Positions 1 to 64,000 of a stretch of DNA of 64,000 bases are shown in pieces (positions within the stretch are counted from its first letter, which is position 1; each line of letters opens with the position of its first letter). Origin of the DNA: Fibrobacter sp. (GTDB taxonomy: Bacteria; Fibrobacterota; Fibrobacteria; Fibrobacterales; Fibrobacteraceae). Where the stretch lies: assembly GCA_017412605.1 (NCBI GenBank), contig JAFPWY010000009.1:1-64000 (forward strand), written 5' to 3'. The translations under genes and the position numbers were made by a program. The notes beneath the pieces are model-generated. The model ran no database searches. It saw only the letters and a program-made list of their open reading frames with translations, and had not been told where the DNA came from.

Positions 1-3000
1 GATCTCGGCACTGTCCGCAATGAGCGAGTACACGATGGAATCGCGGGGAGACGGCGTGATGGTATCCTCGACAATCGAGTCCGTGACGGAGGTATCGGTG
101 TCTACGAAATGGATGCGGCAGGCATCCGTGACGAGGGTTCCCTCGCCCGGATAGCGGACCGTTGCGCCGTTCGCATCCGTCACGCGGAGATAATAGAAGA
201 GCATGTCATAGTCGCGCACGTTCGCGCGGAACTCGATAGCCCAGGAGTCGTCCTTGTCGGAGTACGAGAGCGGCATTTCCAGGAACATTACCGCACTTGA
301 ATCCCGGTAATAGAGGGTAACGCCGTCAATGCCGTCGCTGTCCTTGATGCCAAAACGGAAGGTCTTCAGGTCAGAGGTCGAATCTTCACAGGCCACGGAG
401 ATAACCTCAATGGCGGGAATGTCGTTGTCCACGAAGATGGTATACGGCTGGCTCGCCGGATTCTGGATGCGGGGGGACTTACCGGTTTGCCCAAGGGAGT
501 CCACAACAATCACGTAGAAGTCTAGGCCCGGCGCCATCAGAATATCTGCGGAAACGCTGAATTCCCAGAGGCTGTCGCGCACGTTATGCAGCGGGTACGG
601 CGTAAAGATTTCGTTCGTGCCGGACGTACGCAAATACACATCCGCATAGCTGACTCCGACCTGGGTTCTGATGTACACGCCTAGCGTGAGCGGATTATTC
701 GATTCCTGCGAGTGGTTGATCAGGTCCCAAGTGTCTTCTGTAAGCGTAATGACCGGCGGAATCGCCTTTTCATCCCATTGGGCCACATCTATCGCAGTAA
801 TTTTGTTGAATGTTGTGCTGAGCGAAACATCGTGCATCTCGCCGTTCTGGAGCGTATCCGGAGTCTGGTAGCAAACAATATATTGTGAGAGGATGTTGTC
901 TCGAATACCGGCATAGAGACCGGACAGTTCACTTGCATCGCTTGCAATCGAGAATGTCCCCCCCGTACCGGTAGCTAGGTTTTCCAGCGGGTATCTGGAC
1001 TCGCTCTCCAGTGCAATAGAATATATGGTCGTATTCTTCGAGTTGGCGAGATCGATGGTCCCTCTCAAGTCAATGGAACCGCTGTTATTATCCCCATCGG
1101 AAAACACGACAACTGCAGTCGTATTGGTTTCGTTCACAATCTGATTTATGCCGACAATCGTTCCTGTAAAAATGTTCGTCTTTGAACTTATGGCACCAAT
1201 AGAATCCACAGCTTGGAGCAACATGGATTTATCTGAAGTCATGGACTGATGAACCACAGTCGAATCGCTTCCACGGAAACCAACAATCGCTGTCCTATCG
1301 TAAGGCCCCATGGTGTTTATGAACGAACGAATAGCGTCCTTCGCCTTATCGACACGATGGTTGATACCCATCGAAGTACTTTCATCGACGACGATGACAA
1401 TCGAAACACCCGTAACATTGTTTATGCTCGTGACCTGGGGCTGTATGGAATTTCCATCTTGACTCAAAATGAAATCGTCAGCGACTAGCCCATAGAAAGA
1501 ATGACCGGAATGTTTGTCTGTGACGGAAACCTGGGCGCAAATTTCGGGATAGTTGCCCACATCCAGTTTTGCAATGTTCAGAACGGGCTCTGCGGACTTA
1601 TCAACCGAGAATGTCGCCTTGACGCTACAGACAGAGTCCGTCTGCGAGACCTTTGTGCGCGACGACTTCGGCGAGTCAATGGTCATCTCGCCCTCGGTAT
1701 TCACCCAGGACTTGAACTTATAACCACCATAGGGCCAAGCCGTCAGAATCAACTCTGCCCCAGGGCTCATGAACACTTTTCCAGACGGATTGACCGCACC
1801 TTCCTTGGCCGTCAGGACGTTCAACACATAAGGTGTAGAAATCCATGCTTTGAACGACGTATTCGGAATGCCACTCGTGCTGTCCTGGAAAACCCAATAT
1901 AGCGGAGTTCCGGGAGTTCCCTTGAAGGTAAAACTCGTCGTGCCACTGACGGCACTTTCAGATTCGACATTCGCAAACGTCTTGTCCGTTCCGTAATCCT
2001 TGAGAATCGCCGCAACAGGATCAACGGGTTCAAAACTAATCAAGTACGTTCCGGTATCGGGTGGAGTCCAGGTAAACCGGATTGCCGACCGGGTTGACTC
2101 GCTATAGTAGTGCTTCTGGAAATTGAAGGTCTGCTTTGTCTTGGTAAGCGAATGGACCGTACTCTTTTTAAAGCGGGCTTTCAACTCGGCATTCGCAGAG
2201 ATTGTTGCAAATGTATAGGGAGCCTCGCTGTCATCGATGACGGGCGAACCCGACACGATTTGCCAGTCAGAAAAACGATACCCACTATTTGCCTCGGCAC
2301 CGATGGAATACTTCGTACCGGTGTACGCCGACGCATAGCCGCTATCCGGCACAACTTTTCCGTTTCCGTCCTGGGAAAGTGTGAGCGTATAGGCCTGCGT
2401 CGCATAATTGATAAAGAAGGAATTGGCTTTACTCGTCGTATTTGCGATAACGATAGAGAGAGTATCCCCCGCCGTGAGGTTCAAAGACTCCGAGTAAGCC
2501 CCCAGAAATGTCTTCGTGACCGTTGCTGTCGCATAGTCTGACGCTGTATATCGAATGTATTTTATTGAATCCTGTGTATAGGCGTTTGATACGATAATAG
2601 TATACGGGCCGTCATTCGGAGCAACAAAGGAAAATCTGACTCCGGAACTTCCTTTGCTAACCTTCTTTGCATATAGATGATCAGTGAAGTTATATTCCGT
2701 CGAAACATTCGTAATTGTATAGACTTTTCCAGGGATAAATATGGCTTTCACCTTGCAATCGCTCAGTACGTCTACAACTTTTGTCGTCTCACTTTTTGCG
2801 TCCAAGATGGAGCAAGAGCCCGATGCGACTTCCCAGTGGTCAAAAACATTGTCCTTGTCCGGCGTGGCGTAAATCTTGGTGGAATCAGAATCGATGACCT
2901 TGTCGTTCAACTGGACTTTTGTCCCCGAAGAATCAACCAAGGCACTTCCATTTCCCGACGCCACAGTTTCCAAGGAATGCGTTTTAACAATCCAGATTGC

Positions 3001-3621
3001 GGCCGAATCCTTCATGTTGTGATCGGGATAACGGGCAAGATAAACAACAAAGTAATTCTTGATCTGAGCAGGTGCATTGAATAAACACTTTATGCTCCCC
3101 GGATTATAATTAACACAGTTTTTGCTTGCGAGAAAAGAGTCGGTAGGAACAGCAGTCGTGAACGTAGAATCTAGAAGAAAATCCACGATACCAAGAACCT
3201 GGTTACTTTCATAAACCATCGCATACGACCCGGTCTCTTTGGTTTCATAGAAAAAGCGTAAGCCATATTGGTTATTTCTAGGAATATTCGCACTATTCTT
3301 ATAAAAATTGAAAATGGTCTTCTGGTCGGTCACCACATAGATGGGCAATGTTTGGACAACCATTCTTAAAACAGCATCGTTCGATGACGGAATAAACGCG
3401 GAAGAATCCGCGGTCGAATCAAGAAATACCCCCGTTCCCGAAACAATTTCCCACTTGATGAAATTTTCTCCGGGCGAGAGTCTTTGCCGAGCTGCAATAG
3501 AAAGTGTATCGCCGATGGAAACATCATAGGAAGTCGTATCGCCTTCAATCGTAACGGTTGCGTTCGCGCACACCGCAAACGCAAGGAAAAAGAGTAAAAT
3601 CTTTATATATGTCCCCACCAC
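1..3621 (-). CDS. Secreted VWA-domain giant protein, paralog 1 (3' end cut by window)
   Basis: The frame is open from the left edge to about 3705, giving roughly 1207 residues from a GTG at 3621. That start has AAGGA 8 nt upstream and leads into a signal peptide (hydrophobic ILLFFLAFAV, then ANA before TVTIEGD). An in-frame ATG at 3705 has no good ribosome site. Order seen: signal peptide; alternating beta-sandwich units (YNF...GVRF.F..P) and InlB-like repeats (GYRFSDW type); a VWA domain with MIDAS DESTSM near residue 740; Ig-like segments; an acidic linker. The frame exits the window in a YSLIADSAEI block that both paralogs at 6545 and 11463 also have, so about 370 C-terminal residues are missing. 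Inference: cell-surface adhesion or binding protein; no enzyme motif was seen. Confidence 0.85.
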   Translation of the reverse strand, partial: MVGTYIKILLFFLAFAVCANATVTIEGDTTSYDVSIGDTLSIAARQRLSPGENFIKWEIVSGTGVFLDSTADSSAFIPSSNDAVLRMVVQTLPIYVVTDQKTIFNFYKNSANIPRNNQYGLRFFYETKETGSYAMVYESNQVLGIVDFLLDSTFTTAVPTDSFLASKNCVNYNPGSIKCLFNAPAQIKNYFVVYLARYPDHNMKDSAAIWIVKTHSLETVASGNGSALVDSSGTKVQLNDKVIDSDSTKIYATPDKDNVFDHWEVASGSCSILDAKSETTKVVDVLSDCKVKAIFIPGKVYTITNVSTEYNFTDHLYAKKVSKGSSGVRFSFVAPNDGPYTIIVSNAYTQDSIKYIRYTASDYATATVTKTFLGAYSESLNLTAGDTLSIVIANTTSKANSFFINYATQAYTLTLSQDGNGKVVPDSGYASAYTGTKYSIGAEANSGYRFSDWQIVSGSPVIDDSEAPYTFATISANAELKARFKKSTVHSLTKTKQTFNFQKHYYSESTRSAIRFTWTPPDTGTYLISFEPVDPVAAILKDYGTDKTFANVESESAVSGTTSFTFKGTPGTPLYWVFQDSTSGIPNTSFKAWISTPYVLNVLTAKEGAVNPSGKVFMSPGAELILTAWPYGGYKFKSWVNTEGEMTIDSPKSSRTKVSQTDSVCSVKATFSVDKSAEPVLNIAKLDVGNYPEICAQVSVTDKHSGHSFYGLVADDFILSQDGNSIQPQVTSINNVTGVSIVIVVDESTSMGINHRVDKAKDAIRSFINTMGPYDRTAIVGFRGSDSTVVHQSMTSDKSMLLQAVDSIGAISSKTNIFTGTIVGINQIVNETNTTAVVVFSDGDNNSGSIDLRGTIDLANSKNTTIYSIALESESRYPLENLATGTGGTFSIASDASELSGLYAGIRDNILSQYIVCYQTPDTLQNGEMHDVSLSTTFNKITAIDVAQWDEKAIPPVITLTEDTWDLINHSQESNNPLTLGVYIRTQVGVSYADVYLRTSGTNEIFTPYPLHNVRDSLWEFSVSADILMAPGLDFYVIVVDSLGQTGKSPRIQNPASQPYTIFVDNDIPAIEVISVACEDSTSDLKTFRFGIKDSDGIDGVTLYYRDSSAVMFLEMPLSYSDKDDSWAIEFRANVRDYDMLFYYLRVTDANGATVRYPGEGTLVTDACRIHFVDTDTSVTDSIVEDTITPSPRDSIVYSLIADSAEI

Positions 3622-3753
3622 AATCCAAATCCTTGATTCAGCAAGATCGAAAACGAAACCACTATTGCAAACAAAATATATATTAATTTTTACAAGAGCT
3701 CTCATTTCCTTAAATTTTAAAAATGCCGAAATCCGTCAAATTTCGGCTTTATG

Positions 3754-3781
3754 TTGCATTTTCAGCATTTTTTTGTATATT
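3754..3781 (+). promoter_or_regulatory. Candidate ssrA promoter
   Basis: TTGCAT (3754-3759), a 16-nt spacer and TATATT (3776-3781) stand about 22 nt before the mature tmRNA 5' end. The -10 is good and the -35 weak. The rest of 3622-3802 is AT-rich and must also hold the promoter of the leftward VWA gene; I see no other clear element. Confidence 0.5.
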
Positions 3782-3802
3782 TGACTCCAACCACTAATGA
3801 CT

Positions 3803-4161
3803 GGGGGTGCTCTGGTTTCGACAGGGTCGCCGAAGTGTTAGTTGCAAGCCGAGGTCTCAGACGGGGGCACTCGTTAAAAAGTCTGAAAAAAATAAGTGCT
3901 GACGAAAACTACGCACTCGCTGCCTAATTAACGGCAACGCCGGGCCTCATTCCGCTCCCATCGGGATGTACGTCCGGACGCAATATGGGATAGGGGCCGG
4001 CCATGCCTAGGGACTTGCCCCGAGATTTACTGGGCTGGTCGAAATTCGCGCCGACCTTCTCGGGCGTGGACAAGACGAGATCTTAAATTCGAAGGGAAAG
4101 CTTGTAGGAATGGACATGGAAGTGATTTTGGACAGGGGTTCGACTCCCCTCACCTCCACGA
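3803..4161 (+). ncRNA. ssrA: tmRNA (transfer-messenger RNA)
   Basis: Rescues stalled ribosomes by trans-translation with SmpB. The 5' end GGGGGUG (3803-3809) pairs with CACCUCC (4151-4157), forming the tRNA-like acceptor stem with one G-U pair, and the T-arm GGTTCGACTCC lies just before it. The tag frame begins at GCT 3898 and reads ADENYALAA, then TAA (3925-3927), matching the common bacterial tag ending. Discriminator A4158 is followed by CGA rather than an encoded CCA. One-piece (not permuted) form of about 356 nt. Confidence 0.95.
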
Positions 4162-4177
4162 ATACTCTCAATACAGA

Positions 4178-4210
4178 ATCCCCGGCTTTAAAAAGCCGGG
4201 GATGTTTTTG
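4178..4210 (+). terminator. Intrinsic terminator of ssrA
   Basis: A perfect 11-bp stem (4178-4188 with 4193-4203), a 4-nt loop and a run of five T after it. The following 4211-4436 holds no gene I can support; it is AT-rich spacer. Confidence 0.9.
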
Positions 4211-4438
4211 GGGGTAGGAGGAATTGAAACTCAAATAAAAAAAGAACCCTCCACGCCATCAAGGCGCGAAAGTCGCGATTAGACTATATCGTGAAAAAAG
4301 GCAAGCACTGCCTGAAAAATTACATCCCATACTAAAACAGTCCTTATAACTACGGTATAATATAACAAAAAAAGTGGACCGACAGCAATTTTTTCGCATA
4401 CGATTCACATCCATTTACATACCAAAAAGCTTTTTTTC

Positions 4439-4466
4439 AAAAAAAATGCCCGGCAAGAGCCGGGCA
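4439..4466 (-). terminator. Intrinsic terminator, leftward
   Basis: Stem TGCCCGGC/GCCGGGCA (4447-4454 with 4459-4466), 4-nt loop, followed on the minus strand by eight T. It lies about 55 nt past the stop of the receiver-domain gene and should end the leftward deacetylase-receiver transcript. Confidence 0.85.
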
Positions 4467-4520
4467 AAAGCCTTATATAGCCATGAACTGCGGGTCACGG
4501 TTCAGCTGGCGCAGGAAATC

Positions 4521-4985
4521 CTACGCGTGGAGCTGCGAACCGGAGCGTTCGATATCGAAAAGACGACGCAGATACTCCGTCTTGGCGGGATCGCGTTCAT
4601 CGGGGAGCGTAAGCGGACCCATCGACAGGGCCACCAGGATGGAGCCCGGATAGTTGTTGACGCGCTTGATGAAATCGCTTTCCGACACGCCTTCGGTGTA
4701 GAAATCAACGACGAACGTATCCCAGTCGTCGGCCTCGATTTGCTCGAGAGCCTCGGCTTCGGTGGCCACGGCCTTGATGGTCGCCCCCATGAGGAGGTCG
4801 GACAGCACCTCGAGGCAGGCGTTGCGGCGAGCTTCGTCCTCTTCCCAGATCAGGATACGGCGGTCGCTATAGTCGCGGACCTGCGGGACAAACCCTTCTT
4901 CAGGATCCTCGTCGAACTTTTCGAGGGCAGCCTCGTCCATTTCGTCGTCGTTTTCAAATTCGTCTTCAAATTCTTCTTTCAGCAT
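4521..4985 (-). CDS. CheY-like receiver-domain protein with acidic N-terminus
   Basis: 154 residues. Residues 1-35 are very acidic (EEFEDEFENDDEMDE) and probably disordered. From about 42 (RRILIWEEDEARR) the pattern follows a response-regulator receiver fold: an acidic cluster EEDE, a likely phospho-acceptor Asp in TFVVDFYTEG, and a Ser in VALSMG where Thr/Ser is usual. I do not see a clear conserved Lys near the end, so phosphorylation competence is uncertain. There is no output domain. The start is 24 nt after the deacetylase stop, so the two genes are probably one transcript. Confidence 0.7.
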   Translation of the reverse strand: MLKEEFEDEFENDDEMDEAALEKFDEDPEEGFVPQVRDYSDRRILIWEEDEARRNACLEVLSDLLMGATIKAVATEAEALEQIEADDWDTFVVDFYTEGVSESDFIKRVNNYPGSILVALSMGPLTLPDERDPAKTEYLRRLFDIERSGSQLHA

Positions 4986-5009
4986 AGTAATCCAAATATA
5001 GTAAAAATC

Positions 5010-6329
5010 TCACTTGCGGACAACTTTCGTCACGGGAGCAAGGCCCGACCCCGATGCGCGGACGATATACGCGCCCCTAGGCAAGCGGTCCGGCACGACG
5101 AATCCGTTCGACGTGCCGAGGCAATTCCCGTTCAAGTCAAAAACGGCATAATCTGCAAAAGAAGCGCCAGGCACCGACGGGGTCCGCGCTATTCCCACAG
5201 TCCCAGACGAATCGCCTACGGCCGACGAGTCCGCGGCCGACGTCGAATCGGGCTTATCGCCGCCGCCAACCTCCCCCGCCCGTGCCTTCCGGACCTTCAA
5301 GCTAGCCACCATGAAGTCCACGACAAACGTCCCATCGGACTCCGGAGCGATAACGACGCCGTCCTGTTCCACGACAGCATCTTCCCCGACACCTTGCGTA
5401 TCGATTTTAACACGCAGCGGGACCTTCTCGGGCATATGCTCATCCGGAATTTTCCAGCTAACGGTAAATCCGTCATCCGACGCGACCGATTCCGCCGCAT
5501 CAATGACGAAATGCGCCCGGTGGTATGCGGCGACCGTACCGAAGCTCGCCGTCCAGAGCTTGTTCTCGACGGCCCGCTTCATGATTTTCTCGATATCGGA
5601 AGGGTTGATGGAGTAGTCGTCCCCAGCATCGTCGGTGACACCGTGGTTCAGCACCACCAGCCAGGAACCACCCGTCACCTGGACATCCCACGGATTCGCC
5701 CCGCTAAAATCGCCAATAAAGGCCGCGGTATCCATGGAAGAGAGCATTTCTGCCGCCGTCGCCCCGGAACGAGTCCAAATTTTCGCCTGGATGTTGAACA
5801 TCTCGGGCTCGGTTTCCCACATGTTGCGTCCGTGCCAGCCGCAGTTGCGGTTGTTGAAGTGGCGTTTGGCAATAATCTTCTGCACAGATTCGTTCGTTTC
5901 GCAGAACGGGGCCGCAAAAGACACCACCTTGACATTAGCCCCGGCAGATTCAAGAGTTTTCTCGATTGTCCCTGCAAAATCCACGATTTCACTGTTCAAT
6001 TCGGACTCGCTCTGCCCAGTCATGTGCCCATGCGACAGCGTGTGGTTCCCGATTTCGTGGCCCGCATTGGCCAAGGCGGCGAATCCGGCGGCATTTCCCT
6101 GCAGCCCGTTACTCATGTTCGTGACAAAAAAAGTCACTTTCACATCGGGAAGCCCCTCAAGTATGGGTTTCAGGTTATCAATCTGGTTCTTTAGAGCATC
6201 GTCAAAGGTAAAACTGACCGCCCCTACGTAGCCATTCCAAGGCACAGTCGTGACCGGCCCGGCCCAGGCCACAAAAGTGCAAAAAAAAGCCAGCACAGGC
6301 ACCGCAAAAAACGGATTCCTCTTGAGCAT
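5010..6329 (-). CDS. Secreted polysaccharide deacetylase (NodB/CE4-like)
   Basis: 439 residues. Signal peptide (RNPFFAVPVLAFFCTFVAWA), then the NodB homology domain: TFDDA near residue 42 (catalytic and metal Asp) and HEIGNHTLSHG near residue 92 with the HxxxH metal pair; APFCETNE takes the place of the usual RPPYG-type motif. Known chemistry of the family is metal-dependent removal of N- or O-acetyl groups from polysaccharides (chitin, peptidoglycan, xylan); the substrate cannot be told here. A beta-rich segment and a Ser/Asp-rich linker follow, then a C-terminal module (VFDLNGNCLG...LPRGAYIVR) like the one ending the GH30 protein at the right edge, probably a sorting or anchoring module. 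A hydrolase acting on acetylated hemicellulose would fit the organism. Confidence 0.82.
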   Translation of the reverse strand: MLKRNPFFAVPVLAFFCTFVAWAGPVTTVPWNGYVGAVSFTFDDALKNQIDNLKPILEGLPDVKVTFFVTNMSNGLQGNAAGFAALANAGHEIGNHTLSHGHMTGQSESELNSEIVDFAGTIEKTLESAGANVKVVSFAAPFCETNESVQKIIAKRHFNNRNCGWHGRNMWETEPEMFNIQAKIWTRSGATAAEMLSSMDTAAFIGDFSGANPWDVQVTGGSWLVVLNHGVTDDAGDDYSINPSDIEKIMKRAVENKLWTASFGTVAAYHRAHFVIDAAESVASDDGFTVSWKIPDEHMPEKVPLRVKIDTQGVGEDAVVEQDGVVIAPESDGTFVVDFMVASLKVRKARAGEVGGGDKPDSTSAADSSAVGDSSGTVGIARTPSVPGASFADYAVFDLNGNCLGTSNGFVVPDRLPRGAYIVRASGSGLAPVTKVVRK

Positions 6330-6544
6330 AAAACCATCCTTAATCAGTCACAACAAAATATAACTATCGCAGACCACGACTGGGGGACGCACCGCAAACT
6401 ACGTCCCAGTTTCATTTCCGTTATTTTACCAAAATATCCGATCCATTATCCTCAATTTTTTATATTACTTAATAGGATATGTTATATATTTAATGTATTA
6501 CAAAATACGAGTTGTCGATTTTACTATTTGGGAAAGAGGTCTAC

Positions 6545-9500
6545 GTGCCAGCTTTTATTGTAATGATTTTGTGTTTCCTTGTTTTTACAACGGAATCCAT
6601 AGCAAATGTCCTTATTGAAGGGGATTCGGCGCCCTTGACAGCCTCCAATGGCGACACCGTTTCCCTTGTCGCCCGAACACGCCTCAATTACGGAGAAAAC
6701 CTTATCAAATGGGAAATCGTCTCCGGACAGGGTAAGTTCATCGACGAAACCGCCGATTCGACAGGATTCATCCTATCGGCAGATGACGTAATCATCAGGA
6801 TGGTAACTCAGGAGCTCCCCATTTATGAATTGACGGAACAGAGGACGAAATACAACTTCGACAAGAACAGCGTCCGCGTCCCCAGATCGCGCTCTTGGGG
6901 CGGAGATTACGGAATCCGTTTTTACTTTGACGTTCAAGAAAGTGGACAATACGCGCAAATCAGCGAAATCGACCAGTCCATCGGAGTATTTAATATCGGA
7001 ACCGATTCAACATTCAAGACCAACGATAGTAGGACATGCTTTAATCAAAAATGTTTCTTCACGGCGAAGGCCAACACTAAGCACTATACATACATCTATG
7101 CCTCCGGCTACCCCAACGTATTCATGAAGGACTCCGTATTCGTTCGGCTTTCCAAGACATATTCCATAAGCACTTCGCACACGGGCGAAGGAACGGTCTT
7201 CGTTGATTCCGCAAATAAAGTATGGGCAATCGATTCTGCTTCCGTAACACGGACTTACACCAAGGTCATCGATAACGATTCCGTTAAAATATATGCCAAA
7301 GCAGGCACAAACAATGCATTCGACCATTGGGAGAAGGTGTCGGGCTCCTGCGTCATCGAAAACGACCAGAAAGACACGACACGAATCATGAGCATACACA
7401 GCGACTGTAAGGTCAAAGCCGTGTTCCGTGCGGGCACCGTCTATCCCATCTCAAGCACCCCCACCCAATACAATTTCGTTGACCACATATACGCAAAGAA
7501 CGTTTCCAGCGGAGCTGCTGGAGTGCGGTTCCTGTTCACGGCCCCGAGCGCCGGCACCTATGCGATTGTCGTGTCAAGCAAGGCTACGCAAGATTCCGCC
7601 AAATACATCCGGTACACCGCGACCGACTACAAGACGGCCTCGGTAACAGAGCGTTTCCTCGGTACCTATTCCGAAACATTGACACTCACGGCAGGACAGG
7701 AAGTTGCGATCGTCATCGCCAACACGGGAAAAGACGCCAACCCCTTCTACATCAACTACGCAACGCAGGCATACAAGATTACTCTCAGCTCAGACGGTAA
7801 CGGCCATGTTTTGCCCGCAGGGGGGTATACAACAGCCTACACCGGCTCTCGCTACTCCATTTCGGCAGAAGCTTCCTCGGGCTACCGCTTCTCGAACTGG
7901 CAGACCGTATCGGGCACGCCCACGATCGAGGACGCCAATGATCCTTACACGTTCGTCACGATCAAAGACAACGTGGAACTGAAGGCCCAGTTCAAGTCAA
8001 GTGCCATCTACACGCTCTCCAATAAGAAGCAGACATTCAACTTCCTGCAAAACTACTACAGTGAATCGACCCATTCGGAAATCAGGTTCACGTGGACACC
8101 TCCCGACACAAACTCCTACGCATTCCAAATCGCTCCGAGCGGTGATATCAATGGCATTTTCAAGGAATACGACGGAGACAAGACCTTTACAACGACATCG
8201 TCGGAAAGCAGCTTTAGCGAAGCAAGCAGCTTCATATTCAGGGGAACACCGGGCGTTCCGCTTTACTGGGTCATTCGAGACAGCTCGAACAACATCCCGA
8301 ACACATCCTTCTCGGTCTGGATTTCGTCACCCTATATTCTGAACATAAAGTCGGCCACGGAAGGAGCCACCAACCCATCCGGGAAAGTATATACAAGCCC
8401 CGGCGTCAAGAATATCATTACCGCCTGGCCTCATGGCGGCTACACATTCAAATCTTGGGTAGACATCGACGGCGACATGACCATCACCGATCCCCAAAGC
8501 TCCAGGACAACGGTCATCCTGAAAGATTCCGTCTGCACGATCAAGGCGACATTCAAGGTCGACAAAGCAGCAGAACCCTCGTTGAACATTTCCAAGCTCG
8601 ACATAAGCAACTATCCCGAAATCTGCGCCCAGGTTTCCGTCACGGACAAGAACACCGGAAGTTCATTCTACGGTCTCGTCTCCGACGATTTCGTCTTGAC
8701 GCAGGACGGAGAACAGCTGCAGCCCCAGGTTACCAGCATCAACAACGTCACAGGTGTTTCCGTCGTCATCGTTGTAGACCAAAGCAACTCAATGCAAACA
8801 AATAAGCGCATGGACAAGGCGAAGGACGCCATCCGCTCATTCGTCAACAACATGGGCCCCTATGACAGGACAGCCATAGTCGGCTTCGTCGGTAACGTGT
8901 ATGTGAAGGATCCCTCCCCGACAGCAAGCGACACGGCAAAAATCAAGGTAGACTCCACCATCGTCCACCAGGCAATGACCTCCAACAAGACGCTTCTGCT
9001 CAATTCCATAGACGGCATCAAGGCCGTGGGCGGATCGACAAACATTATTACGGGAACCTACATTGGCGTACAGCAAATCGTGAACGAGACCAACGCGACG
9101 GCGGTCATCGTATTCTCCGATGGCGACAACAATAGCGGAACAACCAACCTGAACGACGTCATCAACCTAGCTCAACAGAAAAACACCCCCATTTATTCCA
9201 TCGGGCTTGAAACAAACACCAAGTATCCGCTGGAAAACCTCGCAACAAGTACAGGCGGAACATTCTCCCTTGCAAGCGACGCCAGCGAACTGGGTGGCCT
9301 TTACGCAGCCATCCGCGACAACGTTATGTCGCAGTATGTCGTATGCTTCCAGACTCCCGACACGACACAGAACGGCGAGACGCACGATGTCGTCATCGGC
9401 ATGACATTCAACAAGATCAAGACCAGCGATACAGCCCAATGGGACGAAAAGGCGATTCCGCCTATCATCACGCTTACAGAAGACACCTGGGACCTGATCA

Positions 9501-11326
9501 ACCACTCGCAAGCCTCGAACACGCCGCTGACCATCGGTGTCTACATCAGGTCGCCGCTAAACATCACATCGGCTAACCTGTACGTCAGGGCGTCGAACTC
9601 CATGAGCGAGCAATTCACGACCTACACATTGCAGCATGTCCGCGACAGCCTCTGGACATTCACCATTCCAGCAAACATCGTCGTGGCCCCGGGCCTAGAT
9701 TTCTACGTGACAGCTAGCGATGAGCTCGGGCAGCTGGGTAAGGCCCCGAAGATCACGACCCCGTCCATGGAGCCCTACACCATCTTCATCGACAACGACA
9801 TCCCCAACGTAGAGGTCGCATCCGTTGCGTGCGAAGATTCCACCAAGGACACGAAAACATTCTCATTCCGGCTTAGCGACAGCGACGGTATCGGAAGCGC
9901 AATCCTTTATTTCAGGGATTCCAAGCAAGTCATTTTTGATGCGCTCATTCTTTCCTACTCCGACAAGAACGATACATGGACTGCAGAAATTCCCGCCAAC
10001 GTGCGCGACTACACGAGCATCGACTATTACCTGCGCGTGACAGACCTTACCGGTGCAACCATCCGCTACCCGGGTAAAGAGAACCTGAACACGGACGCAT
10101 GCGAAATCAGGATGGTTATCCCTCCGGAAGATACGGCCAAGACAGATCCGATTCCCGAGGATTCCATATTGCCTCCGTCGCCGCGCGATTCCATCGAATA
10201 TTCGCTCTTCGCCGACACTGCTGAGATATACGACCGGAACCTGGACGGCCGTGCGGACTTCGTCCGCGTCCACTTCAAGGAAGAGAACGACAGCAACATC
10301 ACAAGCATCGACTCCATCTTCTGGAGCTCGAACCAAGGCGAATTGCGCTACGTACCGAAGGGAACTATCAAGAAGAGCAAGAAAGACGGAAAATGGTACG
10401 AGGCCTACATCAACAGCCCCTACAAGTACGGCTTGACCAAGGCCGACACATTGCACAAGCCTTTCCTGAGCTTCACAAGCATCCTTTCCGACAAGGTCGA
10501 GAACGTCAAGCTCTCCGATAAAGTCGGTGCAGTCCCCACGAAAGCAATCAAGTACCCCGGAAAAGTCGGGCTCGAAGAGTACATGGATCCGGACTCGAGA
10601 ATTCCTCCCGACACGCTCATCGTCAGGCTGTCCGAACCCATCACGAACATCGGCAAGGAAAAAGCGTGGAAGGACCTGTTCCGCTATTCAACATCCTGCA
10701 AGGACACCGCTTCACAGCCGCTCAAGCTGAAGGAAGCCCCAAAGATTAACGACAATGGCCAGCAATGGACCCTTATTCTTGAAGATTATTCACTCAAGGC
10801 CGGATACTGCCTGTCCACGAACCCATCAGCCACATACGAAGACCTGGCGGGGAACTCCCTCGGTCGCGGCGGCATCGAAGTCGACGGCAAGGATGGCTCA
10901 ATCTACCTGAGCGAAGTCAAGCCGGTAAAGCCTGTCAGCGGCAAGGGCAAGAATGCAAAATGGATTCCACCCAAAGCTTCCGACTGGGAAGATCTCCCGG
11001 ACTCCATATCGGCTATCAGCGTAAAGACCATGAAGCCCTACAAGGCCGAAGTCTACATTTTTGACGGAATCGGAACGTACGTAACGGACTTTAATCAAAA
11101 GTTCGGCTATGACGACGAGATGGACGACCCGATACGCGGCAACTCCAATGACAAATTCAAGCAAAGTTATCTGCACTGGGACCAGCGTTCCAAACAGGGC
11201 CGTCTAGCCGGTACAGGCGTCTACATCTGGAAGATTAACTTCAAGTTCAAGGACGGCCATAAGGAAACGAGAAACGTCAAAACGGGCATTTACCGTAAAG
11301 GCGACAAGAAAAAGAAGAAAAAATAA
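6545..11326 (+). CDS. Secreted VWA-domain giant protein, paralog 2
   Basis: About 1593 residues from GTG 6545, which has AAAGAGG 5 nt upstream; a TTG at 6512 is in frame but lacks a ribosome site. Order: signal peptide (FIVMILCFLVF); N-terminal domain; beta-sandwich plus InlB-like repeats (GYRFSNW, GYTFKSW); a lead-in typical of VWA proteins (VSVTDKNTGSSFYGL..DFVLTQDG); a VWA domain with MIDAS DQSNSM near 755 and a second metal region FSDGDNN; Ig-like domains; an acidic linker; a calcium-loop-like DRNLDGRADF; a FlgD/gliding-type C-terminal fold (FDGIGTYVTDF...GTGVYIWKI) ending in a lysine run. The fold and lysine tail suggest surface sorting. It has the same domain order as its two neighbours. 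Ligand unknown. Confidence 0.85.
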   Translation: MPAFIVMILCFLVFTTESIANVLIEGDSAPLTASNGDTVSLVARTRLNYGENLIKWEIVSGQGKFIDETADSTGFILSADDVIIRMVTQELPIYELTEQRTKYNFDKNSVRVPRSRSWGGDYGIRFYFDVQESGQYAQISEIDQSIGVFNIGTDSTFKTNDSRTCFNQKCFFTAKANTKHYTYIYASGYPNVFMKDSVFVRLSKTYSISTSHTGEGTVFVDSANKVWAIDSASVTRTYTKVIDNDSVKIYAKAGTNNAFDHWEKVSGSCVIENDQKDTTRIMSIHSDCKVKAVFRAGTVYPISSTPTQYNFVDHIYAKNVSSGAAGVRFLFTAPSAGTYAIVVSSKATQDSAKYIRYTATDYKTASVTERFLGTYSETLTLTAGQEVAIVIANTGKDANPFYINYATQAYKITLSSDGNGHVLPAGGYTTAYTGSRYSISAEASSGYRFSNWQTVSGTPTIEDANDPYTFVTIKDNVELKAQFKSSAIYTLSNKKQTFNFLQNYYSESTHSEIRFTWTPPDTNSYAFQIAPSGDINGIFKEYDGDKTFTTTSSESSFSEASSFIFRGTPGVPLYWVIRDSSNNIPNTSFSVWISSPYILNIKSATEGATNPSGKVYTSPGVKNIITAWPHGGYTFKSWVDIDGDMTITDPQSSRTTVILKDSVCTIKATFKVDKAAEPSLNISKLDISNYPEICAQVSVTDKNTGSSFYGLVSDDFVLTQDGEQLQPQVTSINNVTGVSVVIVVDQSNSMQTNKRMDKAKDAIRSFVNNMGPYDRTAIVGFVGNVYVKDPSPTASDTAKIKVDSTIVHQAMTSNKTLLLNSIDGIKAVGGSTNIITGTYIGVQQIVNETNATAVIVFSDGDNNSGTTNLNDVINLAQQKNTPIYSIGLETNTKYPLENLATSTGGTFSLASDASELGGLYAAIRDNVMSQYVVCFQTPDTTQNGETHDVVIGMTFNKIKTSDTAQWDEKAIPPIITLTEDTWDLINHSQASNTPLTIGVYIRSPLNITSANLYVRASNSMSEQFTTYTLQHVRDSLWTFTIPANIVVAPGLDFYVTASDELGQLGKAPKITTPSMEPYTIFIDNDIPNVEVASVACEDSTKDTKTFSFRLSDSDGIGSAILYFRDSKQVIFDALILSYSDKNDTWTAEIPANVRDYTSIDYYLRVTDLTGATIRYPGKENLNTDACEIRMVIPPEDTAKTDPIPEDSILPPSPRDSIEYSLFADTAEIYDRNLDGRADFVRVHFKEENDSNITSIDSIFWSSNQGELRYVPKGTIKKSKKDGKWYEAYINSPYKYGLTKADTLHKPFLSFTSILSDKVENVKLSDKVGAVPTKAIKYPGKVGLEEYMDPDSRIPPDTLIVRLSEPITNIGKEKAWKDLFRYSTSCKDTASQPLKLKEAPKINDNGQQWTLILEDYSLKAGYCLSTNPSATYEDLAGNSLGRGGIEVDGKDGSIYLSEVKPVKPVSGKGKNAKWIPPKASDWEDLPDSISAISVKTMKPYKAEVYIFDGIGTYVTDFNQKFGYDDEMDDPIRGNSNDKFKQSYLHWDQRSKQGRLAGTGVYIWKINFKFKDGHKETRNVKTGIYRKGDKKKKKK

Positions 11327-11351
11327 GGCATTTTCGCCATTCTTTTGGGCA

Positions 11352-11387
11352 AAGCACTGGGCAAAAAGAGGTCCGGTGCTTTTTTTT
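11352..11387 (+). terminator. Intrinsic terminator between VWA paralogs
   Basis: Stem AAGCACTGG/CCGGTGCTT (11352-11360 with 11373-11381, one G-U pair) followed by a T run. The two tandem VWA genes are therefore probably separate transcripts. Confidence 0.85.
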
Positions 11388-11462
11388 GTTCTTTTTGTAC
11401 AAAATAAGTATATATTCTTATTGGGCTAAACAATTTTCCATTTGTTTTTGAGAGGGGTGAGG

Positions 11463-14400
11463 GTGTTTGTCTTTTTCATACTATTTCTATGTTCCCTGGT
11501 CATGGCCGCAGGAGCCAACGCAGCCACAGTCACAATTGAAGGTGACAAGACCACCCATGAAGTTGCCATCGGAGATACACTATCAATCTCGACGTCGAAC
11601 ATCCTCAAAATAGGGGAAAACTTCGTCAAATGGGAGATTGTCTCGGGAACCGGACGTATCATTAACGAAACGGCTACTGCTACTGGATTTATCCCATCGT
11701 CCAATTCCGTAACCTTGAGACTGGTTACTCGGGCAATGCCTCCCCATAAAATAAGCGAAACCGTGTCCACGTTTCAATTGTACGAAAATAGCGTCCTCGG
11801 CATGTATAGCCGTTATGGCACGAACGTGTACTTCACCGCCACAGAAACCGGCACATACATAATCAACTACAAACTAAAAAATTCTCCCGGTATTTACACC
11901 TGCACCGACAGCACTGCACTTTCTTGCAGGGAATCGCTCACATCATGCGCAAATTCGAAATGCACGATCTCGGCAAATGCAGGCGAAACCAAATATTTCC
12001 TTTTTTGGTATTTAAACTATCCAGACATGCCTTTGACCGATTCCATAAAAATCTGGTTAACCAAGACCAACTCCGTATCCATCGCCGCTTCAGAAAATGG
12101 AACCGCGTATATCGATTCCGCACAAAAGAAATTTACTGTTCGTCGAGGACTTTTTGAAACAGACTCCGTGACCATCGTACCAACCCCCGGTGCAGACCAT
12201 ATTTTCGACCATTGGGAAGTTGTCTCCGGCACCTGTTCCATCCGGAATAGCAAAAAAGATACAACAACCGTATATAGCATAAAAACGAGTTGCCAAGTCA
12301 AAGCCGTTTTCGGTCCGGGAAAAATCTACGATATCACGAGCACACCAACAAAGTACAATTTCAACGAGCACTTGTACGCAAACTCAGTCACCCATGGCCG
12401 AGTCGGCGTACGGTTCACCTTCAAGGCTCCCAGCAGCGGCACATACGCCATTGTCTTGTCAAATTCATTAGCACAAGATACCATGAACTACATTCGTTAC
12501 ACATCTAGCGACTACACTACGGAAGCCCTATCAAAAAAGGTATGTGGGACCGGCTCCGAATCCCTAACACTCACAGCAGGCCAAACCGCCTATATTATTG
12601 TCAATTCAGATCGCAATGCCCCAACAGATTTCTATATCAGCTATGCAACACAGACATACCGCCTCACGTTGAATTCAGACGGGAAAGGGACTGTCAGTCC
12701 GAATGGAGGCTATTCGGCGGCCTACGCAGGCGCAAAGATTTCCATCAAAGCAACAGGAAACACGGGTTACCGCTTTTCCAACTGGCAGATTATATCGGGT
12801 TCGCCGGTAATTGAAGATAACGAACAAGCCTACACATATGCAGTCATCAACGGTGATGCCGAAATTAAAGCCATATTCAAGCCAGTCAGCATAAACACTC
12901 TTTCCTTGGCAAAGCAGGAGTTCAACTTTTCGAAGGACTATTATCATGAACAAAGCGCCGCAACAACGCGCTTTACCTGGACGCCGACCGATACATCCAC
13001 CTATTGCATTCGAATTGAACCCATTGATGAAGTTTTCGGGTATTTCAGTGATTATGGGAACGACAGTTCATTTACAACAACCATTAATGGTGGCATGATA
13101 ACGGGAGCAATCGATTTCTATTTCAAGGGTGAACCAGGCAAACCACACTACTGGTCAATCATGTCATATACAAAAGAGGTCTTTCCTGATGTAAGGTACA
13201 ATGTGTGGGTTTCCATTCCGTACTCGATTGAAGTTCTAGCCACAAAGGGTGGCTCCACCAATCCGTCCGGGAAGACGAACTACCGCATCGGGGAAACAAG
13301 TCAATTGACCGCATGGCCCCATGGCGGTTACAAGTTCGATTCCTGGGAGGTCGTCAAGGGCAAAGTCGACCTTTCGTCCAAAAAAGACGCCAATATTATA
13401 GCCACCCCAAGCGACTCGATATGCGTCGTAAAAGCAAAATTTATAGAAGACACTTCCGCCATACCGGTGTTAGACATTTTACAACTCGACTTAGGCAACT
13501 ACCCCCAAATCTGCACACAAGTTTCCGTTACAGACAAAAATACAGGGCTTTCATTCTATGGGCTCGAACCAAGCGACCTTACCCTGACCCAAGACGGGAA
13601 CGAAATCAAGACACAAGTTACGGGCATCAAGACGGTCATGGGAATATCCGTGGTCATCGTTGTCGACGAAAGTTCTTCGATGCTAACAAACAACCGTGCT
13701 GAAAAAGCAAAGGATGCCATCCGTTCGTTCATCAACGAAATGGGGCCATATGACAAAGTCGCCATAGTCGGGTTCGTCGGGAACAAGGACTCGACCGTAG
13801 TCCGCCAAGCCATGACATCGAACAAGACTCAGCTTCTGAGCGCCGTGAATACCATTACAACCAGCGGAAGCTCAACAAACATCATCTCGGGAGCTTATGC
13901 AGCCTTGCAGCAAATAACGAACGAGAGCAATGCGACCGCAGTCATTCTTTTTTCGGACGGAGATAACAACGACGGTACAATCAAGCAAGAAAGCGTCATA
14001 AACCTTGCAAAGTCGAAAAAGACGAGTATCTATACGATTGGCCTAGAAACCAACACGAGAAATCCCTTGGAAGCCCTAGCCAAGGGGACCGGAGGTATAT
14101 TCACCTTTGCCAAAGATGCTAGCGAACTGGGAGGCATCTACACGGCAATACGCGGCAATGTTGCAGAGCAGTACATGGTCTGCTACGAGTCGCCGGACAA
14201 GACCCTGAACGGCGAAACGCACAACGTCGTAATCTCAATGACATTCAACAAAAAGACCACCAAGGATTCCGTCCAATGGAACGAGGCGGCACTCCCGCCA
14301 ACAATTACACTCACGGAAGACACGTGGAAACTGATAGACAAGACCCAAAACGCAAACACACCGCTCACAATCAGCGTTTACATCACATCCATGCTCGACG

Positions 14401-16166
14401 TTGCCTCTGCGACCCTTTTCCTACGTGAAGGTGGCTCTACGGACGGTCAATTCACGAGCAAAACGATGAAACACGTCCGCGACAGTCTCTGGGAATTTAC
14501 CGTTCCTGCAAATCTTGTCACAAAACCGAGTCTGGAATTCTACGTCACCGCAACAGATACTGCTGGGCAAACCGGGAAGTCCCCAAGAATACCGACCCCG
14601 GGCAAGGAGCCCTACACGATATTTATCGACAACGACATTCCTGTTGTCGAGACAGTTTCCATAGCCTGCGAAGATTCCACGACGGACATCAAGACCTTTA
14701 CCTTCCGGCTTACCGACAACAACGGAATCAGCAGCGCAACAATCCACTACAAGGATTCCCACGCCATCATCTATCAGGAGCACCCCCTCGCCTACTCCAC
14801 CCAGAACGACACATGGACCGCAAATTTTTCAGCGGGTGTAACGCAATTTTCCGGCATAGACTATTACCTGCGCGTCACGGACTCCTTGGGATCAACCGTC
14901 CGTTACCTGAGCAATGGATTCTCCACCACGGACGCATGTGAAATCACGGCAGTGCTCCCCCCAGAAGACTCAACCGTAACGGATTCGACCCTATCGGATT
15001 CAATTCCCGAAGACACTATCACAAATACATGGCGCGATTCCATTGTCTACTCGCTCATCGCCGACACAGCCGAGATGTACGACAAGGACCTGGACGGCAA
15101 GGCGGATTTCGTCCGCATCCATTTCAAGGAAGAACGAGACGACAATATCACAAGCATCGACTCCATATTCTGGAATTCCAACCGCGGCGAATGGCGCTAC
15201 GTTCCGCAAGGAACAATCAGGAAAAACCGCGACGACGGGAAATGGGTCGAGGCAAAAATCAACACTCCCTACAGATACGGCCTAACCAAGGCTGATACCG
15301 TTCGCAAACCGTTCCTTGGCTTCACGACAATCCATTCCGACAAGATGGAATACGTGATGCTCACCGACAAAGTTGGTGCAGTTCCCCAAAAAGCAACAAT
15401 TTTCCCCGGGAAAGTCGGTCTCAAGGAATATATGGATCCGGAGGCGAAAACACCTCCCGACACGCTCATCATCATCATGTCCGAGCCCATCAAGAATATC
15501 GGCAACGAGAAGGCATGGAAAGACCTGTTCCGCTATTCCGCATCTTGCAAGGACACGGCCTCGCAGCCAATCAACCTGAATGAAGACCCGCAAATTCACG
15601 ACAATGGCCAACAATGGAAACTGATAATCGAAAACTATTCCCTCAAAGCCGGTTTCTGCTTGTTCACCGATCCCTCGGCCACATACGAGGATCTCGCAGG
15701 TAACACCCCCGGGCGCGGAGGCATTGAAATCGATGGAAAAGAAAACTCGCTGTACCTCAGCGAAGTCAAGCCCGTGCTCGCCATCAGCGGAATAGGCCAT
15801 GCCGAGTGGATTCCGCCCGAAGGATCCGACTGGGAAGATCTTCCGGACACCCTGTCCGCCATCAGCGTAAAAGCCTTGTCCCCCTACACAGCCGAAGTCT
15901 ACATCTTCGACGGAATCGCTTCCTACGTGACAAATTTCAAGCAGAAATTCGGTTATGACGGGGAAATGGACGATCCGGCTCGAGCAAATCCAGACAATCG
16001 ATCCAAACTCGGATTCCTGCATTGGAACCAGCGTTCAGACAAAGGCCGCCGTGTAGGCACCGGAATCTACATCTGGAAAATCTTTTTCAAGTTCGAGGAC
16101 GGCCACAAGGAAACGCGGGTCGTCAAGACCGGCATTTACCGCAAAGGCAAAAAGAAGAAGAAATAA
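11463..16166 (+). CDS. Secreted VWA-domain giant protein, paralog 3
   Basis: About 1567 residues from GTG 11463 (AGAGG 7 nt upstream). TTG 11442 and GTG 11457 are in-frame alternatives. Signal peptide VFFILFLCSLVMAAGANA, then the same order as the gene at 6545: N-terminal domain, beta-sandwich/InlB-like repeats, VSVTDKNTGLSFYGL lead-in, VWA MIDAS DESSSM, Ig-like domains, linker, DKDLDGKADF loop, FlgD-like C-terminal fold, lysine tail. Near-identical stretches (IKWEIVSG, AKDAIRSF, MGPYD, PYTIFIDNDIP) show a fairly recent duplication. It lacks a short insert present after VGFVGN in the gene at 6545. It converges on the next gene with 9 nt between stops. Confidence 0.85.
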   Translation: MFVFFILFLCSLVMAAGANAATVTIEGDKTTHEVAIGDTLSISTSNILKIGENFVKWEIVSGTGRIINETATATGFIPSSNSVTLRLVTRAMPPHKISETVSTFQLYENSVLGMYSRYGTNVYFTATETGTYIINYKLKNSPGIYTCTDSTALSCRESLTSCANSKCTISANAGETKYFLFWYLNYPDMPLTDSIKIWLTKTNSVSIAASENGTAYIDSAQKKFTVRRGLFETDSVTIVPTPGADHIFDHWEVVSGTCSIRNSKKDTTTVYSIKTSCQVKAVFGPGKIYDITSTPTKYNFNEHLYANSVTHGRVGVRFTFKAPSSGTYAIVLSNSLAQDTMNYIRYTSSDYTTEALSKKVCGTGSESLTLTAGQTAYIIVNSDRNAPTDFYISYATQTYRLTLNSDGKGTVSPNGGYSAAYAGAKISIKATGNTGYRFSNWQIISGSPVIEDNEQAYTYAVINGDAEIKAIFKPVSINTLSLAKQEFNFSKDYYHEQSAATTRFTWTPTDTSTYCIRIEPIDEVFGYFSDYGNDSSFTTTINGGMITGAIDFYFKGEPGKPHYWSIMSYTKEVFPDVRYNVWVSIPYSIEVLATKGGSTNPSGKTNYRIGETSQLTAWPHGGYKFDSWEVVKGKVDLSSKKDANIIATPSDSICVVKAKFIEDTSAIPVLDILQLDLGNYPQICTQVSVTDKNTGLSFYGLEPSDLTLTQDGNEIKTQVTGIKTVMGISVVIVVDESSSMLTNNRAEKAKDAIRSFINEMGPYDKVAIVGFVGNKDSTVVRQAMTSNKTQLLSAVNTITTSGSSTNIISGAYAALQQITNESNATAVILFSDGDNNDGTIKQESVINLAKSKKTSIYTIGLETNTRNPLEALAKGTGGIFTFAKDASELGGIYTAIRGNVAEQYMVCYESPDKTLNGETHNVVISMTFNKKTTKDSVQWNEAALPPTITLTEDTWKLIDKTQNANTPLTISVYITSMLDVASATLFLREGGSTDGQFTSKTMKHVRDSLWEFTVPANLVTKPSLEFYVTATDTAGQTGKSPRIPTPGKEPYTIFIDNDIPVVETVSIACEDSTTDIKTFTFRLTDNNGISSATIHYKDSHAIIYQEHPLAYSTQNDTWTANFSAGVTQFSGIDYYLRVTDSLGSTVRYLSNGFSTTDACEITAVLPPEDSTVTDSTLSDSIPEDTITNTWRDSIVYSLIADTAEMYDKDLDGKADFVRIHFKEERDDNITSIDSIFWNSNRGEWRYVPQGTIRKNRDDGKWVEAKINTPYRYGLTKADTVRKPFLGFTTIHSDKMEYVMLTDKVGAVPQKATIFPGKVGLKEYMDPEAKTPPDTLIIIMSEPIKNIGNEKAWKDLFRYSASCKDTASQPINLNEDPQIHDNGQQWKLIIENYSLKAGFCLFTDPSATYEDLAGNTPGRGGIEIDGKENSLYLSEVKPVLAISGIGHAEWIPPEGSDWEDLPDTLSAISVKALSPYTAEVYIFDGIASYVTNFKQKFGYDGEMDDPARANPDNRSKLGFLHWNQRSDKGRRVGTGIYIWKIFFKFEDGHKETRVVKTGIYRKGKKKKK

Positions 16167-16175
16167 TCGAAGGAC

Positions 16176-16790
16176 CTAGTCGGAGGTCTGCTTGTAGATC
16201 TTGTCGCGAGAAACTTCGATGTTCATCGCCAGCATGATTCCGATACGGAACGAAGACACCCTGAACTTGATGTCGTCATCCGTAAAGGACTTTTGCATGG
16301 AAGAATAATCGACACTGGCTTCCAGCGTAAATCCTAAAGGAAAGACAACGCCTACGCCGCAATTAGCAAAATAGTTGAACGGGCGTTCCCACCAGCTCGA
16401 CTCCACCGAGACCGGAGCAAGATAGCCACCTTTCACAGACAGATACGGAGAGACAAAGCTTTCTCTCTTTATTCGGCCAAACGAAAGCACAGCCCACAAG
16501 GGAATTGAAGGAGGCGTCGCTTCCGTACCATCACTCCGCTGCGCACTGCGAAAGCCCATGCCCATGCCATAGCGCATTGAACTGAACTCAGCCGAGAACA
16601 AAGCCTCGATACCGGCCTCGATGATAAAATCGGATTCCCATTCCTGTTCCGAGGACACATCCATTGAATCCCTGGAAACAGTAATATCGGTCGGTAAATA
16701 GAACTGTGTGAATGGTTTCAAGTCAAAAGAATGAGCGAAACCAATCAGGCAAAAACTGACCAAGACAAATAAAAATTTTTTTAGGGACAA
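16176..16790 (-). CDS. Probable outer-membrane beta-barrel protein
   Basis: 204 residues with a clear signal peptide (KKFLFVLVSFCLIGFAHS). The mature part alternates polar and hydrophobic residues in short strands (YGMGMGFRSA, PLWAVLSFGRI, SPYLSVKGGYLAPV, NCGVGVVFPLGFTLEASVDY), the pattern of a small outer-membrane barrel. It lacks a terminal aromatic residue. No enzymatic motif and no recognised family; function unknown. Confidence 0.65.
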   Translation of the reverse strand: MSLKKFLFVLVSFCLIGFAHSFDLKPFTQFYLPTDITVSRDSMDVSSEQEWESDFIIEAGIEALFSAEFSSMRYGMGMGFRSAQRSDGTEATPPSIPLWAVLSFGRIKRESFVSPYLSVKGGYLAPVSVESSWWERPFNYFANCGVGVVFPLGFTLEASVDYSSMQKSFTDDDIKFRVSSFRIGIMLAMNIEVSRDKIYKQTSD

Positions 16791-16888
16791 ATTTAATCCT
16801 CCGGTTCACACATAAAATAAAAAAAGATTTCAATTAAAAGCAAGATAAATAAAAAATATATCGCGAATCCGCTTGTTCTAAAAAGTTT

Positions 16889-17515
16889 TTACAACGGAGC
16901 GCTGCCGCAGGTCCGGTTTAGCTTGACAAAAGCGTTTACCGGGTCCGCATAATTCCAAATTCCTCCAAGGCTAGCAACTCCGGCAGGGGCAAACCTACGG
17001 AAGTCCTCCAAGGAATCCACATCCACGCCGCCACCCAAGATAAGCGCAGGCGGACAATTGCCCCAGCATTCCATTTTACTGATCTTTTCGACAAAGTCCA
17101 ATCCAAGGGTTTCTGCAGGCCCCAGCGCAGACAGCGGCTGGAATACCGGTCCCACCAGCACACCGGAAACCCAGTCCGGCAATGCGGCATATTCATCGAC
17201 ACTCGAGACCCTGGCAATGCAGTTTATACGTTTCAAGCGTTCAGGAACATCGCCCATAAGCAGCCGGGCATCACAAACGCATCCACGAAGATCGAGCCGT
17301 TCAGCCATATCAGGCGTACCGGACAGCCAAATGCGGTCTCGGCACTCCATCGGGAGTCCAAGCAACCAGCGTTCGTATTCATCGGTTCTGGCAAATCCAT
17401 CGGACCTTGTGCGTTTATCCAAAATCAGCCGCGTAAGCCCACGACGGAACATTTCCTCGATGTCGTCATATTCCGAGGCGAAATCATCCGGAGATGTAAT
17501 TACCCATAGCCGCAT
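16889..17515 (-). CDS. ThiE/TenI-like protein
   Basis: About 208 residues from ATG 17515 (MRLWVITSPDDF); an ATG at 17539 would add eight residues. The N-terminus, LVGPVFQPLSALGPAETLGLDFV (like the PVF.T.SK....LG motif) and ILGGGVDVDSLEDF (GG-V/I phosphate-binding motif) follow the TIM-barrel thiamine phosphate synthase/TenI pattern. The usual VHLGQ-D substrate segment is not recognisable (CVCDARLLMGD there), and no thiamine gene is next to it. It could be a TenI-like protein without synthase activity. Moderately sure of the fold, unsure of the reaction. Confidence 0.6.
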   Translation of the reverse strand: MRLWVITSPDDFASEYDDIEEMFRRGLTRLILDKRTRSDGFARTDEYERWLLGLPMECRDRIWLSGTPDMAERLDLRGCVCDARLLMGDVPERLKRINCIARVSSVDEYAALPDWVSGVLVGPVFQPLSALGPAETLGLDFVEKISKMECWGNCPPALILGGGVDVDSLEDFRRFAPAGVASLGGIWNYADPVNAFVKLNRTCGSAPL

Positions 17516-17638
17516 AAGCAAAATATAACAAAGATACAAGTTTCAACCGATAAATCGAGAAAATAACACAAGGCGACCCCTAAAATTAATTTGTCAAATA
17601 AAATCGAAGCAGGAGTGGTTATCGAAAGGATGGAGAGA

Positions 17639-20600
17639 ATGTTACAAAATGCTATCTTTGGGTTCTCTTATAGAGGTTTTATGAAACTGAGCAAATACCC
17701 TAGTGTCGTTGCATTTCTACTGTTTGTATTTTGCAGCATTTTCGTACAAATGGGACTGTTCGTCCACTTCCAGCGCTGGCTGTCGTTTTCGTTCGAAGGG
17801 TCGGCGTTCTGGTGGCGCAGCATGTTGCTCCAGGTTGCCATTTTCTCGCCCGCCATCTTCATGATGCCCGCGGCAAGCTATTTTGCAGGGCATTTCCGCA
17901 AGGGCCGCGTCATGGCCTGGTCTTCGGTGGGGATGCTTGCCGCCGTTATCGCGATCGTTGTTTGTTATGTGGCAGGCGCCGAATGGGTGGCTTATGGCCT
18001 ACTTGGTCTTTACGGCGTATTCCTCGCCATCCTCACTCCGGCCAAGCTCGGTATCATGAAGGAAATGGTCGAAAGCGAAGACCTGGTGAAAATCAATGCC
18101 TGGTACATGGCCCTTTCCGTACTCGGCACGGCTGGCGCGGCATTCTTTGCCATGGGCCTTTCCGGCAGACCGGACTCCCCCGTCAGCATCGATCTTACCC
18201 TCTGGATCTACCTCGGACTGAGCGTTCTCGCTAGCATCAGCTGTTTCTGCATCAAGGTGGGAAAGATGCAGACGAGGCTCCGGATGCGCTCCACTCGCCG
18301 TAACTTCGCAGCCACCTGGAGACACCCCATCGTCCGCCTTTCCATCCTGGGCCTTTCCGCATTCTGGGGCGTCACGCAGATATTCCTCATCCTCATCCAG
18401 AACATGACGGACATGCTCAACACGGCGGTCATCCCCATTTCGATGTTCATCGTCACCATGGGCTACGTGTTCGGATCCCTCTCTGCCAGCTGGGCATCCA
18501 AGGGTTTTGTCGAAACAGGCCTCATCCCGTTCTCGGCCGTAGCATCTTCCATCACCATGTTCGCGCTCCCCTTTGTGCACAACGGCTGGCTGCAGGCAGT
18601 TCTTTATGGTATCATCGGCTTTAGCGCCGGTTCTGCATTCGTCATCTTGCGCACGGTCATCCAGAACTTCACCCGACCCGACACGGCCGGGCGCATCCAC
18701 GCCGTAGCGAACATGATCCAGATGGCATTCCTCGTGCTCATCATGGGCGGACAGACCCTGCTCCTGATATTCACGCCGATTACGCTGGATTACTGCTTCA
18801 TGATTCTCGCGGTCATCCTCGCGCTCAGCTTCATCATGAACCTCCGGCACACCCCCATGCCGCTTCTGCGTGCCGCGCTCCGTTTCGCATTTGCATTCGT
18901 ATTCCGCTACCGCGTCAAGGTCGTCGGCGTCCAGAACATTCCTGAATCCGGCCCGGTCATTCTCGTAGGTCCGCATTTCAGCTTTATCGACTGGGCCGTG
19001 CTGCAGATGACATCGCCCAGGCCGCTCCGCATCGCAAGCAACCGCAACACGTTCGCCGACTGGTACCAGCGCTGGTTCTCTCACGGAAAATTCTTCATCA
19101 ACATCAACCGCCGCGATCCCGCTCCCGCAATGAAGCGCATCCACGAGGCCCTGAAGAAAGGCGAAGCCGTTGTCATTTTCCCCGAAGGCGAAGTTTCCAA
19201 GAAAGCGTTCATGTCGTCGTCGTTCTCGCTCGACTATTCGAAGGCATTCGAGGACACGAACGCTCCGATTGTCCCGTTCTACATCCAGGGACTGTGGGGC
19301 AGCCGCTACAGCCACGCCTCCGAAAGCGTGAATCGCCCGCAAGTATTCAACCGTGTCATCAGCGTCGGCTACGGCAAGCTCCTCCCGGCAAACACGCCCG
19401 AAGAGGCCATCCACAAGGAACTGGAATTCCTGGGAACCGACATCTGGAACGTCGCGATGGACCATTCGGAAACGATAGTCCCACTCTGGTTCAAGGCGAT
19501 GCGCAAGCGCCGTTTCCGCCCGATCCTCATCGATCCCGCTGGCAGCCATGTGAATGGCTACGGCATGATCCGCCTTTGCCACTACTTCGGCCGCATCATC
19601 AAGTCCGCTACCAAGAGCGACAGGCACGTCGGCTTCATGTTGCCCACGAGCAGGGACGCGGCCCTCGGTATCATCTCGATTCTCGGCACGGGCAAGACCA
19701 GCGTGAACCTGAACTACTCAGCCCCAGTCGACACCATCCTCGGATGCATCGACAAGGCGGACGTGAAAACGGTCGTCACGACACATGCCTTCTTCGACAA
19801 ACTCTGCGCAAAAAATATCGCCTTCTCGCAGATTGCAGGCAAGTGCGCGATGATATACCTGGACGAAGAAGAAGCGAAGATTTCTACGATAAGCAAGATT
19901 CTCTCGACCGCGATAATCATGGCATGTCCGGGAGGACTCCTGCGCTGGCTCTGGTTCTCGGCAGCAAAGCTGAACGACGATGCCGTCATCCTGTTCAGTT
20001 CGGGTTCCGAAGGTACGCCTAAAGGCGTCGAGCTCACGCACAAGAACATCATCTCGAACGCGCAGCAGGGAGACTATGTCATAAAGCTCTGCCGCACCGA
20101 TGTCATGACGGCCCTGCTCCCGCTGTTCCATTCCTTCGGCTTTACGCTCACCTTCATCTTGCCGCTCCTGGACGGCGTGCCGATGGTGCTCTGTCCCGAC
20201 CCGACCGACATCAAGACGCTCGCCCGCGTGTGCGCCCAGTACAAGACCACCATCATGATGGGCACGCCCACGTTCCTGCGCGCCATCGCCATCAACCGCT
20301 GGGTTCACCCGATGTGCCTTGATTCGCTGCGCTACATTATCGCCGGCGCCGAAAAGCTCCGCCCCGAAATGCGCGAGGCGTTCAAGCTCAAGTTCGGCAA
20401 GGACATCTACGAAGGCTACGGCTGCACGGAGCTTACGCCGCTCACGACAATCAACGCACCCAACGTGTTGCTCGATGACTTCCTCACGATGGAAAAATGC
20501 AGCGACCCCACGAGTATCGGACTTCCGACCCCGGGTGCCGTATGCGCCATCATCGACCCCGAAACGAACGAGTTCTTGCCGCAAGGCGCAGAAGGTATGC

Positions 20601-21091
20601 TTGTCGTGACCGGCCCGCAAGTGATGAAGGGTTATCTGAAAGACAAAGAAAAGACCGACAATGTCATCCTTGAAATCGATGGCCGCCGCTGGTACAAGAC
20701 GGGCGACAAGTGCTCCATCACGAAGGATGGATTCGTTTTGATTCTCGGACGTTACAGCCGTTTCGCGAAGCTCGGCGGAGAAATGATTTCGCTTACTGCG
20801 GTCGAGCTCCGCATTGCCGAAACGAAGATTCTCGATGGTTCGGAATTTGCAGTGACGGCCGTTGCCGATTCGTCGAAGGGCGAACGCATTGTACTGCTGG
20901 TCAAGGGGGACCTCGATACCGAAGAAATTTCACGCAGTTTGCGCAAGTCCGGCATGCCTCCCCTGATGCTCCCCGGCTCGGTATTCTGCGTCAACGAAAT
21001 TCCGAAGCTCGGTTCCGGAAAATGGGATTTCCCCGGAATGAAAAAAATGGCGACAGAACTCGAAGAGAACCGGAAAAACTCTGCAAAGTAA
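17639..21091 (+). CDS. MFS - acyltransferase (PlsC) - acyl-ACP synthetase fusion, Aas-like
   Basis: About 1150 residues. The start is uncertain: TTG 17591, ATG 17630, 17639 (AAAGG 9 nt upstream) and 17681 are all in frame. Three parts: an MFS transporter-like membrane region (about residues 20-420, many hydrophobic helices); a PlsC/LPLAT domain with GPHFSFID (HX4D) and FPEGEVS; an AMP-forming synthetase with the phosphate loop FSSGSEGTPKG, GYGCTEL, and YKTGDK...GRYSRFAKLGGE. This is the LplT-Aas fusion order known in several phyla, which re-acylates lysophospholipids at the inner membrane. mntP follows after 7 nt, so both are probably cotranscribed. Confidence 0.88.
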   Translation: MLQNAIFGFSYRGFMKLSKYPSVVAFLLFVFCSIFVQMGLFVHFQRWLSFSFEGSAFWWRSMLLQVAIFSPAIFMMPAASYFAGHFRKGRVMAWSSVGMLAAVIAIVVCYVAGAEWVAYGLLGLYGVFLAILTPAKLGIMKEMVESEDLVKINAWYMALSVLGTAGAAFFAMGLSGRPDSPVSIDLTLWIYLGLSVLASISCFCIKVGKMQTRLRMRSTRRNFAATWRHPIVRLSILGLSAFWGVTQIFLILIQNMTDMLNTAVIPISMFIVTMGYVFGSLSASWASKGFVETGLIPFSAVASSITMFALPFVHNGWLQAVLYGIIGFSAGSAFVILRTVIQNFTRPDTAGRIHAVANMIQMAFLVLIMGGQTLLLIFTPITLDYCFMILAVILALSFIMNLRHTPMPLLRAALRFAFAFVFRYRVKVVGVQNIPESGPVILVGPHFSFIDWAVLQMTSPRPLRIASNRNTFADWYQRWFSHGKFFININRRDPAPAMKRIHEALKKGEAVVIFPEGEVSKKAFMSSSFSLDYSKAFEDTNAPIVPFYIQGLWGSRYSHASESVNRPQVFNRVISVGYGKLLPANTPEEAIHKELEFLGTDIWNVAMDHSETIVPLWFKAMRKRRFRPILIDPAGSHVNGYGMIRLCHYFGRIIKSATKSDRHVGFMLPTSRDAALGIISILGTGKTSVNLNYSAPVDTILGCIDKADVKTVVTTHAFFDKLCAKNIAFSQIAGKCAMIYLDEEEAKISTISKILSTAIIMACPGGLLRWLWFSAAKLNDDAVILFSSGSEGTPKGVELTHKNIISNAQQGDYVIKLCRTDVMTALLPLFHSFGFTLTFILPLLDGVPMVLCPDPTDIKTLARVCAQYKTTIMMGTPTFLRAIAINRWVHPMCLDSLRYIIAGAEKLRPEMREAFKLKFGKDIYEGYGCTELTPLTTINAPNVLLDDFLTMEKCSDPTSIGLPTPGAVCAIIDPETNEFLPQGAEGMLVVTGPQVMKGYLKDKEKTDNVILEIDGRRWYKTGDKCSITKDGFVLILGRYSRFAKLGGEMISLTAVELRIAETKILDGSEFAVTAVADSSKGERIVLLVKGDLDTEEISRSLRKSGMPPLMLPGSVFCVNEIPKLGSGKWDFPGMKKMATELEENRKNSAK

Positions 21092-21098
21092 TTAGCAC

Positions 21099-21665
21099 AT
21101 GGGAATCGTTGAAATCATCATCATCGCGATAGTCGAGGCAATGGACTGTTTCGCAGTTGCCATCGCCACGGGGCTTTCCAAGTCGGGCATCCCCTACAGT
21201 CGCGCCGCGCTCCAGGCCGTCAGTTTCGGCGTGTTCCAGGGCATGATGACGCTCTTCGGATACTTCCTCGGCAGTTTCGCAGAACGCTGGTTCAACGCCA
21301 TCGGATCGCCCATCGCCTGCACCATTCTCTGCATTTTAGGGGCGCGCATGATTTGGGGAGCCGTGTGCGGGAATTCCGGCGAAGAAGAAGGCGAAAAAAT
21401 TGCGGCCAAGAACCTGACCATCGTGAACATCCTGCTTTTGTCCGTCGCCACAAGCATCGATGCATTCGCAGTCGGCATATCGTTCGCCTTCGTGAACGCC
21501 AACATGGTTTTCGCCACGTCCGCCATCGCGGCAGCGAGCTTTATCATGGGGATCGTCGGCTACGAAGCCGGGCGCCATGCAGCCAAGCGCTTCAAGACGA
21601 AGATACCGGAAATCATCGCCGGCATCATCCTCATCGGCATCGGTGTCAAGATATTAGTGGCCTGA
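21099..21665 (+). CDS. mntP: Manganese efflux pump MntP
   Basis: 188 residues, six predicted membrane helices in two repeats, each with the conserved small-Asp motif (AMDCFAVAIATG and SIDAFAVGISFA). Length and motifs match the MntP (DUF204) family, which exports Mn2+ across the inner membrane. It starts 7 nt after the Aas-like gene. The stop region overlaps the 3' end of the convergent sigma54-activator gene by 12 bp. No yybP-ykoY riboswitch is expected or seen because the gene sits inside an operon. Confidence 0.9.
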   Translation: MGIVEIIIIAIVEAMDCFAVAIATGLSKSGIPYSRAALQAVSFGVFQGMMTLFGYFLGSFAERWFNAIGSPIACTILCILGARMIWGAVCGNSGEEEGEKIAAKNLTIVNILLLSVATSIDAFAVGISFAFVNANMVFATSAIAAASFIMGIVGYEAGRHAAKRFKTKIPEIIAGIILIGIGVKILVA

Positions 21666-23180
21666 CTTTATTCCAAGCTTGTTCATGCGGTAGTTCATCA
21701 TGCGCGGGGAAACTCCCAAATCGCGGCCTGCCGCAGAAAGGTTCCCGTTATTGCGCTTGATGGCCTCGGTAATGATTTCACGTTCGTAATTGTTCATCAT
21801 CACGTCGAGCGGAGCACTCTTCGCCCCGGATACGTCCACCGTACCCACGCTGAGGCTAGTCTGCAGTGACGGCGGCAAGTTGTAGCTGTGAACGCAGTCG
21901 TCGGTCGCAGTGAGCACCGCACGTTCCATGCAGTTCTCCAATTCACGCACGTTACCCGGCCAATGGTAGCTCATCAGCAGGTTGATAGCCGTCGTCGAAA
22001 GGCGCTGCACCTTCTTGCCGTAGCGGACATTCATCTTCTCGATAAAATGTTCCGCCAGCAAGATGATGTCGGACTTGCGCTTTGCCAAGTCGGGCATCGT
22101 GATGGGAAAAATGTTCAGGCGGTAGAAAAGGTCCTCGCGGAACTTTCCCTGCGCAATCAAATCTTCGAGGTTACGGCTCGTAGCAGCCAGGAAGCGCACA
22201 TCGGAATGCAGTTCCTCGTTGCTGCCCACACGGCTAAAGGTACGTTCCTGCAGGAATCGCAGGAGCTTGACCTGCGTCTGCATGGTCAAATCGCCAATTT
22301 CGTCCAGGAAAAGTGTGCCCCCGTCAGCAGCTTCGGCTCGGCCGATACGGCGGTTCACCGCACCCGTGAAGGCGCCCTTCTCATGACCGAAAAGTTCGCT
22401 TTCCACAAGGTTTTCAGGAAGCGCAGCACAGTTCAGCGTAATGAACGGCTTGTCCTTGCGAGCGGATAGGTTCACAATGGCACGGGCAATCATTTCCTTA
22501 CCCGTACCGCTACCACCGCGAATAAGTACGGTCGCATCGCTCGGGGCCACCTGGCGCACCTGCTCGTATATCATCTGCATTTCGCGGCAGTTGCCGACCA
22601 AGTCACCGGGGTTGTTCGAAAGCATGTCGCGGAGCTTGCGGTTTTCCTCGAGCATAGCCTCGCGCTCGTTATGCAGTTCGATGCATTCGTTCGCGGCATC
22701 GCCCGTGATATTTGCGATAATTTCTAGCAAGGCAACGTCACGATCCAGGTCCGTCGACCCGTCAACCGGGCGGTCAATCGAGAGCGTCCCGATAATCTGC
22801 TCGTCATGAATCAGGGGAACGCAGATGAACGCCACCTGCGATTCGTAATGGCGCGAGCCCGTACGGTTCAAAAAGCGGGAATCCTTGCGAAGGTCCGGAA
22901 TCACATGGCTGATACCGCGTTCGGCGACATGGCCCGTGATGCCCTCGCCCATGCGGTAAAAACCTTTCTGCTTTTCGGATTCGTCCAATCCACGGGAAGC
23001 TTCGATCTTGAGCGTATCACCAAAAAGGAGCGCGAAAGTGCCGCGCAACATTCCCAGTTCAGATTCCAAGATGCCAAGTACGTTTTCCAGCAATTTCTCC
23101 ACATTGCGTTCGTGGATAATCGCGACGCTAATCTTCTGAACCACTGAAATTTCTGGACCTATGGGAGATGGCATGTGCAT
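21654..23180 (-). CDS. Sigma54-dependent transcriptional activator, NifA-like (GAF-AAA+-Fis)
   Basis: 508 residues. GAF sensor domain about 15-165; AAA+ domain with Walker A GGSGTGKE (222-229), intact GAFTGA loop (269-274, contacts sigma54) and Walker B GTLFLDEIGDL (288-298); Fis-type helix-turn-helix at the end (NLSAAGRDLGVSPRMMNYRM). There is no response-regulator receiver, so it senses a small molecule or a partner rather than a kinase. It is the last gene of the leftward set dapF-dapL, 262 bp after dapL. A sigma54 promoter stands before dapF, so it may control its own operon. It is the only such activator in the window and the prime candidate for the sites before dapF, gltB and glnN. Confidence 0.92.
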   Translation of the reverse strand: MHMPSPIGPEISVVQKISVAIIHERNVEKLLENVLGILESELGMLRGTFALLFGDTLKIEASRGLDESEKQKGFYRMGEGITGHVAERGISHVIPDLRKDSRFLNRTGSRHYESQVAFICVPLIHDEQIIGTLSIDRPVDGSTDLDRDVALLEIIANITGDAANECIELHNEREAMLEENRKLRDMLSNNPGDLVGNCREMQMIYEQVRQVAPSDATVLIRGGSGTGKEMIARAIVNLSARKDKPFITLNCAALPENLVESELFGHEKGAFTGAVNRRIGRAEAADGGTLFLDEIGDLTMQTQVKLLRFLQERTFSRVGSNEELHSDVRFLAATSRNLEDLIAQGKFREDLFYRLNIFPITMPDLAKRKSDIILLAEHFIEKMNVRYGKKVQRLSTTAINLLMSYHWPGNVRELENCMERAVLTATDDCVHSYNLPPSLQTSLSVGTVDVSGAKSAPLDVMMNNYEREIITEAIKRNNGNLSAAGRDLGVSPRMMNYRMNKLGIKSGH

Positions 23181-23189
23181 AAGATAGTA

Positions 23190-23442
23190 AATAGGAGGTA
23201 GGGGTTGGAATTTAGGGGTTAGGATCTAAAGGTTAGAATCTAGGGGCTAGGATCTAGAGGCTAGGATCTAGAGGCTAGAATCTAGGGACTAGGGGTTAGG
23301 GAGAAATTTCACGGCTCCGCCGTCTGTTACTAACGCACGAAGTGCGTGAATCTTATTCACTAGCCTCAAGTCTCCCCCTAAGGGGCCATGCCCACATAAG
23401 TGCTGAAGCACTAAGTGGTCAAAGGTATTCTCTAGCCTCTTT
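23190..23442 (-). repeat. Intergenic inverted-minisatellite element A
   Basis: Degenerate short repeats of the type ggctaggatctaga fill 23205-23300. Small hairpins follow (ACGGC-TCC-GCCGT near 23312, ACGCAC-GAA-GTGCGT near 23335, AGTGCT-GA-AGCACT near 23400), then complementary ctagcctc units. The two arms can fold on each other. It lies between dapL and the activator gene; elements of the same design lie at 24652, 35197 and 42596. Confidence 0.7.
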
Positions 23443-24651
23443 TTACAATTTCTCCTTTATTCGCTGGAGAGCGATTTTCGTGCGTTCATGGTCACCGAAG
23501 GCGGTCAGGCGGAAATATCCCTCACCGCAGGGGCCGAATCCGCTACCCGGGGTGCCCACCACCTCGCATGTAGCCAGGAGCCTGTCGAAGAAATCAAAGG
23601 ACTTTTCGCCATCGGGGATTTTCCACCAAATGTACGGGGCATGTTCGCCGCCAAACACCGTGTAGCCCGCAGCCGTGAGTTCCTGCCGGATGAGCTTCGC
23701 CGTATCCATGTAACCCTTGATGACGCCCTGGGTCTGCTGCCAGCCCACTGGCGTGTAAATGGCCTCGGCGGCACGCTGCGTCACGTAGTTCACGCCATTG
23801 AACTTGGTACACTGGCGACGGTTCCACATGGCATGCAGTTTCGAAAGTTCGTGCGGGATGACCGTATAGGCACAGCGCACGCCCGTGAAACCGGCCGTCT
23901 TGCTGAAGCTGCGGAACTCGATAGCGCAAGTACGCGCCCCCGGAATTTCAAAAATGGAATGCGGCAGCGTTTCGTCCTGGATATAGCAGTTGTAGGCGCC
24001 ATCGAACAGGATCAATGCCCCGGTCTCGTTTGCGAAATCGACAAATTTCTGTAAAGTCTCGCGGCTGAGGACCGTACCCGTCGGGTTGTTCGGGCTGCAA
24101 AGGTAAATCAGCTGCACCGGATTCTTGGGCAAATCCGGCTGGAAATTGTTCTCGGCAGTCGAGGCGAGGTAGGTCACCTCGGAAAAATGACCGTCGGCCT
24201 GGAGCGTTCCGGTACGGCCAGCCATCACGTTAGAATCCAGATAAACCGGATAAACCGGATCGGGAATGGCAATCTTTACATTTTCTGAAAAGAGTTCCTG
24301 GATGTTCGCCACATCGCACTTGGATCCGTCGCTCACGAAGATGTCGTTCGGGTCCATTTCGATGCCGCGGGCGGTGTATTCCCCGCGGACGATAGCCTCA
24401 CGGAGAAAGTCGTAACCCTGTTCGGGGCCGTACCCGCGGAAGGTGTCCTTGACGGCCATCTCGTCGACAGCCTTGTGCATAGCGCCGATGACCTCGGGGA
24501 TAAGCGGCGTGGTCACGTCGCCAATACCTAAGCGGATGATGTCGGCATCGGCATGCTCGCCCTGGTATTCCTTGATTTTACGGGCGATTGTGGAGAAAAG
24601 GTAGCTGCCAGGCAGGCGGTCGTAGAAGGGGTTGATGTAGGATTCGTTCAT
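23443..24651 (-). CDS. dapL: LL-diaminopimelate aminotransferase
   Basis: 402 residues, fold-type I PLP aminotransferase of the DapL family. It converts tetrahydrodipicolinate directly to LL-diaminopimelate with glutamate as amino donor, bypassing the acylated intermediates. Seen: RLGIGDVTTPLIP near the start, substrate loop GYGPEQGYDFLREAI, CSPNNPTGT, and the PLP-lysine motif SFSKTAGFTGVRC. Length matches the family. It sits between dapF (upstream, same strand) and the sigma54 activator; both intergenic gaps are filled with repeat elements. Together with dapF it completes the last steps before meso-DAP for lysine and peptidoglycan. Confidence 0.93.
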   Translation of the reverse strand: MNESYINPFYDRLPGSYLFSTIARKIKEYQGEHADADIIRLGIGDVTTPLIPEVIGAMHKAVDEMAVKDTFRGYGPEQGYDFLREAIVRGEYTARGIEMDPNDIFVSDGSKCDVANIQELFSENVKIAIPDPVYPVYLDSNVMAGRTGTLQADGHFSEVTYLASTAENNFQPDLPKNPVQLIYLCSPNNPTGTVLSRETLQKFVDFANETGALILFDGAYNCYIQDETLPHSIFEIPGARTCAIEFRSFSKTAGFTGVRCAYTVIPHELSKLHAMWNRRQCTKFNGVNYVTQRAAEAIYTPVGWQQTQGVIKGYMDTAKLIRQELTAAGYTVFGGEHAPYIWWKIPDGEKSFDFFDRLLATCEVVGTPGSGFGPCGEGYFRLTAFGDHERTKIALQRIKEKL

Positions 24652-24833
24652 AAGTTAGGGGTTTGGATCTAGAGACTAGAATCTAGGGGTTAATGGTTAG
24701 GAAAAGACGAGAGAAAGTAAACAGTGGTTAGGGGTTAGAATCTAGGGGCTAGGGAAAAATTTCACGGCTTCGCCGTCTTTTATTGACGCACAAAGTGCGT
24801 GATTCTTATTCTCTAGTCTCTAGCCTCTATTCT
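24652..24833 (-). repeat. Intergenic inverted-minisatellite element B
   Basis: Left arm units gatctagagactagaatctag; central hairpins CACGGC-TTC-GCCGT (about 24762-24776) and CGCAC-AAA-GTGCG (24785-24799); right arm with ctctagtctctagcctc units complementary to the left. The core closely matches element A, showing shared descent. Confidence 0.7.
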
Positions 24834-25706
24834 CTAGTCTCTCATTACAATCTCTCCTTTAAATACTTCTTGTGCGGGGCCAGTCATAAGGACGGGTCCG
24901 TCTTCCTCGTGCTTGATGTGGAGGACGCCTCCGTCCAGCACGATGTCGGCCTCGACGCCCACGCGGCCCGTTCTCTGGGCCGCAACGAGGGTTGCGCAGC
25001 TACCAGTGCCACAGGCCATGGTGACGCCGCAACCCCGTTCCCAGACCCGCATGCGGATCTGGGTGGGCGTCACCACCTGTGCAAACTCGATATTGCATCT
25101 GTCGGGGAACTGCTTGTCGACCTCCAGAATGCTCCCCCACTTTTCCAGCTGGATCTTCTCGATGTCATCGACAAAGATGACCGCATGCGGGTTGCCCATC
25201 GAGACCGTCTCGGCAGTAAAGTCGTAGCTATCGGCGGTGAGCTTGATGGAGCCGAGGAAATTCCTGGGGAGCCCCATATCCACGCACACGCGACCGTCTT
25301 CCAAAAGAGCCGGTTTCACGAGCCCGCTCTTCGTATGCAGATTGAAAACCTTGGTGTCGGCCGACTTGGCAAGCCCGCGGCTGACGATGAACTTTGCCAC
25401 GCAGCGCGTCGCATTCCCGCACATAGCCGCCTCGGATCCGTCGGCATTGAAAATGCGCATCTCGAAATCGACGCCATTCGCGACCGCCTTGGACGCAGGT
25501 CCCACTCCGGCCTTGTCCAAGACCAGGCACCCATCGCCATCCATCGGAGTCACGATGACCACGCCATCGGCTCCAATACCGAACCGCCTGTCGCAAAGGC
25601 GGATAACATTTTCCGTAAAGCCCTTACCAAAATCGGGAGTCTGACCAGGCTCCAGGAGCACAAAGTCATTACCCAGACCGGTCCATTTTGAAAATTTCAT
25701 AGGCAT
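24834..25706 (-). CDS. dapF: Diaminopimelate epimerase
   Basis: 290 residues. Converts LL- to meso-diaminopimelate without a cofactor, using two cysteines; both are in place: MCGNATRC (first Cys) and ACGTGSCA (second Cys). The N-terminus KFSKWTGLGNDFVLL is typical. ATG 25706 and ATG 25700 are both possible. First gene of the leftward dapF-dapL-activator set. A sigma54 promoter (25740-25756) and paired inverted repeats (25832-25877) lie directly upstream, so expression should depend on a sigma54 activator. Confidence 0.95.
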   Translation of the reverse strand: MPMKFSKWTGLGNDFVLLEPGQTPDFGKGFTENVIRLCDRRFGIGADGVVIVTPMDGDGCLVLDKAGVGPASKAVANGVDFEMRIFNADGSEAAMCGNATRCVAKFIVSRGLAKSADTKVFNLHTKSGLVKPALLEDGRVCVDMGLPRNFLGSIKLTADSYDFTAETVSMGNPHAVIFVDDIEKIQLEKWGSILEVDKQFPDRCNIEFAQVVTPTQIRMRVWERGCGVTMACGTGSCATLVAAQRTGRVGVEADIVLDGGVLHIKHEEDGPVLMTGPAQEVFKGEIVMRD

Positions 25707-25739
25707 TTTTCTCGCTATGCTTAAATTTGTCTTTTAACT

Positions 25740-25756
25740 AGCAAAGAATATGCCAA
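25740..25756 (-). promoter_or_regulatory. Sigma54 (-24/-12) promoter of dapF
   Basis: On the minus strand TTGGCATATTCTTTGCT: GG and GC separated by exactly 10 nt. One mismatch to the TTGGCACG-N4-TTGCW consensus (T for C in the -24 block). Predicted start about 25729, 23 nt before the first dapF ATG. Confidence 0.8.
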
Positions 25757-25831
25757 TTTTACAGAAAATGTTAAACTAGCCCAAAAACGCCATTTTTATC
25801 AAATATTCACCAATTAAGCCAGTATTTTACT

Positions 25832-25877
25832 TTACATTTTATGTAAAACAAAAGCCTAGTTTTTACATAAAATGTAA
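25832..25877. promoter_or_regulatory. Paired activator sites upstream of dapF
   Basis: Two perfect TTACA-N5-TGTAA inverted repeats at 25832-25846 and 25863-25877, centres 31 bp apart, about 110 and 141 bp upstream of the predicted sigma54 start. They fall between the dapF promoter and the stop of the preceding lipoprotein gene. The same arrangement occurs before gltB. Inferred enhancer for a sigma54 activator. Confidence 0.75.
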
Positions 25878-25881
25878 ATAA

Positions 25882-28776
25882 TTACTCTTTTTGTATAAGC
25901 TCAATCGCATTCAGTAGCGAATCCAGCCGCCGGGTCAGCTTTCGCGCCCCACTAACGCTGAGGTGGTCGCGATTCGCCGCATCCTCATCGACGTAATCGT
26001 GCAGGCCCATCTTGTTTTCATCCATAAAATGGAAATACGGATTTGCCGCAGCAAGGGAATCGAATCTCTCGATAATCCTTTCCGCAACAGAACGCTGGAT
26101 ACCATAAAGCCCAAAGCTCCTCGTCTCGCTATACTTGGGCGCCTGGGGGAACACAATCCCTATAAAATGGATTTGCCTTTGAGCACATTCTTCGGCCAAA
26201 CGGAATATCTCGGCAACTGCAGCATTGATATAGTCCATGCGCTCCTGCGTAACCATGGAATCTTCAAGTACCTCGAGACCATCCTTATCCCAAGAGCCGG
26301 ACGCAAGAAGCCCAGCCCCGCTCTTTGAATAGCTCTGCCTGATTTCGGCACTCGGGGCATAGGAGTACTCCACCATTTCCAACAGTTCAGGCGGAATTCC
26401 ATCCTTCCAAAAACCATGATTCCGGTCGTAAATGTATCCAGGATAGAAGATTAAATTATTCAAGATTCCCCCGGAGGGGCGCCAATTATCGAAATCCAAG
26501 GACATCGCAATCGCCTTCAGATTTCCCGAATGGTTCATCGCGTAATTATTGATAAAATACAATTCACGGTTTACATCTATGCCCATGGCCCCCAAATTCA
26601 GCATTTTCCGGTGGGGACAAACATCAGGATCGATTCCCTGCTCCACACGAGAACTGCCATATACCAGCACCTGGGAAGTATTGATATTTTTCCAGAAGAG
26701 TTCCATCTTCAGCCTATAGACTGCGGCCTCCTTGGAATAGAACGGAAGCAGGTAGACGCCGGCACTGTCCAACGCCAACAAGGACAACGTCGGGCCAGAA
26801 GCCGATCCAGCCCACAAATTGGGATGCCAGAGTTCCTCGCCCTCGACAAGTTCCGTGAGGAGCCCGTCAGAAAGATTTATTAGCACAAGTTTTTCGTGAG
26901 CCCCTTCGAGATTGGCTAAAGAAGCAACCGCAAGCCCCGAGGGCGAGACCTGGGTATAGCCAGAAGATGTCCACTCGCTATGGTCAAATGTATAACCGGG
27001 CGGAGCAGGAACCATTTGAACGATATTTCCAGCAGCATCGGCTACAAGAAGCTGTTCATGCGTTCCGTATCGGTGTCCTACGAAAGCCTGCCCCGTTGTC
27101 CCACCAAAATCCAAGAAAAGCGTACGTTTCGTTCCATCCTTGGAAAGGCTCGCATTGCAAGCCTGCTCCCCATTGTACCACACGACATCGGTAGCCGATT
27201 CGGGACCGGTGACATGCGCCCGAAGAAGCCGGGCACCCGTCACGGCAAGCATGCCGTCATCGCTGACACCACCATGATAGTTGCCATCGAAAAGTTTTGT
27301 CGGAATTCCAAACTGCCCGTTCGAGAAAGGAACCTGCCATGTACCGTGTGCCAAAAATTCAGCATCATTCTTATTATTCCCAGCATCCGTCACATAGATA
27401 ATTACCGTATCCCCTTGCGGAGTCACCTTCCAACGAGGAATAGCCGCAGATTCCACATCCAGCTTGACAAGGTTGCTTCCTGACGCACTCAAATTGCGGA
27501 CATACAGTTCAGACTTTCCACCTACACCCTCCGGTTTCGTGCAGAAGGCGACCTTCTTCCCATCGGGAGAAATTTCGGGATGGTAGGAATCTATGGTATC
27601 CAGTATTTCCACAACAGTCACCTTTGACCCGTCAAAATAGTCTATGTAAGCCAAATTTCCGGTCTGGTCATTTCTGAAGACCAGTTTCACTTCATAAACT
27701 CCAGTAAGGTTCTGCAGAGTGAGCGAATTTGCAACCGGGGTAACCGGGATCGAATTTTGTTTCTCGTCTTTAGCCATCCAAGCGGCATTCGGAATGGCCC
27801 CGAACGCAAGACGGAAACCCACATAATCCGCGCGGGTCGATGAAGTCACCGTATAGACGTCTCCCCGGCTAAACGCGGCCATAGAAGCAGCCGCATTGCG
27901 GTAGCTCCCCCCTTTCAAGACCCTTTCTCCGAGGCCACCGCCATCGGAAGCCCCCACGTAGTTCACGACCGTCGTGTCACGAAAAGAGCCAAGCCAATCG
28001 TTCGTCCATTCCATGACATTCCCGGCCATATCGCACAAGAACTGGGGAACGTTCTCAATAGGCACACCTAGCGACGAGCAGACACTGTGCACCCTATATT
28101 CCGAATTTTCGGATGTCCATCCAAATTGGGGATTCCAGTTATACTGCGCGGCAAACATCCATTCCGACTCCGTCGGCAACCGGTAAGCTTCCACTTCCGG
28201 GCGAAATTCCAACTTGTCCAAGCCAACACAGTGTCCACCGTCATCGTAAACGGTCGCCCCGTACACATAGGACGTGTCACGGCCTTCCTGACGGCTGCGG
28301 GCATTGGCTAACAGGACAGCATCGTAAAAGGTCATGTTCGAAGCAGGGAGCGAATCATTGACGCAATCCAGCCGAGCCATTTTCCTAGAACCGGAATTCA
28401 TCAAATTGATCAGGGAATTGTACTCCCCACAAGTTACCTCGTGCCGGCCAATCATAAAATCGTACGAAAAGGCGACACTCATCTGGGGCTGTTCTTTTTT
28501 CTTCGCCGAACTCTGATTCGTCCCCAGCACGACCGTCGAACCCTTCGAAGCCATTTTCACCAGTTCCGACCGCAAGACGTTCAGGACTGTAACACTGGAT
28601 GAAGAATTAACCGGGATGTCTTCTGCCGAAGAAGAAAAAGACGAATATTCAACGATTAGGCTAGAAGAACTCGATTCAGGAAATTCCTCCTCGGGAACAG
28701 AAGATACGTCCTCGTCCTCGGAAGAACAAGAAGCAATCGCAATTGCGATTAGCAATATAAAGAACCGACCTACCAT
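25882..28776 (-). CDS. TIGR02171-family lipoprotein (SUMF1-like, propeller, SGNH-like)
   Basis: 964 residues. Lipoprotein signal with lipobox IASC near residue 17, then a Glu/Ser-rich linker. About 95-335 is a formylglycine-generating-enzyme (SUMF1) type domain: RHEVTCGEYN, YRLPTESEWMFAAQ, AGNVMEWTNDW, RVLKGGSYRN, VGFRLAF. About 350-680 reads as a TolB-like beta-propeller (SYHPEISPDGKKVAF). The last 260 residues look SGNH-hydrolase-like (VLVYGSSRVEQG near the block I position and RDHLSVSGARKL resembling the DxxH block V). The layout matches the Fibrobacter paralogous family TIGR02171, whose function is unknown. Placement is probably outer membrane. Confidence 0.85.
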   Translation of the reverse strand: MVGRFFILLIAIAIASCSSEDEDVSSVPEEEFPESSSSSLIVEYSSFSSSAEDIPVNSSSSVTVLNVLRSELVKMASKGSTVVLGTNQSSAKKKEQPQMSVAFSYDFMIGRHEVTCGEYNSLINLMNSGSRKMARLDCVNDSLPASNMTFYDAVLLANARSRQEGRDTSYVYGATVYDDGGHCVGLDKLEFRPEVEAYRLPTESEWMFAAQYNWNPQFGWTSENSEYRVHSVCSSLGVPIENVPQFLCDMAGNVMEWTNDWLGSFRDTTVVNYVGASDGGGLGERVLKGGSYRNAAASMAAFSRGDVYTVTSSTRADYVGFRLAFGAIPNAAWMAKDEKQNSIPVTPVANSLTLQNLTGVYEVKLVFRNDQTGNLAYIDYFDGSKVTVVEILDTIDSYHPEISPDGKKVAFCTKPEGVGGKSELYVRNLSASGSNLVKLDVESAAIPRWKVTPQGDTVIIYVTDAGNNKNDAEFLAHGTWQVPFSNGQFGIPTKLFDGNYHGGVSDDGMLAVTGARLLRAHVTGPESATDVVWYNGEQACNASLSKDGTKRTLFLDFGGTTGQAFVGHRYGTHEQLLVADAAGNIVQMVPAPPGYTFDHSEWTSSGYTQVSPSGLAVASLANLEGAHEKLVLINLSDGLLTELVEGEELWHPNLWAGSASGPTLSLLALDSAGVYLLPFYSKEAAVYRLKMELFWKNINTSQVLVYGSSRVEQGIDPDVCPHRKMLNLGAMGIDVNRELYFINNYAMNHSGNLKAIAMSLDFDNWRPSGGILNNLIFYPGYIYDRNHGFWKDGIPPELLEMVEYSYAPSAEIRQSYSKSGAGLLASGSWDKDGLEVLEDSMVTQERMDYINAAVAEIFRLAEECAQRQIHFIGIVFPQAPKYSETRSFGLYGIQRSVAERIIERFDSLAAANPYFHFMDENKMGLHDYVDEDAANRDHLSVSGARKLTRRLDSLLNAIELIQKE

Positions 28777-28845
28777 CTACCCCCGGTTGGGTCTCAAACT
28801 ATTCTAAATATATTTTTTGTTTACAATATAGTGTAAATACGGGGT

Positions 28846-29730
28846 TTAGGCAAGCCTAGGTTTACCCGTCCATCCGAGTTTTTCACGGAGTGCGCCCACG
28901 AATCCCGTATGGCGCATGCGGATGAACGTCGTCACAGAGGCACTCTCGCTCAAAGTCACGTGTTCACCTTGTTTCATCTCGACAAAGCTACGCCCATCAA
29001 AGACGAGGTCCAGCGAACCGTCCACGGCCGACTTGATTTGCATCTTCTTGTCGGTCAGCGAAAGCACGAGGGGACGCACCGAAAGACTGCTCGGGGCAAC
29101 AGGGGTCAGCACCACGGCAGGAGTATTCGGATGGATAATCGGTCCGCCCGCAGCCAGATTATAGGCCGTTGAGCCGGTCGGAGTCGAAATCAGCAGGGAA
29201 TCGGCCCAGTATTCAGTAAGCTGGGTGCCGTTGTAAGCCACGTTGACGTTCACCATGCGTTCGGGCATGTGCGGGCGGATGTGGAGCTCGTTCAGCACAG
29301 TCTGTTTGGCAATGCACTTCTTGCCGCGATAGACGGCGACATCGATCATCATACGCTCGCGTGTCGAAAAATCTCCGGCCAGCAAATCGTCAAGAGTCTT
29401 CGTGAGGCCTTCCACACGGGATTCCGCCAGGAACCCGACACGCCCCACGTTCACACCGAGAATGGGCGTATTGTGGCCGAGGGCGATATGCGCAGCCGAC
29501 AGCACGGTACCGTCGCCACCAATAGCCAGGAGCATGTCCATCTTATGGAGTTCGGACTGCTTGACAGCGACAATCGGCTTCTTGACCAGACCTCCGAGCG
29601 TATTGATAGCGCAGAACTTGATTTCAGGATGCTCTTTCGCCCAAGCACCGACCAGTTCCAAGGCAAGAACCAGGTCCGCACTTTTGTCCTTGAACCCGAC
29701 GATGCCTATTCTTTTGAACGGAGTCTTCAT
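28846..29730 (-). CDS. nadK: NAD kinase
   Basis: 294 residues. Phosphorylates NAD to NADP using ATP or polyphosphate. Seen: GGDGTVLSA (catalytic loop) near residue 70, GRVGFLAE, NELHI, and STPTGSTAYNLAAGGPI. Length is normal. Its ATG overlaps the stop of the EPSP-synthase-like gene (ATGA), so the two are translationally coupled in the leftward aroQ-tyrA-aroA-like-nadK set. Confidence 0.95.
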   Translation of the reverse strand: MKTPFKRIGIVGFKDKSADLVLALELVGAWAKEHPEIKFCAINTLGGLVKKPIVAVKQSELHKMDMLLAIGGDGTVLSAAHIALGHNTPILGVNVGRVGFLAESRVEGLTKTLDDLLAGDFSTRERMMIDVAVYRGKKCIAKQTVLNELHIRPHMPERMVNVNVAYNGTQLTEYWADSLLISTPTGSTAYNLAAGGPIIHPNTPAVVLTPVAPSSLSVRPLVLSLTDKKMQIKSAVDGSLDLVFDGRSFVEMKQGEHVTLSESASVTTFIRMRHTGFVGALREKLGWTGKPRLA

Positions 29731-31097
29731 GCGCCCTCCTTTTCAGAATTTTCCTGGACCAACACGCTCTTGAGTTTATCGGTGATTCCCGGGAAAATAT
29801 TTTCCACCAGATCGCAATTCTTTACCGGTTCCTCATTCTGCAGTGCAAGCGAAAGCACTGTAAGTGCAAGACCGACCTGCGGCCACTCGCCGCCATCGAA
29901 ATCACTGCCGTTGACAATGTTTTCCATACCGCGGATGACAATCCCGTCGTCGTAGACGCCCACTTCCACGCCCGTCTTGCGTAAATTCTCGGCCAAAAAT
30001 TCGTTCACAGAGCGCATCGAGTCGCGCACTTCCTTGGGCAGGCGGAGAATGGTTTCGCCCGAGGCAAAGCAGGCTGCCACAGAAAGCAGCGCATACTCCT
30101 CGAGAGCGGTCGAAACCAGTTCCTCGGAAAAACGGCGTCCCTGCAGGCGCTTGCCAGCAGCGAGCGGACGAATCTCCAAATCCCCGTAAACGTCGCCGAA
30201 CTTTTCGCGACGCGATACCGTCTCGATGTTTGCGCCCATGCGCTTTAGGCAGCCGAACGCTCCGGCACGGCCACCGTTCAGGTCGACATTCTTGACTCGC
30301 ACGACGGTTTCCTTGTGGAGAGCGCCGATAGTCACAAGCAAGGCAACCGCAAAGGCTTCCGTCGCATCGCCGGGAATGTAGTACTCTCGGGCAGTAATCA
30401 CCTTCGTTTCCGAAAGTTCCGTCGCCTGGGTACGCTCAATCTTTTTTCCCTGGGCCATCATCAAGCGGCGTTCAAATTCACTCAGTTGTTCCATGCCGCG
30501 GCCCTCGTACTTGAGCGCCACACCGAAATACTGGAGCATACGGGTCAACTGGTCGCGCACCACGGACGCTTCTTCGAAGGCAAGGTATTCGCTACGGACA
30601 AGCGTGCGCAACAGCAGGCGGTTACGCATGATATAGGGAACGTTGCCAAGGGAATCCTTGCGAATCGCAGGTTCCGCAATCTGGAAACAGAACGAAAACT
30701 TCGCCGGTTCGTCGCCCTGCACGTCCACCTTGAAATACTTCTGAAGCACATCCTTGGCCGCATTCACGGATGCAATGCCGGCCTCGTCGGCTTCGGCGGC
30801 AAAGGTAAAGACGGTGTCGCAGGACTTGCTCGCAAGCGTCCACAAAAGAACGCTCTCGTATTCCGGGAAATCTATCGAGAGCAATGTCGGGGCAGAATAC
30901 TGGAACCCCTTGCCGGTCAAGACCAACTGGTGTCCCTGCTGTTCATACTCAAGTCCGAATTCCTTTAAAGCGGTGGCAAAACGCTCGGCCCCCGTAGCCC
31001 ATGCAAAATCTTCAAAAACGGTCCGGCCGTTCACCAGCAGGGCCATAAGGAAAGCAAGTTTTGAGCGTTCGCGGTCCGGGTTAATAAACAAGTCCAT
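29727..31097 (-). CDS. EPSP-synthase-like protein with degenerate active-site motifs
   Basis: About 456 residues from ATG 31097; a TTG at 31106 is less likely. The C-terminal half follows the AroA/MurA fold: EYYIPGDATEAFAVALL in place of GD-S-AAFFLAAA, LPKEVRDSMRSVNEFLAENLRKTGVEVGVYDDGIVIRG in place of the KESDR...G...DG..I.G region, and VENIFPGITDKL at the end. The N-terminal GSKS-(I/T)-(S/T)-NR motif, the LGNAGT-R motif and the DHR-AM motif are not present in recognisable form. Context (between tyrA and nadK) fits the shikimate branch. It may be a strongly diverged AroA or a non-catalytic relative. Confidence 0.7.
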   Translation of the reverse strand: MDLFINPDRERSKLAFLMALLVNGRTVFEDFAWATGAERFATALKEFGLEYEQQGHQLVLTGKGFQYSAPTLLSIDFPEYESVLLWTLASKSCDTVFTFAAEADEAGIASVNAAKDVLQKYFKVDVQGDEPAKFSFCFQIAEPAIRKDSLGNVPYIMRNRLLLRTLVRSEYLAFEEASVVRDQLTRMLQYFGVALKYEGRGMEQLSEFERRLMMAQGKKIERTQATELSETKVITAREYYIPGDATEAFAVALLVTIGALHKETVVRVKNVDLNGGRAGAFGCLKRMGANIETVSRREKFGDVYGDLEIRPLAAGKRLQGRRFSEELVSTALEEYALLSVAACFASGETILRLPKEVRDSMRSVNEFLAENLRKTGVEVGVYDDGIVIRGMENIVNGSDFDGGEWPQVGLALTVLSLALQNEEPVKNCDLVENIFPGITDKLKSVLVQENSEKEGA

Positions 31098-31130
31098 TCT
31101 CAGCAAATCTCTTCGTCAAAAAATGATAAA

Positions 31131-32318
31131 CTATCGCTCCTTGACCTCGTATTCAAGGTAGCGAAGCACGTTAACGGCACGGGCAGCCTCCTCGGGAGTC
31201 TTGAACGCAAGCAGCAGCGTTCCGGCCACATTCTCGCGGACCTTCATCAGTTCGATATCGCGGATGTTCAAGCCTTCTTGGGCAAGCGGCTGCATCACGC
31301 TGAGGAGCGCACCCGGTTTGTCCTTGAGCTGCACCGTAATTTCGGAAAAAGACGCGGCGGCGTTCCTGCCCGGCGAAAACAAGCTTGCACGGCCATCGTT
31401 GCCGGCCTTGAAAATCTGGGCCAGGGATTCGGAATTGTCTCCGGACACATCGGCGACTGGCTTTGCTCCATCCACCACGGCCAACTTGTCCATCGCCTCG
31501 ATGGTCTCGCCGAGGCCGTCGCGAACCTCGCGCAGGGCAAGCACAGTCTCGTCACGGTTCGTGACGGCAATGTCGTGCCACATTCCCCAACCGCTCGCGG
31601 CAATACGGGTCATGTCGCGGAACGCGCGACCCGCATAGTGCTGGTAGTTGTGCTTGAGCAAGCGTTCAGGCAACTTTGCGGCAAGCGTAGAGCTCAGCAT
31701 CTGCGGCATGTGACTCACCCAGGCCATGGTCCGGTCATGATGTTCCGGCGGGAACACGACCGCATTGGCCCCTAAAAAGCGCACTAGTTCCAGGAGCGGC
31801 GCATAAACGGATTCGTCCGTTCCTTCCGGCGGGCACACGAACCAATAGGCGTTCTCAAAAATGGCAGGATCGTTAAACTCGCAGGTTCTCTTCTCGGAGC
31901 CGGCCATCGGATGGCTGCCCACAAAGCGGAACGGTTGCGGGAGCCTTGCCCCCGCCTTGCAAATCTGCACCTTGGTACTGCCGATATCGCTCACCAGGCA
32001 CGTTTTATTCCCACAAGCTGACGAAGCCCAGGACACGTTGCCCAGAGCATCAATCGTCCTAAGGATATGGAGAATCGGGGAACAGAGCAAGATGAGGTCA
32101 CAATCCTTTGCCCATTCCTCTACCTGGTCGTACTCAAAAAATTCATCCGCCAAGCCAAGTTCTCGTGCACGCTTGAGCGTCGAAGGCGAACTCACGGCGC
32201 GGATTTTCGTCGGCAATTCAGCCTGCTTTATCGCCGAAGCAATGGAACCGGCCAAAAGACCAAAACCAACCAGGGCAACACGCCGGAGCGAAAGCCGAGC
32301 AGCAAAACCTTCCGCCAT
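31131..32318 (-). CDS. tyrA: Prephenate dehydrogenase with ACT domain
   Basis: 395 residues. NAD-binding start VALVGFGLLAGSIASAI, catalytic-region SHPMAGSEK, a helical dimer domain, then a C-terminal ACT domain from about 310 (ITVQLKDKPGALLSVMQPLAQEGLNIRDIEL), a usual site for tyrosine feedback. Converts prephenate to 4-hydroxyphenylpyruvate. The start directly abuts the aroQ stop (no gap), so coupling is likely. Confidence 0.93.
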   Translation of the reverse strand: MAEGFAARLSLRRVALVGFGLLAGSIASAIKQAELPTKIRAVSSPSTLKRARELGLADEFFEYDQVEEWAKDCDLILLCSPILHILRTIDALGNVSWASSACGNKTCLVSDIGSTKVQICKAGARLPQPFRFVGSHPMAGSEKRTCEFNDPAIFENAYWFVCPPEGTDESVYAPLLELVRFLGANAVVFPPEHHDRTMAWVSHMPQMLSSTLAAKLPERLLKHNYQHYAGRAFRDMTRIAASGWGMWHDIAVTNRDETVLALREVRDGLGETIEAMDKLAVVDGAKPVADVSGDNSESLAQIFKAGNDGRASLFSPGRNAAASFSEITVQLKDKPGALLSVMQPLAQEGLNIRDIELMKVRENVAGTLLLAFKTPEEAARAVNVLRYLEYEVKER

Positions 32319-32582
32319 CTACTCCTCCACCTTCCGAGTTTCTTCCATAATCACACTAAAAATTTTCTTGATAGAATCCGGCGTAAGCGGACCGCCCGCT
32401 ACACGAGCCTTTTCGGACACGCAATCCAAAACGCTCTGTTCACGCGAAGCATCAAAAACAGGCAACCCCTGCTGCCGTTTAATTTCACCAATCTTCTCGG
32501 CGTAAGATGCCCGCTTGTTCAGGAGGGCAATCAGTTCATCGGTCAACCCGTCAATCTTTGCGCGCAAGTCATTGATATCCAT
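32319..32582 (-). CDS. aroQ: Chorismate mutase, AroQ class
   Basis: 87 residues from ATG 32582 (MDINDLRAKIDGLTDELIALLNKR); the longer frame to 32684 would run through the divergent promoter. All-helical AroQ pattern: R in LRAKID, LLNKRASYAEKIGEIK, REQSVLD, and the last helix. Converts chorismate to prephenate, the substrate of TyrA encoded next. First gene of the leftward aromatic set, 70 bp from the divergent COG0523 gene. Confidence 0.9.
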   Translation of the reverse strand: MDINDLRAKIDGLTDELIALLNKRASYAEKIGEIKRQQGLPVFDASREQSVLDCVSEKARVAGGPLTPDSIKKIFSVIMEETRKVEE

Positions 32583-32629
32583 GCCCACGAATGTAGCAAA
32601 TAATTCCATACGGCCATGCCGTGCCATAC

Positions 32630-32648
32630 CCAAATTTGCTAAATTTGG
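32630..32648. promoter_or_regulatory. Perfect palindrome at the COG0523 start
   Basis: CCAAATTT-GCT-AAATTTGG (8-nt arms) ends 4 nt before ATG 32653 and contains a possible -10 (TAAATT, 32640-32645). It could be an operator for a metal regulator; no family match is claimed. A small CGGC-CAT-GCCG hairpin lies 10 nt to its left. Confidence 0.5.
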
Positions 32649-32652
32649 CGTC

Positions 32653-33957
32653 ATGAACAAGTCAGTACCTATTACGCTGCTCACCGGTTACCTCGGAGCC
32701 GGAAAAACCACCCTCCTCAATTTCGTCCTCAACAACCAGCAAGGCTACCACGTCGCCGTCATCGTGAACGATATCGGTGAAGTGAATATCGACCAGACGC
32801 TCATCGAAAAGGGCGGAAACATCACCAAGGAAGACTCCGGCAAGGTCGTCCCGCTCTCCAACGGCTGCATCTGCTGCTCACTGAAGACCGACCTCCTCGA
32901 ACAGATTGCCGAGCTCCTTGAGATGGGAAAATTCGACTACATTCTCATTGAAGCAAGCGGCATCTGCGAGCCCATCCCTATCGCGCAGACCATCTGCATG
33001 GCCGGTGGCCAGCTGCAGAGCCGCGACAGACGCCCGCTCCGCTGCCACCTGGACAACATCGTGTCCGTGGTCGACGTTGCCCGTCTCGCCGACGAATTCT
33101 CCGGTGGACAGAAACTGCTCGACGACAACCTCGAAGAAGAGGACATCGCAAACCTGCTTATCCAGCAGATTGAATTCTGCAACACCATTATCATGAACAA
33201 GGTCGATTCCATTTCCAAGAACGACCTTGAACACGTGAAGGCCGTGGTGCGTGCATTGCAGCCCGAAGCCAAGATGATCGAGACGAACTACGGCAAGGTC
33301 GAGATGAAGGATATCCTCGACACCAAGCAGTTTGACTTTGAAAAAGTCGGGAACTCCGCCGCCTGGGCCAAGGAACTCATGAAGGAAACGGCTCCCGAAG
33401 ACGTCGATGACGACGATGATCACGACGAGCACGAGCATCATCATCACGACCATGACGAAGATGAACACGAACATCATCACCATGATCATGACGAACATGA
33501 CCACGAGCACGAGGACCACAGCCATTGCGACCATGAACATGGCGTGTGCCACTGCGGCCACCATCACGACAAGGACCATCCGCATGGCGATGAATACGGC
33601 ATCAGCACGTTCGTTTACGAACGCCGCCGCCCGCTCATCCGCGAACGTTTCGAAGTGTTGCTGGACGACTACCCCACAAGTATCATCCGCACCAAGGGAC
33701 TTGTGTGGTTCGAAGACGACCGCGACAACAGTTTCTTGTTCGAACAGGCCGGCAAGCAGGCTTCTGCCCAGAATTTCGGCCCCTGGTTCGCTTCCGAAAA
33801 CGAAGAAATGCAAAAGCGCATTCTCCGCGAAAACCCGGACCTCGTGAAAGTGTGGGACGAAAAGTACGGCGACCGCATCATCCGTCTCGTATTCATCGGC
33901 CAGCACATGGACAAGAAGAAGATCATCGCCGCGATGGATTCCTGCCTCGGCGAATAA
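32653..33957 (+). CDS. COG0523 (CobW-like) metallochaperone GTPase with very His-rich insert
   Basis: 434 residues. G3E GTPase: Walker A GYLGAGKTT near residue 10, the metal site CICC (GCICCSLKTDL), the switch EASGICEP, and the NKVD base-recognition motif. From about 250 to 320 comes a His/Asp/Glu-rich stretch (about 30 histidines, plus Cys in HCDHEHGVCHCGHHH), then the CobW C-terminal domain (STFVYERRRPL..ERF). The family delivers Zn, Co or other metals in a GTP-driven way; the insert suggests metal storage or a role in zinc homeostasis. No Shine-Dalgarno is visible and a possible -10 lies so close that the mRNA may lack a 5' leader. Confidence 0.88.
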   Translation: MNKSVPITLLTGYLGAGKTTLLNFVLNNQQGYHVAVIVNDIGEVNIDQTLIEKGGNITKEDSGKVVPLSNGCICCSLKTDLLEQIAELLEMGKFDYILIEASGICEPIPIAQTICMAGGQLQSRDRRPLRCHLDNIVSVVDVARLADEFSGGQKLLDDNLEEEDIANLLIQQIEFCNTIIMNKVDSISKNDLEHVKAVVRALQPEAKMIETNYGKVEMKDILDTKQFDFEKVGNSAAWAKELMKETAPEDVDDDDDHDEHEHHHHDHDEDEHEHHHHDHDEHDHEHEDHSHCDHEHGVCHCGHHHDKDHPHGDEYGISTFVYERRRPLIRERFEVLLDDYPTSIIRTKGLVWFEDDRDNSFLFEQAGKQASAQNFGPWFASENEEMQKRILRENPDLVKVWDEKYGDRIIRLVFIGQHMDKKKIIAAMDSCLGE

Positions 33958-33984
33958 CTTCCGAAAAGCCATCAAAAACTATAA

Positions 33985-34016
33985 CAACACGCCTCGACCC
34001 AGTCGGGGCGTTGTTG
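33985..34016 (+). terminator. Probable terminator after the COG0523 gene
   Basis: Imperfect 12-bp stem (CAACACGCCTCGA with TCGGGGCGTTGTTG, one bulge and one G-U), 5-nt loop; only a weak T stretch after it. Confidence 0.55.
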
Positions 34017-34094
34017 CATAGTCGAGTACGTATTTGTGCCAAAACTAGTGAACGAATAAAATTGTTTTATATTTGGCGCAAAAAGGAGAGTTCA

Positions 34095-34409
34095 ATGAAA
34101 CTGTATACAACTGATTTTATTACGGACAAAGAAATCGAGACGCTGCAGATGGTGCGAGGGAGTGTGGTTTTTAGCAAGAACGTAGCTCGTGACTTTTTTG
34201 CAGCCGTCAAGACGCTTGTGGGCGGCGAAATCGCTGGCTACACCGAAATGCTGAACGACGCCCGCAACATTGCCATTGAACGCATGGAAAAACAAGCCGG
34301 CATCATCGGCGCAGACGCTATCGTAAATGTGCGCTTTGCAACCGCCTCGGTGATGGCTGGTTCCGCAGAAATCATTGCCTACGGAACCGCCGTGAAATTT
34401 AAGAAGTAA
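34095..34409 (+). CDS. YbjQ/UPF0145-family protein
   Basis: 104 residues, start ATG 34095 with AAAGGAGAG upstream and a TATATT -10 at 34068-34073. The pattern follows the UPF0145 (heavy-metal-binding-like YbjQ) fold: REIAGYTEML-type segment GEIAGYTEMLNDARNIAIERM, then GADAIVNVRF and EIIAYGTAVKF at the end. The family forms small pentameric or decameric assemblies; role unknown. It stands alone between COG0523 and trpA. Confidence 0.85.
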   Translation: MKLYTTDFITDKEIETLQMVRGSVVFSKNVARDFFAAVKTLVGGEIAGYTEMLNDARNIAIERMEKQAGIIGADAIVNVRFATASVMAGSAEIIAYGTAVKFKK

Positions 34410-34413
34410 ATAG

Positions 34414-34434
34414 ATTCCCGATAAAGTCGGGAAT
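34414..34434. terminator. Hairpin between convergent ybjQ-like gene and trpA
   Basis: Perfect 8-bp stem ATTCCCGA/TCGGGAAT with 5-nt loop, without a clear T run on either strand. Possibly a two-way terminator. Confidence 0.4.
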
Positions 34435-34443
34435 AATAGTTCG

Positions 34444-35196
34444 TTACTTCCCAGCGATTTCCTTAGCCTTCGCCTCGATTTCGGCGATGGCTTTTTTGTG
34501 ACCTTCAGCAGAGTCTTCGTTGCCGAGCACGATGTTCACGAACACGGAACCCGCGACCACGGCGTACACGTGCTTGGAAAGCACCTTGGACTGTTCACCG
34601 TTACGGATGCCGAAGCCACCGAGCACCTTAGCGCCACCCTTACCGACGGTGTCGATAAAGTCGAGTGTCGCCTGGTCAATCGTGGTTTCGCTGCCGGTAG
34701 TACCTGCACGGAGAGCCGCATAGATGTACTTGAATCCATGAGAGGCCATCGTTTCGAGGCGTTCCTTCGTCATGCTGGGTGCTGCCACCGGGATGTTTTC
34801 GAGGCCGTGCTTCTTGCAGGCTTCGGTGAGGCTTTCGTCGCAATCAAACGGCAGGTCGGGAATGATGCAGGCGGAAACGCCAGCGTCCTTGCACATCTTC
34901 ACGAAGTTCTCGATGCCCGGAGTGAAGGCAAGCGAGCCATAGGTCATGATGTAGATAGGCGTTTCGGGGTGGCGTTCGTGAATTTTCTTCACGATTTCGA
35001 GTCCCTGCTTGGTAGAGAAACCCTTTTCAAGCGCGACTGTAGAGGCCGTCTGGATAGCGGGACCGTCTGCGCTCGGGTCACTGAAGGCAAGCTGGATTTC
35101 AAGGATGTTCGCGCCACCCTTCACGAGGGCATCGGCGATGGCGATGGATGTTTCTGCGTCCGGGAACCCGGCAATGAGATGAGACATTAAGTTCAT
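34444..35196 (-). CDS. trpA: Tryptophan synthase alpha chain
   Basis: 250 residues. TIM barrel that cleaves indole-3-glycerol phosphate to indole and glyceraldehyde-3-phosphate. Catalytic Glu in EIQLAFSDPSADGPAIQ and Asp in ADGP are present; the phosphate-binding GFGIRNGEQ is present. It starts at HLIAGFPD, so the first helix (about 15 residues) of usual TrpA is missing; ATG 35187 is an alternative start. Second gene of the leftward trpBA pair, separated from trpB by a 197-bp repeat element. Confidence 0.95.
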   Translation of the reverse strand: MNLMSHLIAGFPDAETSIAIADALVKGGANILEIQLAFSDPSADGPAIQTASTVALEKGFSTKQGLEIVKKIHERHPETPIYIMTYGSLAFTPGIENFVKMCKDAGVSACIIPDLPFDCDESLTEACKKHGLENIPVAAPSMTKERLETMASHGFKYIYAALRAGTTGSETTIDQATLDFIDTVGKGGAKVLGGFGIRNGEQSKVLSKHVYAVVAGSVFVNIVLGNEDSAEGHKKAIAEIEAKAKEIAGK

Positions 35197-35393
35197 AGCT
35201 TAGACGATAGACCGCTTCGCTGGTAGACGATAGACGAAAGATCTTAATTTCAATCTACTTCATCTAGAAGCATTGCTTGGTCTTCTCCTTATAGTTAAAG
35301 TTTAATTGTTTATTAATTGGATTTATCCTTAAATACGAGAAAATGAAAATTCTTTCGTCTTTCGTCTGTAGGACCGAAGGTCCGTTCTTTCGT
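35197..35393 (-). repeat. Intergenic inverted-minisatellite element C
   Basis: Left arm has tagacgatagacgaaaga units, right arm has tctttcgtctttcgtct units (their complement), and a GGACC-GAA-GGTCC hairpin sits at about 35371-35383. Same architecture as elements A and B but unrelated unit sequence. It separates trpB from trpA. Confidence 0.65.
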
Positions 35394-36737
35394 CTATTTA
35401 TTCATTATCTCCGCGTCGTGGATGTCTTCGTTGTTTTCGAGGCGCTTGAGTTCCGCCTTCAGGAATTCCTTCCACTTTTCGGGGCGGAACACCGGGCTCG
35501 TGATAAAGATGTCCTTGTCACCGCGGCCGCTCATGTTGATGACGAGAGCCTTGTCCTTCGGGAGATCCTTCGCAATCTTCATGGCGGCGGCGCCGGCATG
35601 CGCGCTTTCGAGCGCAAACAGGATGCCTTCGTTGCGGGCGAAGAACTTGACCGCATCCAAGGCTTCCTTGTCAAGGATGCTCGTGAATTCCACACGGCCC
35701 GATTCACCGAGGGCAGCGAGCTGCGGACCAATTCCCATATAGTCGAGGCCTGCAGAAATCGAGCGGGTTGGCAGCGACTGGCCGTCTTCATCGATGAGGA
35801 AGCGGCTCTTGTAACCCTGCACGATGCCTTCGCGGCTCGCGTTACCCGTCATGCGGGAAGCGTTCTCGCCCATGTTCGGGCCGATGCCACCGGCTTCGGC
35901 ACCGATCAGGCGTACGTTCTTGTCTTCAATAAACGGGGTAAACACGCCGATGGAGTTGCTTCCGCCACCTACGCAGGCGACGACCGCGGCGATGTCGATG
36001 TTACGTTCGGCAGCCTGGCGCTTGACTTCTTCGCCGATGATGGACTGGAACGTACGGACGATATCTGGGAACGGAGCAGGGCCGAGGGCAGAACCGAGCA
36101 CGTAGTGCGTGTTCTGGAAGTTCGTTGCCCAGTCGCGCATCGCCTCGTTCACGGCGTCCTTCAAAGTGCGGCTGCCGCTCGTGACCGGCACGACCTTCGC
36201 ACCGTACATTTCCATAGTGGCCACGTTCGGCTGTTGGCGGCGAACGTCCACTTCGCCCATGTACACGACGCATTCAAGCCCGAGCTTGGCGCAGGCGGCG
36301 GCGGTGGCGAGCCCGTGCTGACCGGCACCCGTTTCGGCGATGATGCGGGTCTTGCCCATCTTCTTGGCGAGCAAGCACTGACCAATGGCGTTGTTGATCT
36401 TGTGGGCGCCCGTGTTGGCGAGGCCTTCAAGCTTGATGTAAATCTGAGCGCCGCCCAAAAGTTCGGTCGCCGTCGGGGCAAAGTACAGCGGAGTCTCGCG
36501 GCCAATATAGTCGCGCTGGATGATGCGGAGTTCTTCGAGGAATTCCGGATCGTGGATATACTTGTTGAATGCCACTTCGAGGTCATCGAGCGGGCGGCGG
36601 ATGATTTCGGCAACATACTTGCCGCCGAACTTGTCAAAGAAACCGTTGCTAGAGGCCGTGAGGGATGAGGTCGCGCTAAAGCGCTTTGAGCACGCTTCGC
36701 TTTGAGATATGGAGTTGTTTATTTTATTCTGCGTCAT
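35394..36737 (-). CDS. trpB: Tryptophan synthase beta chain with unusual N-terminal extension
   Basis: 447 residues. PLP enzyme joining indole and serine. Seen: LEGLANTGAHKINNAIGQ with the PLP-lysine in AHKIN, ETGAGQHG, the phosphate loop CVGGGSNSIG, and SGRGDKD near the end. The conserved part starts at GFFDKFGGKYV (residue 32); residues 1-31 (SQSEACSKRFSATSS type) are not family sequence and derive from a hairpin-bearing repeat (GCGCT-AA-AGCGC at 36673-36684). No in-frame start exists after that repeat. Controlled by the leader and terminator at 36784-36946. Confidence 0.95.
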   Translation of the reverse strand: MTQNKINNSISQSEACSKRFSATSSLTASSNGFFDKFGGKYVAEIIRRPLDDLEVAFNKYIHDPEFLEELRIIQRDYIGRETPLYFAPTATELLGGAQIYIKLEGLANTGAHKINNAIGQCLLAKKMGKTRIIAETGAGQHGLATAAACAKLGLECVVYMGEVDVRRQQPNVATMEMYGAKVVPVTSGSRTLKDAVNEAMRDWATNFQNTHYVLGSALGPAPFPDIVRTFQSIIGEEVKRQAAERNIDIAAVVACVGGGSNSIGVFTPFIEDKNVRLIGAEAGGIGPNMGENASRMTGNASREGIVQGYKSRFLIDEDGQSLPTRSISAGLDYMGIGPQLAALGESGRVEFTSILDKEALDAVKFFARNEGILFALESAHAGAAAMKIAKDLPKDKALVINMSGRGDKDIFITSPVFRPEKWKEFLKAELKRLENNEDIHDAEIMNK

Positions 36738-36783
36738 TTTTTGAAAGGAATGGTTAGTGGCCAGGGTTAAAGGTTCTCAGGGT

Positions 36784-36818
36784 AAAAAATTAAGGCTTTC
36801 GGAGAGTCCGAAAGCCTT
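36784..36818 (-). terminator. Trp attenuator terminator before trpB
   Basis: Perfect 12-bp stem (36792-36803 with 36807-36818), then AATTTTTT on the minus strand. The arm/loop AGAGTCCG (plus strand, 36803-36810) matches 36847-36855, so the transcript can pair CGGACTCT with AGAGTCCG upstream and break the terminator. Confidence 0.9.
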
Positions 36819-36853
36819 TTGCAAACACTTGATGAAATCGGCAAAACCGGACT

Positions 36854-36910
36854 CTATGTTCTAGAGCCCCACCACCAACGGTTGAAACGGATTGCAGATT
36901 TCATCTTCAT
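36854..36910 (-). CDS. trpL: Trp leader peptide before trpB
   Basis: 18 codons: MKMKSAIRFNRWWWGSRT, stop TAG. Three Trp codons in a row immediately before the 1:2 pause hairpin (GGGCTCTA with TAGAGTCC) are the classical mark of ribosome-mediated tryptophan attenuation. With scarce Trp-tRNA the ribosome stalls on the TGG codons, the 2:3 antiterminator forms, and trpBA is read. The ATG lies about 8 nt past the -10 box, so the leader may begin at the mRNA 5' end. Confidence 0.9.
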   Translation of the reverse strand: MKMKSAIRFNRWWWGSRT

Positions 36911-36917
36911 GCCGCAT

Positions 36918-36946
36918 AATTTAGGAATGTCTTTTTTCAATGGCAA
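36918..36946 (-). promoter_or_regulatory. Promoter of the proximal trpB leader
   Basis: On the minus strand TTGCCA (36941-36946), 17-nt spacer, TAAATT (36918-36923). Predicted start about 36911, next to the leader ATG. Confidence 0.65.
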
Positions 36947-36967
36947 GGGGTCGCTTTTAGAAAAGAC

Positions 36968-37004
36968 AAAAAAAATGAAGGCTTCCGGGAGTTCCGAAAG
37001 CCTT
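36968..37004 (-). terminator. Terminator of the distal (duplicated) trpB attenuator
   Basis: 11-bp stem (36978-36988 with 36994-37004), 5-nt loop, then CATTTTTTTT on the minus strand. One pair is G-U on the minus strand and would be a C-A mismatch on the plus strand, which fixes the direction. Confidence 0.8.
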
Positions 37005-37105
37005 CTGTTAAACACTTGATGAAATTGGCAAAACCAGAATCCCGTTTCGAGAACTTCATCGCAAGCAGCGCAAGCGTCGAAGCGGATTGCCAATTTCATC
37101 TTTAT
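37005..37105 (-). other. Altered second trp-type leader
   Basis: Aligns without gaps to the proximal leader at its start (ATGAAAT..GCAATCCG.TTC), but the Trp codons are replaced (FDACAACDEV), the first ATG is ATA, and the frame has no stop before its terminator; it reads on into the proximal leader. A pairing arm GGGATTC still matches GAACTCCC in the terminator with one bulge. Either a decayed duplicate or one with changed codon specificity (Ala/Cys). Confidence 0.6.
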
Positions 37106-37112
37106 GGTAAAC

Positions 37113-37141
37113 AATATAGACTCTAATTCATTGATAGTCAA
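37113..37141 (-). promoter_or_regulatory. Promoter of the distal trpB leader
   Basis: On the minus strand TTGACT (37136-37141), 17-nt spacer, TATATT (37113-37118): the best sigma70-type promoter in the window. 37142-37371 holds only AT-rich sequence that should also contain the promoter of the rightward barrel gene. Confidence 0.75.
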
Positions 37142-37371
37142 TAGTTTAACGTAAGATTTTTGTAAAAAAAGAATCACAATTACGTTCGAATTTCACTTTA
37201 AACGCAAAAAAACGCATTTTCTTTTTTTTCATTAATATATATTTACAACCGCATCGTTTGGAGTTCGCTCTTATTCTTGTAGTTGGAAAAAATCCACACT
37301 TTTTTGTGCGCAACCGCAATCCCCAAAAGAGATGGACTCCGCAGTTGACCTTTTCAACAAACGGAGATGGC

Positions 37372-38445
37372 ATGAGATTTTTCTTGCTAGTCCTGCTTTT
37401 TGTCTTGGCTTCGCTTGCGTTTGCCCAAGACGAATGTTTTGATCTGTGCTCGTCGTGCATGAACAACGACAAACAGGATGTTTGCGCAAAGGTAGAATCC
37501 CTTTGCAAATGTTCAAAAATTCTGGAAAGCCTAAAGCAAGAACTTCTGACAAACAGTTCCTCATCTGCCGATACCGTGCAGGTGGACCAAGCAGTCCCTG
37601 ACACAAATACCCAGCAAACCGACTCACTTGCAAAAGCAGATTCTTCTATACATAATGATTCGGCCATCATGGTCGTTACGACTCAAGATACTCAAGTAGT
37701 CGAAAAAAGGCAGGTACCTTCACTGGGCGAGCAGAACATCAATGTGACAATCTCTGTAGTTACAGAGAAAGAAAAGGCGGAAGAGAAAAAAGACCGGATT
37801 TTCTATTTTGGCATTTCTCTTGGCTTTGAACAATTCCAAGAAAAGACTGTTGCCAATTACGAGGTCGAGGAAGCGGAAGATTATATCGACCACTTGGGCG
37901 CAAATCTGGGATTTTTCTTGCGCTGGTATTTCTACCGTGCGGGTAGTTTCCAATTCGGCTTGAACGCCATCTATCATCACGGGTACTACTATATAGAAGA
38001 ATCAGATTATAGAATTGGCAGGGGTCAATACAATTACAACCATGATATAAGCATAGATTACCATAGCTTTATGGCCGAAATTCCGCTAACCTTCCGTTTT
38101 GGCATTCCCTTAATAATAAGCCCCTATCTTAGCCTGGACTTCCATGTCCGTAAACCAATCTTTGCGAGAATTGATTACGATGTCTTTGTGAACGTGCAGT
38201 TAGGAGACTATTATGACTACAACAACCGCGATTTCCGTTACGACGATTATGGAAGCAACGAAGGAACATTTGCCAACAGTGACTGGGAATTCCTTGGCTA
38301 TCTCGGTTTCGGTTTTGAATTTACAAGGCATATTTCCATTCAATGGCAGATGCTTCTGCTAGATGCGGTCACCTACTCCGCTGAAATGGTTAACTACAAA
38401 TTGCTGGCAGACACCTGGCGCATAAGCCTCGATATTGCATTCTAG
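37372..38445 (+). CDS. Cys-rich N-terminus, outer-membrane barrel-like protein
   Basis: About 357 residues from ATG 37372 (ACGGAG just upstream; the frame is open further up but without signal). Signal peptide RFFLLVLLFVLASLAFA, then a Cys-rich segment (ECFDLCSSCM...DVCAKVESLCKCSK, seven Cys), a Ser/Asp/Gln linker, and from about residue 150 a barrel-like region with alternating aromatic strands (FYFGISLGFEQF, FFLRWYFY, FGLNAIYHHGYYY, ISPYLSLDFHV) ending ISLDIAF, with the terminal Phe typical of outer-membrane proteins. Family not recognised. It overlaps no trp gene but sits between the two trp units, 9 nt before the next lipoprotein. Confidence 0.75.
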   Translation: MRFFLLVLLFVLASLAFAQDECFDLCSSCMNNDKQDVCAKVESLCKCSKILESLKQELLTNSSSSADTVQVDQAVPDTNTQQTDSLAKADSSIHNDSAIMVVTTQDTQVVEKRQVPSLGEQNINVTISVVTEKEKAEEKKDRIFYFGISLGFEQFQEKTVANYEVEEAEDYIDHLGANLGFFLRWYFYRAGSFQFGLNAIYHHGYYYIEESDYRIGRGQYNYNHDISIDYHSFMAEIPLTFRFGIPLIISPYLSLDFHVRKPIFARIDYDVFVNVQLGDYYDYNNRDFRYDDYGSNEGTFANSDWEFLGYLGFGFEFTRHISIQWQMLLLDAVTYSAEMVNYKLLADTWRISLDIAF

Positions 38446-38454
38446 GGAGGATGT

Positions 38455-39303
38455 ATGATGGTTACCAAAATGACAAAATCAATCTGGATTGGGAGCCTTG
38501 CACTAATTGCATCCATATTCCTTACTGCGTGTAGCGAAGAAAGCCCGTTTTCAAGGGCCGAAGAAAATCTGGAAGACATGAAGAGCAACGTCAAAAGTGA
38601 TTATGATGACGAAGACGATATGAAGAATGACTCCAATAGTGATTATGACGACGAAGACGACATGAGGAACGACACCAATAGTGATTACGACGACGAAGAC
38701 GACATGAGGAACGACACCAATAGTGATTATGACGACGAAAACGATATGAGCGAAAAATACAGTAGCTCCAGTTATCGTTCCAGTTCTAGTTTCCGATCTA
38801 GCTCTAGTTATCGGCAAAGCTCCGGTAGTACGAAGACAGATTATTTGTCGGAATACGATTACCTGACAACATCTATGACGATGAATTTTACTCTAACCTA
38901 TTACAGACAGACCGTGTGCTCAATGGAAGGCAAGGGCTCAAAATCATGTAATTACGATGACGGAGATCCAAAAATTTCATTCAAGCTTGTGTTCGTTAAA
39001 TCTACTGGAGATTCAACGACATATTCAACGAGTGACAAACTCGGGAAAAAATGGTTCTATTATGATAACACGGGCGAATGGGATGGCAGAAAATCATTTA
39101 CAGTAAATGTTCCCGCATACACAGAAATAATTCGCGTGTGTCCAACAGTTCTTGATGATGACTTTAGTTTTGATGACGATATGTCATCCGGTTATTGCTA
39201 TTACATTCGTGATGTCGGTTTGTTGGGTTATCGCGAAGTGGTTTATCAGTCGGATTACGCAAATGATAACTGTGAACTTGAATGGGAATGGTATTTGGAA
39301 TAA
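38455..39303 (+). CDS. Lipoprotein with acidic 14-residue tandem repeats
   Basis: 282 residues; GGGAGGA before ATG 38455/38458. Lipobox LTAC. Residues about 47-100 hold four near-identical 42-bp repeats (SDYDDEDDMRNDTN), then a Ser-rich linker (YRSSSSFRSSSSYR) of the kind common in Fibrobacter, then a 150-residue beta-rich domain with several Asp clusters and two Cys pairs. Asp-rich repeats may bind calcium. No known family. Likely cotranscribed with the barrel-like gene 9 nt upstream. Confidence 0.75.
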   Translation: MMVTKMTKSIWIGSLALIASIFLTACSEESPFSRAEENLEDMKSNVKSDYDDEDDMKNDSNSDYDDEDDMRNDTNSDYDDEDDMRNDTNSDYDDENDMSEKYSSSSYRSSSSFRSSSSYRQSSGSTKTDYLSEYDYLTTSMTMNFTLTYYRQTVCSMEGKGSKSCNYDDGDPKISFKLVFVKSTGDSTTYSTSDKLGKKWFYYDNTGEWDGRKSFTVNVPAYTEIIRVCPTVLDDDFSFDDDMSSGYCYYIRDVGLLGYREVVYQSDYANDNCELEWEWYLE

Positions 39304-39306
39304 TTG

Positions 39307-39332
39307 AAAAGGCGGGTTGAATCCCGCCTTTT
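39307..39332. terminator. Two-way terminator between lipoprotein and trpCF
   Basis: Perfect 10-bp stem AAAAGGCGGG/CCCGCCTTTT with 6-nt loop between two convergent genes; the stem itself supplies a U run on each strand. Confidence 0.75.
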
Positions 39333-39340
39333 GGACAATT

Positions 39341-40963
39341 TTACTTCTTCAACGCCCTGAAAAGCGCTTGCAGCTTTTCGGGGTTCTTTATTCCAGGCGC
39401 GTCTTCGACACCGCTGGAAACGTCGATGAGTTCGGGATGGAACTTTTCGCAAATCGTGCCCACATTTTCGGGCGTGATGCCGCCTGCAAGCCAGATCGGC
39501 AAATCGCCGGCTTTTTCACGCAGCAATGACTCGGGAATGGTCTTGCCGGTACCACCGGGAATACCTTCGACTTTCGCATCCAGCAAGATGCGCGGTTCTC
39601 CGTTCTTGCGGAGGCTGGCGACTTGCTCAAAGTCGGAAGCTTCGCCTACGCGGACGGCTGCATAGCAGGGAATATCCGGATAGAGATCGTGCTCGCAATG
39701 ACATGCTTGGTTTGATTGCGCGGGAGCTTGTTTTGACAGCGCGGGGGTCGGGATTCCGTGGAACTGAGCTGCATCCAAAACGCCTTCCTGCGCGAGCTTG
39801 ATGGCTGTCTTGCCTTCTTCGGAATTCGGGTCGGTAATGACACCGACGAGAAGCGGGGCTTTTTCGGGTGTGCGGGCTGCGCGAATTTTTTCAGCGAAAC
39901 TGCGCACGAATTCTTCGGTCGTAAGGCGCTTGGTCGTGCTGAATACAAACCCGAGCATGTCTGCTCCAAGTTCGGCGGCAAGCATGCCGTCTTCTTCGCG
40001 CGTGATACCGCAAATCTTGACCAAAGGACGATTCTTGCCAAAGATTGCTTCGTCACTTTGTTTCTCGCAATGACAAGTGACGTTGGACGATGCGTGAATG
40101 TGTTTCAGCACTTTTCGTTCCGCGAACTTTTTCCAGAACCTGCCTCGCGCATTTTCGCCGCACGCTTCAAAGGCGCCAACCACTTCTTTCGCCAGCGGAG
40201 GATTCTTCGCGACGGCCTCCCCCACGAGGATTCCCGTAAACCCGAGGCTACGTGCATAGGCAGCATCGCCAGCACTCAAAATGCCAGATTCAAAGACTGC
40301 CTTTGCCGGGAGCTTGCTACGCACCGACGCCGGTACCAGCGGATCCGTATGGAACGTGGCTAGGTCGCGCGAGTTTACGCCTGCGACAATCGTCTTTGCA
40401 GCAGCATCGCCGAGGGTTTCCGTCACTATTTGCAACTTGCGGAAGTCATCCTTTTCGCGGACTTCGACAAACGCCTGCATGTCAAAAGACTGAGCGCGCT
40501 TTGCCATCTTCACAAGTTGCTCGTCATCCAAGATGCGAGCAATCAAAAGGACGGCATCGGCACCGCAATGGTAAGCGATGTCGATTTCGTCTTCGTACAG
40601 CAAGAAGTCCTTGCGGAGTACGGCGCAGGCGTGTAGCCCCTGCTGGCGGCGGCTTTCCATCAGGTCTGCAACTGCAATCAGGTCGCGTAGTGAACCCTTG
40701 AAGTAGTTCATCTCGGTCAGCACCGATACCGCCTGGGCATGCGCTTCAGCATAAGTCGTCGCCAAAGTCACCGGGTTTAAATCCGGCGCAATGTCGCCCT
40801 TTGACGGCGATGCGCGCTTGACTTCGAGAATCGCACCCGCATTGCCGAGGAATTCCGTGTGGCCTACACAGCGCTTTTCCGGAATGTCGATGCCAAAGTT
40901 CAGACCGAGCCGCTCGATGTCGGCGCGACGCTTCTCCACGATTGTTTGCAGTATATCAGACAT
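39341..40963 (-). CDS. trpCF: Bifunctional indole-3-glycerol phosphate synthase / phosphoribosylanthranilate isomerase
   Basis: About 540 residues from ATG 40963 (MSDILQTIVEKRR); an upstream ATG at 40993 lies inside a palindromic repeat. TrpC part: ILEVKRASPSKGDI, AVLRKDFL, FESGIL. TrpF part from about 310: VKICGIT, GFVF, AAQFHG, LLDA, LAGGITPENV, DVSSGVED. Together they do the two steps from phosphoribosylanthranilate to indole-3-glycerol phosphate. Between the domains (SSNVTCHCEKQSDEAIFGKN) and inside TrpF (NQACHCEHDLY) the protein carries translated pieces of a dispersed tcattgcgag repeat. Last gene of trpE-trpGD-trpCF. Confidence 0.93.
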   Translation of the reverse strand: MSDILQTIVEKRRADIERLGLNFGIDIPEKRCVGHTEFLGNAGAILEVKRASPSKGDIAPDLNPVTLATTYAEAHAQAVSVLTEMNYFKGSLRDLIAVADLMESRRQQGLHACAVLRKDFLLYEDEIDIAYHCGADAVLLIARILDDEQLVKMAKRAQSFDMQAFVEVREKDDFRKLQIVTETLGDAAAKTIVAGVNSRDLATFHTDPLVPASVRSKLPAKAVFESGILSAGDAAYARSLGFTGILVGEAVAKNPPLAKEVVGAFEACGENARGRFWKKFAERKVLKHIHASSNVTCHCEKQSDEAIFGKNRPLVKICGITREEDGMLAAELGADMLGFVFSTTKRLTTEEFVRSFAEKIRAARTPEKAPLLVGVITDPNSEEGKTAIKLAQEGVLDAAQFHGIPTPALSKQAPAQSNQACHCEHDLYPDIPCYAAVRVGEASDFEQVASLRKNGEPRILLDAKVEGIPGGTGKTIPESLLREKAGDLPIWLAGGITPENVGTICEKFHPELIDVSSGVEDAPGIKNPEKLQALFRALKK

Positions 40964-40973
40964 GTAGATTGTC

Positions 40974-40993
40974 ATGCCCGCTTGCGCGGGCAT
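40974..40993. repeat. Palindromic REP-like unit between trpGD and trpCF
   Basis: ATGCCCGC-TTGC-GCGGGCAT, a perfect 8-bp hairpin followed by TGACA on the minus strand; a widely dispersed repeat type. If read as coding it would give MPAQAGMT, which is why it can be mistaken for a TrpCF start. Confidence 0.75.
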
Positions 40994-40999
40994 CTCCCA

Positions 41000-42595
41000 T
41001 TACGAATTTGTTTCGACCTTCACTTCCTCGATCTTCTTCAGCACAGAGCCGTCTTCCATCGCCTTCATGGCCTTGTCGAAGCCTTCCTTGATGCTCTCCG
41101 CCTTCTTGCTGATGTAGAGAGCGGCACCGGCGTTCAGGGCGCAAGCGTACTTGATGCCCGGGCGACCGTTGCCATTCAGCACGTCAAGAGCGAGGTTGAA
41201 GTTGTCGACACCCGTACCGCCGGCGAGGTCTTCGGGGTCCACGGCCGGGACGCCGAATTCCTTCGGGTCAATACGGTATTCGCGATATTCACCGTCTTCC
41301 AGGATTTCGGCAATGGTCGTCGGGACGCACGGAGAGATTTCGTCGTAGCCGTCATCGGAGATGGCGACCATCACGCGCTTGGCGCCGAGGGACTTTGCTG
41401 CCTTGGTGAAGGGTTCCAGAATTGACTTGCTGTAAACGCCGAGCATCAGGTACTTGGCTTCGGCCGGGTTCGTAAGGGGGCCGAGCAGGTTCATGATGGT
41501 CTTCACGCCGAGGGCACCACGAACCGGGCCGGCAAAGCGCATGGCGCTGTGGTAAACCGGAGCCATGAGGAACACGAAGTTCGTCTTGTCGATGACAGAG
41601 GCTGCCTTTTCCGGAGTCATGTCAAGTTTGAAGCCGGCTGCGGTGTAGAAGTCGGCAGCGCCAGACTTGCTGGAAACAGCGCGGTTGCCGTGCTTGGCCA
41701 CCTTGGCGCCGCAGCTGGCGGCAATCAGGCCGGAGAGCGAGCTCACGTTGAAGCTACCCTTGCCGTCGCCACCGGTACCCACGATATCGGTGAGTTCGTC
41801 ACCGCTGTACGGGAACTTGCGCTTCTTGCTGCTGAGCACCTTGGCGCAGCCCGCGATTTCTTCGGTCACGGGGCCCTTGCTGGAAAGTGCGGTGAGGATA
41901 GCGGCCATCTGGCGTTCGTCCATGATGCCGTCGGTTAGGTCTTCCATGAACATTTCGGCGGTTTCGCGGGTCAAGTCCTTGCCTGCGGTAAGCGTGTTCA
42001 AGATTCCGCGGATGTCGAGCGGTTCGCGGCGGTAGTTGAGGAATGCTTTGAAGAATTCGTCGGCGCGGCCGCTGGCGATGGATTCCGGGTGGAACTGAAC
42101 GCCTTCAATCGGGAGTGTCTTGTGACGAATGCCCATGATGTCACCGTCGGTCGCGCGAGCGGTCACTTCGAAGTCGGAGGAGAGCGTCGCTTCGTCGATG
42201 ACGAGGCTGTGGTAACGCGTGAAGATGTTCTTCTTGCCGATGGTGCGGAAAAGTCCCTTGCCGTCGAGGTCGATTTCTTCGGCGATGCCGTGCTTGATGA
42301 ACTTGGCCTGCACAATCTTGGCGCCAAAAGCGTAACCAATAGCCTGGTGGCCGAGGCACACGCCGAGAATCGGGAGCTTGCCAGCAAAGTGCTTGATGGC
42401 TTCCACAGAGATGCCAGCGTCTTCGGGGCGGCCCGGGCCCGGGCTCACAATGAGGCGGCTCGGGTTCAGCTTTTCAATGTCGGCGACGGTGCATTCGCGG
42501 CTACGGAGCACACGGATTTCTTCAGTGGTAATCTTGGCCAACGCCTGATAAACGTTGTAAGTAAAAGAGTCGTAGTTATCGATGATAATGATCAT
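41000..42595 (-). CDS. trpGD: Anthranilate synthase glutaminase / anthranilate phosphoribosyltransferase fusion
   Basis: 531 residues from ATG 42595 (AAGGA 8 nt upstream). TrpG domain about 1-190: MIIIIDNYDSFTYN, SPGPGRPEDAG, nucleophile GVCLGHQ, His-Glu in QFHPES. TrpD domain about 200-531: DIVGTGGDGKGSFNVS (PRPP loop), KHGNRAVSSKSGAADF, MAPVYHSAMR. Supplies ammonia to TrpE and then makes phosphoribosylanthranilate. The fusion is common in several phyla. It follows trpE after a 119-bp repeat element. Confidence 0.95.
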   Translation of the reverse strand: MIIIIDNYDSFTYNVYQALAKITTEEIRVLRSRECTVADIEKLNPSRLIVSPGPGRPEDAGISVEAIKHFAGKLPILGVCLGHQAIGYAFGAKIVQAKFIKHGIAEEIDLDGKGLFRTIGKKNIFTRYHSLVIDEATLSSDFEVTARATDGDIMGIRHKTLPIEGVQFHPESIASGRADEFFKAFLNYRREPLDIRGILNTLTAGKDLTRETAEMFMEDLTDGIMDERQMAAILTALSSKGPVTEEIAGCAKVLSSKKRKFPYSGDELTDIVGTGGDGKGSFNVSSLSGLIAASCGAKVAKHGNRAVSSKSGAADFYTAAGFKLDMTPEKAASVIDKTNFVFLMAPVYHSAMRFAGPVRGALGVKTIMNLLGPLTNPAEAKYLMLGVYSKSILEPFTKAAKSLGAKRVMVAISDDGYDEISPCVPTTIAEILEDGEYREYRIDPKEFGVPAVDPEDLAGGTGVDNFNLALDVLNGNGRPGIKYACALNAGAALYISKKAESIKEGFDKAMKAMEDGSVLKKIEEVKVETNS

Positions 42596-42714
42596 AGTGA
42601 AAATCCTTATTATAATAATTGATGATTGATGATGGATAATTGATGATTTTTTAGTTTGGCGGCTTCGCCGCAATTTTTTTAATTATCAATCATCCATTAT
42701 TCATTATCCATTAA
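42596..42714 (-). repeat. Intergenic inverted-minisatellite element D
   Basis: Left arm units gatgattgatgatggataat, central GCGGC-TTC-GCCGC hairpin (about 42660-42672), right arm atcaatcatccattattcattatcc complementary to the left. Same design as elements A-C with a third unit sequence. Lies between trpE and trpGD. Confidence 0.7.
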
Positions 42715-44163
42715 TTATCGATCCCCCTCCAGTACGGCTCTGATTGCTCCGAGCTTTTCGTTCGTTTCTTCAAATTCGCGGTCGGCATTCGAGGCCGCGA
42801 CAATGCCACCACCGGCCTGCAGGCTGATGGTCTTACCCTGCTTGAGGCAGCAACGGATAGCGATGCAGAAATCCAAGTCGCCGTCGGATTCCATGTAGCC
42901 CACCGCACCGGCGTAGAAGCGGCGCTTGACCTTTTCAAGGCCAGAGAGGATCTCAATCGCACTGATCTTCGGAGCGCCGCTCACCGTGCCTGCCGGGAAG
43001 CTGGAGCGCAGCACTTCGATGGCCTTCTTGTTCTTTGCCACACGTCCCTGCACGTCAGAGACCAGGTGAATCACGTGGCTGAACTTTTCGCATTCCATAT
43101 ACTTGGTGGTTTCCACCGTACCGGCTTCACAGACGCGGCCGAGATCGTTACGGGCCAGGTCCACGAGCATCAAGTGTTCGGCGCGTTCCTTCGGGTCACC
43201 CTTCAGGTTCTTCATCAAGGCTTCGTCTTCCACGTCATCCTTGCCGCGGCGGCGAGTGCCTGCAATCGGGTGAATCGTAGCGATACCGTCACGCACGCGC
43301 ACCAAGCTCTCCGGCGATGCACCGATAAACTGGTGCGTACCGTAATCGAGGAAGAACATGTACGGAGACGGGTTCACCGTGCGGAGGCGGCGGTAAATGT
43401 CGAGCGCTTCGATGTCGCTTGCAAATTGGATGCGGCGAGAAGGCACTGCCTGCACGATGTTGCCGGCGATGATATGCTTCTGCAATGCCTCGACCTTTTC
43501 GGTGTATTCCTTGCGGGACTGTTCCAGGTCGGTCATCGTGATGCCCTTGCCGTACTGCTGTTCCGGGGCGAGGTAGCTGAAATCGAGGTCAGCAAGGCGA
43601 GCCTTCACGCGTTCGATGGCAGCCTTCAGGTCAATCTGGTGTTCTTCGTAGTTCAGGGCGAACAGGTGAAGCTTTTCGGTAAAGTGGTCGAATACGATGT
43701 AGATGTGGCCCACCAGAAATTCAGCTTCGGGAATGTTGAGTTCGTCGACCTGCGGGGCAAGGCGAATCGTATCGCAACGGGCACAGAATTCATAACCGAG
43801 GTAGCCCACGCCCGAAGAGGGAATAGGAATCTGGTTAGGCGGCACCGTATTTTCGGCAGAGATCAGCGTGAGGGCGTCGAGAATGTCTCCTTCGCCTTCC
43901 TTGAGGAACGTGCTTTCCTTGCCGTCGATGATGATGCTCACGTCCTTCTCGTTCTGGCGCAGACGGAAGCCTTCGTCCACCATCAAGGTAGAGTAGCGGC
44001 TACGGCCGTGCGAGAAGCTCGCCGATTCGAAGATGGCCTTCGCGCCAAGCTTCTTGCCGAGCGAAAACGGGGTGTAACGTTCACCGGGCAGCGCCACGTA
44101 GATGCTGTCGGTACGGGGTTCGTAGTTAGGACTTTCCGTAATGTGCTTTGTTGCGGTTGTCAT
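42715..44163 (-). CDS. trpE: Anthranilate synthase component I
   Basis: 482 residues. Chorismate-binding enzyme making anthranilate with TrpG. Seen: a tryptophan-feedback region (IFESASFSHGRSRYS), NIVQAVPSRR, NPSPYMFFLD, ASPESLVRV, IAGTRRRG, EHLMLVDLARNDLGRV, FPAGTVSGAPK, and the C-terminal ...QAGGGIVAASNADREFEE. AGAGGATAAC precedes ATG 44163. First gene of its unit, under the attenuator at 44247-44419. Confidence 0.96.
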   Translation of the reverse strand: MTTATKHITESPNYEPRTDSIYVALPGERYTPFSLGKKLGAKAIFESASFSHGRSRYSTLMVDEGFRLRQNEKDVSIIIDGKESTFLKEGEGDILDALTLISAENTVPPNQIPIPSSGVGYLGYEFCARCDTIRLAPQVDELNIPEAEFLVGHIYIVFDHFTEKLHLFALNYEEHQIDLKAAIERVKARLADLDFSYLAPEQQYGKGITMTDLEQSRKEYTEKVEALQKHIIAGNIVQAVPSRRIQFASDIEALDIYRRLRTVNPSPYMFFLDYGTHQFIGASPESLVRVRDGIATIHPIAGTRRRGKDDVEDEALMKNLKGDPKERAEHLMLVDLARNDLGRVCEAGTVETTKYMECEKFSHVIHLVSDVQGRVAKNKKAIEVLRSSFPAGTVSGAPKISAIEILSGLEKVKRRFYAGAVGYMESDGDLDFCIAIRCCLKQGKTISLQAGGGIVAASNADREFEETNEKLGAIRAVLEGDR

Positions 44164-44246
44164 GTTATCCTCTGGTTTAAAAATTCGTTTGCCTTTTTCG
44201 TTTCGGGTTCCGCAAAGGCTTTTTTGTCCCGGAGGATTTCGTTTTA

Positions 44247-44283
44247 AGCAAAAAAGGAAGGCCTCCGTGAGTCCGGAAGCCTT
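44247..44283 (-). terminator. Trp attenuator terminator before trpE
   Basis: 10-bp stem (44258-44267 with 44274-44283), then CCTTTTTTG on the minus strand. One pair is G-U only in the minus-strand RNA. The loop side can pair with the leader segment at 44314-44322 to form an antiterminator. Confidence 0.85.
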
Positions 44284-44327
44284 TGCTTAAAATCTTGGGT
44301 GATTTGCTACAAATACCGGGCTCTATG

Positions 44328-44384
44328 TCAGAGTCCGCGCCACCAACGACGGTTAAGGGTTGCACTTGTTGCGTAAATCATCAT
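44328..44384 (-). CDS. trpL: Trp leader peptide before trpE
   Basis: 18 codons: MMIYATSATLNRRWWRGL, stop TGA. Two adjacent Trp codons precede the pause hairpin. Same length and layout as the leader before trpB, though the sequences differ, so both trp units are set by charged tRNA-Trp. The first ATG coincides with the predicted transcript start. Confidence 0.9.
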   Translation of the reverse strand: MMIYATSATLNRRWWRGL

Positions 44385-44390
44385 GGCCCA

Positions 44391-44419
44391 AAAATATCTA
44401 TCAATAATCCGGTTGTCAA
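44391..44419 (-). promoter_or_regulatory. Promoter of the trpE unit
   Basis: On the minus strand a perfect TTGACA (44414-44419), 17-nt spacer, TATTTT (44391-44396). Predicted start about 44384. The remaining 44420-44511 holds only a weak U-rich hairpin after nadE. Confidence 0.75.
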
Positions 44420-44511
44420 GGGGTTACTTCAAAAAAAGTTCTTTTTTTCAAGAAAACGAGAACATAATATATATCTAATGGCACCACCAAAAATACGTTG
44501 ATAAAGGCAAA

Positions 44512-46443
44512 TCACCTCGACCAATCGTCAAACGAAGCGTCACTGGGCATGCGCCAATCGGCACGCGGGGACAGCGAGATGGTTCCCACCTTCGGGCCAT
44601 CCGGGATGCAACTACGCTTGAACTGTTGCGTAAAGAAACGACGCACGAAAACGGCAAGAGCCTTTTCCAATTCCCCGTCAGTGAATCGGCCTGCAAAGGC
44701 ATACTTGGCGAGGAACAGGAGCTTTTGAGGCGGAGCACCGTATTTCACGAAATGGTACAGGAAGAAATCGTGAATTTCGTAGGCACCCAGGATGCTCTCG
44801 GTCTTTTGCGCAATTTGTCCGTTGGGAGCGGCAGGCAAAAGTTCCGGAGAAACCGGAGTGTCCAAAATATCCTTGAGCACAGTCCTAAGCGCAGCATCGG
44901 AACGGCCTGCATACCAATCCACAATATGGCGCACGAGCGTCTTGGGGACATCGCAGTTGACAGCGTACATCGACATGTGATCGGCATTGTAAGTGCTCCA
45001 CCCGAGCGCAATTTCGGAGAGGTCTCCCGTGCCAATAACAATTCCGCCCTCGCTGTTCGCGACATCCATCAGTATTTGGGTGCGTTCCCTAGCCTGGACG
45101 TTTTCGTAAGTCACGTTAAAAACCTTCGGATCGTGCCCAATATCGGCAAAATGCAATTGACAGGCATTGCGGATATCGACCGTTCTGAGTTCCACGCCCA
45201 AAAGTTCCGCAAGTACCACCGCATTATTCTTTGTACGCCTCGTGGTTCCAAACCCGGGCATCGTGAGCGCAAGGATTTCGTTGGCAGGGCGCTTGAGCAA
45301 CTTGAACGTTTCCGCGACAACGAGCAAAGCCAAGGTCGAATCGAGGCCGCCAGAAAGTCCGATGACGGCACGCTTACTATGTGACGCCTCGAGACGCTTT
45401 GCAAGCCCTGCGCACTGGATGTTGAAAATCTCGGTGCAGGATAGATCCCTAGTCTCAAGGTTTCCCGGCACAAAAGGCGCCGGCGAGACAAAGCGGAACT
45501 TGAGCGATTCAACCGGACGTAAATTTTCAATCGTGGCGGCACGGGCATAGACCTCCCGGCCGTCAAAGTCCTGGAAGGAACCTTCGCTTAGACGCTGCAT
45601 GTTCAGTCGATCGGCATCGACATCGGCATAAATAATTTCTGTTTCGCGGGAAAACGGCTTGTTTTCGGCCAGCATGCTACCATTTTCGGCAATCATCAAA
45701 TGGCCGCTAAAAACCATATCCGTCGTCGATTCATGTACGCCAGCCGAAGAATACACGTAGGCAGCCATGCAGCGTGCCGACTGGTTCAGCACCAGGTTAC
45801 GTCGGTAATCCTGCTTGCCCACCAACGCATCGCTCGCGGAAAGGTTTACAATGACATTGGCCCCGGCAAAAGCAAGCTCGCCGCTAGGCGGCGCCGGAGT
45901 CCACAAATCTTCGCAAAGTTCCACGCCCACGCGGACCTCGGAACCAGAACCTTTCACCGTAATAAAATTCGTCACCGGGACATCGCCCGCCCCTTCGATA
46001 CAGCAAAGGACCGGATGCCCGTCAGCACCGCCCCGCAACAAGTCTCGGCCACTCGAAAAATGGCGTTTTTCGTAGAACTCGCGCTGGTTCGGCAAATGAA
46101 TCTTGGGCGTTACCGCAACCACCTTGCCTCGCTGCAAAAAAGCGGCACAATTATAAAGACGGCCAAACATCCGAAGCGGAAGCCCTACGGCAATAACCGC
46201 GTCCGACTCTTCGAACGCCTTTGCGATTTTCAGTAGCGAATCCAAGCTATTCCTGAGCAAAAGTTCCTGATGGAACAAATCGCTGCAAGTGTATCCCGTA
46301 ATGCTGAGTTCAGGGAACACGACAAAAGCCGCCCCGTTGGAAACAGCGGCAGCGGCACTTTTAATAATCTCTTCGGTATTGTAGGCGGTATCGGCCACCC
46401 GCAAACGCGGAGAGACACACGCAAAACGATAAAATCCAAACAT
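44512..46443 (-). CDS. nadE: Glutamine-dependent NAD+ synthetase
   Basis: 643 residues, two domains. N-terminal nitrilase-type glutaminase with Glu (FPELSITGY), Lys (TPKIHLPN) and Cys (GVELCEDLW). C-terminal synthetase with the ATP loop GLSGGLDSTLALLV, plus GTGDLSEIALGWSTYNADHMSMY. Converts deamido-NAD to NAD with glutamine nitrogen. It starts 12 nt after the gltD stop, so it should share the gltB sigma54 promoter, tying NAD formation to glutamine/glutamate supply. Confidence 0.95.
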   Translation of the reverse strand: MFGFYRFACVSPRLRVADTAYNTEEIIKSAAAAVSNGAAFVVFPELSITGYTCSDLFHQELLLRNSLDSLLKIAKAFEESDAVIAVGLPLRMFGRLYNCAAFLQRGKVVAVTPKIHLPNQREFYEKRHFSSGRDLLRGGADGHPVLCCIEGAGDVPVTNFITVKGSGSEVRVGVELCEDLWTPAPPSGELAFAGANVIVNLSASDALVGKQDYRRNLVLNQSARCMAAYVYSSAGVHESTTDMVFSGHLMIAENGSMLAENKPFSRETEIIYADVDADRLNMQRLSEGSFQDFDGREVYARAATIENLRPVESLKFRFVSPAPFVPGNLETRDLSCTEIFNIQCAGLAKRLEASHSKRAVIGLSGGLDSTLALLVVAETFKLLKRPANEILALTMPGFGTTRRTKNNAVVLAELLGVELRTVDIRNACQLHFADIGHDPKVFNVTYENVQARERTQILMDVANSEGGIVIGTGDLSEIALGWSTYNADHMSMYAVNCDVPKTLVRHIVDWYAGRSDAALRTVLKDILDTPVSPELLPAAPNGQIAQKTESILGAYEIHDFFLYHFVKYGAPPQKLLFLAKYAFAGRFTDGELEKALAVFVRRFFTQQFKRSCIPDGPKVGTISLSPRADWRMPSDASFDDWSR

Positions 46444-46455
46444 GAGAAAGATATG

Positions 46456-47817
46456 TTAGAGTCTGCTTACCTTCGCGCGAGCGTCGGCCATGGCACGGAC
46501 AACAAGCGAGGCTCCGTTCGCACAGTCACCCACCGCGTGGATATGGCGTTCGGGTTCAGCGATAATCGCCGTACGCGGGGTCAGCTTAAGTCCGAGATCG
46601 TTCACGATGCCTTCGGCAGGAACGCCGGTGAAGCCCATCGCGAGCACAACAAGGTCAGCCTCGATGATTTCCGTCGTATTCGGGACCTCGTTCGGCTTGA
46701 GCGGTTTGCCTTGCGGGGACATTTCCCAGTCGACCTTCACCACTTCGACACCGGCCACGTGACCGTCCTTCACAATGAACTGCTTGGACGAAACATTCCA
46801 GCGGCGTTCACCGCCTTCATGCTGGGCATAGCTCGTACGCAGCACGTAAGCCCAATCGGGCCACGGCGTCGACGGAGAACGGGTCTCGGGCGGCTTCGGC
46901 ATAAATTCCACCTGCAGTACGCTTGCGCAGCCTTCGCGGATGGATTTGCCCACACAGTCGTTACCCGTATCGCCTCCGCCGATAATCAAGACTTTCTTGC
47001 CCTTGGCACTGAAGCGCTCGGGATTCGTTTCGCCGGGTCTGTTCGCCCCATGCAAGAAATCAAGCGCAAGGAAAATGCCTTCGGCTTCGCGGCCAGGGAT
47101 TTTTAGGTCACGGGCGTTCGGAGTACCGATGGCAAGGATGACCTCATCATAGTTCTTGCGGATATATTCCGCCGAAATGTCCTTGCCGATTTCGGTATTG
47201 CACACAAACTTGATACCGGCTGCTTCGAGAAGCGCTACACGGCGGTCGATGATGGACTTGTCGAGTTTCCAGTTCGGGATGCCGTAACGGAGAAGCCCGC
47301 CCACCTTCGGATTCTTTTCGTAGACCGTCACCGCGTAACCCTTGCGGCGAAGCGCCTCGGCAGCGTACAGGCCCGAAGGACCCGAGCCGATGACCGCAGC
47401 AGTCTTTCCGTTAGGTTCTGCAGACGGGAGCTTTACCAGGCCCTGCTCATAGGCAGATTCGATAATAAATTTTTCAATCTGGCGGACCATCACCGGATCG
47501 TCATGGACATTGCCGGTGCAAGCGGATTCGCAAAGCGCCGGGCAGACGCGTCCCGTGAATTCCGGGAAAAACGCCGTCTTGCTGATGACATCGTAGGCAC
47601 GTTCCAGATTGCCAATGGCCACGGCCGCGTTGAATTCGGGGACCAAGTTCCCGAGCGGGCAGCCCGCACCATGGCAGAACGGGATGCCGCACGTATGGCA
47701 GCGGCCCGCCTGGTTGATGACCTCAATCGAAGTGAGCTTGCGCTCGACTTCCTTATTGTCCTTGACGCGCTCTTCGACAGGGCGGTAGATATCTTGAATT
47801 CGGGTTACTTGTTCCAT
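46456..47817 (-). CDS. gltD: Glutamate synthase small subunit
   Basis: 453 residues. N-terminal iron-sulfur region CHTCGIPFCHGAGCPLGN and CPALCESACTGN; FAD site IGSGPSGLYAAEAL; NADPH site IIGGGDTGNDCVG; C-terminal AVGDCANGASLVVRAM. Passes electrons from NADPH to GltB. It starts 7 nt after gltB. Confidence 0.96.
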   Translation of the reverse strand: MEQVTRIQDIYRPVEERVKDNKEVERKLTSIEVINQAGRCHTCGIPFCHGAGCPLGNLVPEFNAAVAIGNLERAYDVISKTAFFPEFTGRVCPALCESACTGNVHDDPVMVRQIEKFIIESAYEQGLVKLPSAEPNGKTAAVIGSGPSGLYAAEALRRKGYAVTVYEKNPKVGGLLRYGIPNWKLDKSIIDRRVALLEAAGIKFVCNTEIGKDISAEYIRKNYDEVILAIGTPNARDLKIPGREAEGIFLALDFLHGANRPGETNPERFSAKGKKVLIIGGGDTGNDCVGKSIREGCASVLQVEFMPKPPETRSPSTPWPDWAYVLRTSYAQHEGGERRWNVSSKQFIVKDGHVAGVEVVKVDWEMSPQGKPLKPNEVPNTTEIIEADLVVLAMGFTGVPAEGIVNDLGLKLTPRTAIIAEPERHIHAVGDCANGASLVVRAMADARAKVSRL

Positions 47818-47824
47818 AGAGACC

Positions 47825-50800
47825 TCATCCCTTCTTTGCCAAAGCGTTACGGTAATCGATCGGGAATATCTTCACAAACTTCGGACGTTCGCAGTTCCAG
47901 TTTTCAAGGATACGCTTGCCCTTCTCGCTACCCGTAGCGTCCACATGCTGCTGGATAATATCCATCAGTTCCTTTTCGCTTTCGGTACCGGGGAGCACGC
48001 TTTCCAAGTCAGCGGAATCCACATTGCAGCTCAGGTCGAAATGACCCGTTTCGTCGTACACGTAGGCAAATCCGCCCGTCATACCGGCAGCGAAGTTCAC
48101 ACCCACACGACCGAGCACGACCACACGGCCACCCGTCATGTATTCGCAACCGTGGTCACCCACGCCTTCGCTCACCAGGAGCATACCGGAGTTACGGATG
48201 CCGAAGCGTTCGCCGGCGAGACCGTTGATGAAGATCTTGCCGCTCGTTCCGCCGTAACCGATGACGTTACCGGCAATGACGTTCTCTTCGGCCTTGAACG
48301 AGGCGTTGTGCGGCGGACGTACGATAATCTTTCCGCCCGAAAGGCCCTTGCCCATAAAATCGTTCGCTTCGCCTTCGAGGTCGAGCGTGACACCCGGAGC
48401 AAGGAAGGCACCGAAGCTCTGGCCCGCGACACCCTGAAGGTGAATCTTGATGGTATCTTCGGGGAGACCCTTCACGCCGAAGTGTTCGTCCACTTCGCCA
48501 GAAAGTTCCGTACCCACCGTACGGTCGGTGTTGTGCACCACCGTGCAAAGTTCCACCGGAGCACCGCTCTTGAGCGAGTCGCTTACGAACGGGAGTATTT
48601 CGCGACGGTCGAAGTTTTCGAGAGCTTCCTTCACGTAATTCTTATCGAATGACTTGACGCCGCCTTCGACAGTCTGGAAGATCTTGCTGAAGTCAAGGTG
48701 CTTGGCCTTGTAGAATTCAATGGCGGAATCCTTCTCGAGGAGGTCGCTACGGCCGCAGGCTTCTTCGAGGGAATGCAGGCCGAGGCTGGCGAGGATTTCG
48801 CGGACTTCGTCGGCGATGAAGAAGAGGAAGTTTTCCACGTATTCGGGCTTGCCGGCAAAGCGCTTGCGGTAAGCGGCATCCTGCGTAGCGATACCCATGG
48901 GGCACTGGTTCGTATGGCACTTGCGGTCCATCACGCAACCGAGGCTTACCAGCAGGTTGGTAGCAAAGCCGAATTCTTCGGCACCGAGGAGGGCTGCCAC
49001 CACGATGTCGCGACCCGTCTTGAGCTGGCCATCGACCTGGAGCTTGATGCGGCCACGCAAATCGTTGAGCACGAGCGTCTGTTCCGCTTCGGCAATACCG
49101 AGTTCCCAAGGAAGGCCGGCATGCTTGATGGAAGTGAGCGGAGATGCGCCCGTACCGCCATCGTGACCGGAAATCAGCACCACGTCGGCATGGGCCTTAG
49201 CCACACCCGCGGCAATCGTACCCACGCCCACTTCAGACACGAGCTTCACCGAGACACGGGCCTTCGGGTTCGAGTTGCGCAAGTCGTAAATGAGCTGTGC
49301 CAAGTCTTCAATGGAGTAAATATCATGATGCGGCGGCGGAGAAATCAGCGAGACGTTCGGAATGCTGTGACGGATGCGGGCCACAAATTCGTTCACCTTG
49401 TGGGCCGGCAGCTGGCCGCCCTCACCGGGCTTCGCTCCCTGCGCCATCTTGATCTGCAAATCCTTTGCATGGCGCAGGTAGTCGATCGTGACGCCAAAGC
49501 GTCCCGATGCCACCTGACGGATGGCAGAACTGCGGATATCTCCGTTAGCAGCCGGAGTATCGCGGTCGGGGTCTTCACCACCTTCACCGCAGTTGCTCAT
49601 GGCGCCGATGCGGTTCATCGCAATGGCAATCGTCTCGTGGGCTTCTGGGCTCAAAGAGCCAAGGCTCATGGCGCCCGCCACGAAGTGCTTCAAAATCGAT
49701 TCGCGGCTTTCGACTTCGGAAATATCGATCGGGGTCGTTTCCTTGAACTTGAAGAGTCCGCGCAAAGTCGCCTGACGTTCGGACTGGTCGTTGATGAGCT
49801 TGCTGTAAACCTTGAACTTTTCGTAATCGCTGCCCTGCACGGCCTGGCGGAAAGCAGCCAGGGACTGCGGAGTCCAAAGGTGCTTCTCCCCTTCCTTGCG
49901 GAAGGCATACTGGCCACCCGACTGCAGCACGCGACTGGCGTCGGCAAAGGCGATTTTCTGACGGTCGTTGACTTCGCAGGCAATTTCCTCGAGTCCGATA
50001 CCTTCGATACGGCTTGCGGTACCCGGCAGGAACTTTTCCACGAGTTCGTGGTTCAGGCCGACGGCTTCGAAAATCTGGGCGCTGCGGTAGCTGCGGAGCG
50101 TCGAGATACCCATCTTGCTCATGATCTTGAGGAGGCCCTTGTCCACAGCCTTCACGTAGTTTGCAGCAGCCGTCACCGGGTCGACATCCAGGTCGCCGGT
50201 GTGGCACATGTTGGTAATGGTTTCAAAAGCGAGGTACGGGTTGATGACCGTCGCGCCAAAACCGAGGAGGAGAGCAAAGTGCATCACTTCGCGGACTTCA
50301 CCGCTCTGCACGATCAAGCCGATTTCGGGACGGACGCCCGCTTCCACCAGGGCACGGTTCACGCTAGCCGTCGCCAAGAGCGAAGGTATAGGCACATAGC
50401 CCCAGTCAATGTTCTTGTCCGAAAGCACGATGATATCGTACTTGTCGTTCACCGCACGCACGGCATCGCCGGCGAGGTTCTGCAAAGCAGCTTCCAGCAC
50501 TTCGCCGTTTCCGCCGAGCGGGAACTGCATCTTGAGCACCTTCGCCTTGAAGGCCTTGTCGCCAATGTTTTCAAAGCGGCGGATTTCGTCTTCGGTCACG
50601 ATCGGGCGCGGAATCTTAATGAGGTGCGCCTGTTCCGGAGTTTCTTCGAGGATGTTGCCGTGGTTGCCGATGTAGGTCGTCAAGCTCATCACGAGCTCTT
50701 CACGGATCGGGTCAATCGGCGGGTTCGTCACCTGGGCGAACAGCTGCTTGAAGTAGTTGAACAGCGGCTGCGGCTTGTCCGAAAGCACGGCAAGCGCGGC

Positions 50801-52243
50801 ATCGTTACCCATGGAGCCAATCGGCTCGGCACCGTTCTTGGCCATCGGCTGCAAGATGATGGAAAGGTCTTCGGCAGAATAGCCAAAGCGTTTCTGCTGC
50901 ACCAGGATGTCTTCCGGGACATCGGACGGGTTGATTTCGCTGAAGAGGCCGCGGACGCTCATCTTGTTCTCGGCAACCCAGCGGCGGTAAGGCTTGGCTC
51001 TCGCCACCTGCGCCTTCATTTCGGCGTTCTTCAAGATACGGTGGTTTTCGAGGTCGAGGTAGATGATCTCGCCGGGTTTGAGGCGGCCCTTTTCTTCCAC
51101 CTCGTCATCGCGGAGGTCGAGCACACCCGTTTCGGAGGCCATCACGAAAAGACCGTCTTTACATAAAGTGTAACGTGCCGGACGGAGGCCGTTGCGGTCG
51201 AGGATCGCACCCGCATTCACGCCATCGCTGAACGCCACGGCGGCAGGGCCATCCCACGGTTCCATAAGCATGGATTCGTATTCGAAGAAGCCACGCACGT
51301 CGCGGCCGAGGTAATGCTTCTTGCCCCAGGCCTGCGGCATGAGCATCATCATCGCATGCGGGAGGCTACGACCTGCTGCGACGAGGAGCTCAAACATATT
51401 GTCCAAGCTGGCGGAGTCGCTCTGGCCCGGCATCACGAGCGGAAGGAGTTTCGGCATGTCATCGCCGATAATCCCGCTCTTCAGGTACGGCTCGCGGGCG
51501 CGGAGGCTGTTCAGGTTACCACGTAGCGTGTTGATTTCGCCGTTGTGCGCAAGGTAGCGGAACGGGTGCGCAAGCTGCCAGGTCGGGAATGTGTTGGTAG
51601 AGTAGCGCTGGTGAACAAGGGCAAGCGGGCTTTCAAAGTCAAGGTCGTTCAAATCCTTATAGAAGCCTTCAATCTGGCTTGCCAGCAACAGACCCTTATA
51701 AACAATGCTACGGCGGCTGCAGCTGCAGACATAGACACCCTTGCAAGCCTTCTCGATCAGGCGGCGGATCACGTAAAGCTTGATGTCGAAAGCGGAATCG
51801 TTTTCAAACTTGGAACCGTCGAAGAATGCCTGGCGGATATGCGGCAAGGTTTCGCGGGCAGTGCGGCCGATAGAAGAGGAATCGACGGGAACCTCGCGGA
51901 AGTTCACGACAGGAACACCCTCGGATTCGGCGATGCGCTTGATTTCCGCATCGAAGGCTGTCGCCTCGAGCGTATTCTCGACGAAGAACATAGCCACGCC
52001 ATAGCGTTCCGGCAAATCCACACAAACCTTGCGGAAGAACTTGTGTGGCATAGAAAGCAAAAGACCCGCACCGTCACCGGTTTCCGGGTCTCCACCTGCT
52101 GCGCCACGATGCATCAGCCTCTTAAGGACAGTAATGCCCTGCAGCACAATCTGGTGCGAGGCGATATTATTTACATTGGCAACAAGACCGACACCGCAGG
52201 CGTCATGTTCGTTGGCCGGATCGTAAAGAGCTTGAGCGTGCAT
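47825..52243 (-). CDS. gltB: Glutamate synthase large subunit
   Basis: 1472 residues from ATG 52243 (AAGGA 6 nt upstream); a frame extension to 52282 lacks a ribosome site. Short propeptide, then the catalytic Cys of the class II glutaminase (HDACGVGLVANVNN, Cys at about 16). Central domain, FMN barrel (GEGGEDPDR, GGTGASPLTSIKHAG), 3Fe-4S cysteines (CVMDRKCHTNQCPMG), C-terminal glycine-rich beta-helix (GYGGTSGKIFINGLAGERFG). Makes glutamate from glutamine and 2-oxoglutarate. First gene of gltB-gltD-nadE, driven by a consensus sigma54 promoter. Confidence 0.97.
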   Translation of the reverse strand: MHAQALYDPANEHDACGVGLVANVNNIASHQIVLQGITVLKRLMHRGAAGGDPETGDGAGLLLSMPHKFFRKVCVDLPERYGVAMFFVENTLEATAFDAEIKRIAESEGVPVVNFREVPVDSSSIGRTARETLPHIRQAFFDGSKFENDSAFDIKLYVIRRLIEKACKGVYVCSCSRRSIVYKGLLLASQIEGFYKDLNDLDFESPLALVHQRYSTNTFPTWQLAHPFRYLAHNGEINTLRGNLNSLRAREPYLKSGIIGDDMPKLLPLVMPGQSDSASLDNMFELLVAAGRSLPHAMMMLMPQAWGKKHYLGRDVRGFFEYESMLMEPWDGPAAVAFSDGVNAGAILDRNGLRPARYTLCKDGLFVMASETGVLDLRDDEVEEKGRLKPGEIIYLDLENHRILKNAEMKAQVARAKPYRRWVAENKMSVRGLFSEINPSDVPEDILVQQKRFGYSAEDLSIILQPMAKNGAEPIGSMGNDAALAVLSDKPQPLFNYFKQLFAQVTNPPIDPIREELVMSLTTYIGNHGNILEETPEQAHLIKIPRPIVTEDEIRRFENIGDKAFKAKVLKMQFPLGGNGEVLEAALQNLAGDAVRAVNDKYDIIVLSDKNIDWGYVPIPSLLATASVNRALVEAGVRPEIGLIVQSGEVREVMHFALLLGFGATVINPYLAFETITNMCHTGDLDVDPVTAAANYVKAVDKGLLKIMSKMGISTLRSYRSAQIFEAVGLNHELVEKFLPGTASRIEGIGLEEIACEVNDRQKIAFADASRVLQSGGQYAFRKEGEKHLWTPQSLAAFRQAVQGSDYEKFKVYSKLINDQSERQATLRGLFKFKETTPIDISEVESRESILKHFVAGAMSLGSLSPEAHETIAIAMNRIGAMSNCGEGGEDPDRDTPAANGDIRSSAIRQVASGRFGVTIDYLRHAKDLQIKMAQGAKPGEGGQLPAHKVNEFVARIRHSIPNVSLISPPPHHDIYSIEDLAQLIYDLRNSNPKARVSVKLVSEVGVGTIAAGVAKAHADVVLISGHDGGTGASPLTSIKHAGLPWELGIAEAEQTLVLNDLRGRIKLQVDGQLKTGRDIVVAALLGAEEFGFATNLLVSLGCVMDRKCHTNQCPMGIATQDAAYRKRFAGKPEYVENFLFFIADEVREILASLGLHSLEEACGRSDLLEKDSAIEFYKAKHLDFSKIFQTVEGGVKSFDKNYVKEALENFDRREILPFVSDSLKSGAPVELCTVVHNTDRTVGTELSGEVDEHFGVKGLPEDTIKIHLQGVAGQSFGAFLAPGVTLDLEGEANDFMGKGLSGGKIIVRPPHNASFKAEENVIAGNVIGYGGTSGKIFINGLAGERFGIRNSGMLLVSEGVGDHGCEYMTGGRVVVLGRVGVNFAAGMTGGFAYVYDETGHFDLSCNVDSADLESVLPGTESEKELMDIIQQHVDATGSEKGKRILENWNCERPKFVKIFPIDYRNALAKKG

Positions 52244-52302
52244 ATAAATCCTTTCTTCGTTTCGCGCAACCACGCGCGACATTTATTTTTGCGAACAAGG
52301 AT

Positions 52303-52319
52303 TGCAAAATCCGTGCCAA
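52303..52319 (-). promoter_or_regulatory. Sigma54 promoter of gltB
   Basis: On the minus strand TTGGCACGGATTTTGCA, a full match to TTGGCACG-N4-TTGCA, with GG-N10-GC. Predicted start about 52292, about 49 nt before the gltB ATG. Confidence 0.9.
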
Positions 52320-52404
52320 ACGGGGGAAAACCGCTCCAAAAAATGAAAAAGCGGAAATAAAATGTAAAAAACAGGCTTTTTGCTCGTTTAAAGCCCACGA
52401 CATA

Positions 52405-52449
52405 TTACAAATTATGTAACAACAATGACAAAAATTACAATTAATGTAA
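52405..52449. promoter_or_regulatory. Paired activator sites upstream of gltB
   Basis: Two perfect TTACA-N5-TGTAA inverted repeats at 52405-52419 and 52435-52449, centres 30 bp apart, about 120 and 150 bp upstream of the predicted gltB start. Same spacing and distance as the pair before dapF. Confidence 0.78.
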
Positions 52450-52559
52450 TATCTACATACAGCAAGCGAAACTCGATACAGATAAACAAGGTCCAGGACA
52501 CCAGGCAAACCCTTCCCTATTATATAAGCAGAGGGTATAAGAACAAGAACGCCCCACCT

Positions 52560-52603
52560 TTACACAATCCGTAACCTTTTTTGAATTTTTTCATTTTCTG
52601 TAA
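52560..52603. promoter_or_regulatory. Degenerate paired activator sites upstream of glnN
   Basis: TTACA-N5-CGTAA at 52560-52574 and TTTCA-N5-TGTAA at 52589-52603, each one base off the dapF/gltB sites, centres 29 bp apart, about 153 and 124 bp upstream of the predicted glnN start. Position and spacing agree with the perfect pairs. Confidence 0.6.
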
Positions 52604-52692
52604 TATTTTCACATTTCTCAAAAGCGCATCGAAAAATCAAATTTTTCTCTTTTTCAAACAAATTCCGCAAGTTTTGCATACAGGTTCACAAC

Positions 52693-52709
52693 TTGGCACA
52701 CTTTTTGCA
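52693..52709 (+). promoter_or_regulatory. Sigma54 promoter of glnN
   Basis: TTGGCACACTTTTTGCA: GG-N10-GC with both consensus blocks. Predicted start about 52720, 29 nt before the ATG. Confidence 0.9.
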
Positions 52710-52748
52710 TTCATGGCACCGAAAACAAAAACACAAAAGGAGTTTGCC

Positions 52749-54869
<2,121 letters not shown>

Positions 54870-54899
54870 GATAAAGCCTAACAAGAAGTTAAACCACAT

Positions 54900-54940
54900 A
54901 AAATGCAGTCCGTTGGTCTAGTACTGGCGGATTGCATTTT
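54900..54940 (+). terminator. Probable terminator of glnN
   Basis: 13-bp stem AAAATGCAGTCCG/CGGATTGCATTTT (one G-U), 15-nt loop, U-rich end from the stem itself. Confidence 0.65.
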
Positions 54941-55012
54941 ACAAAAAATGAAACCCCTGTGCTCCAAAAAAAATATTCAAAAAACCTCTTCCAAACCCGG
55001 AAAAAGATTTAC

Positions 55013-55018
55013 TATATT
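55013..55018 (+). promoter_or_regulatory. -10 element of the carA leader
   Basis: TATATT with no recognisable -35 block. Predicted start about 55025, three nt before the leader ORF ATG. Confidence 0.5.
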
Positions 55019-55027
55019 TTGAGTCCG

Positions 55028-55221
55028 ATGAAAATATCGGAATCCATCGAGGCACACCTGAGCGCAGCCGTTGCAGCAATCTCGCAACGGAACCAAGCGA
55101 CTCTCCCCGGATTTCACAAAATTATCATTTCCCCCGTTTTCAACATTTTTAATCGTTTGGCAAAAGCTTCTGGCTTTTGCCTTTATTTTTATTCGGATTT
55201 TCATTACACAGCGAGCAATAT

Positions 55222-55225
<4 letters not shown>
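55028..55225 (+). CDS. Leader ORF of the car operon (pyrBI-type attenuation)
   Basis: 65 codons beginning MKISESIEAHLSAAVAAI and ending TASNI, stop TGA overlapping the carA ATG (ATGA at 55222-55225). Inside it lie a 7-bp pause-type hairpin CCGTTGC/GCAACGG (55068-55074 with 55084-55090), a U-rich stretch (55131-55158) and an intrinsic terminator. In E. coli pyrBI, low UTP slows polymerase in the U-rich tract so that the trailing ribosome blocks the terminator; the layout here is the same. Alternatively it is a small unrelated ORF, but the overlap with carA and the terminator argue for control. Confidence 0.7.
55159..55190 (+). terminator. Attenuator terminator before carA
   Basis: 9-bp stem GGCAAAAGC/GCTTTTGCC, 5-nt loop, then TTTATTTTTA, only 32 nt before the carA ATG and inside the leader ORF. 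Confidence 0.85.
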
Positions 55226-61283
<6,058 letters not shown>

Positions 61284-61327
61284 TTTGCTATATTATAAAT
61301 AAGCCGGCGTAAAGCCGACAAGCTCAC

Positions 61328-61386
61328 AAAAGAGCCGTTTCCTATATCGTATTGATTTATCGACATAGGAACGGCTCTTTTTTTTG
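61328..61386 (+). terminator. Intrinsic terminator of the car operon
   Basis: Stem of about 20 bp (AAAGAGCCGTT-CCTAT... with its complement at 61360-61380, one extra T), followed by a T run to 61386. Confidence 0.9.
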
Positions 61387-61434
61387 TTTAACCGAAAACG
61401 GCTCGGATTAAACCTCCCTGCCAAAGGAGTAAAA

Positions 61435-62271
61435 ATGGAAGCGAATCACATTCCGTTCGAACAGCTGCCCATCACGAACCGCTTCATGTTCGCTTTGGTG
61501 TTCAGCCACAAGCACATTGCAAAGCCTTTCCTAGAGGCCCTTCTCGGAATCAAGATTTTTGATTTGCAGGAACCGGAGCCAGAAAAAAGTACCGAAAGCA
61601 GTCCCTTTAACAAAGGTGTTCGCTACGATGTATTCGTAAAGGAACAGGGGCCCAAAGGCGAAATTACACGTACATTTGACATCGAAATGCAGATAGAAGA
61701 TACCCACGAACTTCCGAAACGGGCACGTTACTATCAAGCACTGTGCGACTCAGAAGCCTTGAACAAAGGCGAATCCTATCGAAACCTCAAGGAACAATAC
61801 ATCATATTCATCTGCCCCGACGACATTTTCAAGCAAGGCCGAGCTGTTTACAGGTTCATGAATTTGGAAAAAGGTCATTCTGAGCATGAATTGGGCGACC
61901 TGTGCTTCAAAAATTTTTATATATTCAGTAAGTATAAAGATGTTGCCGAGCAGTCGGTTAAGGAATATCTTGAATACTTTGCGACCAACAAGGCTACGTC
62001 CAAGGAAACAAAGGACATTGAACGCCAACGGCAATGGTATCTGTCGGACAACGAAACAAGGAAGCGCTATATGACTTGGCAGCAAGAAATTGACGAAGCC
62101 GTATATCTAGAGCGCGAACGCGCCAATGCGGCAGAACGCCGCGCCGACGAGGCAGAATCCCGCGCAGACAAAGCGGAGTCCCGTGCCGACGAGGCGGAGT
62201 CCCGTGCCAACGAAGCAAAATCTCGTGCCGAAAAGTATGAGAAAATTCTCAAGGAGCATGGCCTTCTTTAA
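61435..62271 (+). CDS. PD-(D/E)XK nuclease of the Rpn/COG5464 type with heptad-repeat C-terminus
   Basis: 278 residues from ATG 61435 (AAAGGAG upstream). N-terminus ITNRFMFALVFSHKHIAKPFLEALLGI and nuclease core RYDVFVKEQ...FDIEMQ (Asp ... Glu-x-Gln) match the TIGR01784/PDDEXK_2 group, often labelled transposase but really nuclease-like. After about 210 the protein is a charged coiled coil of 7-residue repeats (SRADEAE). Rpn proteins in E. coli are anti-phage toxins held in check by their own C-terminal fragment translated from an internal start; the same layout is visible here (see 62071). Not part of a transposon. Confidence 0.82.
   Translation: MEANHIPFEQLPITNRFMFALVFSHKHIAKPFLEALLGIKIFDLQEPEPEKSTESSPFNKGVRYDVFVKEQGPKGEITRTFDIEMQIEDTHELPKRARYYQALCDSEALNKGESYRNLKEQYIIFICPDDIFKQGRAVYRFMNLEKGHSEHELGDLCFKNFYIFSKYKDVAEQSVKEYLEYFATNKATSKETKDIERQRQWYLSDNETRKRYMTWQQEIDEAVYLERERANAAERRADEAESRADKAESRADEAESRANEAKSRAEKYEKILKEHGLL
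62071..62271 (+). other. Candidate internal translation unit (RpnS-like antitoxin)
   Basis: In-frame ATG 62071 (MTWQQEIDEAVYLERERAN) preceded by AAGGAAG with a 6-nt spacer; would give the 66-residue coiled-coil part alone. The unit is repeated as a separate ORF at 62344. Confidence 0.5.
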
Positions 62272-62343
62272 TTTTAGAGGCTGCTCCTTCTTATCACTCA
62301 AAGTCTTGAGTATTTGTCGTACATCGAAACAAGGAAGCGCTAT

Positions 62344-62523
62344 ATGACTTGGCAGCAGGAAATTGACGAAGCCGTATATCTAGAGCGCGAACGCGCCAAT
62401 GCGGCAGAACGCCGTGCCGACGAGGCAGAATCCCGCGCAGACAAAGCGGAGTCCCGTGCCGACGAAGCAAAACGCCGCGCAGATAGGTATGAAAAGATTC
62501 TTAGGGAGCACGGCCTTCTTTAA
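62344..62523 (+). CDS. Stand-alone copy of the nuclease C-terminal coiled coil
   Basis: 59 residues from ATG 62344, again with AAGGAAG 6 nt upstream; a longer reading from TTG 62314 is possible. Nearly identical DNA to 62056-62200, with one heptad fewer (4 rather than 5) and a diverged end (RRADRYEKILREHGLL). The homology starts about 35 nt before the ATG and runs past the stop. Either a leftover 3' fragment of a lost second nuclease gene or a free antitoxin; the intact frame and kept ribosome site favour use. Confidence 0.5.
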   Translation: MTWQQEIDEAVYLERERANAAERRADEAESRADKAESRADEAKRRADRYEKILREHGLL

Positions 62524-62577
62524 TTTTTGCTGGACAATTCCAGCCACCGAGCCGGAATATCCCTTCAAAATTTTAAA

Positions 62578-62599
62578 CACAGACTCATCTGAGCCTGCG
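62578..62599. terminator. Probable terminator between the coiled-coil copy and the GH30 gene
   Basis: 10-bp stem CACAGACTCA/TGAGCCTGCG. Two of the pairs are G-U on the minus strand but A-C mismatches on the plus strand, so it better serves the leftward GH30 gene; T-rich sequence lies on both sides. Confidence 0.55.
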
Positions 62600-62636
62600 T
62601 TTTTTATTTATAACATCCGTATTTGACTCTATCTAG

Positions 62637-63998
62637 CTACTTCAAAATCATATGTTGCATTTTCGCCTTGCCGCATTTGACCATGTACACACCGCGACCT
62701 AGGCCTGCGCTTGTCATGGCATTGCGGAGTTCGCCGATATGTGTTGCCTGGAATTCGCCGACAAACACGCCGAGCGGGCTAAATACTTTATATGTACGTT
62801 GAATATTTTGGGGTACAGAAAGCTTCCCGAAGGCAATTGCCGTTATTGAATCCGTGCGCGTGGTGCTGACGAGGCTGGTGTCACTCTTTGCCGTGTTAGT
62901 GTCGTTCTTTGCTGTGTCGGCGGGCGGTTCAACCTTTGGCTCCTGCCACAGAATGAATTCGACTGTCGTTGCACTACGGGCCGGAACGTTGTAACTGCAC
63001 TTTGTATCGTCGACTTGGACTTTTTCGCCTTCCTTGAGGTTGTTATTGTCGTCAGTGACATAGGGCTTGAAACTTCCAATTTTCGTGTTTCCGAAGTCAA
63101 AGTCCGCCTTGAATTCCTCGTTCTTGGAATTGAGAATGACAACTGCGATTTTCGTCTTGAGGGAGTCACGGTAGGCGGTGGCTTTTACATTTGCTTCGGG
63201 ATTCTTGGTGGCGTCGATTCTCCAGGAGCCGGGTCGCGCGAAGCGGCTGAAGTTCCCCATGACCCAGAGTCGCTTGGTGGGTTCCACGTTGTCGGGGTTG
63301 CCTTGTCCTTGCGGCCAGAGGGCTCCGTTGCCACAGCTGGCTTCGCTGCAGGAATAAATCCACCAGAAATGCCAGGCGTTCATGTTCGCAATAGTCAGGG
63401 CGTCGTGAATTACACCTGCAACGCGGAGAGCACTTCCCATGCCCACGTCTTCCTTGTTGCTTCCAAGATCATAGACTTCGGTTTCCCAGAATTCCTTGCC
63501 GGCTTCGTGGATTTCGGGGTAAGCGGCCGGATCTCCACCGTATTCGTGCGTTCCAAAAATATCCGTGTATTTCAGGGCGGCAGGATAATTGAAGAAGGCT
63601 TTTTTGTAATTAGGGAATCCGTACCAGTTGATGGCTTCGGTACCGATGATTTTGATGCCCGTGGTATCGAGGGTGGGGCCAAGATAGTCGCCGACCCAAC
63701 GCGCCAATTCATCGGGTTCGTAGTGGTTGTCACCGGTGCCGTCGGGCTCGTTTTGCGACGAAATTGCATATAGATTAATGCCAGCCTTCCGCATGTCTTG
63801 CGTAAACTTCAAGATGGTGTTCGCCCAGTCTTGGGCGTGATTGAAATCCAGGTGCTTTTTGTCGCCGTCGTAATTTACGGTGTATTTGGATGTCCATGGG
63901 GCTGCCCAGACTTTGACGCCGTATTCACTCGCCTTTTTTGCGATACTTGTTTCGGAGGTGGTGCCGTCCGGAGCAATGCGGATGCGGTGTAGCGTAAG
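62637..63998 (-). CDS. GH30-type glycoside hydrolase (5' end cut by window)
   Basis: Open from the right edge; about 453 C-terminal residues visible. Enters with LHRIRIAPDG...YGVKVWAAPWTSKY, then SSQNEPD (acid/base Glu of NEP) and FWETEVYDLG (candidate nucleophile Glu), HFWWIYS, and a beta-sandwich side domain; this is the clan A family 30 pattern, which includes xylanases and glucanases. A Thr/Asp linker leads to a C-terminal module (YKVFSPLGVFVGEFQA...GRGVYMVKCGKAKMQHMIL) similar to that ending the deacetylase at 5010, probably a sorting signal. Substrate cannot be fixed from the part seen; xylan is likely in this genus. A bottom-strand signal peptide lies outside. Confidence 0.8.
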   Translation of the reverse strand, partial: LTLHRIRIAPDGTTSETSIAKKASEYGVKVWAAPWTSKYTVNYDGDKKHLDFNHAQDWANTILKFTQDMRKAGINLYAISSQNEPDGTGDNHYEPDELARWVGDYLGPTLDTTGIKIIGTEAINWYGFPNYKKAFFNYPAALKYTDIFGTHEYGGDPAAYPEIHEAGKEFWETEVYDLGSNKEDVGMGSALRVAGVIHDALTIANMNAWHFWWIYSCSEASCGNGALWPQGQGNPDNVEPTKRLWVMGNFSRFARPGSWRIDATKNPEANVKATAYRDSLKTKIAVVILNSKNEEFKADFDFGNTKIGSFKPYVTDDNNNLKEGEKVQVDDTKCSYNVPARSATTVEFILWQEPKVEPPADTAKNDTNTAKSDTSLVSTTRTDSITAIAFGKLSVPQNIQRTYKVFSPLGVFVGEFQATHIGELRNAMTSAGLGRGVYMVKCGKAKMQHMILK

Positions 63999-64000
63999 CC

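Follow-up and report, generated by a model that had tools for sequence, protein, structure and literature searches.

The dapF gene of this Fibrobacter genome is preceded by a sigma54 promoter and a set of palindromic sites, which are probably the enhancer-promoter of an autoregulated nitrogen-regulator operon, dapF-dapL-EBP, encoding a NifA-like activator whose output would be limited by a weak proximal site. The window covers the first 64 kb of contig C9, in a genome of 3.53 Mb assembled in 15 contigs. Its nearest dapF relatives are found in Fibrobacter metagenome-assembled genomes (MAGs). The genome contains a sigma54 gene as well as about seven EBP genes.

The dapF promoter module

The elements upstream of dapF are as follows.
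25740-25756, minus strand: sigma54 -24/-12 promoter, TTGGCATATTCTTTGCT, a perfect match to TTGGCA-N6-TTGCW, with an implied transcription start site (TSS) at about 25729
25759-25773, minus strand: third palindrome, TAACATTTTCTGTAA, TAACA-N5-TGTAA with one mismatch, centred at -37, 2 bp before the sigma54 site and abutting the -24 box
25832-25846, minus strand: enhancer site 2, TTACATTTTATGTAA, a perfect TTACA-N5-TGTAA palindrome centred at -110
25863-25877, minus strand: enhancer site 1, TTACATAAAATGTAA, a perfect TTACA-N5-TGTAA palindrome centred at -141

The sigma54 site and the two perfect palindromes, about 110 and 141 bp upstream and 31 bp apart from start to start, are where the original prediction had placed them; the third, imperfect palindrome had been overlooked. 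The TSS was set by placing the GC of the second promoter element at -13/-12, which puts the dapF ATG at +23. The promoter has the GG and GC of the TGGCA-N6-TTGCW consensus, invariant and correctly spaced, and the two distal sites lie, in a conserved manner, within the 80-200 bp from the TSS at which activator sites are normally found. Genome-wide, the dapF promoter is one of 18 sigma54 sites without mismatch, and nine perfect TTACA-N5-TGTAA palindromes were counted versus three for a reversed control. A sigma70 promoter for dapF was also considered and rejected, as the promoter-like sites returned by the scan were no commoner than in shuffled sequences.

Conservation across Fibrobacter had been proposed as a check of the original prediction, and both the sites and the promoter are kept. 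Of 75 loci from Fibrobacter and its close relatives whose dapF is at least 60% identical, 74 have the module upstream of the gene, in a near-fixed geometry; among loci of 71-98% identity, it is missing at L065 only. The GG, GC and TTGC of the sigma54 site are invariant in 50 deduplicated relatives. Among 58 deduplicated promoters having a sigma54 site, the distal pair is spaced by 31 bp in 51 and by 30 bp in seven, and in 57 of them the proximal palindrome, usually with its mismatch retained, stands at -17 with respect to the sigma54 site. At the dapF loci of relatives, the palindrome arms are fixed and the five bases between them are free to vary, which fits a protein binding site rather than general sequence identity. 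By analogy, the imperfect palindrome at -37 is a possible low-affinity limiting site. The distances of the distal pair in the deduplicated promoters cluster at 79, 88-92, 98-102 and 109 bp (R 0.72 at 10.5 bp); with p of about 0.01 on distinct values and a broad peak, this is only suggestive of helical phasing.

Both the palindrome and its core are rich in A and T, as is the intergenic DNA in which chance matches might arise. However, 63 of 80 Fibrobacter genomes have the paired sites, mostly as one pair per genome, usually that of dapF, and none has a match to the reversed-pattern control. Together with the strict conservation, this makes a chance origin, already judged unlikely in the original prediction, extremely improbable.

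The dapF-dapL-EBP block and its regulator

The module heads a block of three genes on the same strand.
24834-25706, minus strand: dapF, diaminopimelate epimerase (TIGR00652, 272 bits, cut-off 114.65), the sole match in this genome
23443-24651, minus strand: dapL, LL-diaminopimelate aminotransferase (TIGR03542, 637 bits, cut-off 364.7)
21654-23180, minus strand: EBP, a NifA-like enhancer-binding protein of 508 residues with GAF, sigma54 AAA+ and Fis-type HTH domains (Pfam GAF, Sigma54_activat, HTH_8), the last gene of the block

In all 42 loci where the three genes could be read, they are adjacent and co-directional, with gaps of 2 to 267 bp between dapF and dapL and of -1 to 243 bp between dapL and EBP. 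The block is thus an apparent operon, read from gene order and gaps, with cotranscription and EBP binding being predicted. In this genome cotranscription is uncertain, because the gaps of 182 bp (dapF-dapL, 24652-24833) and 262 bp (dapL-EBP, 23181-23442) are filled with repeats and hairpins: both contain a CTAG-rich 14-bp repeat array and a common 105-nt unit with two hairpins.

Two genomes with a different arrangement are informative. The dapL-EBP gap is devoid of a sigma54 site in 41 of the 42 loci, the exception being G105, where a full second module (pair, abutting site and sigma54 site) directly precedes the EBP gene, and where the dapF pair has decayed to one mismatch per site. This points to the regulator as a principal target. 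In a sister genus (G004, which carries locus L065), the gene order is gltB-gltD-dapF-dapL-EBP and a sigma54 site precedes gltB. L065 therefore has no dapF promoter of its own since the block follows gltB-gltD, an order that independently links the block to ammonium assimilation.

With the domain order GAF, Sigma54_activat, HTH_8, EBP has the architecture of a NifA-like protein, and full-length NifA (9qq6) is the best match to it in the PDB. The best NCBIfam model for EBP is TIGR01817, at 458.1 bits versus an equivalog cut-off of 528.85, so that it does not qualify as a NifA equivalog. Nor is it NtrC: it has GAF in place of the receiver domain and scores 318 versus 558.6 bits. Genera that have the sites retain its recognition helix, SPRMMNYRMNKLG; the helix differs in g10, where no excess of sites is seen. 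EBP is hence the best candidate binder and a probable activator, being in the operon and NifA-like throughout, with a helix that tracks the sites.

The joint absence of EBP and palindromes from several genomes (G053, G073, G076, G084, G090 and others) was rejected as proof that the sites belong to EBP, because the same genomes are also without dapF and mostly without glnK. In several species the sites form a cluster with dapF and glnK, and the co-absence would then be explained by MAG segments that are missing or by a single linked loss. In G053 and some eight further genomes assigned to Fibrobacter, neither a DAP epimerase nor an EBP orthologue was found, and in most of them no glnK either, even though one is rated 99% complete; this may reflect either a missing assembly segment or a real loss.

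Other genes with the module

The original prediction had reported the same module at gltB, about 26 kb away. It is indeed present, 26.6 kb from that of dapF, and sites are also found before the divergent glnN.
52303-52319, minus strand: gltB sigma54 promoter (sigma54 site search)
52405-52449, minus strand: gltB paired palindromes, starting at 52405 and 52435, centred at -120 and -150
52560-52603, plus strand: two one-mismatch palindromes upstream of glnN, centred at -153 and -124
52693-52709, plus strand: sigma54 promoter of glnN (sigma54 site search)

The other perfect palindromes of this genome are located in the gltB/glnN intergenic region, before glnK-amtB, before purF, inside gltB, and at one more position on contig C13. 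The one before purF has no clear sigma54 site and makes a weaker module. The one inside gltB, at 51159, was rejected as a regulatory site as it codes for RYTLCKDG. Relatives also have pairs, accompanied by sigma54 sites, before pyrG (CTP synthase) and purF. The sigma54 promoters of glnN and glnK are conserved, with palindromes that are often weaker; they are kept even in species where recognisable palindromes are weak or missing, which counts against the mechanism proposed below. A glutamine-type NAD synthetase gene (NAD_synthase and CN_hydrolase domains; 44512-46443) lies directly 3' of gltB-gltD and may share their operon. In four pyrG promoters (L159, L160, L155, L163), a palindrome is found near +14 to +23, possibly a repressor-like position.

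The characterised targets are ammonium-assimilation or glutamine-using enzymes, plus dapF-dapL. The common sites at gltBD, glnN and glnK-amtB are those expected of an Ntr-type regulon, and a nitrogen link is supported by the presence of the module at these genes and at pyrG and purF. The suggestion that sigma54 ties diaminopimelate synthesis to nitrogen status thus stands in part: the promoter and its paired enhancer are conserved and nitrogen genes carry the module, but dapF is not an isolated target, since it heads dapF-dapL-EBP.

Proposed mechanism, alternatives and other sigma54 sites

The module closely resembles that of E. coli glnAp2, whose strong NtrC sites lie at -140/-108 when the same TSS rule is applied to K-12. 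Both glnALG and the dapF block have a sigma54 promoter and 5-N5-5 palindromes, with two strong distal sites and weaker proximal ones; the gene of NtrC is inside its own operon, and so would be that of EBP, the predicted activator. At glnAp2, activation is exerted from the two strong sites, a capping of transcription has been proposed for the weaker sites downstream, and NtrC is a product of the operon (PMC3870243). The distal pair of dapF would, by analogy, be the enhancer and the -37 site a limiter, and the operon would supply its own activator. The two systems differ in the site (TTACA-N5-TGTAA versus GCACY-N5-RGTGC for E. coli NtrC), in the N-terminus of the activator (GAF versus receiver domain) and in the metabolic genes (dapF-dapL versus glnA), and the Fibrobacter block has no ntrB partner. 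EBP shares the GAF-AAA+-Fis architecture of NifA; unlike for NifA, no nif genes were seen among the targets of its module. The Fibrobacter site also differs from the NifA UAS, TGT-N10-ACA.

In the mechanism that we propose, EBP would bind the distal pair and loop to the sigma54 holoenzyme at -24/-12, switching on transcription when nitrogen is short. The activated operon would make more EBP in addition to DapF and DapL, and DapL would use up glutamate, which the co-regulated gltBD produces. When EBP is abundant, occupancy of the weaker -37 site would limit output. From the same sites, EBP would also drive gltBD, glnN, glnK-amtB, pyrG and purF. Judging from known NifA proteins, the signal could be 2-oxoglutarate, sensed via GAF, or PII/GlnK, or both.

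Since the promoter heads a conserved block ending in the gene of the probable activator, autoregulation of a nitrogen regulator is no less likely to be its purpose than diaminopimelate supply. A module that serves to tie DAP and lysine precursor supply to nitrogen status, with the downstream regulator incidental, seems unlikely. It would agree with dapF and dapL being adjacent pathway steps, found side by side with the module in all Fibrobacter relatives, with the remaining targets being glutamate or glutamine enzymes, and with dapF-dapL lying directly 3' of gltBD in the sister genus, but it leaves unexplained why the third gene is always EBP and why G105 has its strong pair before EBP and a decayed one before dapF.

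The paralogue EBP2 (G000, contig C13) lacks GAF and is encoded beside a second glnN; its HTH is identical to that of EBP at 28 of 39 positions, with a near-identical recognition helix, SPRMMHYKVKRLG. Given such similar helices, both proteins could bind the sites jointly. Binding mainly by EBP2, or by EBP and EBP2 together, is nevertheless improbable: neither a palindrome nor a sigma54 site was found near the EBP2-glnN2 locus (L221, C13:105500-109500 in this genome), and genomes with EBP2 and without EBP mostly show no palindrome excess, although they are also without the linked target genes. Assigning the palindromes to a repressor or another non-sigma54 regulator, with a different activator serving the promoter, would suit the third site, adjacent to the -24 box, and the site near +14 in several pyrG promoters, both repressor-like positions. 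We consider this very improbable, as a pair at about -110/-141 with an invariant spacing of 30-31 bp has the geometry of an enhancer, nearly identical to that of glnAp2.

The autoregulated NifA-like operon, which we favour, predicts a nitrogen regulon, an operator (TTACA-N5-TGTAA pairs 31 bp apart) and a probable activator for the phylum of Fibrobacter, a key rumen cellulose degrader; no description of nitrogen regulation in this phylum was found in the literature searched. It would also illustrate clearly how the glnAp2 architecture can serve another type of activator, with DAP-synthesis genes replacing glnA. A stronger claim, which we hold only tentatively and think rather doubtful, is that the sole dapF, an essential step to a cell-wall precursor, is under obligate control by sigma54 and the nitrogen regulator, inside the self-amplifying operon of the latter. 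If so, peptidoglycan and lysine supply would rise together with the nitrogen response, and sigma54, possibly also EBP, would be essential.

Literature searches on sigma54 or nitrogen control in Fibrobacter and on sigma54 control of dapF returned nothing relevant, and the text of a study of Bacteroidota sigma54 regulons (PMC12316311) makes no mention of Fibrobacter, diaminopimelate or glutamate synthase. The parts are of known kinds; their combination (a receiver-less activator, a new site, and DAP-synthesis genes in the operon of the regulator) was not found in the literature searched.

Perfect sigma54 sites were also observed before genes resembling dnaK, groES(-groEL) and a small heat-shock protein gene (L011, L020 and L026; C1:278909, C9:231282 and C15:108291 in this genome). 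Bacteroidota use sigma54 at groES/grpE-type chaperone genes (PMC12316311), a use comparable to the Fibrobacter dnaK and groES sites, and by analogy sigma54 may drive heat-shock genes here, as reported for some Bacteroidota genes. Another perfect sigma54 site (L023; C11:373124) immediately precedes a gene resembling a sigma-70-family RNA polymerase factor.

Follow-up and report, generated by a model that had tools for sequence, protein, structure and literature searches.

Here we address which protein controls the divergent genes gltB and glnN of a Fibrobacter genome, and through which sites in the DNA that separates them. Fibrobacter are fibre-degrading gut bacteria, and for those of the rumen ammonia is a main nitrogen source. 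In a first-pass annotation of the stretch of DNA analysed (64,000 nucleotides; hereafter the window), the region was assigned two sigma54 promoters and two TTACA-N5-TGTAA repeats, read as activator sites that control glutamate synthase (GOGAT), NAD synthetase and type III glutamine synthetase (GSIII) together.

Sigma54 promoters and paired dyads in the window

Both assigned promoters are exact matches to TGGCACN5TTGCW, with the GG and GC of -24/-12 elements (Table 1); they are the only exact matches in the 64-kb window and belong to a set of nine in the 3.53 Mb source genome (G000; 15 contigs). With one mismatch allowed, the motif is no commoner in this genome than its backwards control (51+65 versus 62+74 matches), so that a sigma54 element by itself constitutes weak evidence. 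Perfect sigma54 elements were also observed upstream of dnaK (Hsp70), a sigma-70 family sigma factor gene and an Hsp20 gene (L021, L028 and L029, near 1501); these lack TTACA dyads, a hint of a further sigma54 circuit that might be stress-related.

Table 1. Coordinates in the window of the genes, sigma54 elements and dyads discussed; +1 positions, from which all dyad-centre distances are counted, are inferred from the -12 element
Feature	Position	Strand	Details
EBP1, NifA-like sigma54 activator, 508 aa	21654..23180	-	Pfam GAF, AAA+ (Sigma54_activat), HTH_8; orthologues, synteny
dapL, LL-diaminopimelate aminotransferase	23443..24651	-	TIGR03542 above cut-off
dapF, diaminopimelate epimerase	24834..25706	-	PF01678
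dapF-dapL-EBP1 sigma54 element	25740..25755	-	TGGCATATTCTTTGCT, one mismatch; inferred +1 = 25729
dapF third dyad, candidate feedback site	25759..25773	.	one mismatch; centre -37; 3 bp from -24 element
dapF proximal dyad	25832..25846	.	exact; centre -110
dapF distal dyad	25863..25877	.	exact; centre -141
nadE, glutamine-dependent NAD synthetase, last in putative gltBD-nadE operon	44512..46443	-	NF002730 above cut-off
gltD, glutamate synthase small subunit	46456..47817	-	TIGR01317 above cut-off
gltB, glutamate synthase large subunit	47825..52243	-	NCBIfam NF008730, 1687 bits
gltB -24/-12 sigma54 element	52303..52318	-	exact TGGCACN5TTGCW, TGGCACGGATTTTGCA; inferred +1 = 52292
gltB proximal dyad	52405..52419	.	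exact TTACA-N5-TGTAA, TTACAAATTATGTAA; centre -120
gltB distal dyad	52435..52449	.	exact TTACA-N5-TGTAA, TTACAATTAATGTAA; centre -150
glnN distal dyad	52560..52574	.	one mismatch, TTACACAATCCGTAA; centre -153
glnN proximal dyad	52589..52603	.	one mismatch, TTTCATTTTCTGTAA; centre -124
glnN -24/-12 sigma54 element	52694..52709	+	exact TGGCACN5TTGCW, TGGCACACTTTTTGCA; inferred +1 = 52720
glnN, type III glutamine synthetase	52749..54869	+	GSIII_N PF12437, 257 bits

The two repeats upstream of gltB are exact in the sequence and stand 30 bp apart, as annotated. The distances of about 120 and 150 bp given for them hold from the predicted transcription start but not from the start codon, the likely gltB ATG being 52243 rather than 52282 (MHAQALYDPANEHDACG, with AAAGGA upstream as ribosome-binding site), which puts the dyads 169 and 199 bp away from that codon and would give a 5' leader of ~49 nt. 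A second pair, overlooked at first, lies upstream of glnN with its dyads 29 bp apart, and its positions (-153/-124) mirror those of the gltB pair (-150/-120). The proposed joint control consequently stands insofar as both promoters carry a pair and a sigma54 element, but through separate pairs; a single pair common to the two genes is out, and each gene retains a pair in species where gltB and glnN were not observed as neighbours. The gaps in gltB-gltD-nadE are 7 and 12 bp, and by this operon spacing nadE would be co-controlled with gltBD.

At up to one mismatch, TTACA-N5-TGTAA occurs 11 times in the window, against 0.73 expected (sd 0.83, maximum 3; 100 shuffles). Exact dyads number nine in G000, compared to three for the backwards pattern, and five of the nine fall inside the window; those at 51159, inside gltB, and at C13:285756 look incidental.

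The window holds a third pair, which had also been missed, together with a gene for a NifA-like activator that we refer to as EBP1. This pair, with dyads 31 bp apart, precedes dapF-dapL-EBP1, where the -24/-12 element carries one mismatch and is kept at 39 distinct dapF promoters. From its orientation EBP1 putatively shares an operon with dapF-dapL, across gaps of 182 and 262 bp, and the activator gene is itself under the arrangement of pair and sigma54 element. Both gaps (window 23180-23443 and 24651-24834) are full of short degenerate repeats of the ggttagaatctagg type.

Recurrence, geometry and candidate regulon

Across 81 genomes, a search for two exact dyads with 13-17 bp between them recovered the pair in 37 of the 49 genus genomes, plus one order-level relative; its backwards control returned 0. 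Similarly, a dyad lies 68-98 bp from TGGC-N7-TTGC in 40 of the 81 genomes (control 0). A sigma54 element is found 60-200 bp from 48 of 54 distinct pairs, versus 0.33% of random points in the same loci. Among the six exceptions, the element is slightly nearer in L136 and L172, and a near-match stands in its place in L165 (purF) and L180 (CTP synthase); L163 (purF) is without any element, and the L171 pair falls within coding sequence. The first-pass annotation had named a lack of excess of pairs near sigma54 promoters as the outcome that would count against it, and the excess over random points, with the backwards control at 0, is the reverse of that outcome. Its reading of the repeats as activator sites is further supported by the genus-wide presence of pair and sigma54 element at gltB, glnN, glnK-amtB and dapF-dapL-EBP1. 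Most exact pairs sit at the EBP1 operon, such that the co-occurrence of pair and EBP1 is in part physical linkage. For this reason, and given how many of the genomes are incomplete, whether a genome has EBP1 was dropped as independent proof. The sole genome with a pair and without EBP1 (G016) has a contig that ends inside dapF.

Counted over distinct promoters, the pair is present at dapF (39/39), glnN (29/36), gltB (11/14), glnK (3/4), a second CTP synthase gene (8/8) and sigma54-type purF (2/2). All of the dapF, CTP-synthase and purF loci, and many others, came from searches for these sites or adjoin them; the glnN loci came from a protein search, and therefore only the glnN fraction nears an estimate of prevalence. 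From these promoters we infer a regulon of gltBD-nadE, glnN, glnK-amtB and dapF-dapL-EBP1, to which some species add purF and the second CTP synthase. In G000, glnK-amtB has a perfect sigma54 element and one clear dyad, not two, an exact match whose centre lies at -111 from the inferred +1. Two exact dyads stand upstream of purF in G000 without a sigma54 element, and the purF dyads of G006 likewise lack one.

Within pairs the spacing keeps to 29-32 bp, whereas the position of the proximal dyad varies from about -87 to -174. Its positions follow a periodicity of ~10.7 bp (resultant 0.61, reached by 0 of 5000 simulated sets, a p value that is optimistic in that related positions were counted separately). 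The additional dyad at -37 occurs at 38 of 39 dapF-EBP1 promoters, at one of eight CTP-synthase promoters and at none of those of glnN, gltB or glnK. EBP1 of G031 is preceded by its own sigma54 promoter, which has the same pair plus the -37 dyad and indicates that this three-site layout accompanies the regulator gene. At five promoters of the second CTP synthase (L136, L154, L159, L169 and L172) an extra TTACA-N5-TGTAA-like dyad was observed between promoter and ATG, just past the inferred start, a possible repressor position.

EBP1 as the probable activator

EBP1 combines the features of an enhancer-binding protein, namely an AAA+ domain (PF00158, 236 bits) with Walker A and GAFTGA motifs, and a helix-turn-helix domain (PF02954), with a GAF domain in place of a receiver domain. 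Walker A (GGSGTGKE) and GAFTGA are intact in all 30 orthologues read. The genome encodes a single rpoN (PF04552 at C6:176440-176925) and seven clear sigma54 activators, none of which reaches the ntrC equivalog cut-off of 558.6 bits (best 350). EBP1 was accordingly rejected as NtrC, on this cut-off and on the absent receiver domain. Its best NCBIfam model is TIGR01817 (nifA), at 458 bits below the equivalog cut-off of 528.85; it was rejected as NifA on this score and on the nifHDK-like cluster of G000, where dyads and a matching sigma54 element were looked for and none found. This cluster (L329, G000:C6:52000-66000, 3847-12592; identities partly by eye) adjoins a LysR-type gene and a small NifX-like protein, with a neighbour that resembles an SsuA/TauA-type ABC transporter. 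Given this neighbourhood and the lack of dyads and sigma54 element, it may not serve nitrogen fixation, and may instead serve sulfur or another substrate.

Orthologues of EBP1 (at least 81% identity) were identified in 39 genus genomes, and one further genus genome has a fragment. G050 has an orthologue too, as the third gene of gltB-gltD-EBP1; this set diverges from glnN, and the pair lies between the two. In Fibrobacter sp. UBA1765 (L052) EBP1 lies at most 14 kb from glnN and gltB. Distant relatives adjoin glnN in G078 (55% identity), in G067 (45%) and in a Lentisphaeria (L062, 58%).

On the combined evidence of sites, spacings, recurrence, co-location and activator architecture, we consider it highly probable that the pairs are enhancers of a sigma54 nitrogen regulon, activated by EBP1 in the manner of NtrC and NifA, with binding as the predicted step. 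EBP1 would bind each TTACA-N5-TGTAA dyad; two dyads spaced by 29-32 bp, or about three turns of the helix, and located some 90-175 bp upstream of the start would nucleate the active oligomer of this GAF, AAA+ and HTH_8 protein, which would then loop to sigma54-RNA polymerase at -24/-12 and remodel it via ATP hydrolysis. The gltB-gltD-nadE, glnN, glnK-amtB and dapF-dapL-EBP1 units would be activated jointly, presumably under nitrogen limitation, with purF and the second CTP synthase joining in some species. The signal, which may be 2-oxoglutarate, glutamine or GlnK, would act via the GAF domain. Excess EBP1 at the -37 dyad, beside the polymerase site, would limit its own expression. Such feedback is suggested by analogy with E. 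coli glnAp2, where extra low-affinity governor sites nearer the promoter were proposed to limit output (PMC3870243); unlike those of glnAp2, the additional Fibrobacter site centres at -37 and is restricted to the promoter of the regulator itself.

The alternative that survives best, which we nevertheless regard as unlikely, is that the dyads are sigma54 enhancers bound by another activator, with EBP1 only a target. Besides EBP1 the candidates are EBP2, EBP3 and four others: EBP2 has the same recognition helix as EBP1, SPRMM, and might bind these half-sites as well, and a dyad with a sigma54 element occurs in G042, a 71% complete genome in which EBP1 was undetected. Against this, EBP2 has a pair of its own at glnN2 (described below) and an eroded GAFTGA in most genomes, EBP3 has GALVGV rather than GAFTGA, and it is EBP1-like genes, rather than those of the other activators, that outgroup synteny places with glnN and gltB. 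EBP3 (L277, G000:C10:149500-156000, 2368-3894) was observed as a third NifA-like GAF activator, with Walker A GEVGTGKG; it is kept across the genus at ~43% identity to EBP1 and is probably not a normal sigma54 activator.

Less probable still is that the dyads are sites of an independent repressor or global regulator with no role in sigma54 activation, and lie near sigma54 promoters since nitrogen genes need several inputs. The purF dyads without sigma54 element in G000 and G006 would suit this explanation, as would the -37 and CTP-synthase downstream dyads, which occupy positions fit for repression; however, the link between pair and sigma54 element is nearly complete, and the enhancer-like distance, fixed spacing and helical phase to that element suit activation from afar. 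Chance occurrence of the repeats in AT-rich intergenic DNA has next to no probability, and for the pairs is refuted by their presence, mostly at orthologous promoters, in genus genomes where the control found nothing, even if a single exact dyad (51159, in gltB) and the L171 pair fall in coding DNA.

A paralogous regulator and relation to known systems

In addition to EBP1, the genome encodes EBP2, which is divergent from a second GSIII gene, glnN2 (L276, G000:C13:106000-110500, 908-2041 and 2282-4390). EBP2 is without a GAF domain, and GAFAGA replaces GAFTGA in G000; other genomes have GAFIGA, GAFLGA or an intact GAFTGA, the motif being eroded in most. The helix-turn-helix domains of EBP1 and EBP2 are nearly identical, and in a phylogenetic tree with only two EBP2 rows and a long branch the two proteins cluster together (100/99), separate from the remaining activators. 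The EBP2-glnN2 intergenic region lacks a sigma54 element and has a pair of TTACA-N4-TGTAA dyads spaced 28-29 bp apart. Searching for TACA-N4-TGTA pairs gave one per genome in 37 of the 49 genus genomes (control 0), which adjoins glnN2 in all 28 Fibrobacter loci read out.

Exact TTACA-N4-TGTAA dyads in G000 are limited to four, the glnN2 pair and two identical copies (TTACAAAAATGTAA) 82 bp apart upstream of gdhA, which encodes glutamate dehydrogenase (L330, G000:C1:104500-110500, 2937-2950 and 3019-3032). As single dyads they are not enriched in G000 (four versus five for the backwards control); only their placement is suggestive, and with five backwards matches the link to gdhA is no more than a lead. 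Upstream of glnN or gltB, N4 pairs together with sigma54 elements occur in G067, G103, the Lentisphaeria L062 (-142/-111) and an Opitutales (L067). On the simplest reading of these sequences, N4 with sigma54 would be ancestral, EBP1 would have shifted to N5, and EBP2 would have retained N4 and left sigma54.

Tentatively, and at slightly less than even confidence, we propose that a duplicated NifA-like GSIII regulator gave rise to two circuits insulated by a one-bp difference in spacer, EBP1 with N5 and sigma54 promoters and EBP2 with N4 and housekeeping promoters, the N4-sigma54 combination being ancestral and extending beyond the phylum. Within this two-circuit proposal, EBP1 would drive the GS-GOGAT and GlnK-AmtB set, and EBP2 would control glnN2 and perhaps gdhA in G000. 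If true, this would represent a natural case of paralogous regulators insulated by spacer length.

At glnAp2 of E. coli, which is activated by NtrC, two strong enhancer dyads lie about three turns apart, somewhat more than 100 bp upstream of a sigma54 promoter. The Fibrobacter arrangement resembles this enteric system (glnALG) in that a dyad pair precedes the sigma54 promoter of a gene for ammonia assimilation, and in a regulator gene that would be autoregulated. It differs in that EBP1 has a GAF rather than a receiver domain, in that the operator is TTACA-N5-TGTAA and not an NtrC site, and in targets that include GSIII, GOGAT-nadE and dapF-dapL. With NifA, EBP1 shares the domain order GAF, AAA+, HTH, and its closest solved sequence is a NifA chain (9qq6), whereas its operator is not TGT-N10-ACA and its targets are those of ammonia assimilation. 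The NtrC proteins of Caulobacter and Rhodobacter that lack GAFTGA act at sigma70 promoters (PMC10274813). EBP2 is similar in its eroded GAFTGA in most genomes and in a neighbour, glnN2, without a sigma54 element, but it has point changes and no loop deletion, and some genomes keep GAFTGA; EBP1, unlike these NtrC proteins, retains GAFTGA and sigma54 targets. We found no published description of the operator, regulon or regulator, and no account of ammonia-assimilation control in Fibrobacter, in the open literature. The mechanism is classical; what is undescribed in the open literature searched is the operator and its regulator, along with the link to GSIII and the split in spacer length.

Together, the recurrent pairs at nitrogen genes and the activator gene among them point to a probable Fibrobacter nitrogen-control circuit, and provide a candidate regulator, operator, target list and spacing rules for nitrogen control in these bacteria. 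Furthermore, they would tie type III glutamine synthetase, an enzyme widespread outside Proteobacteria, to a NifA-like sigma54 activator.
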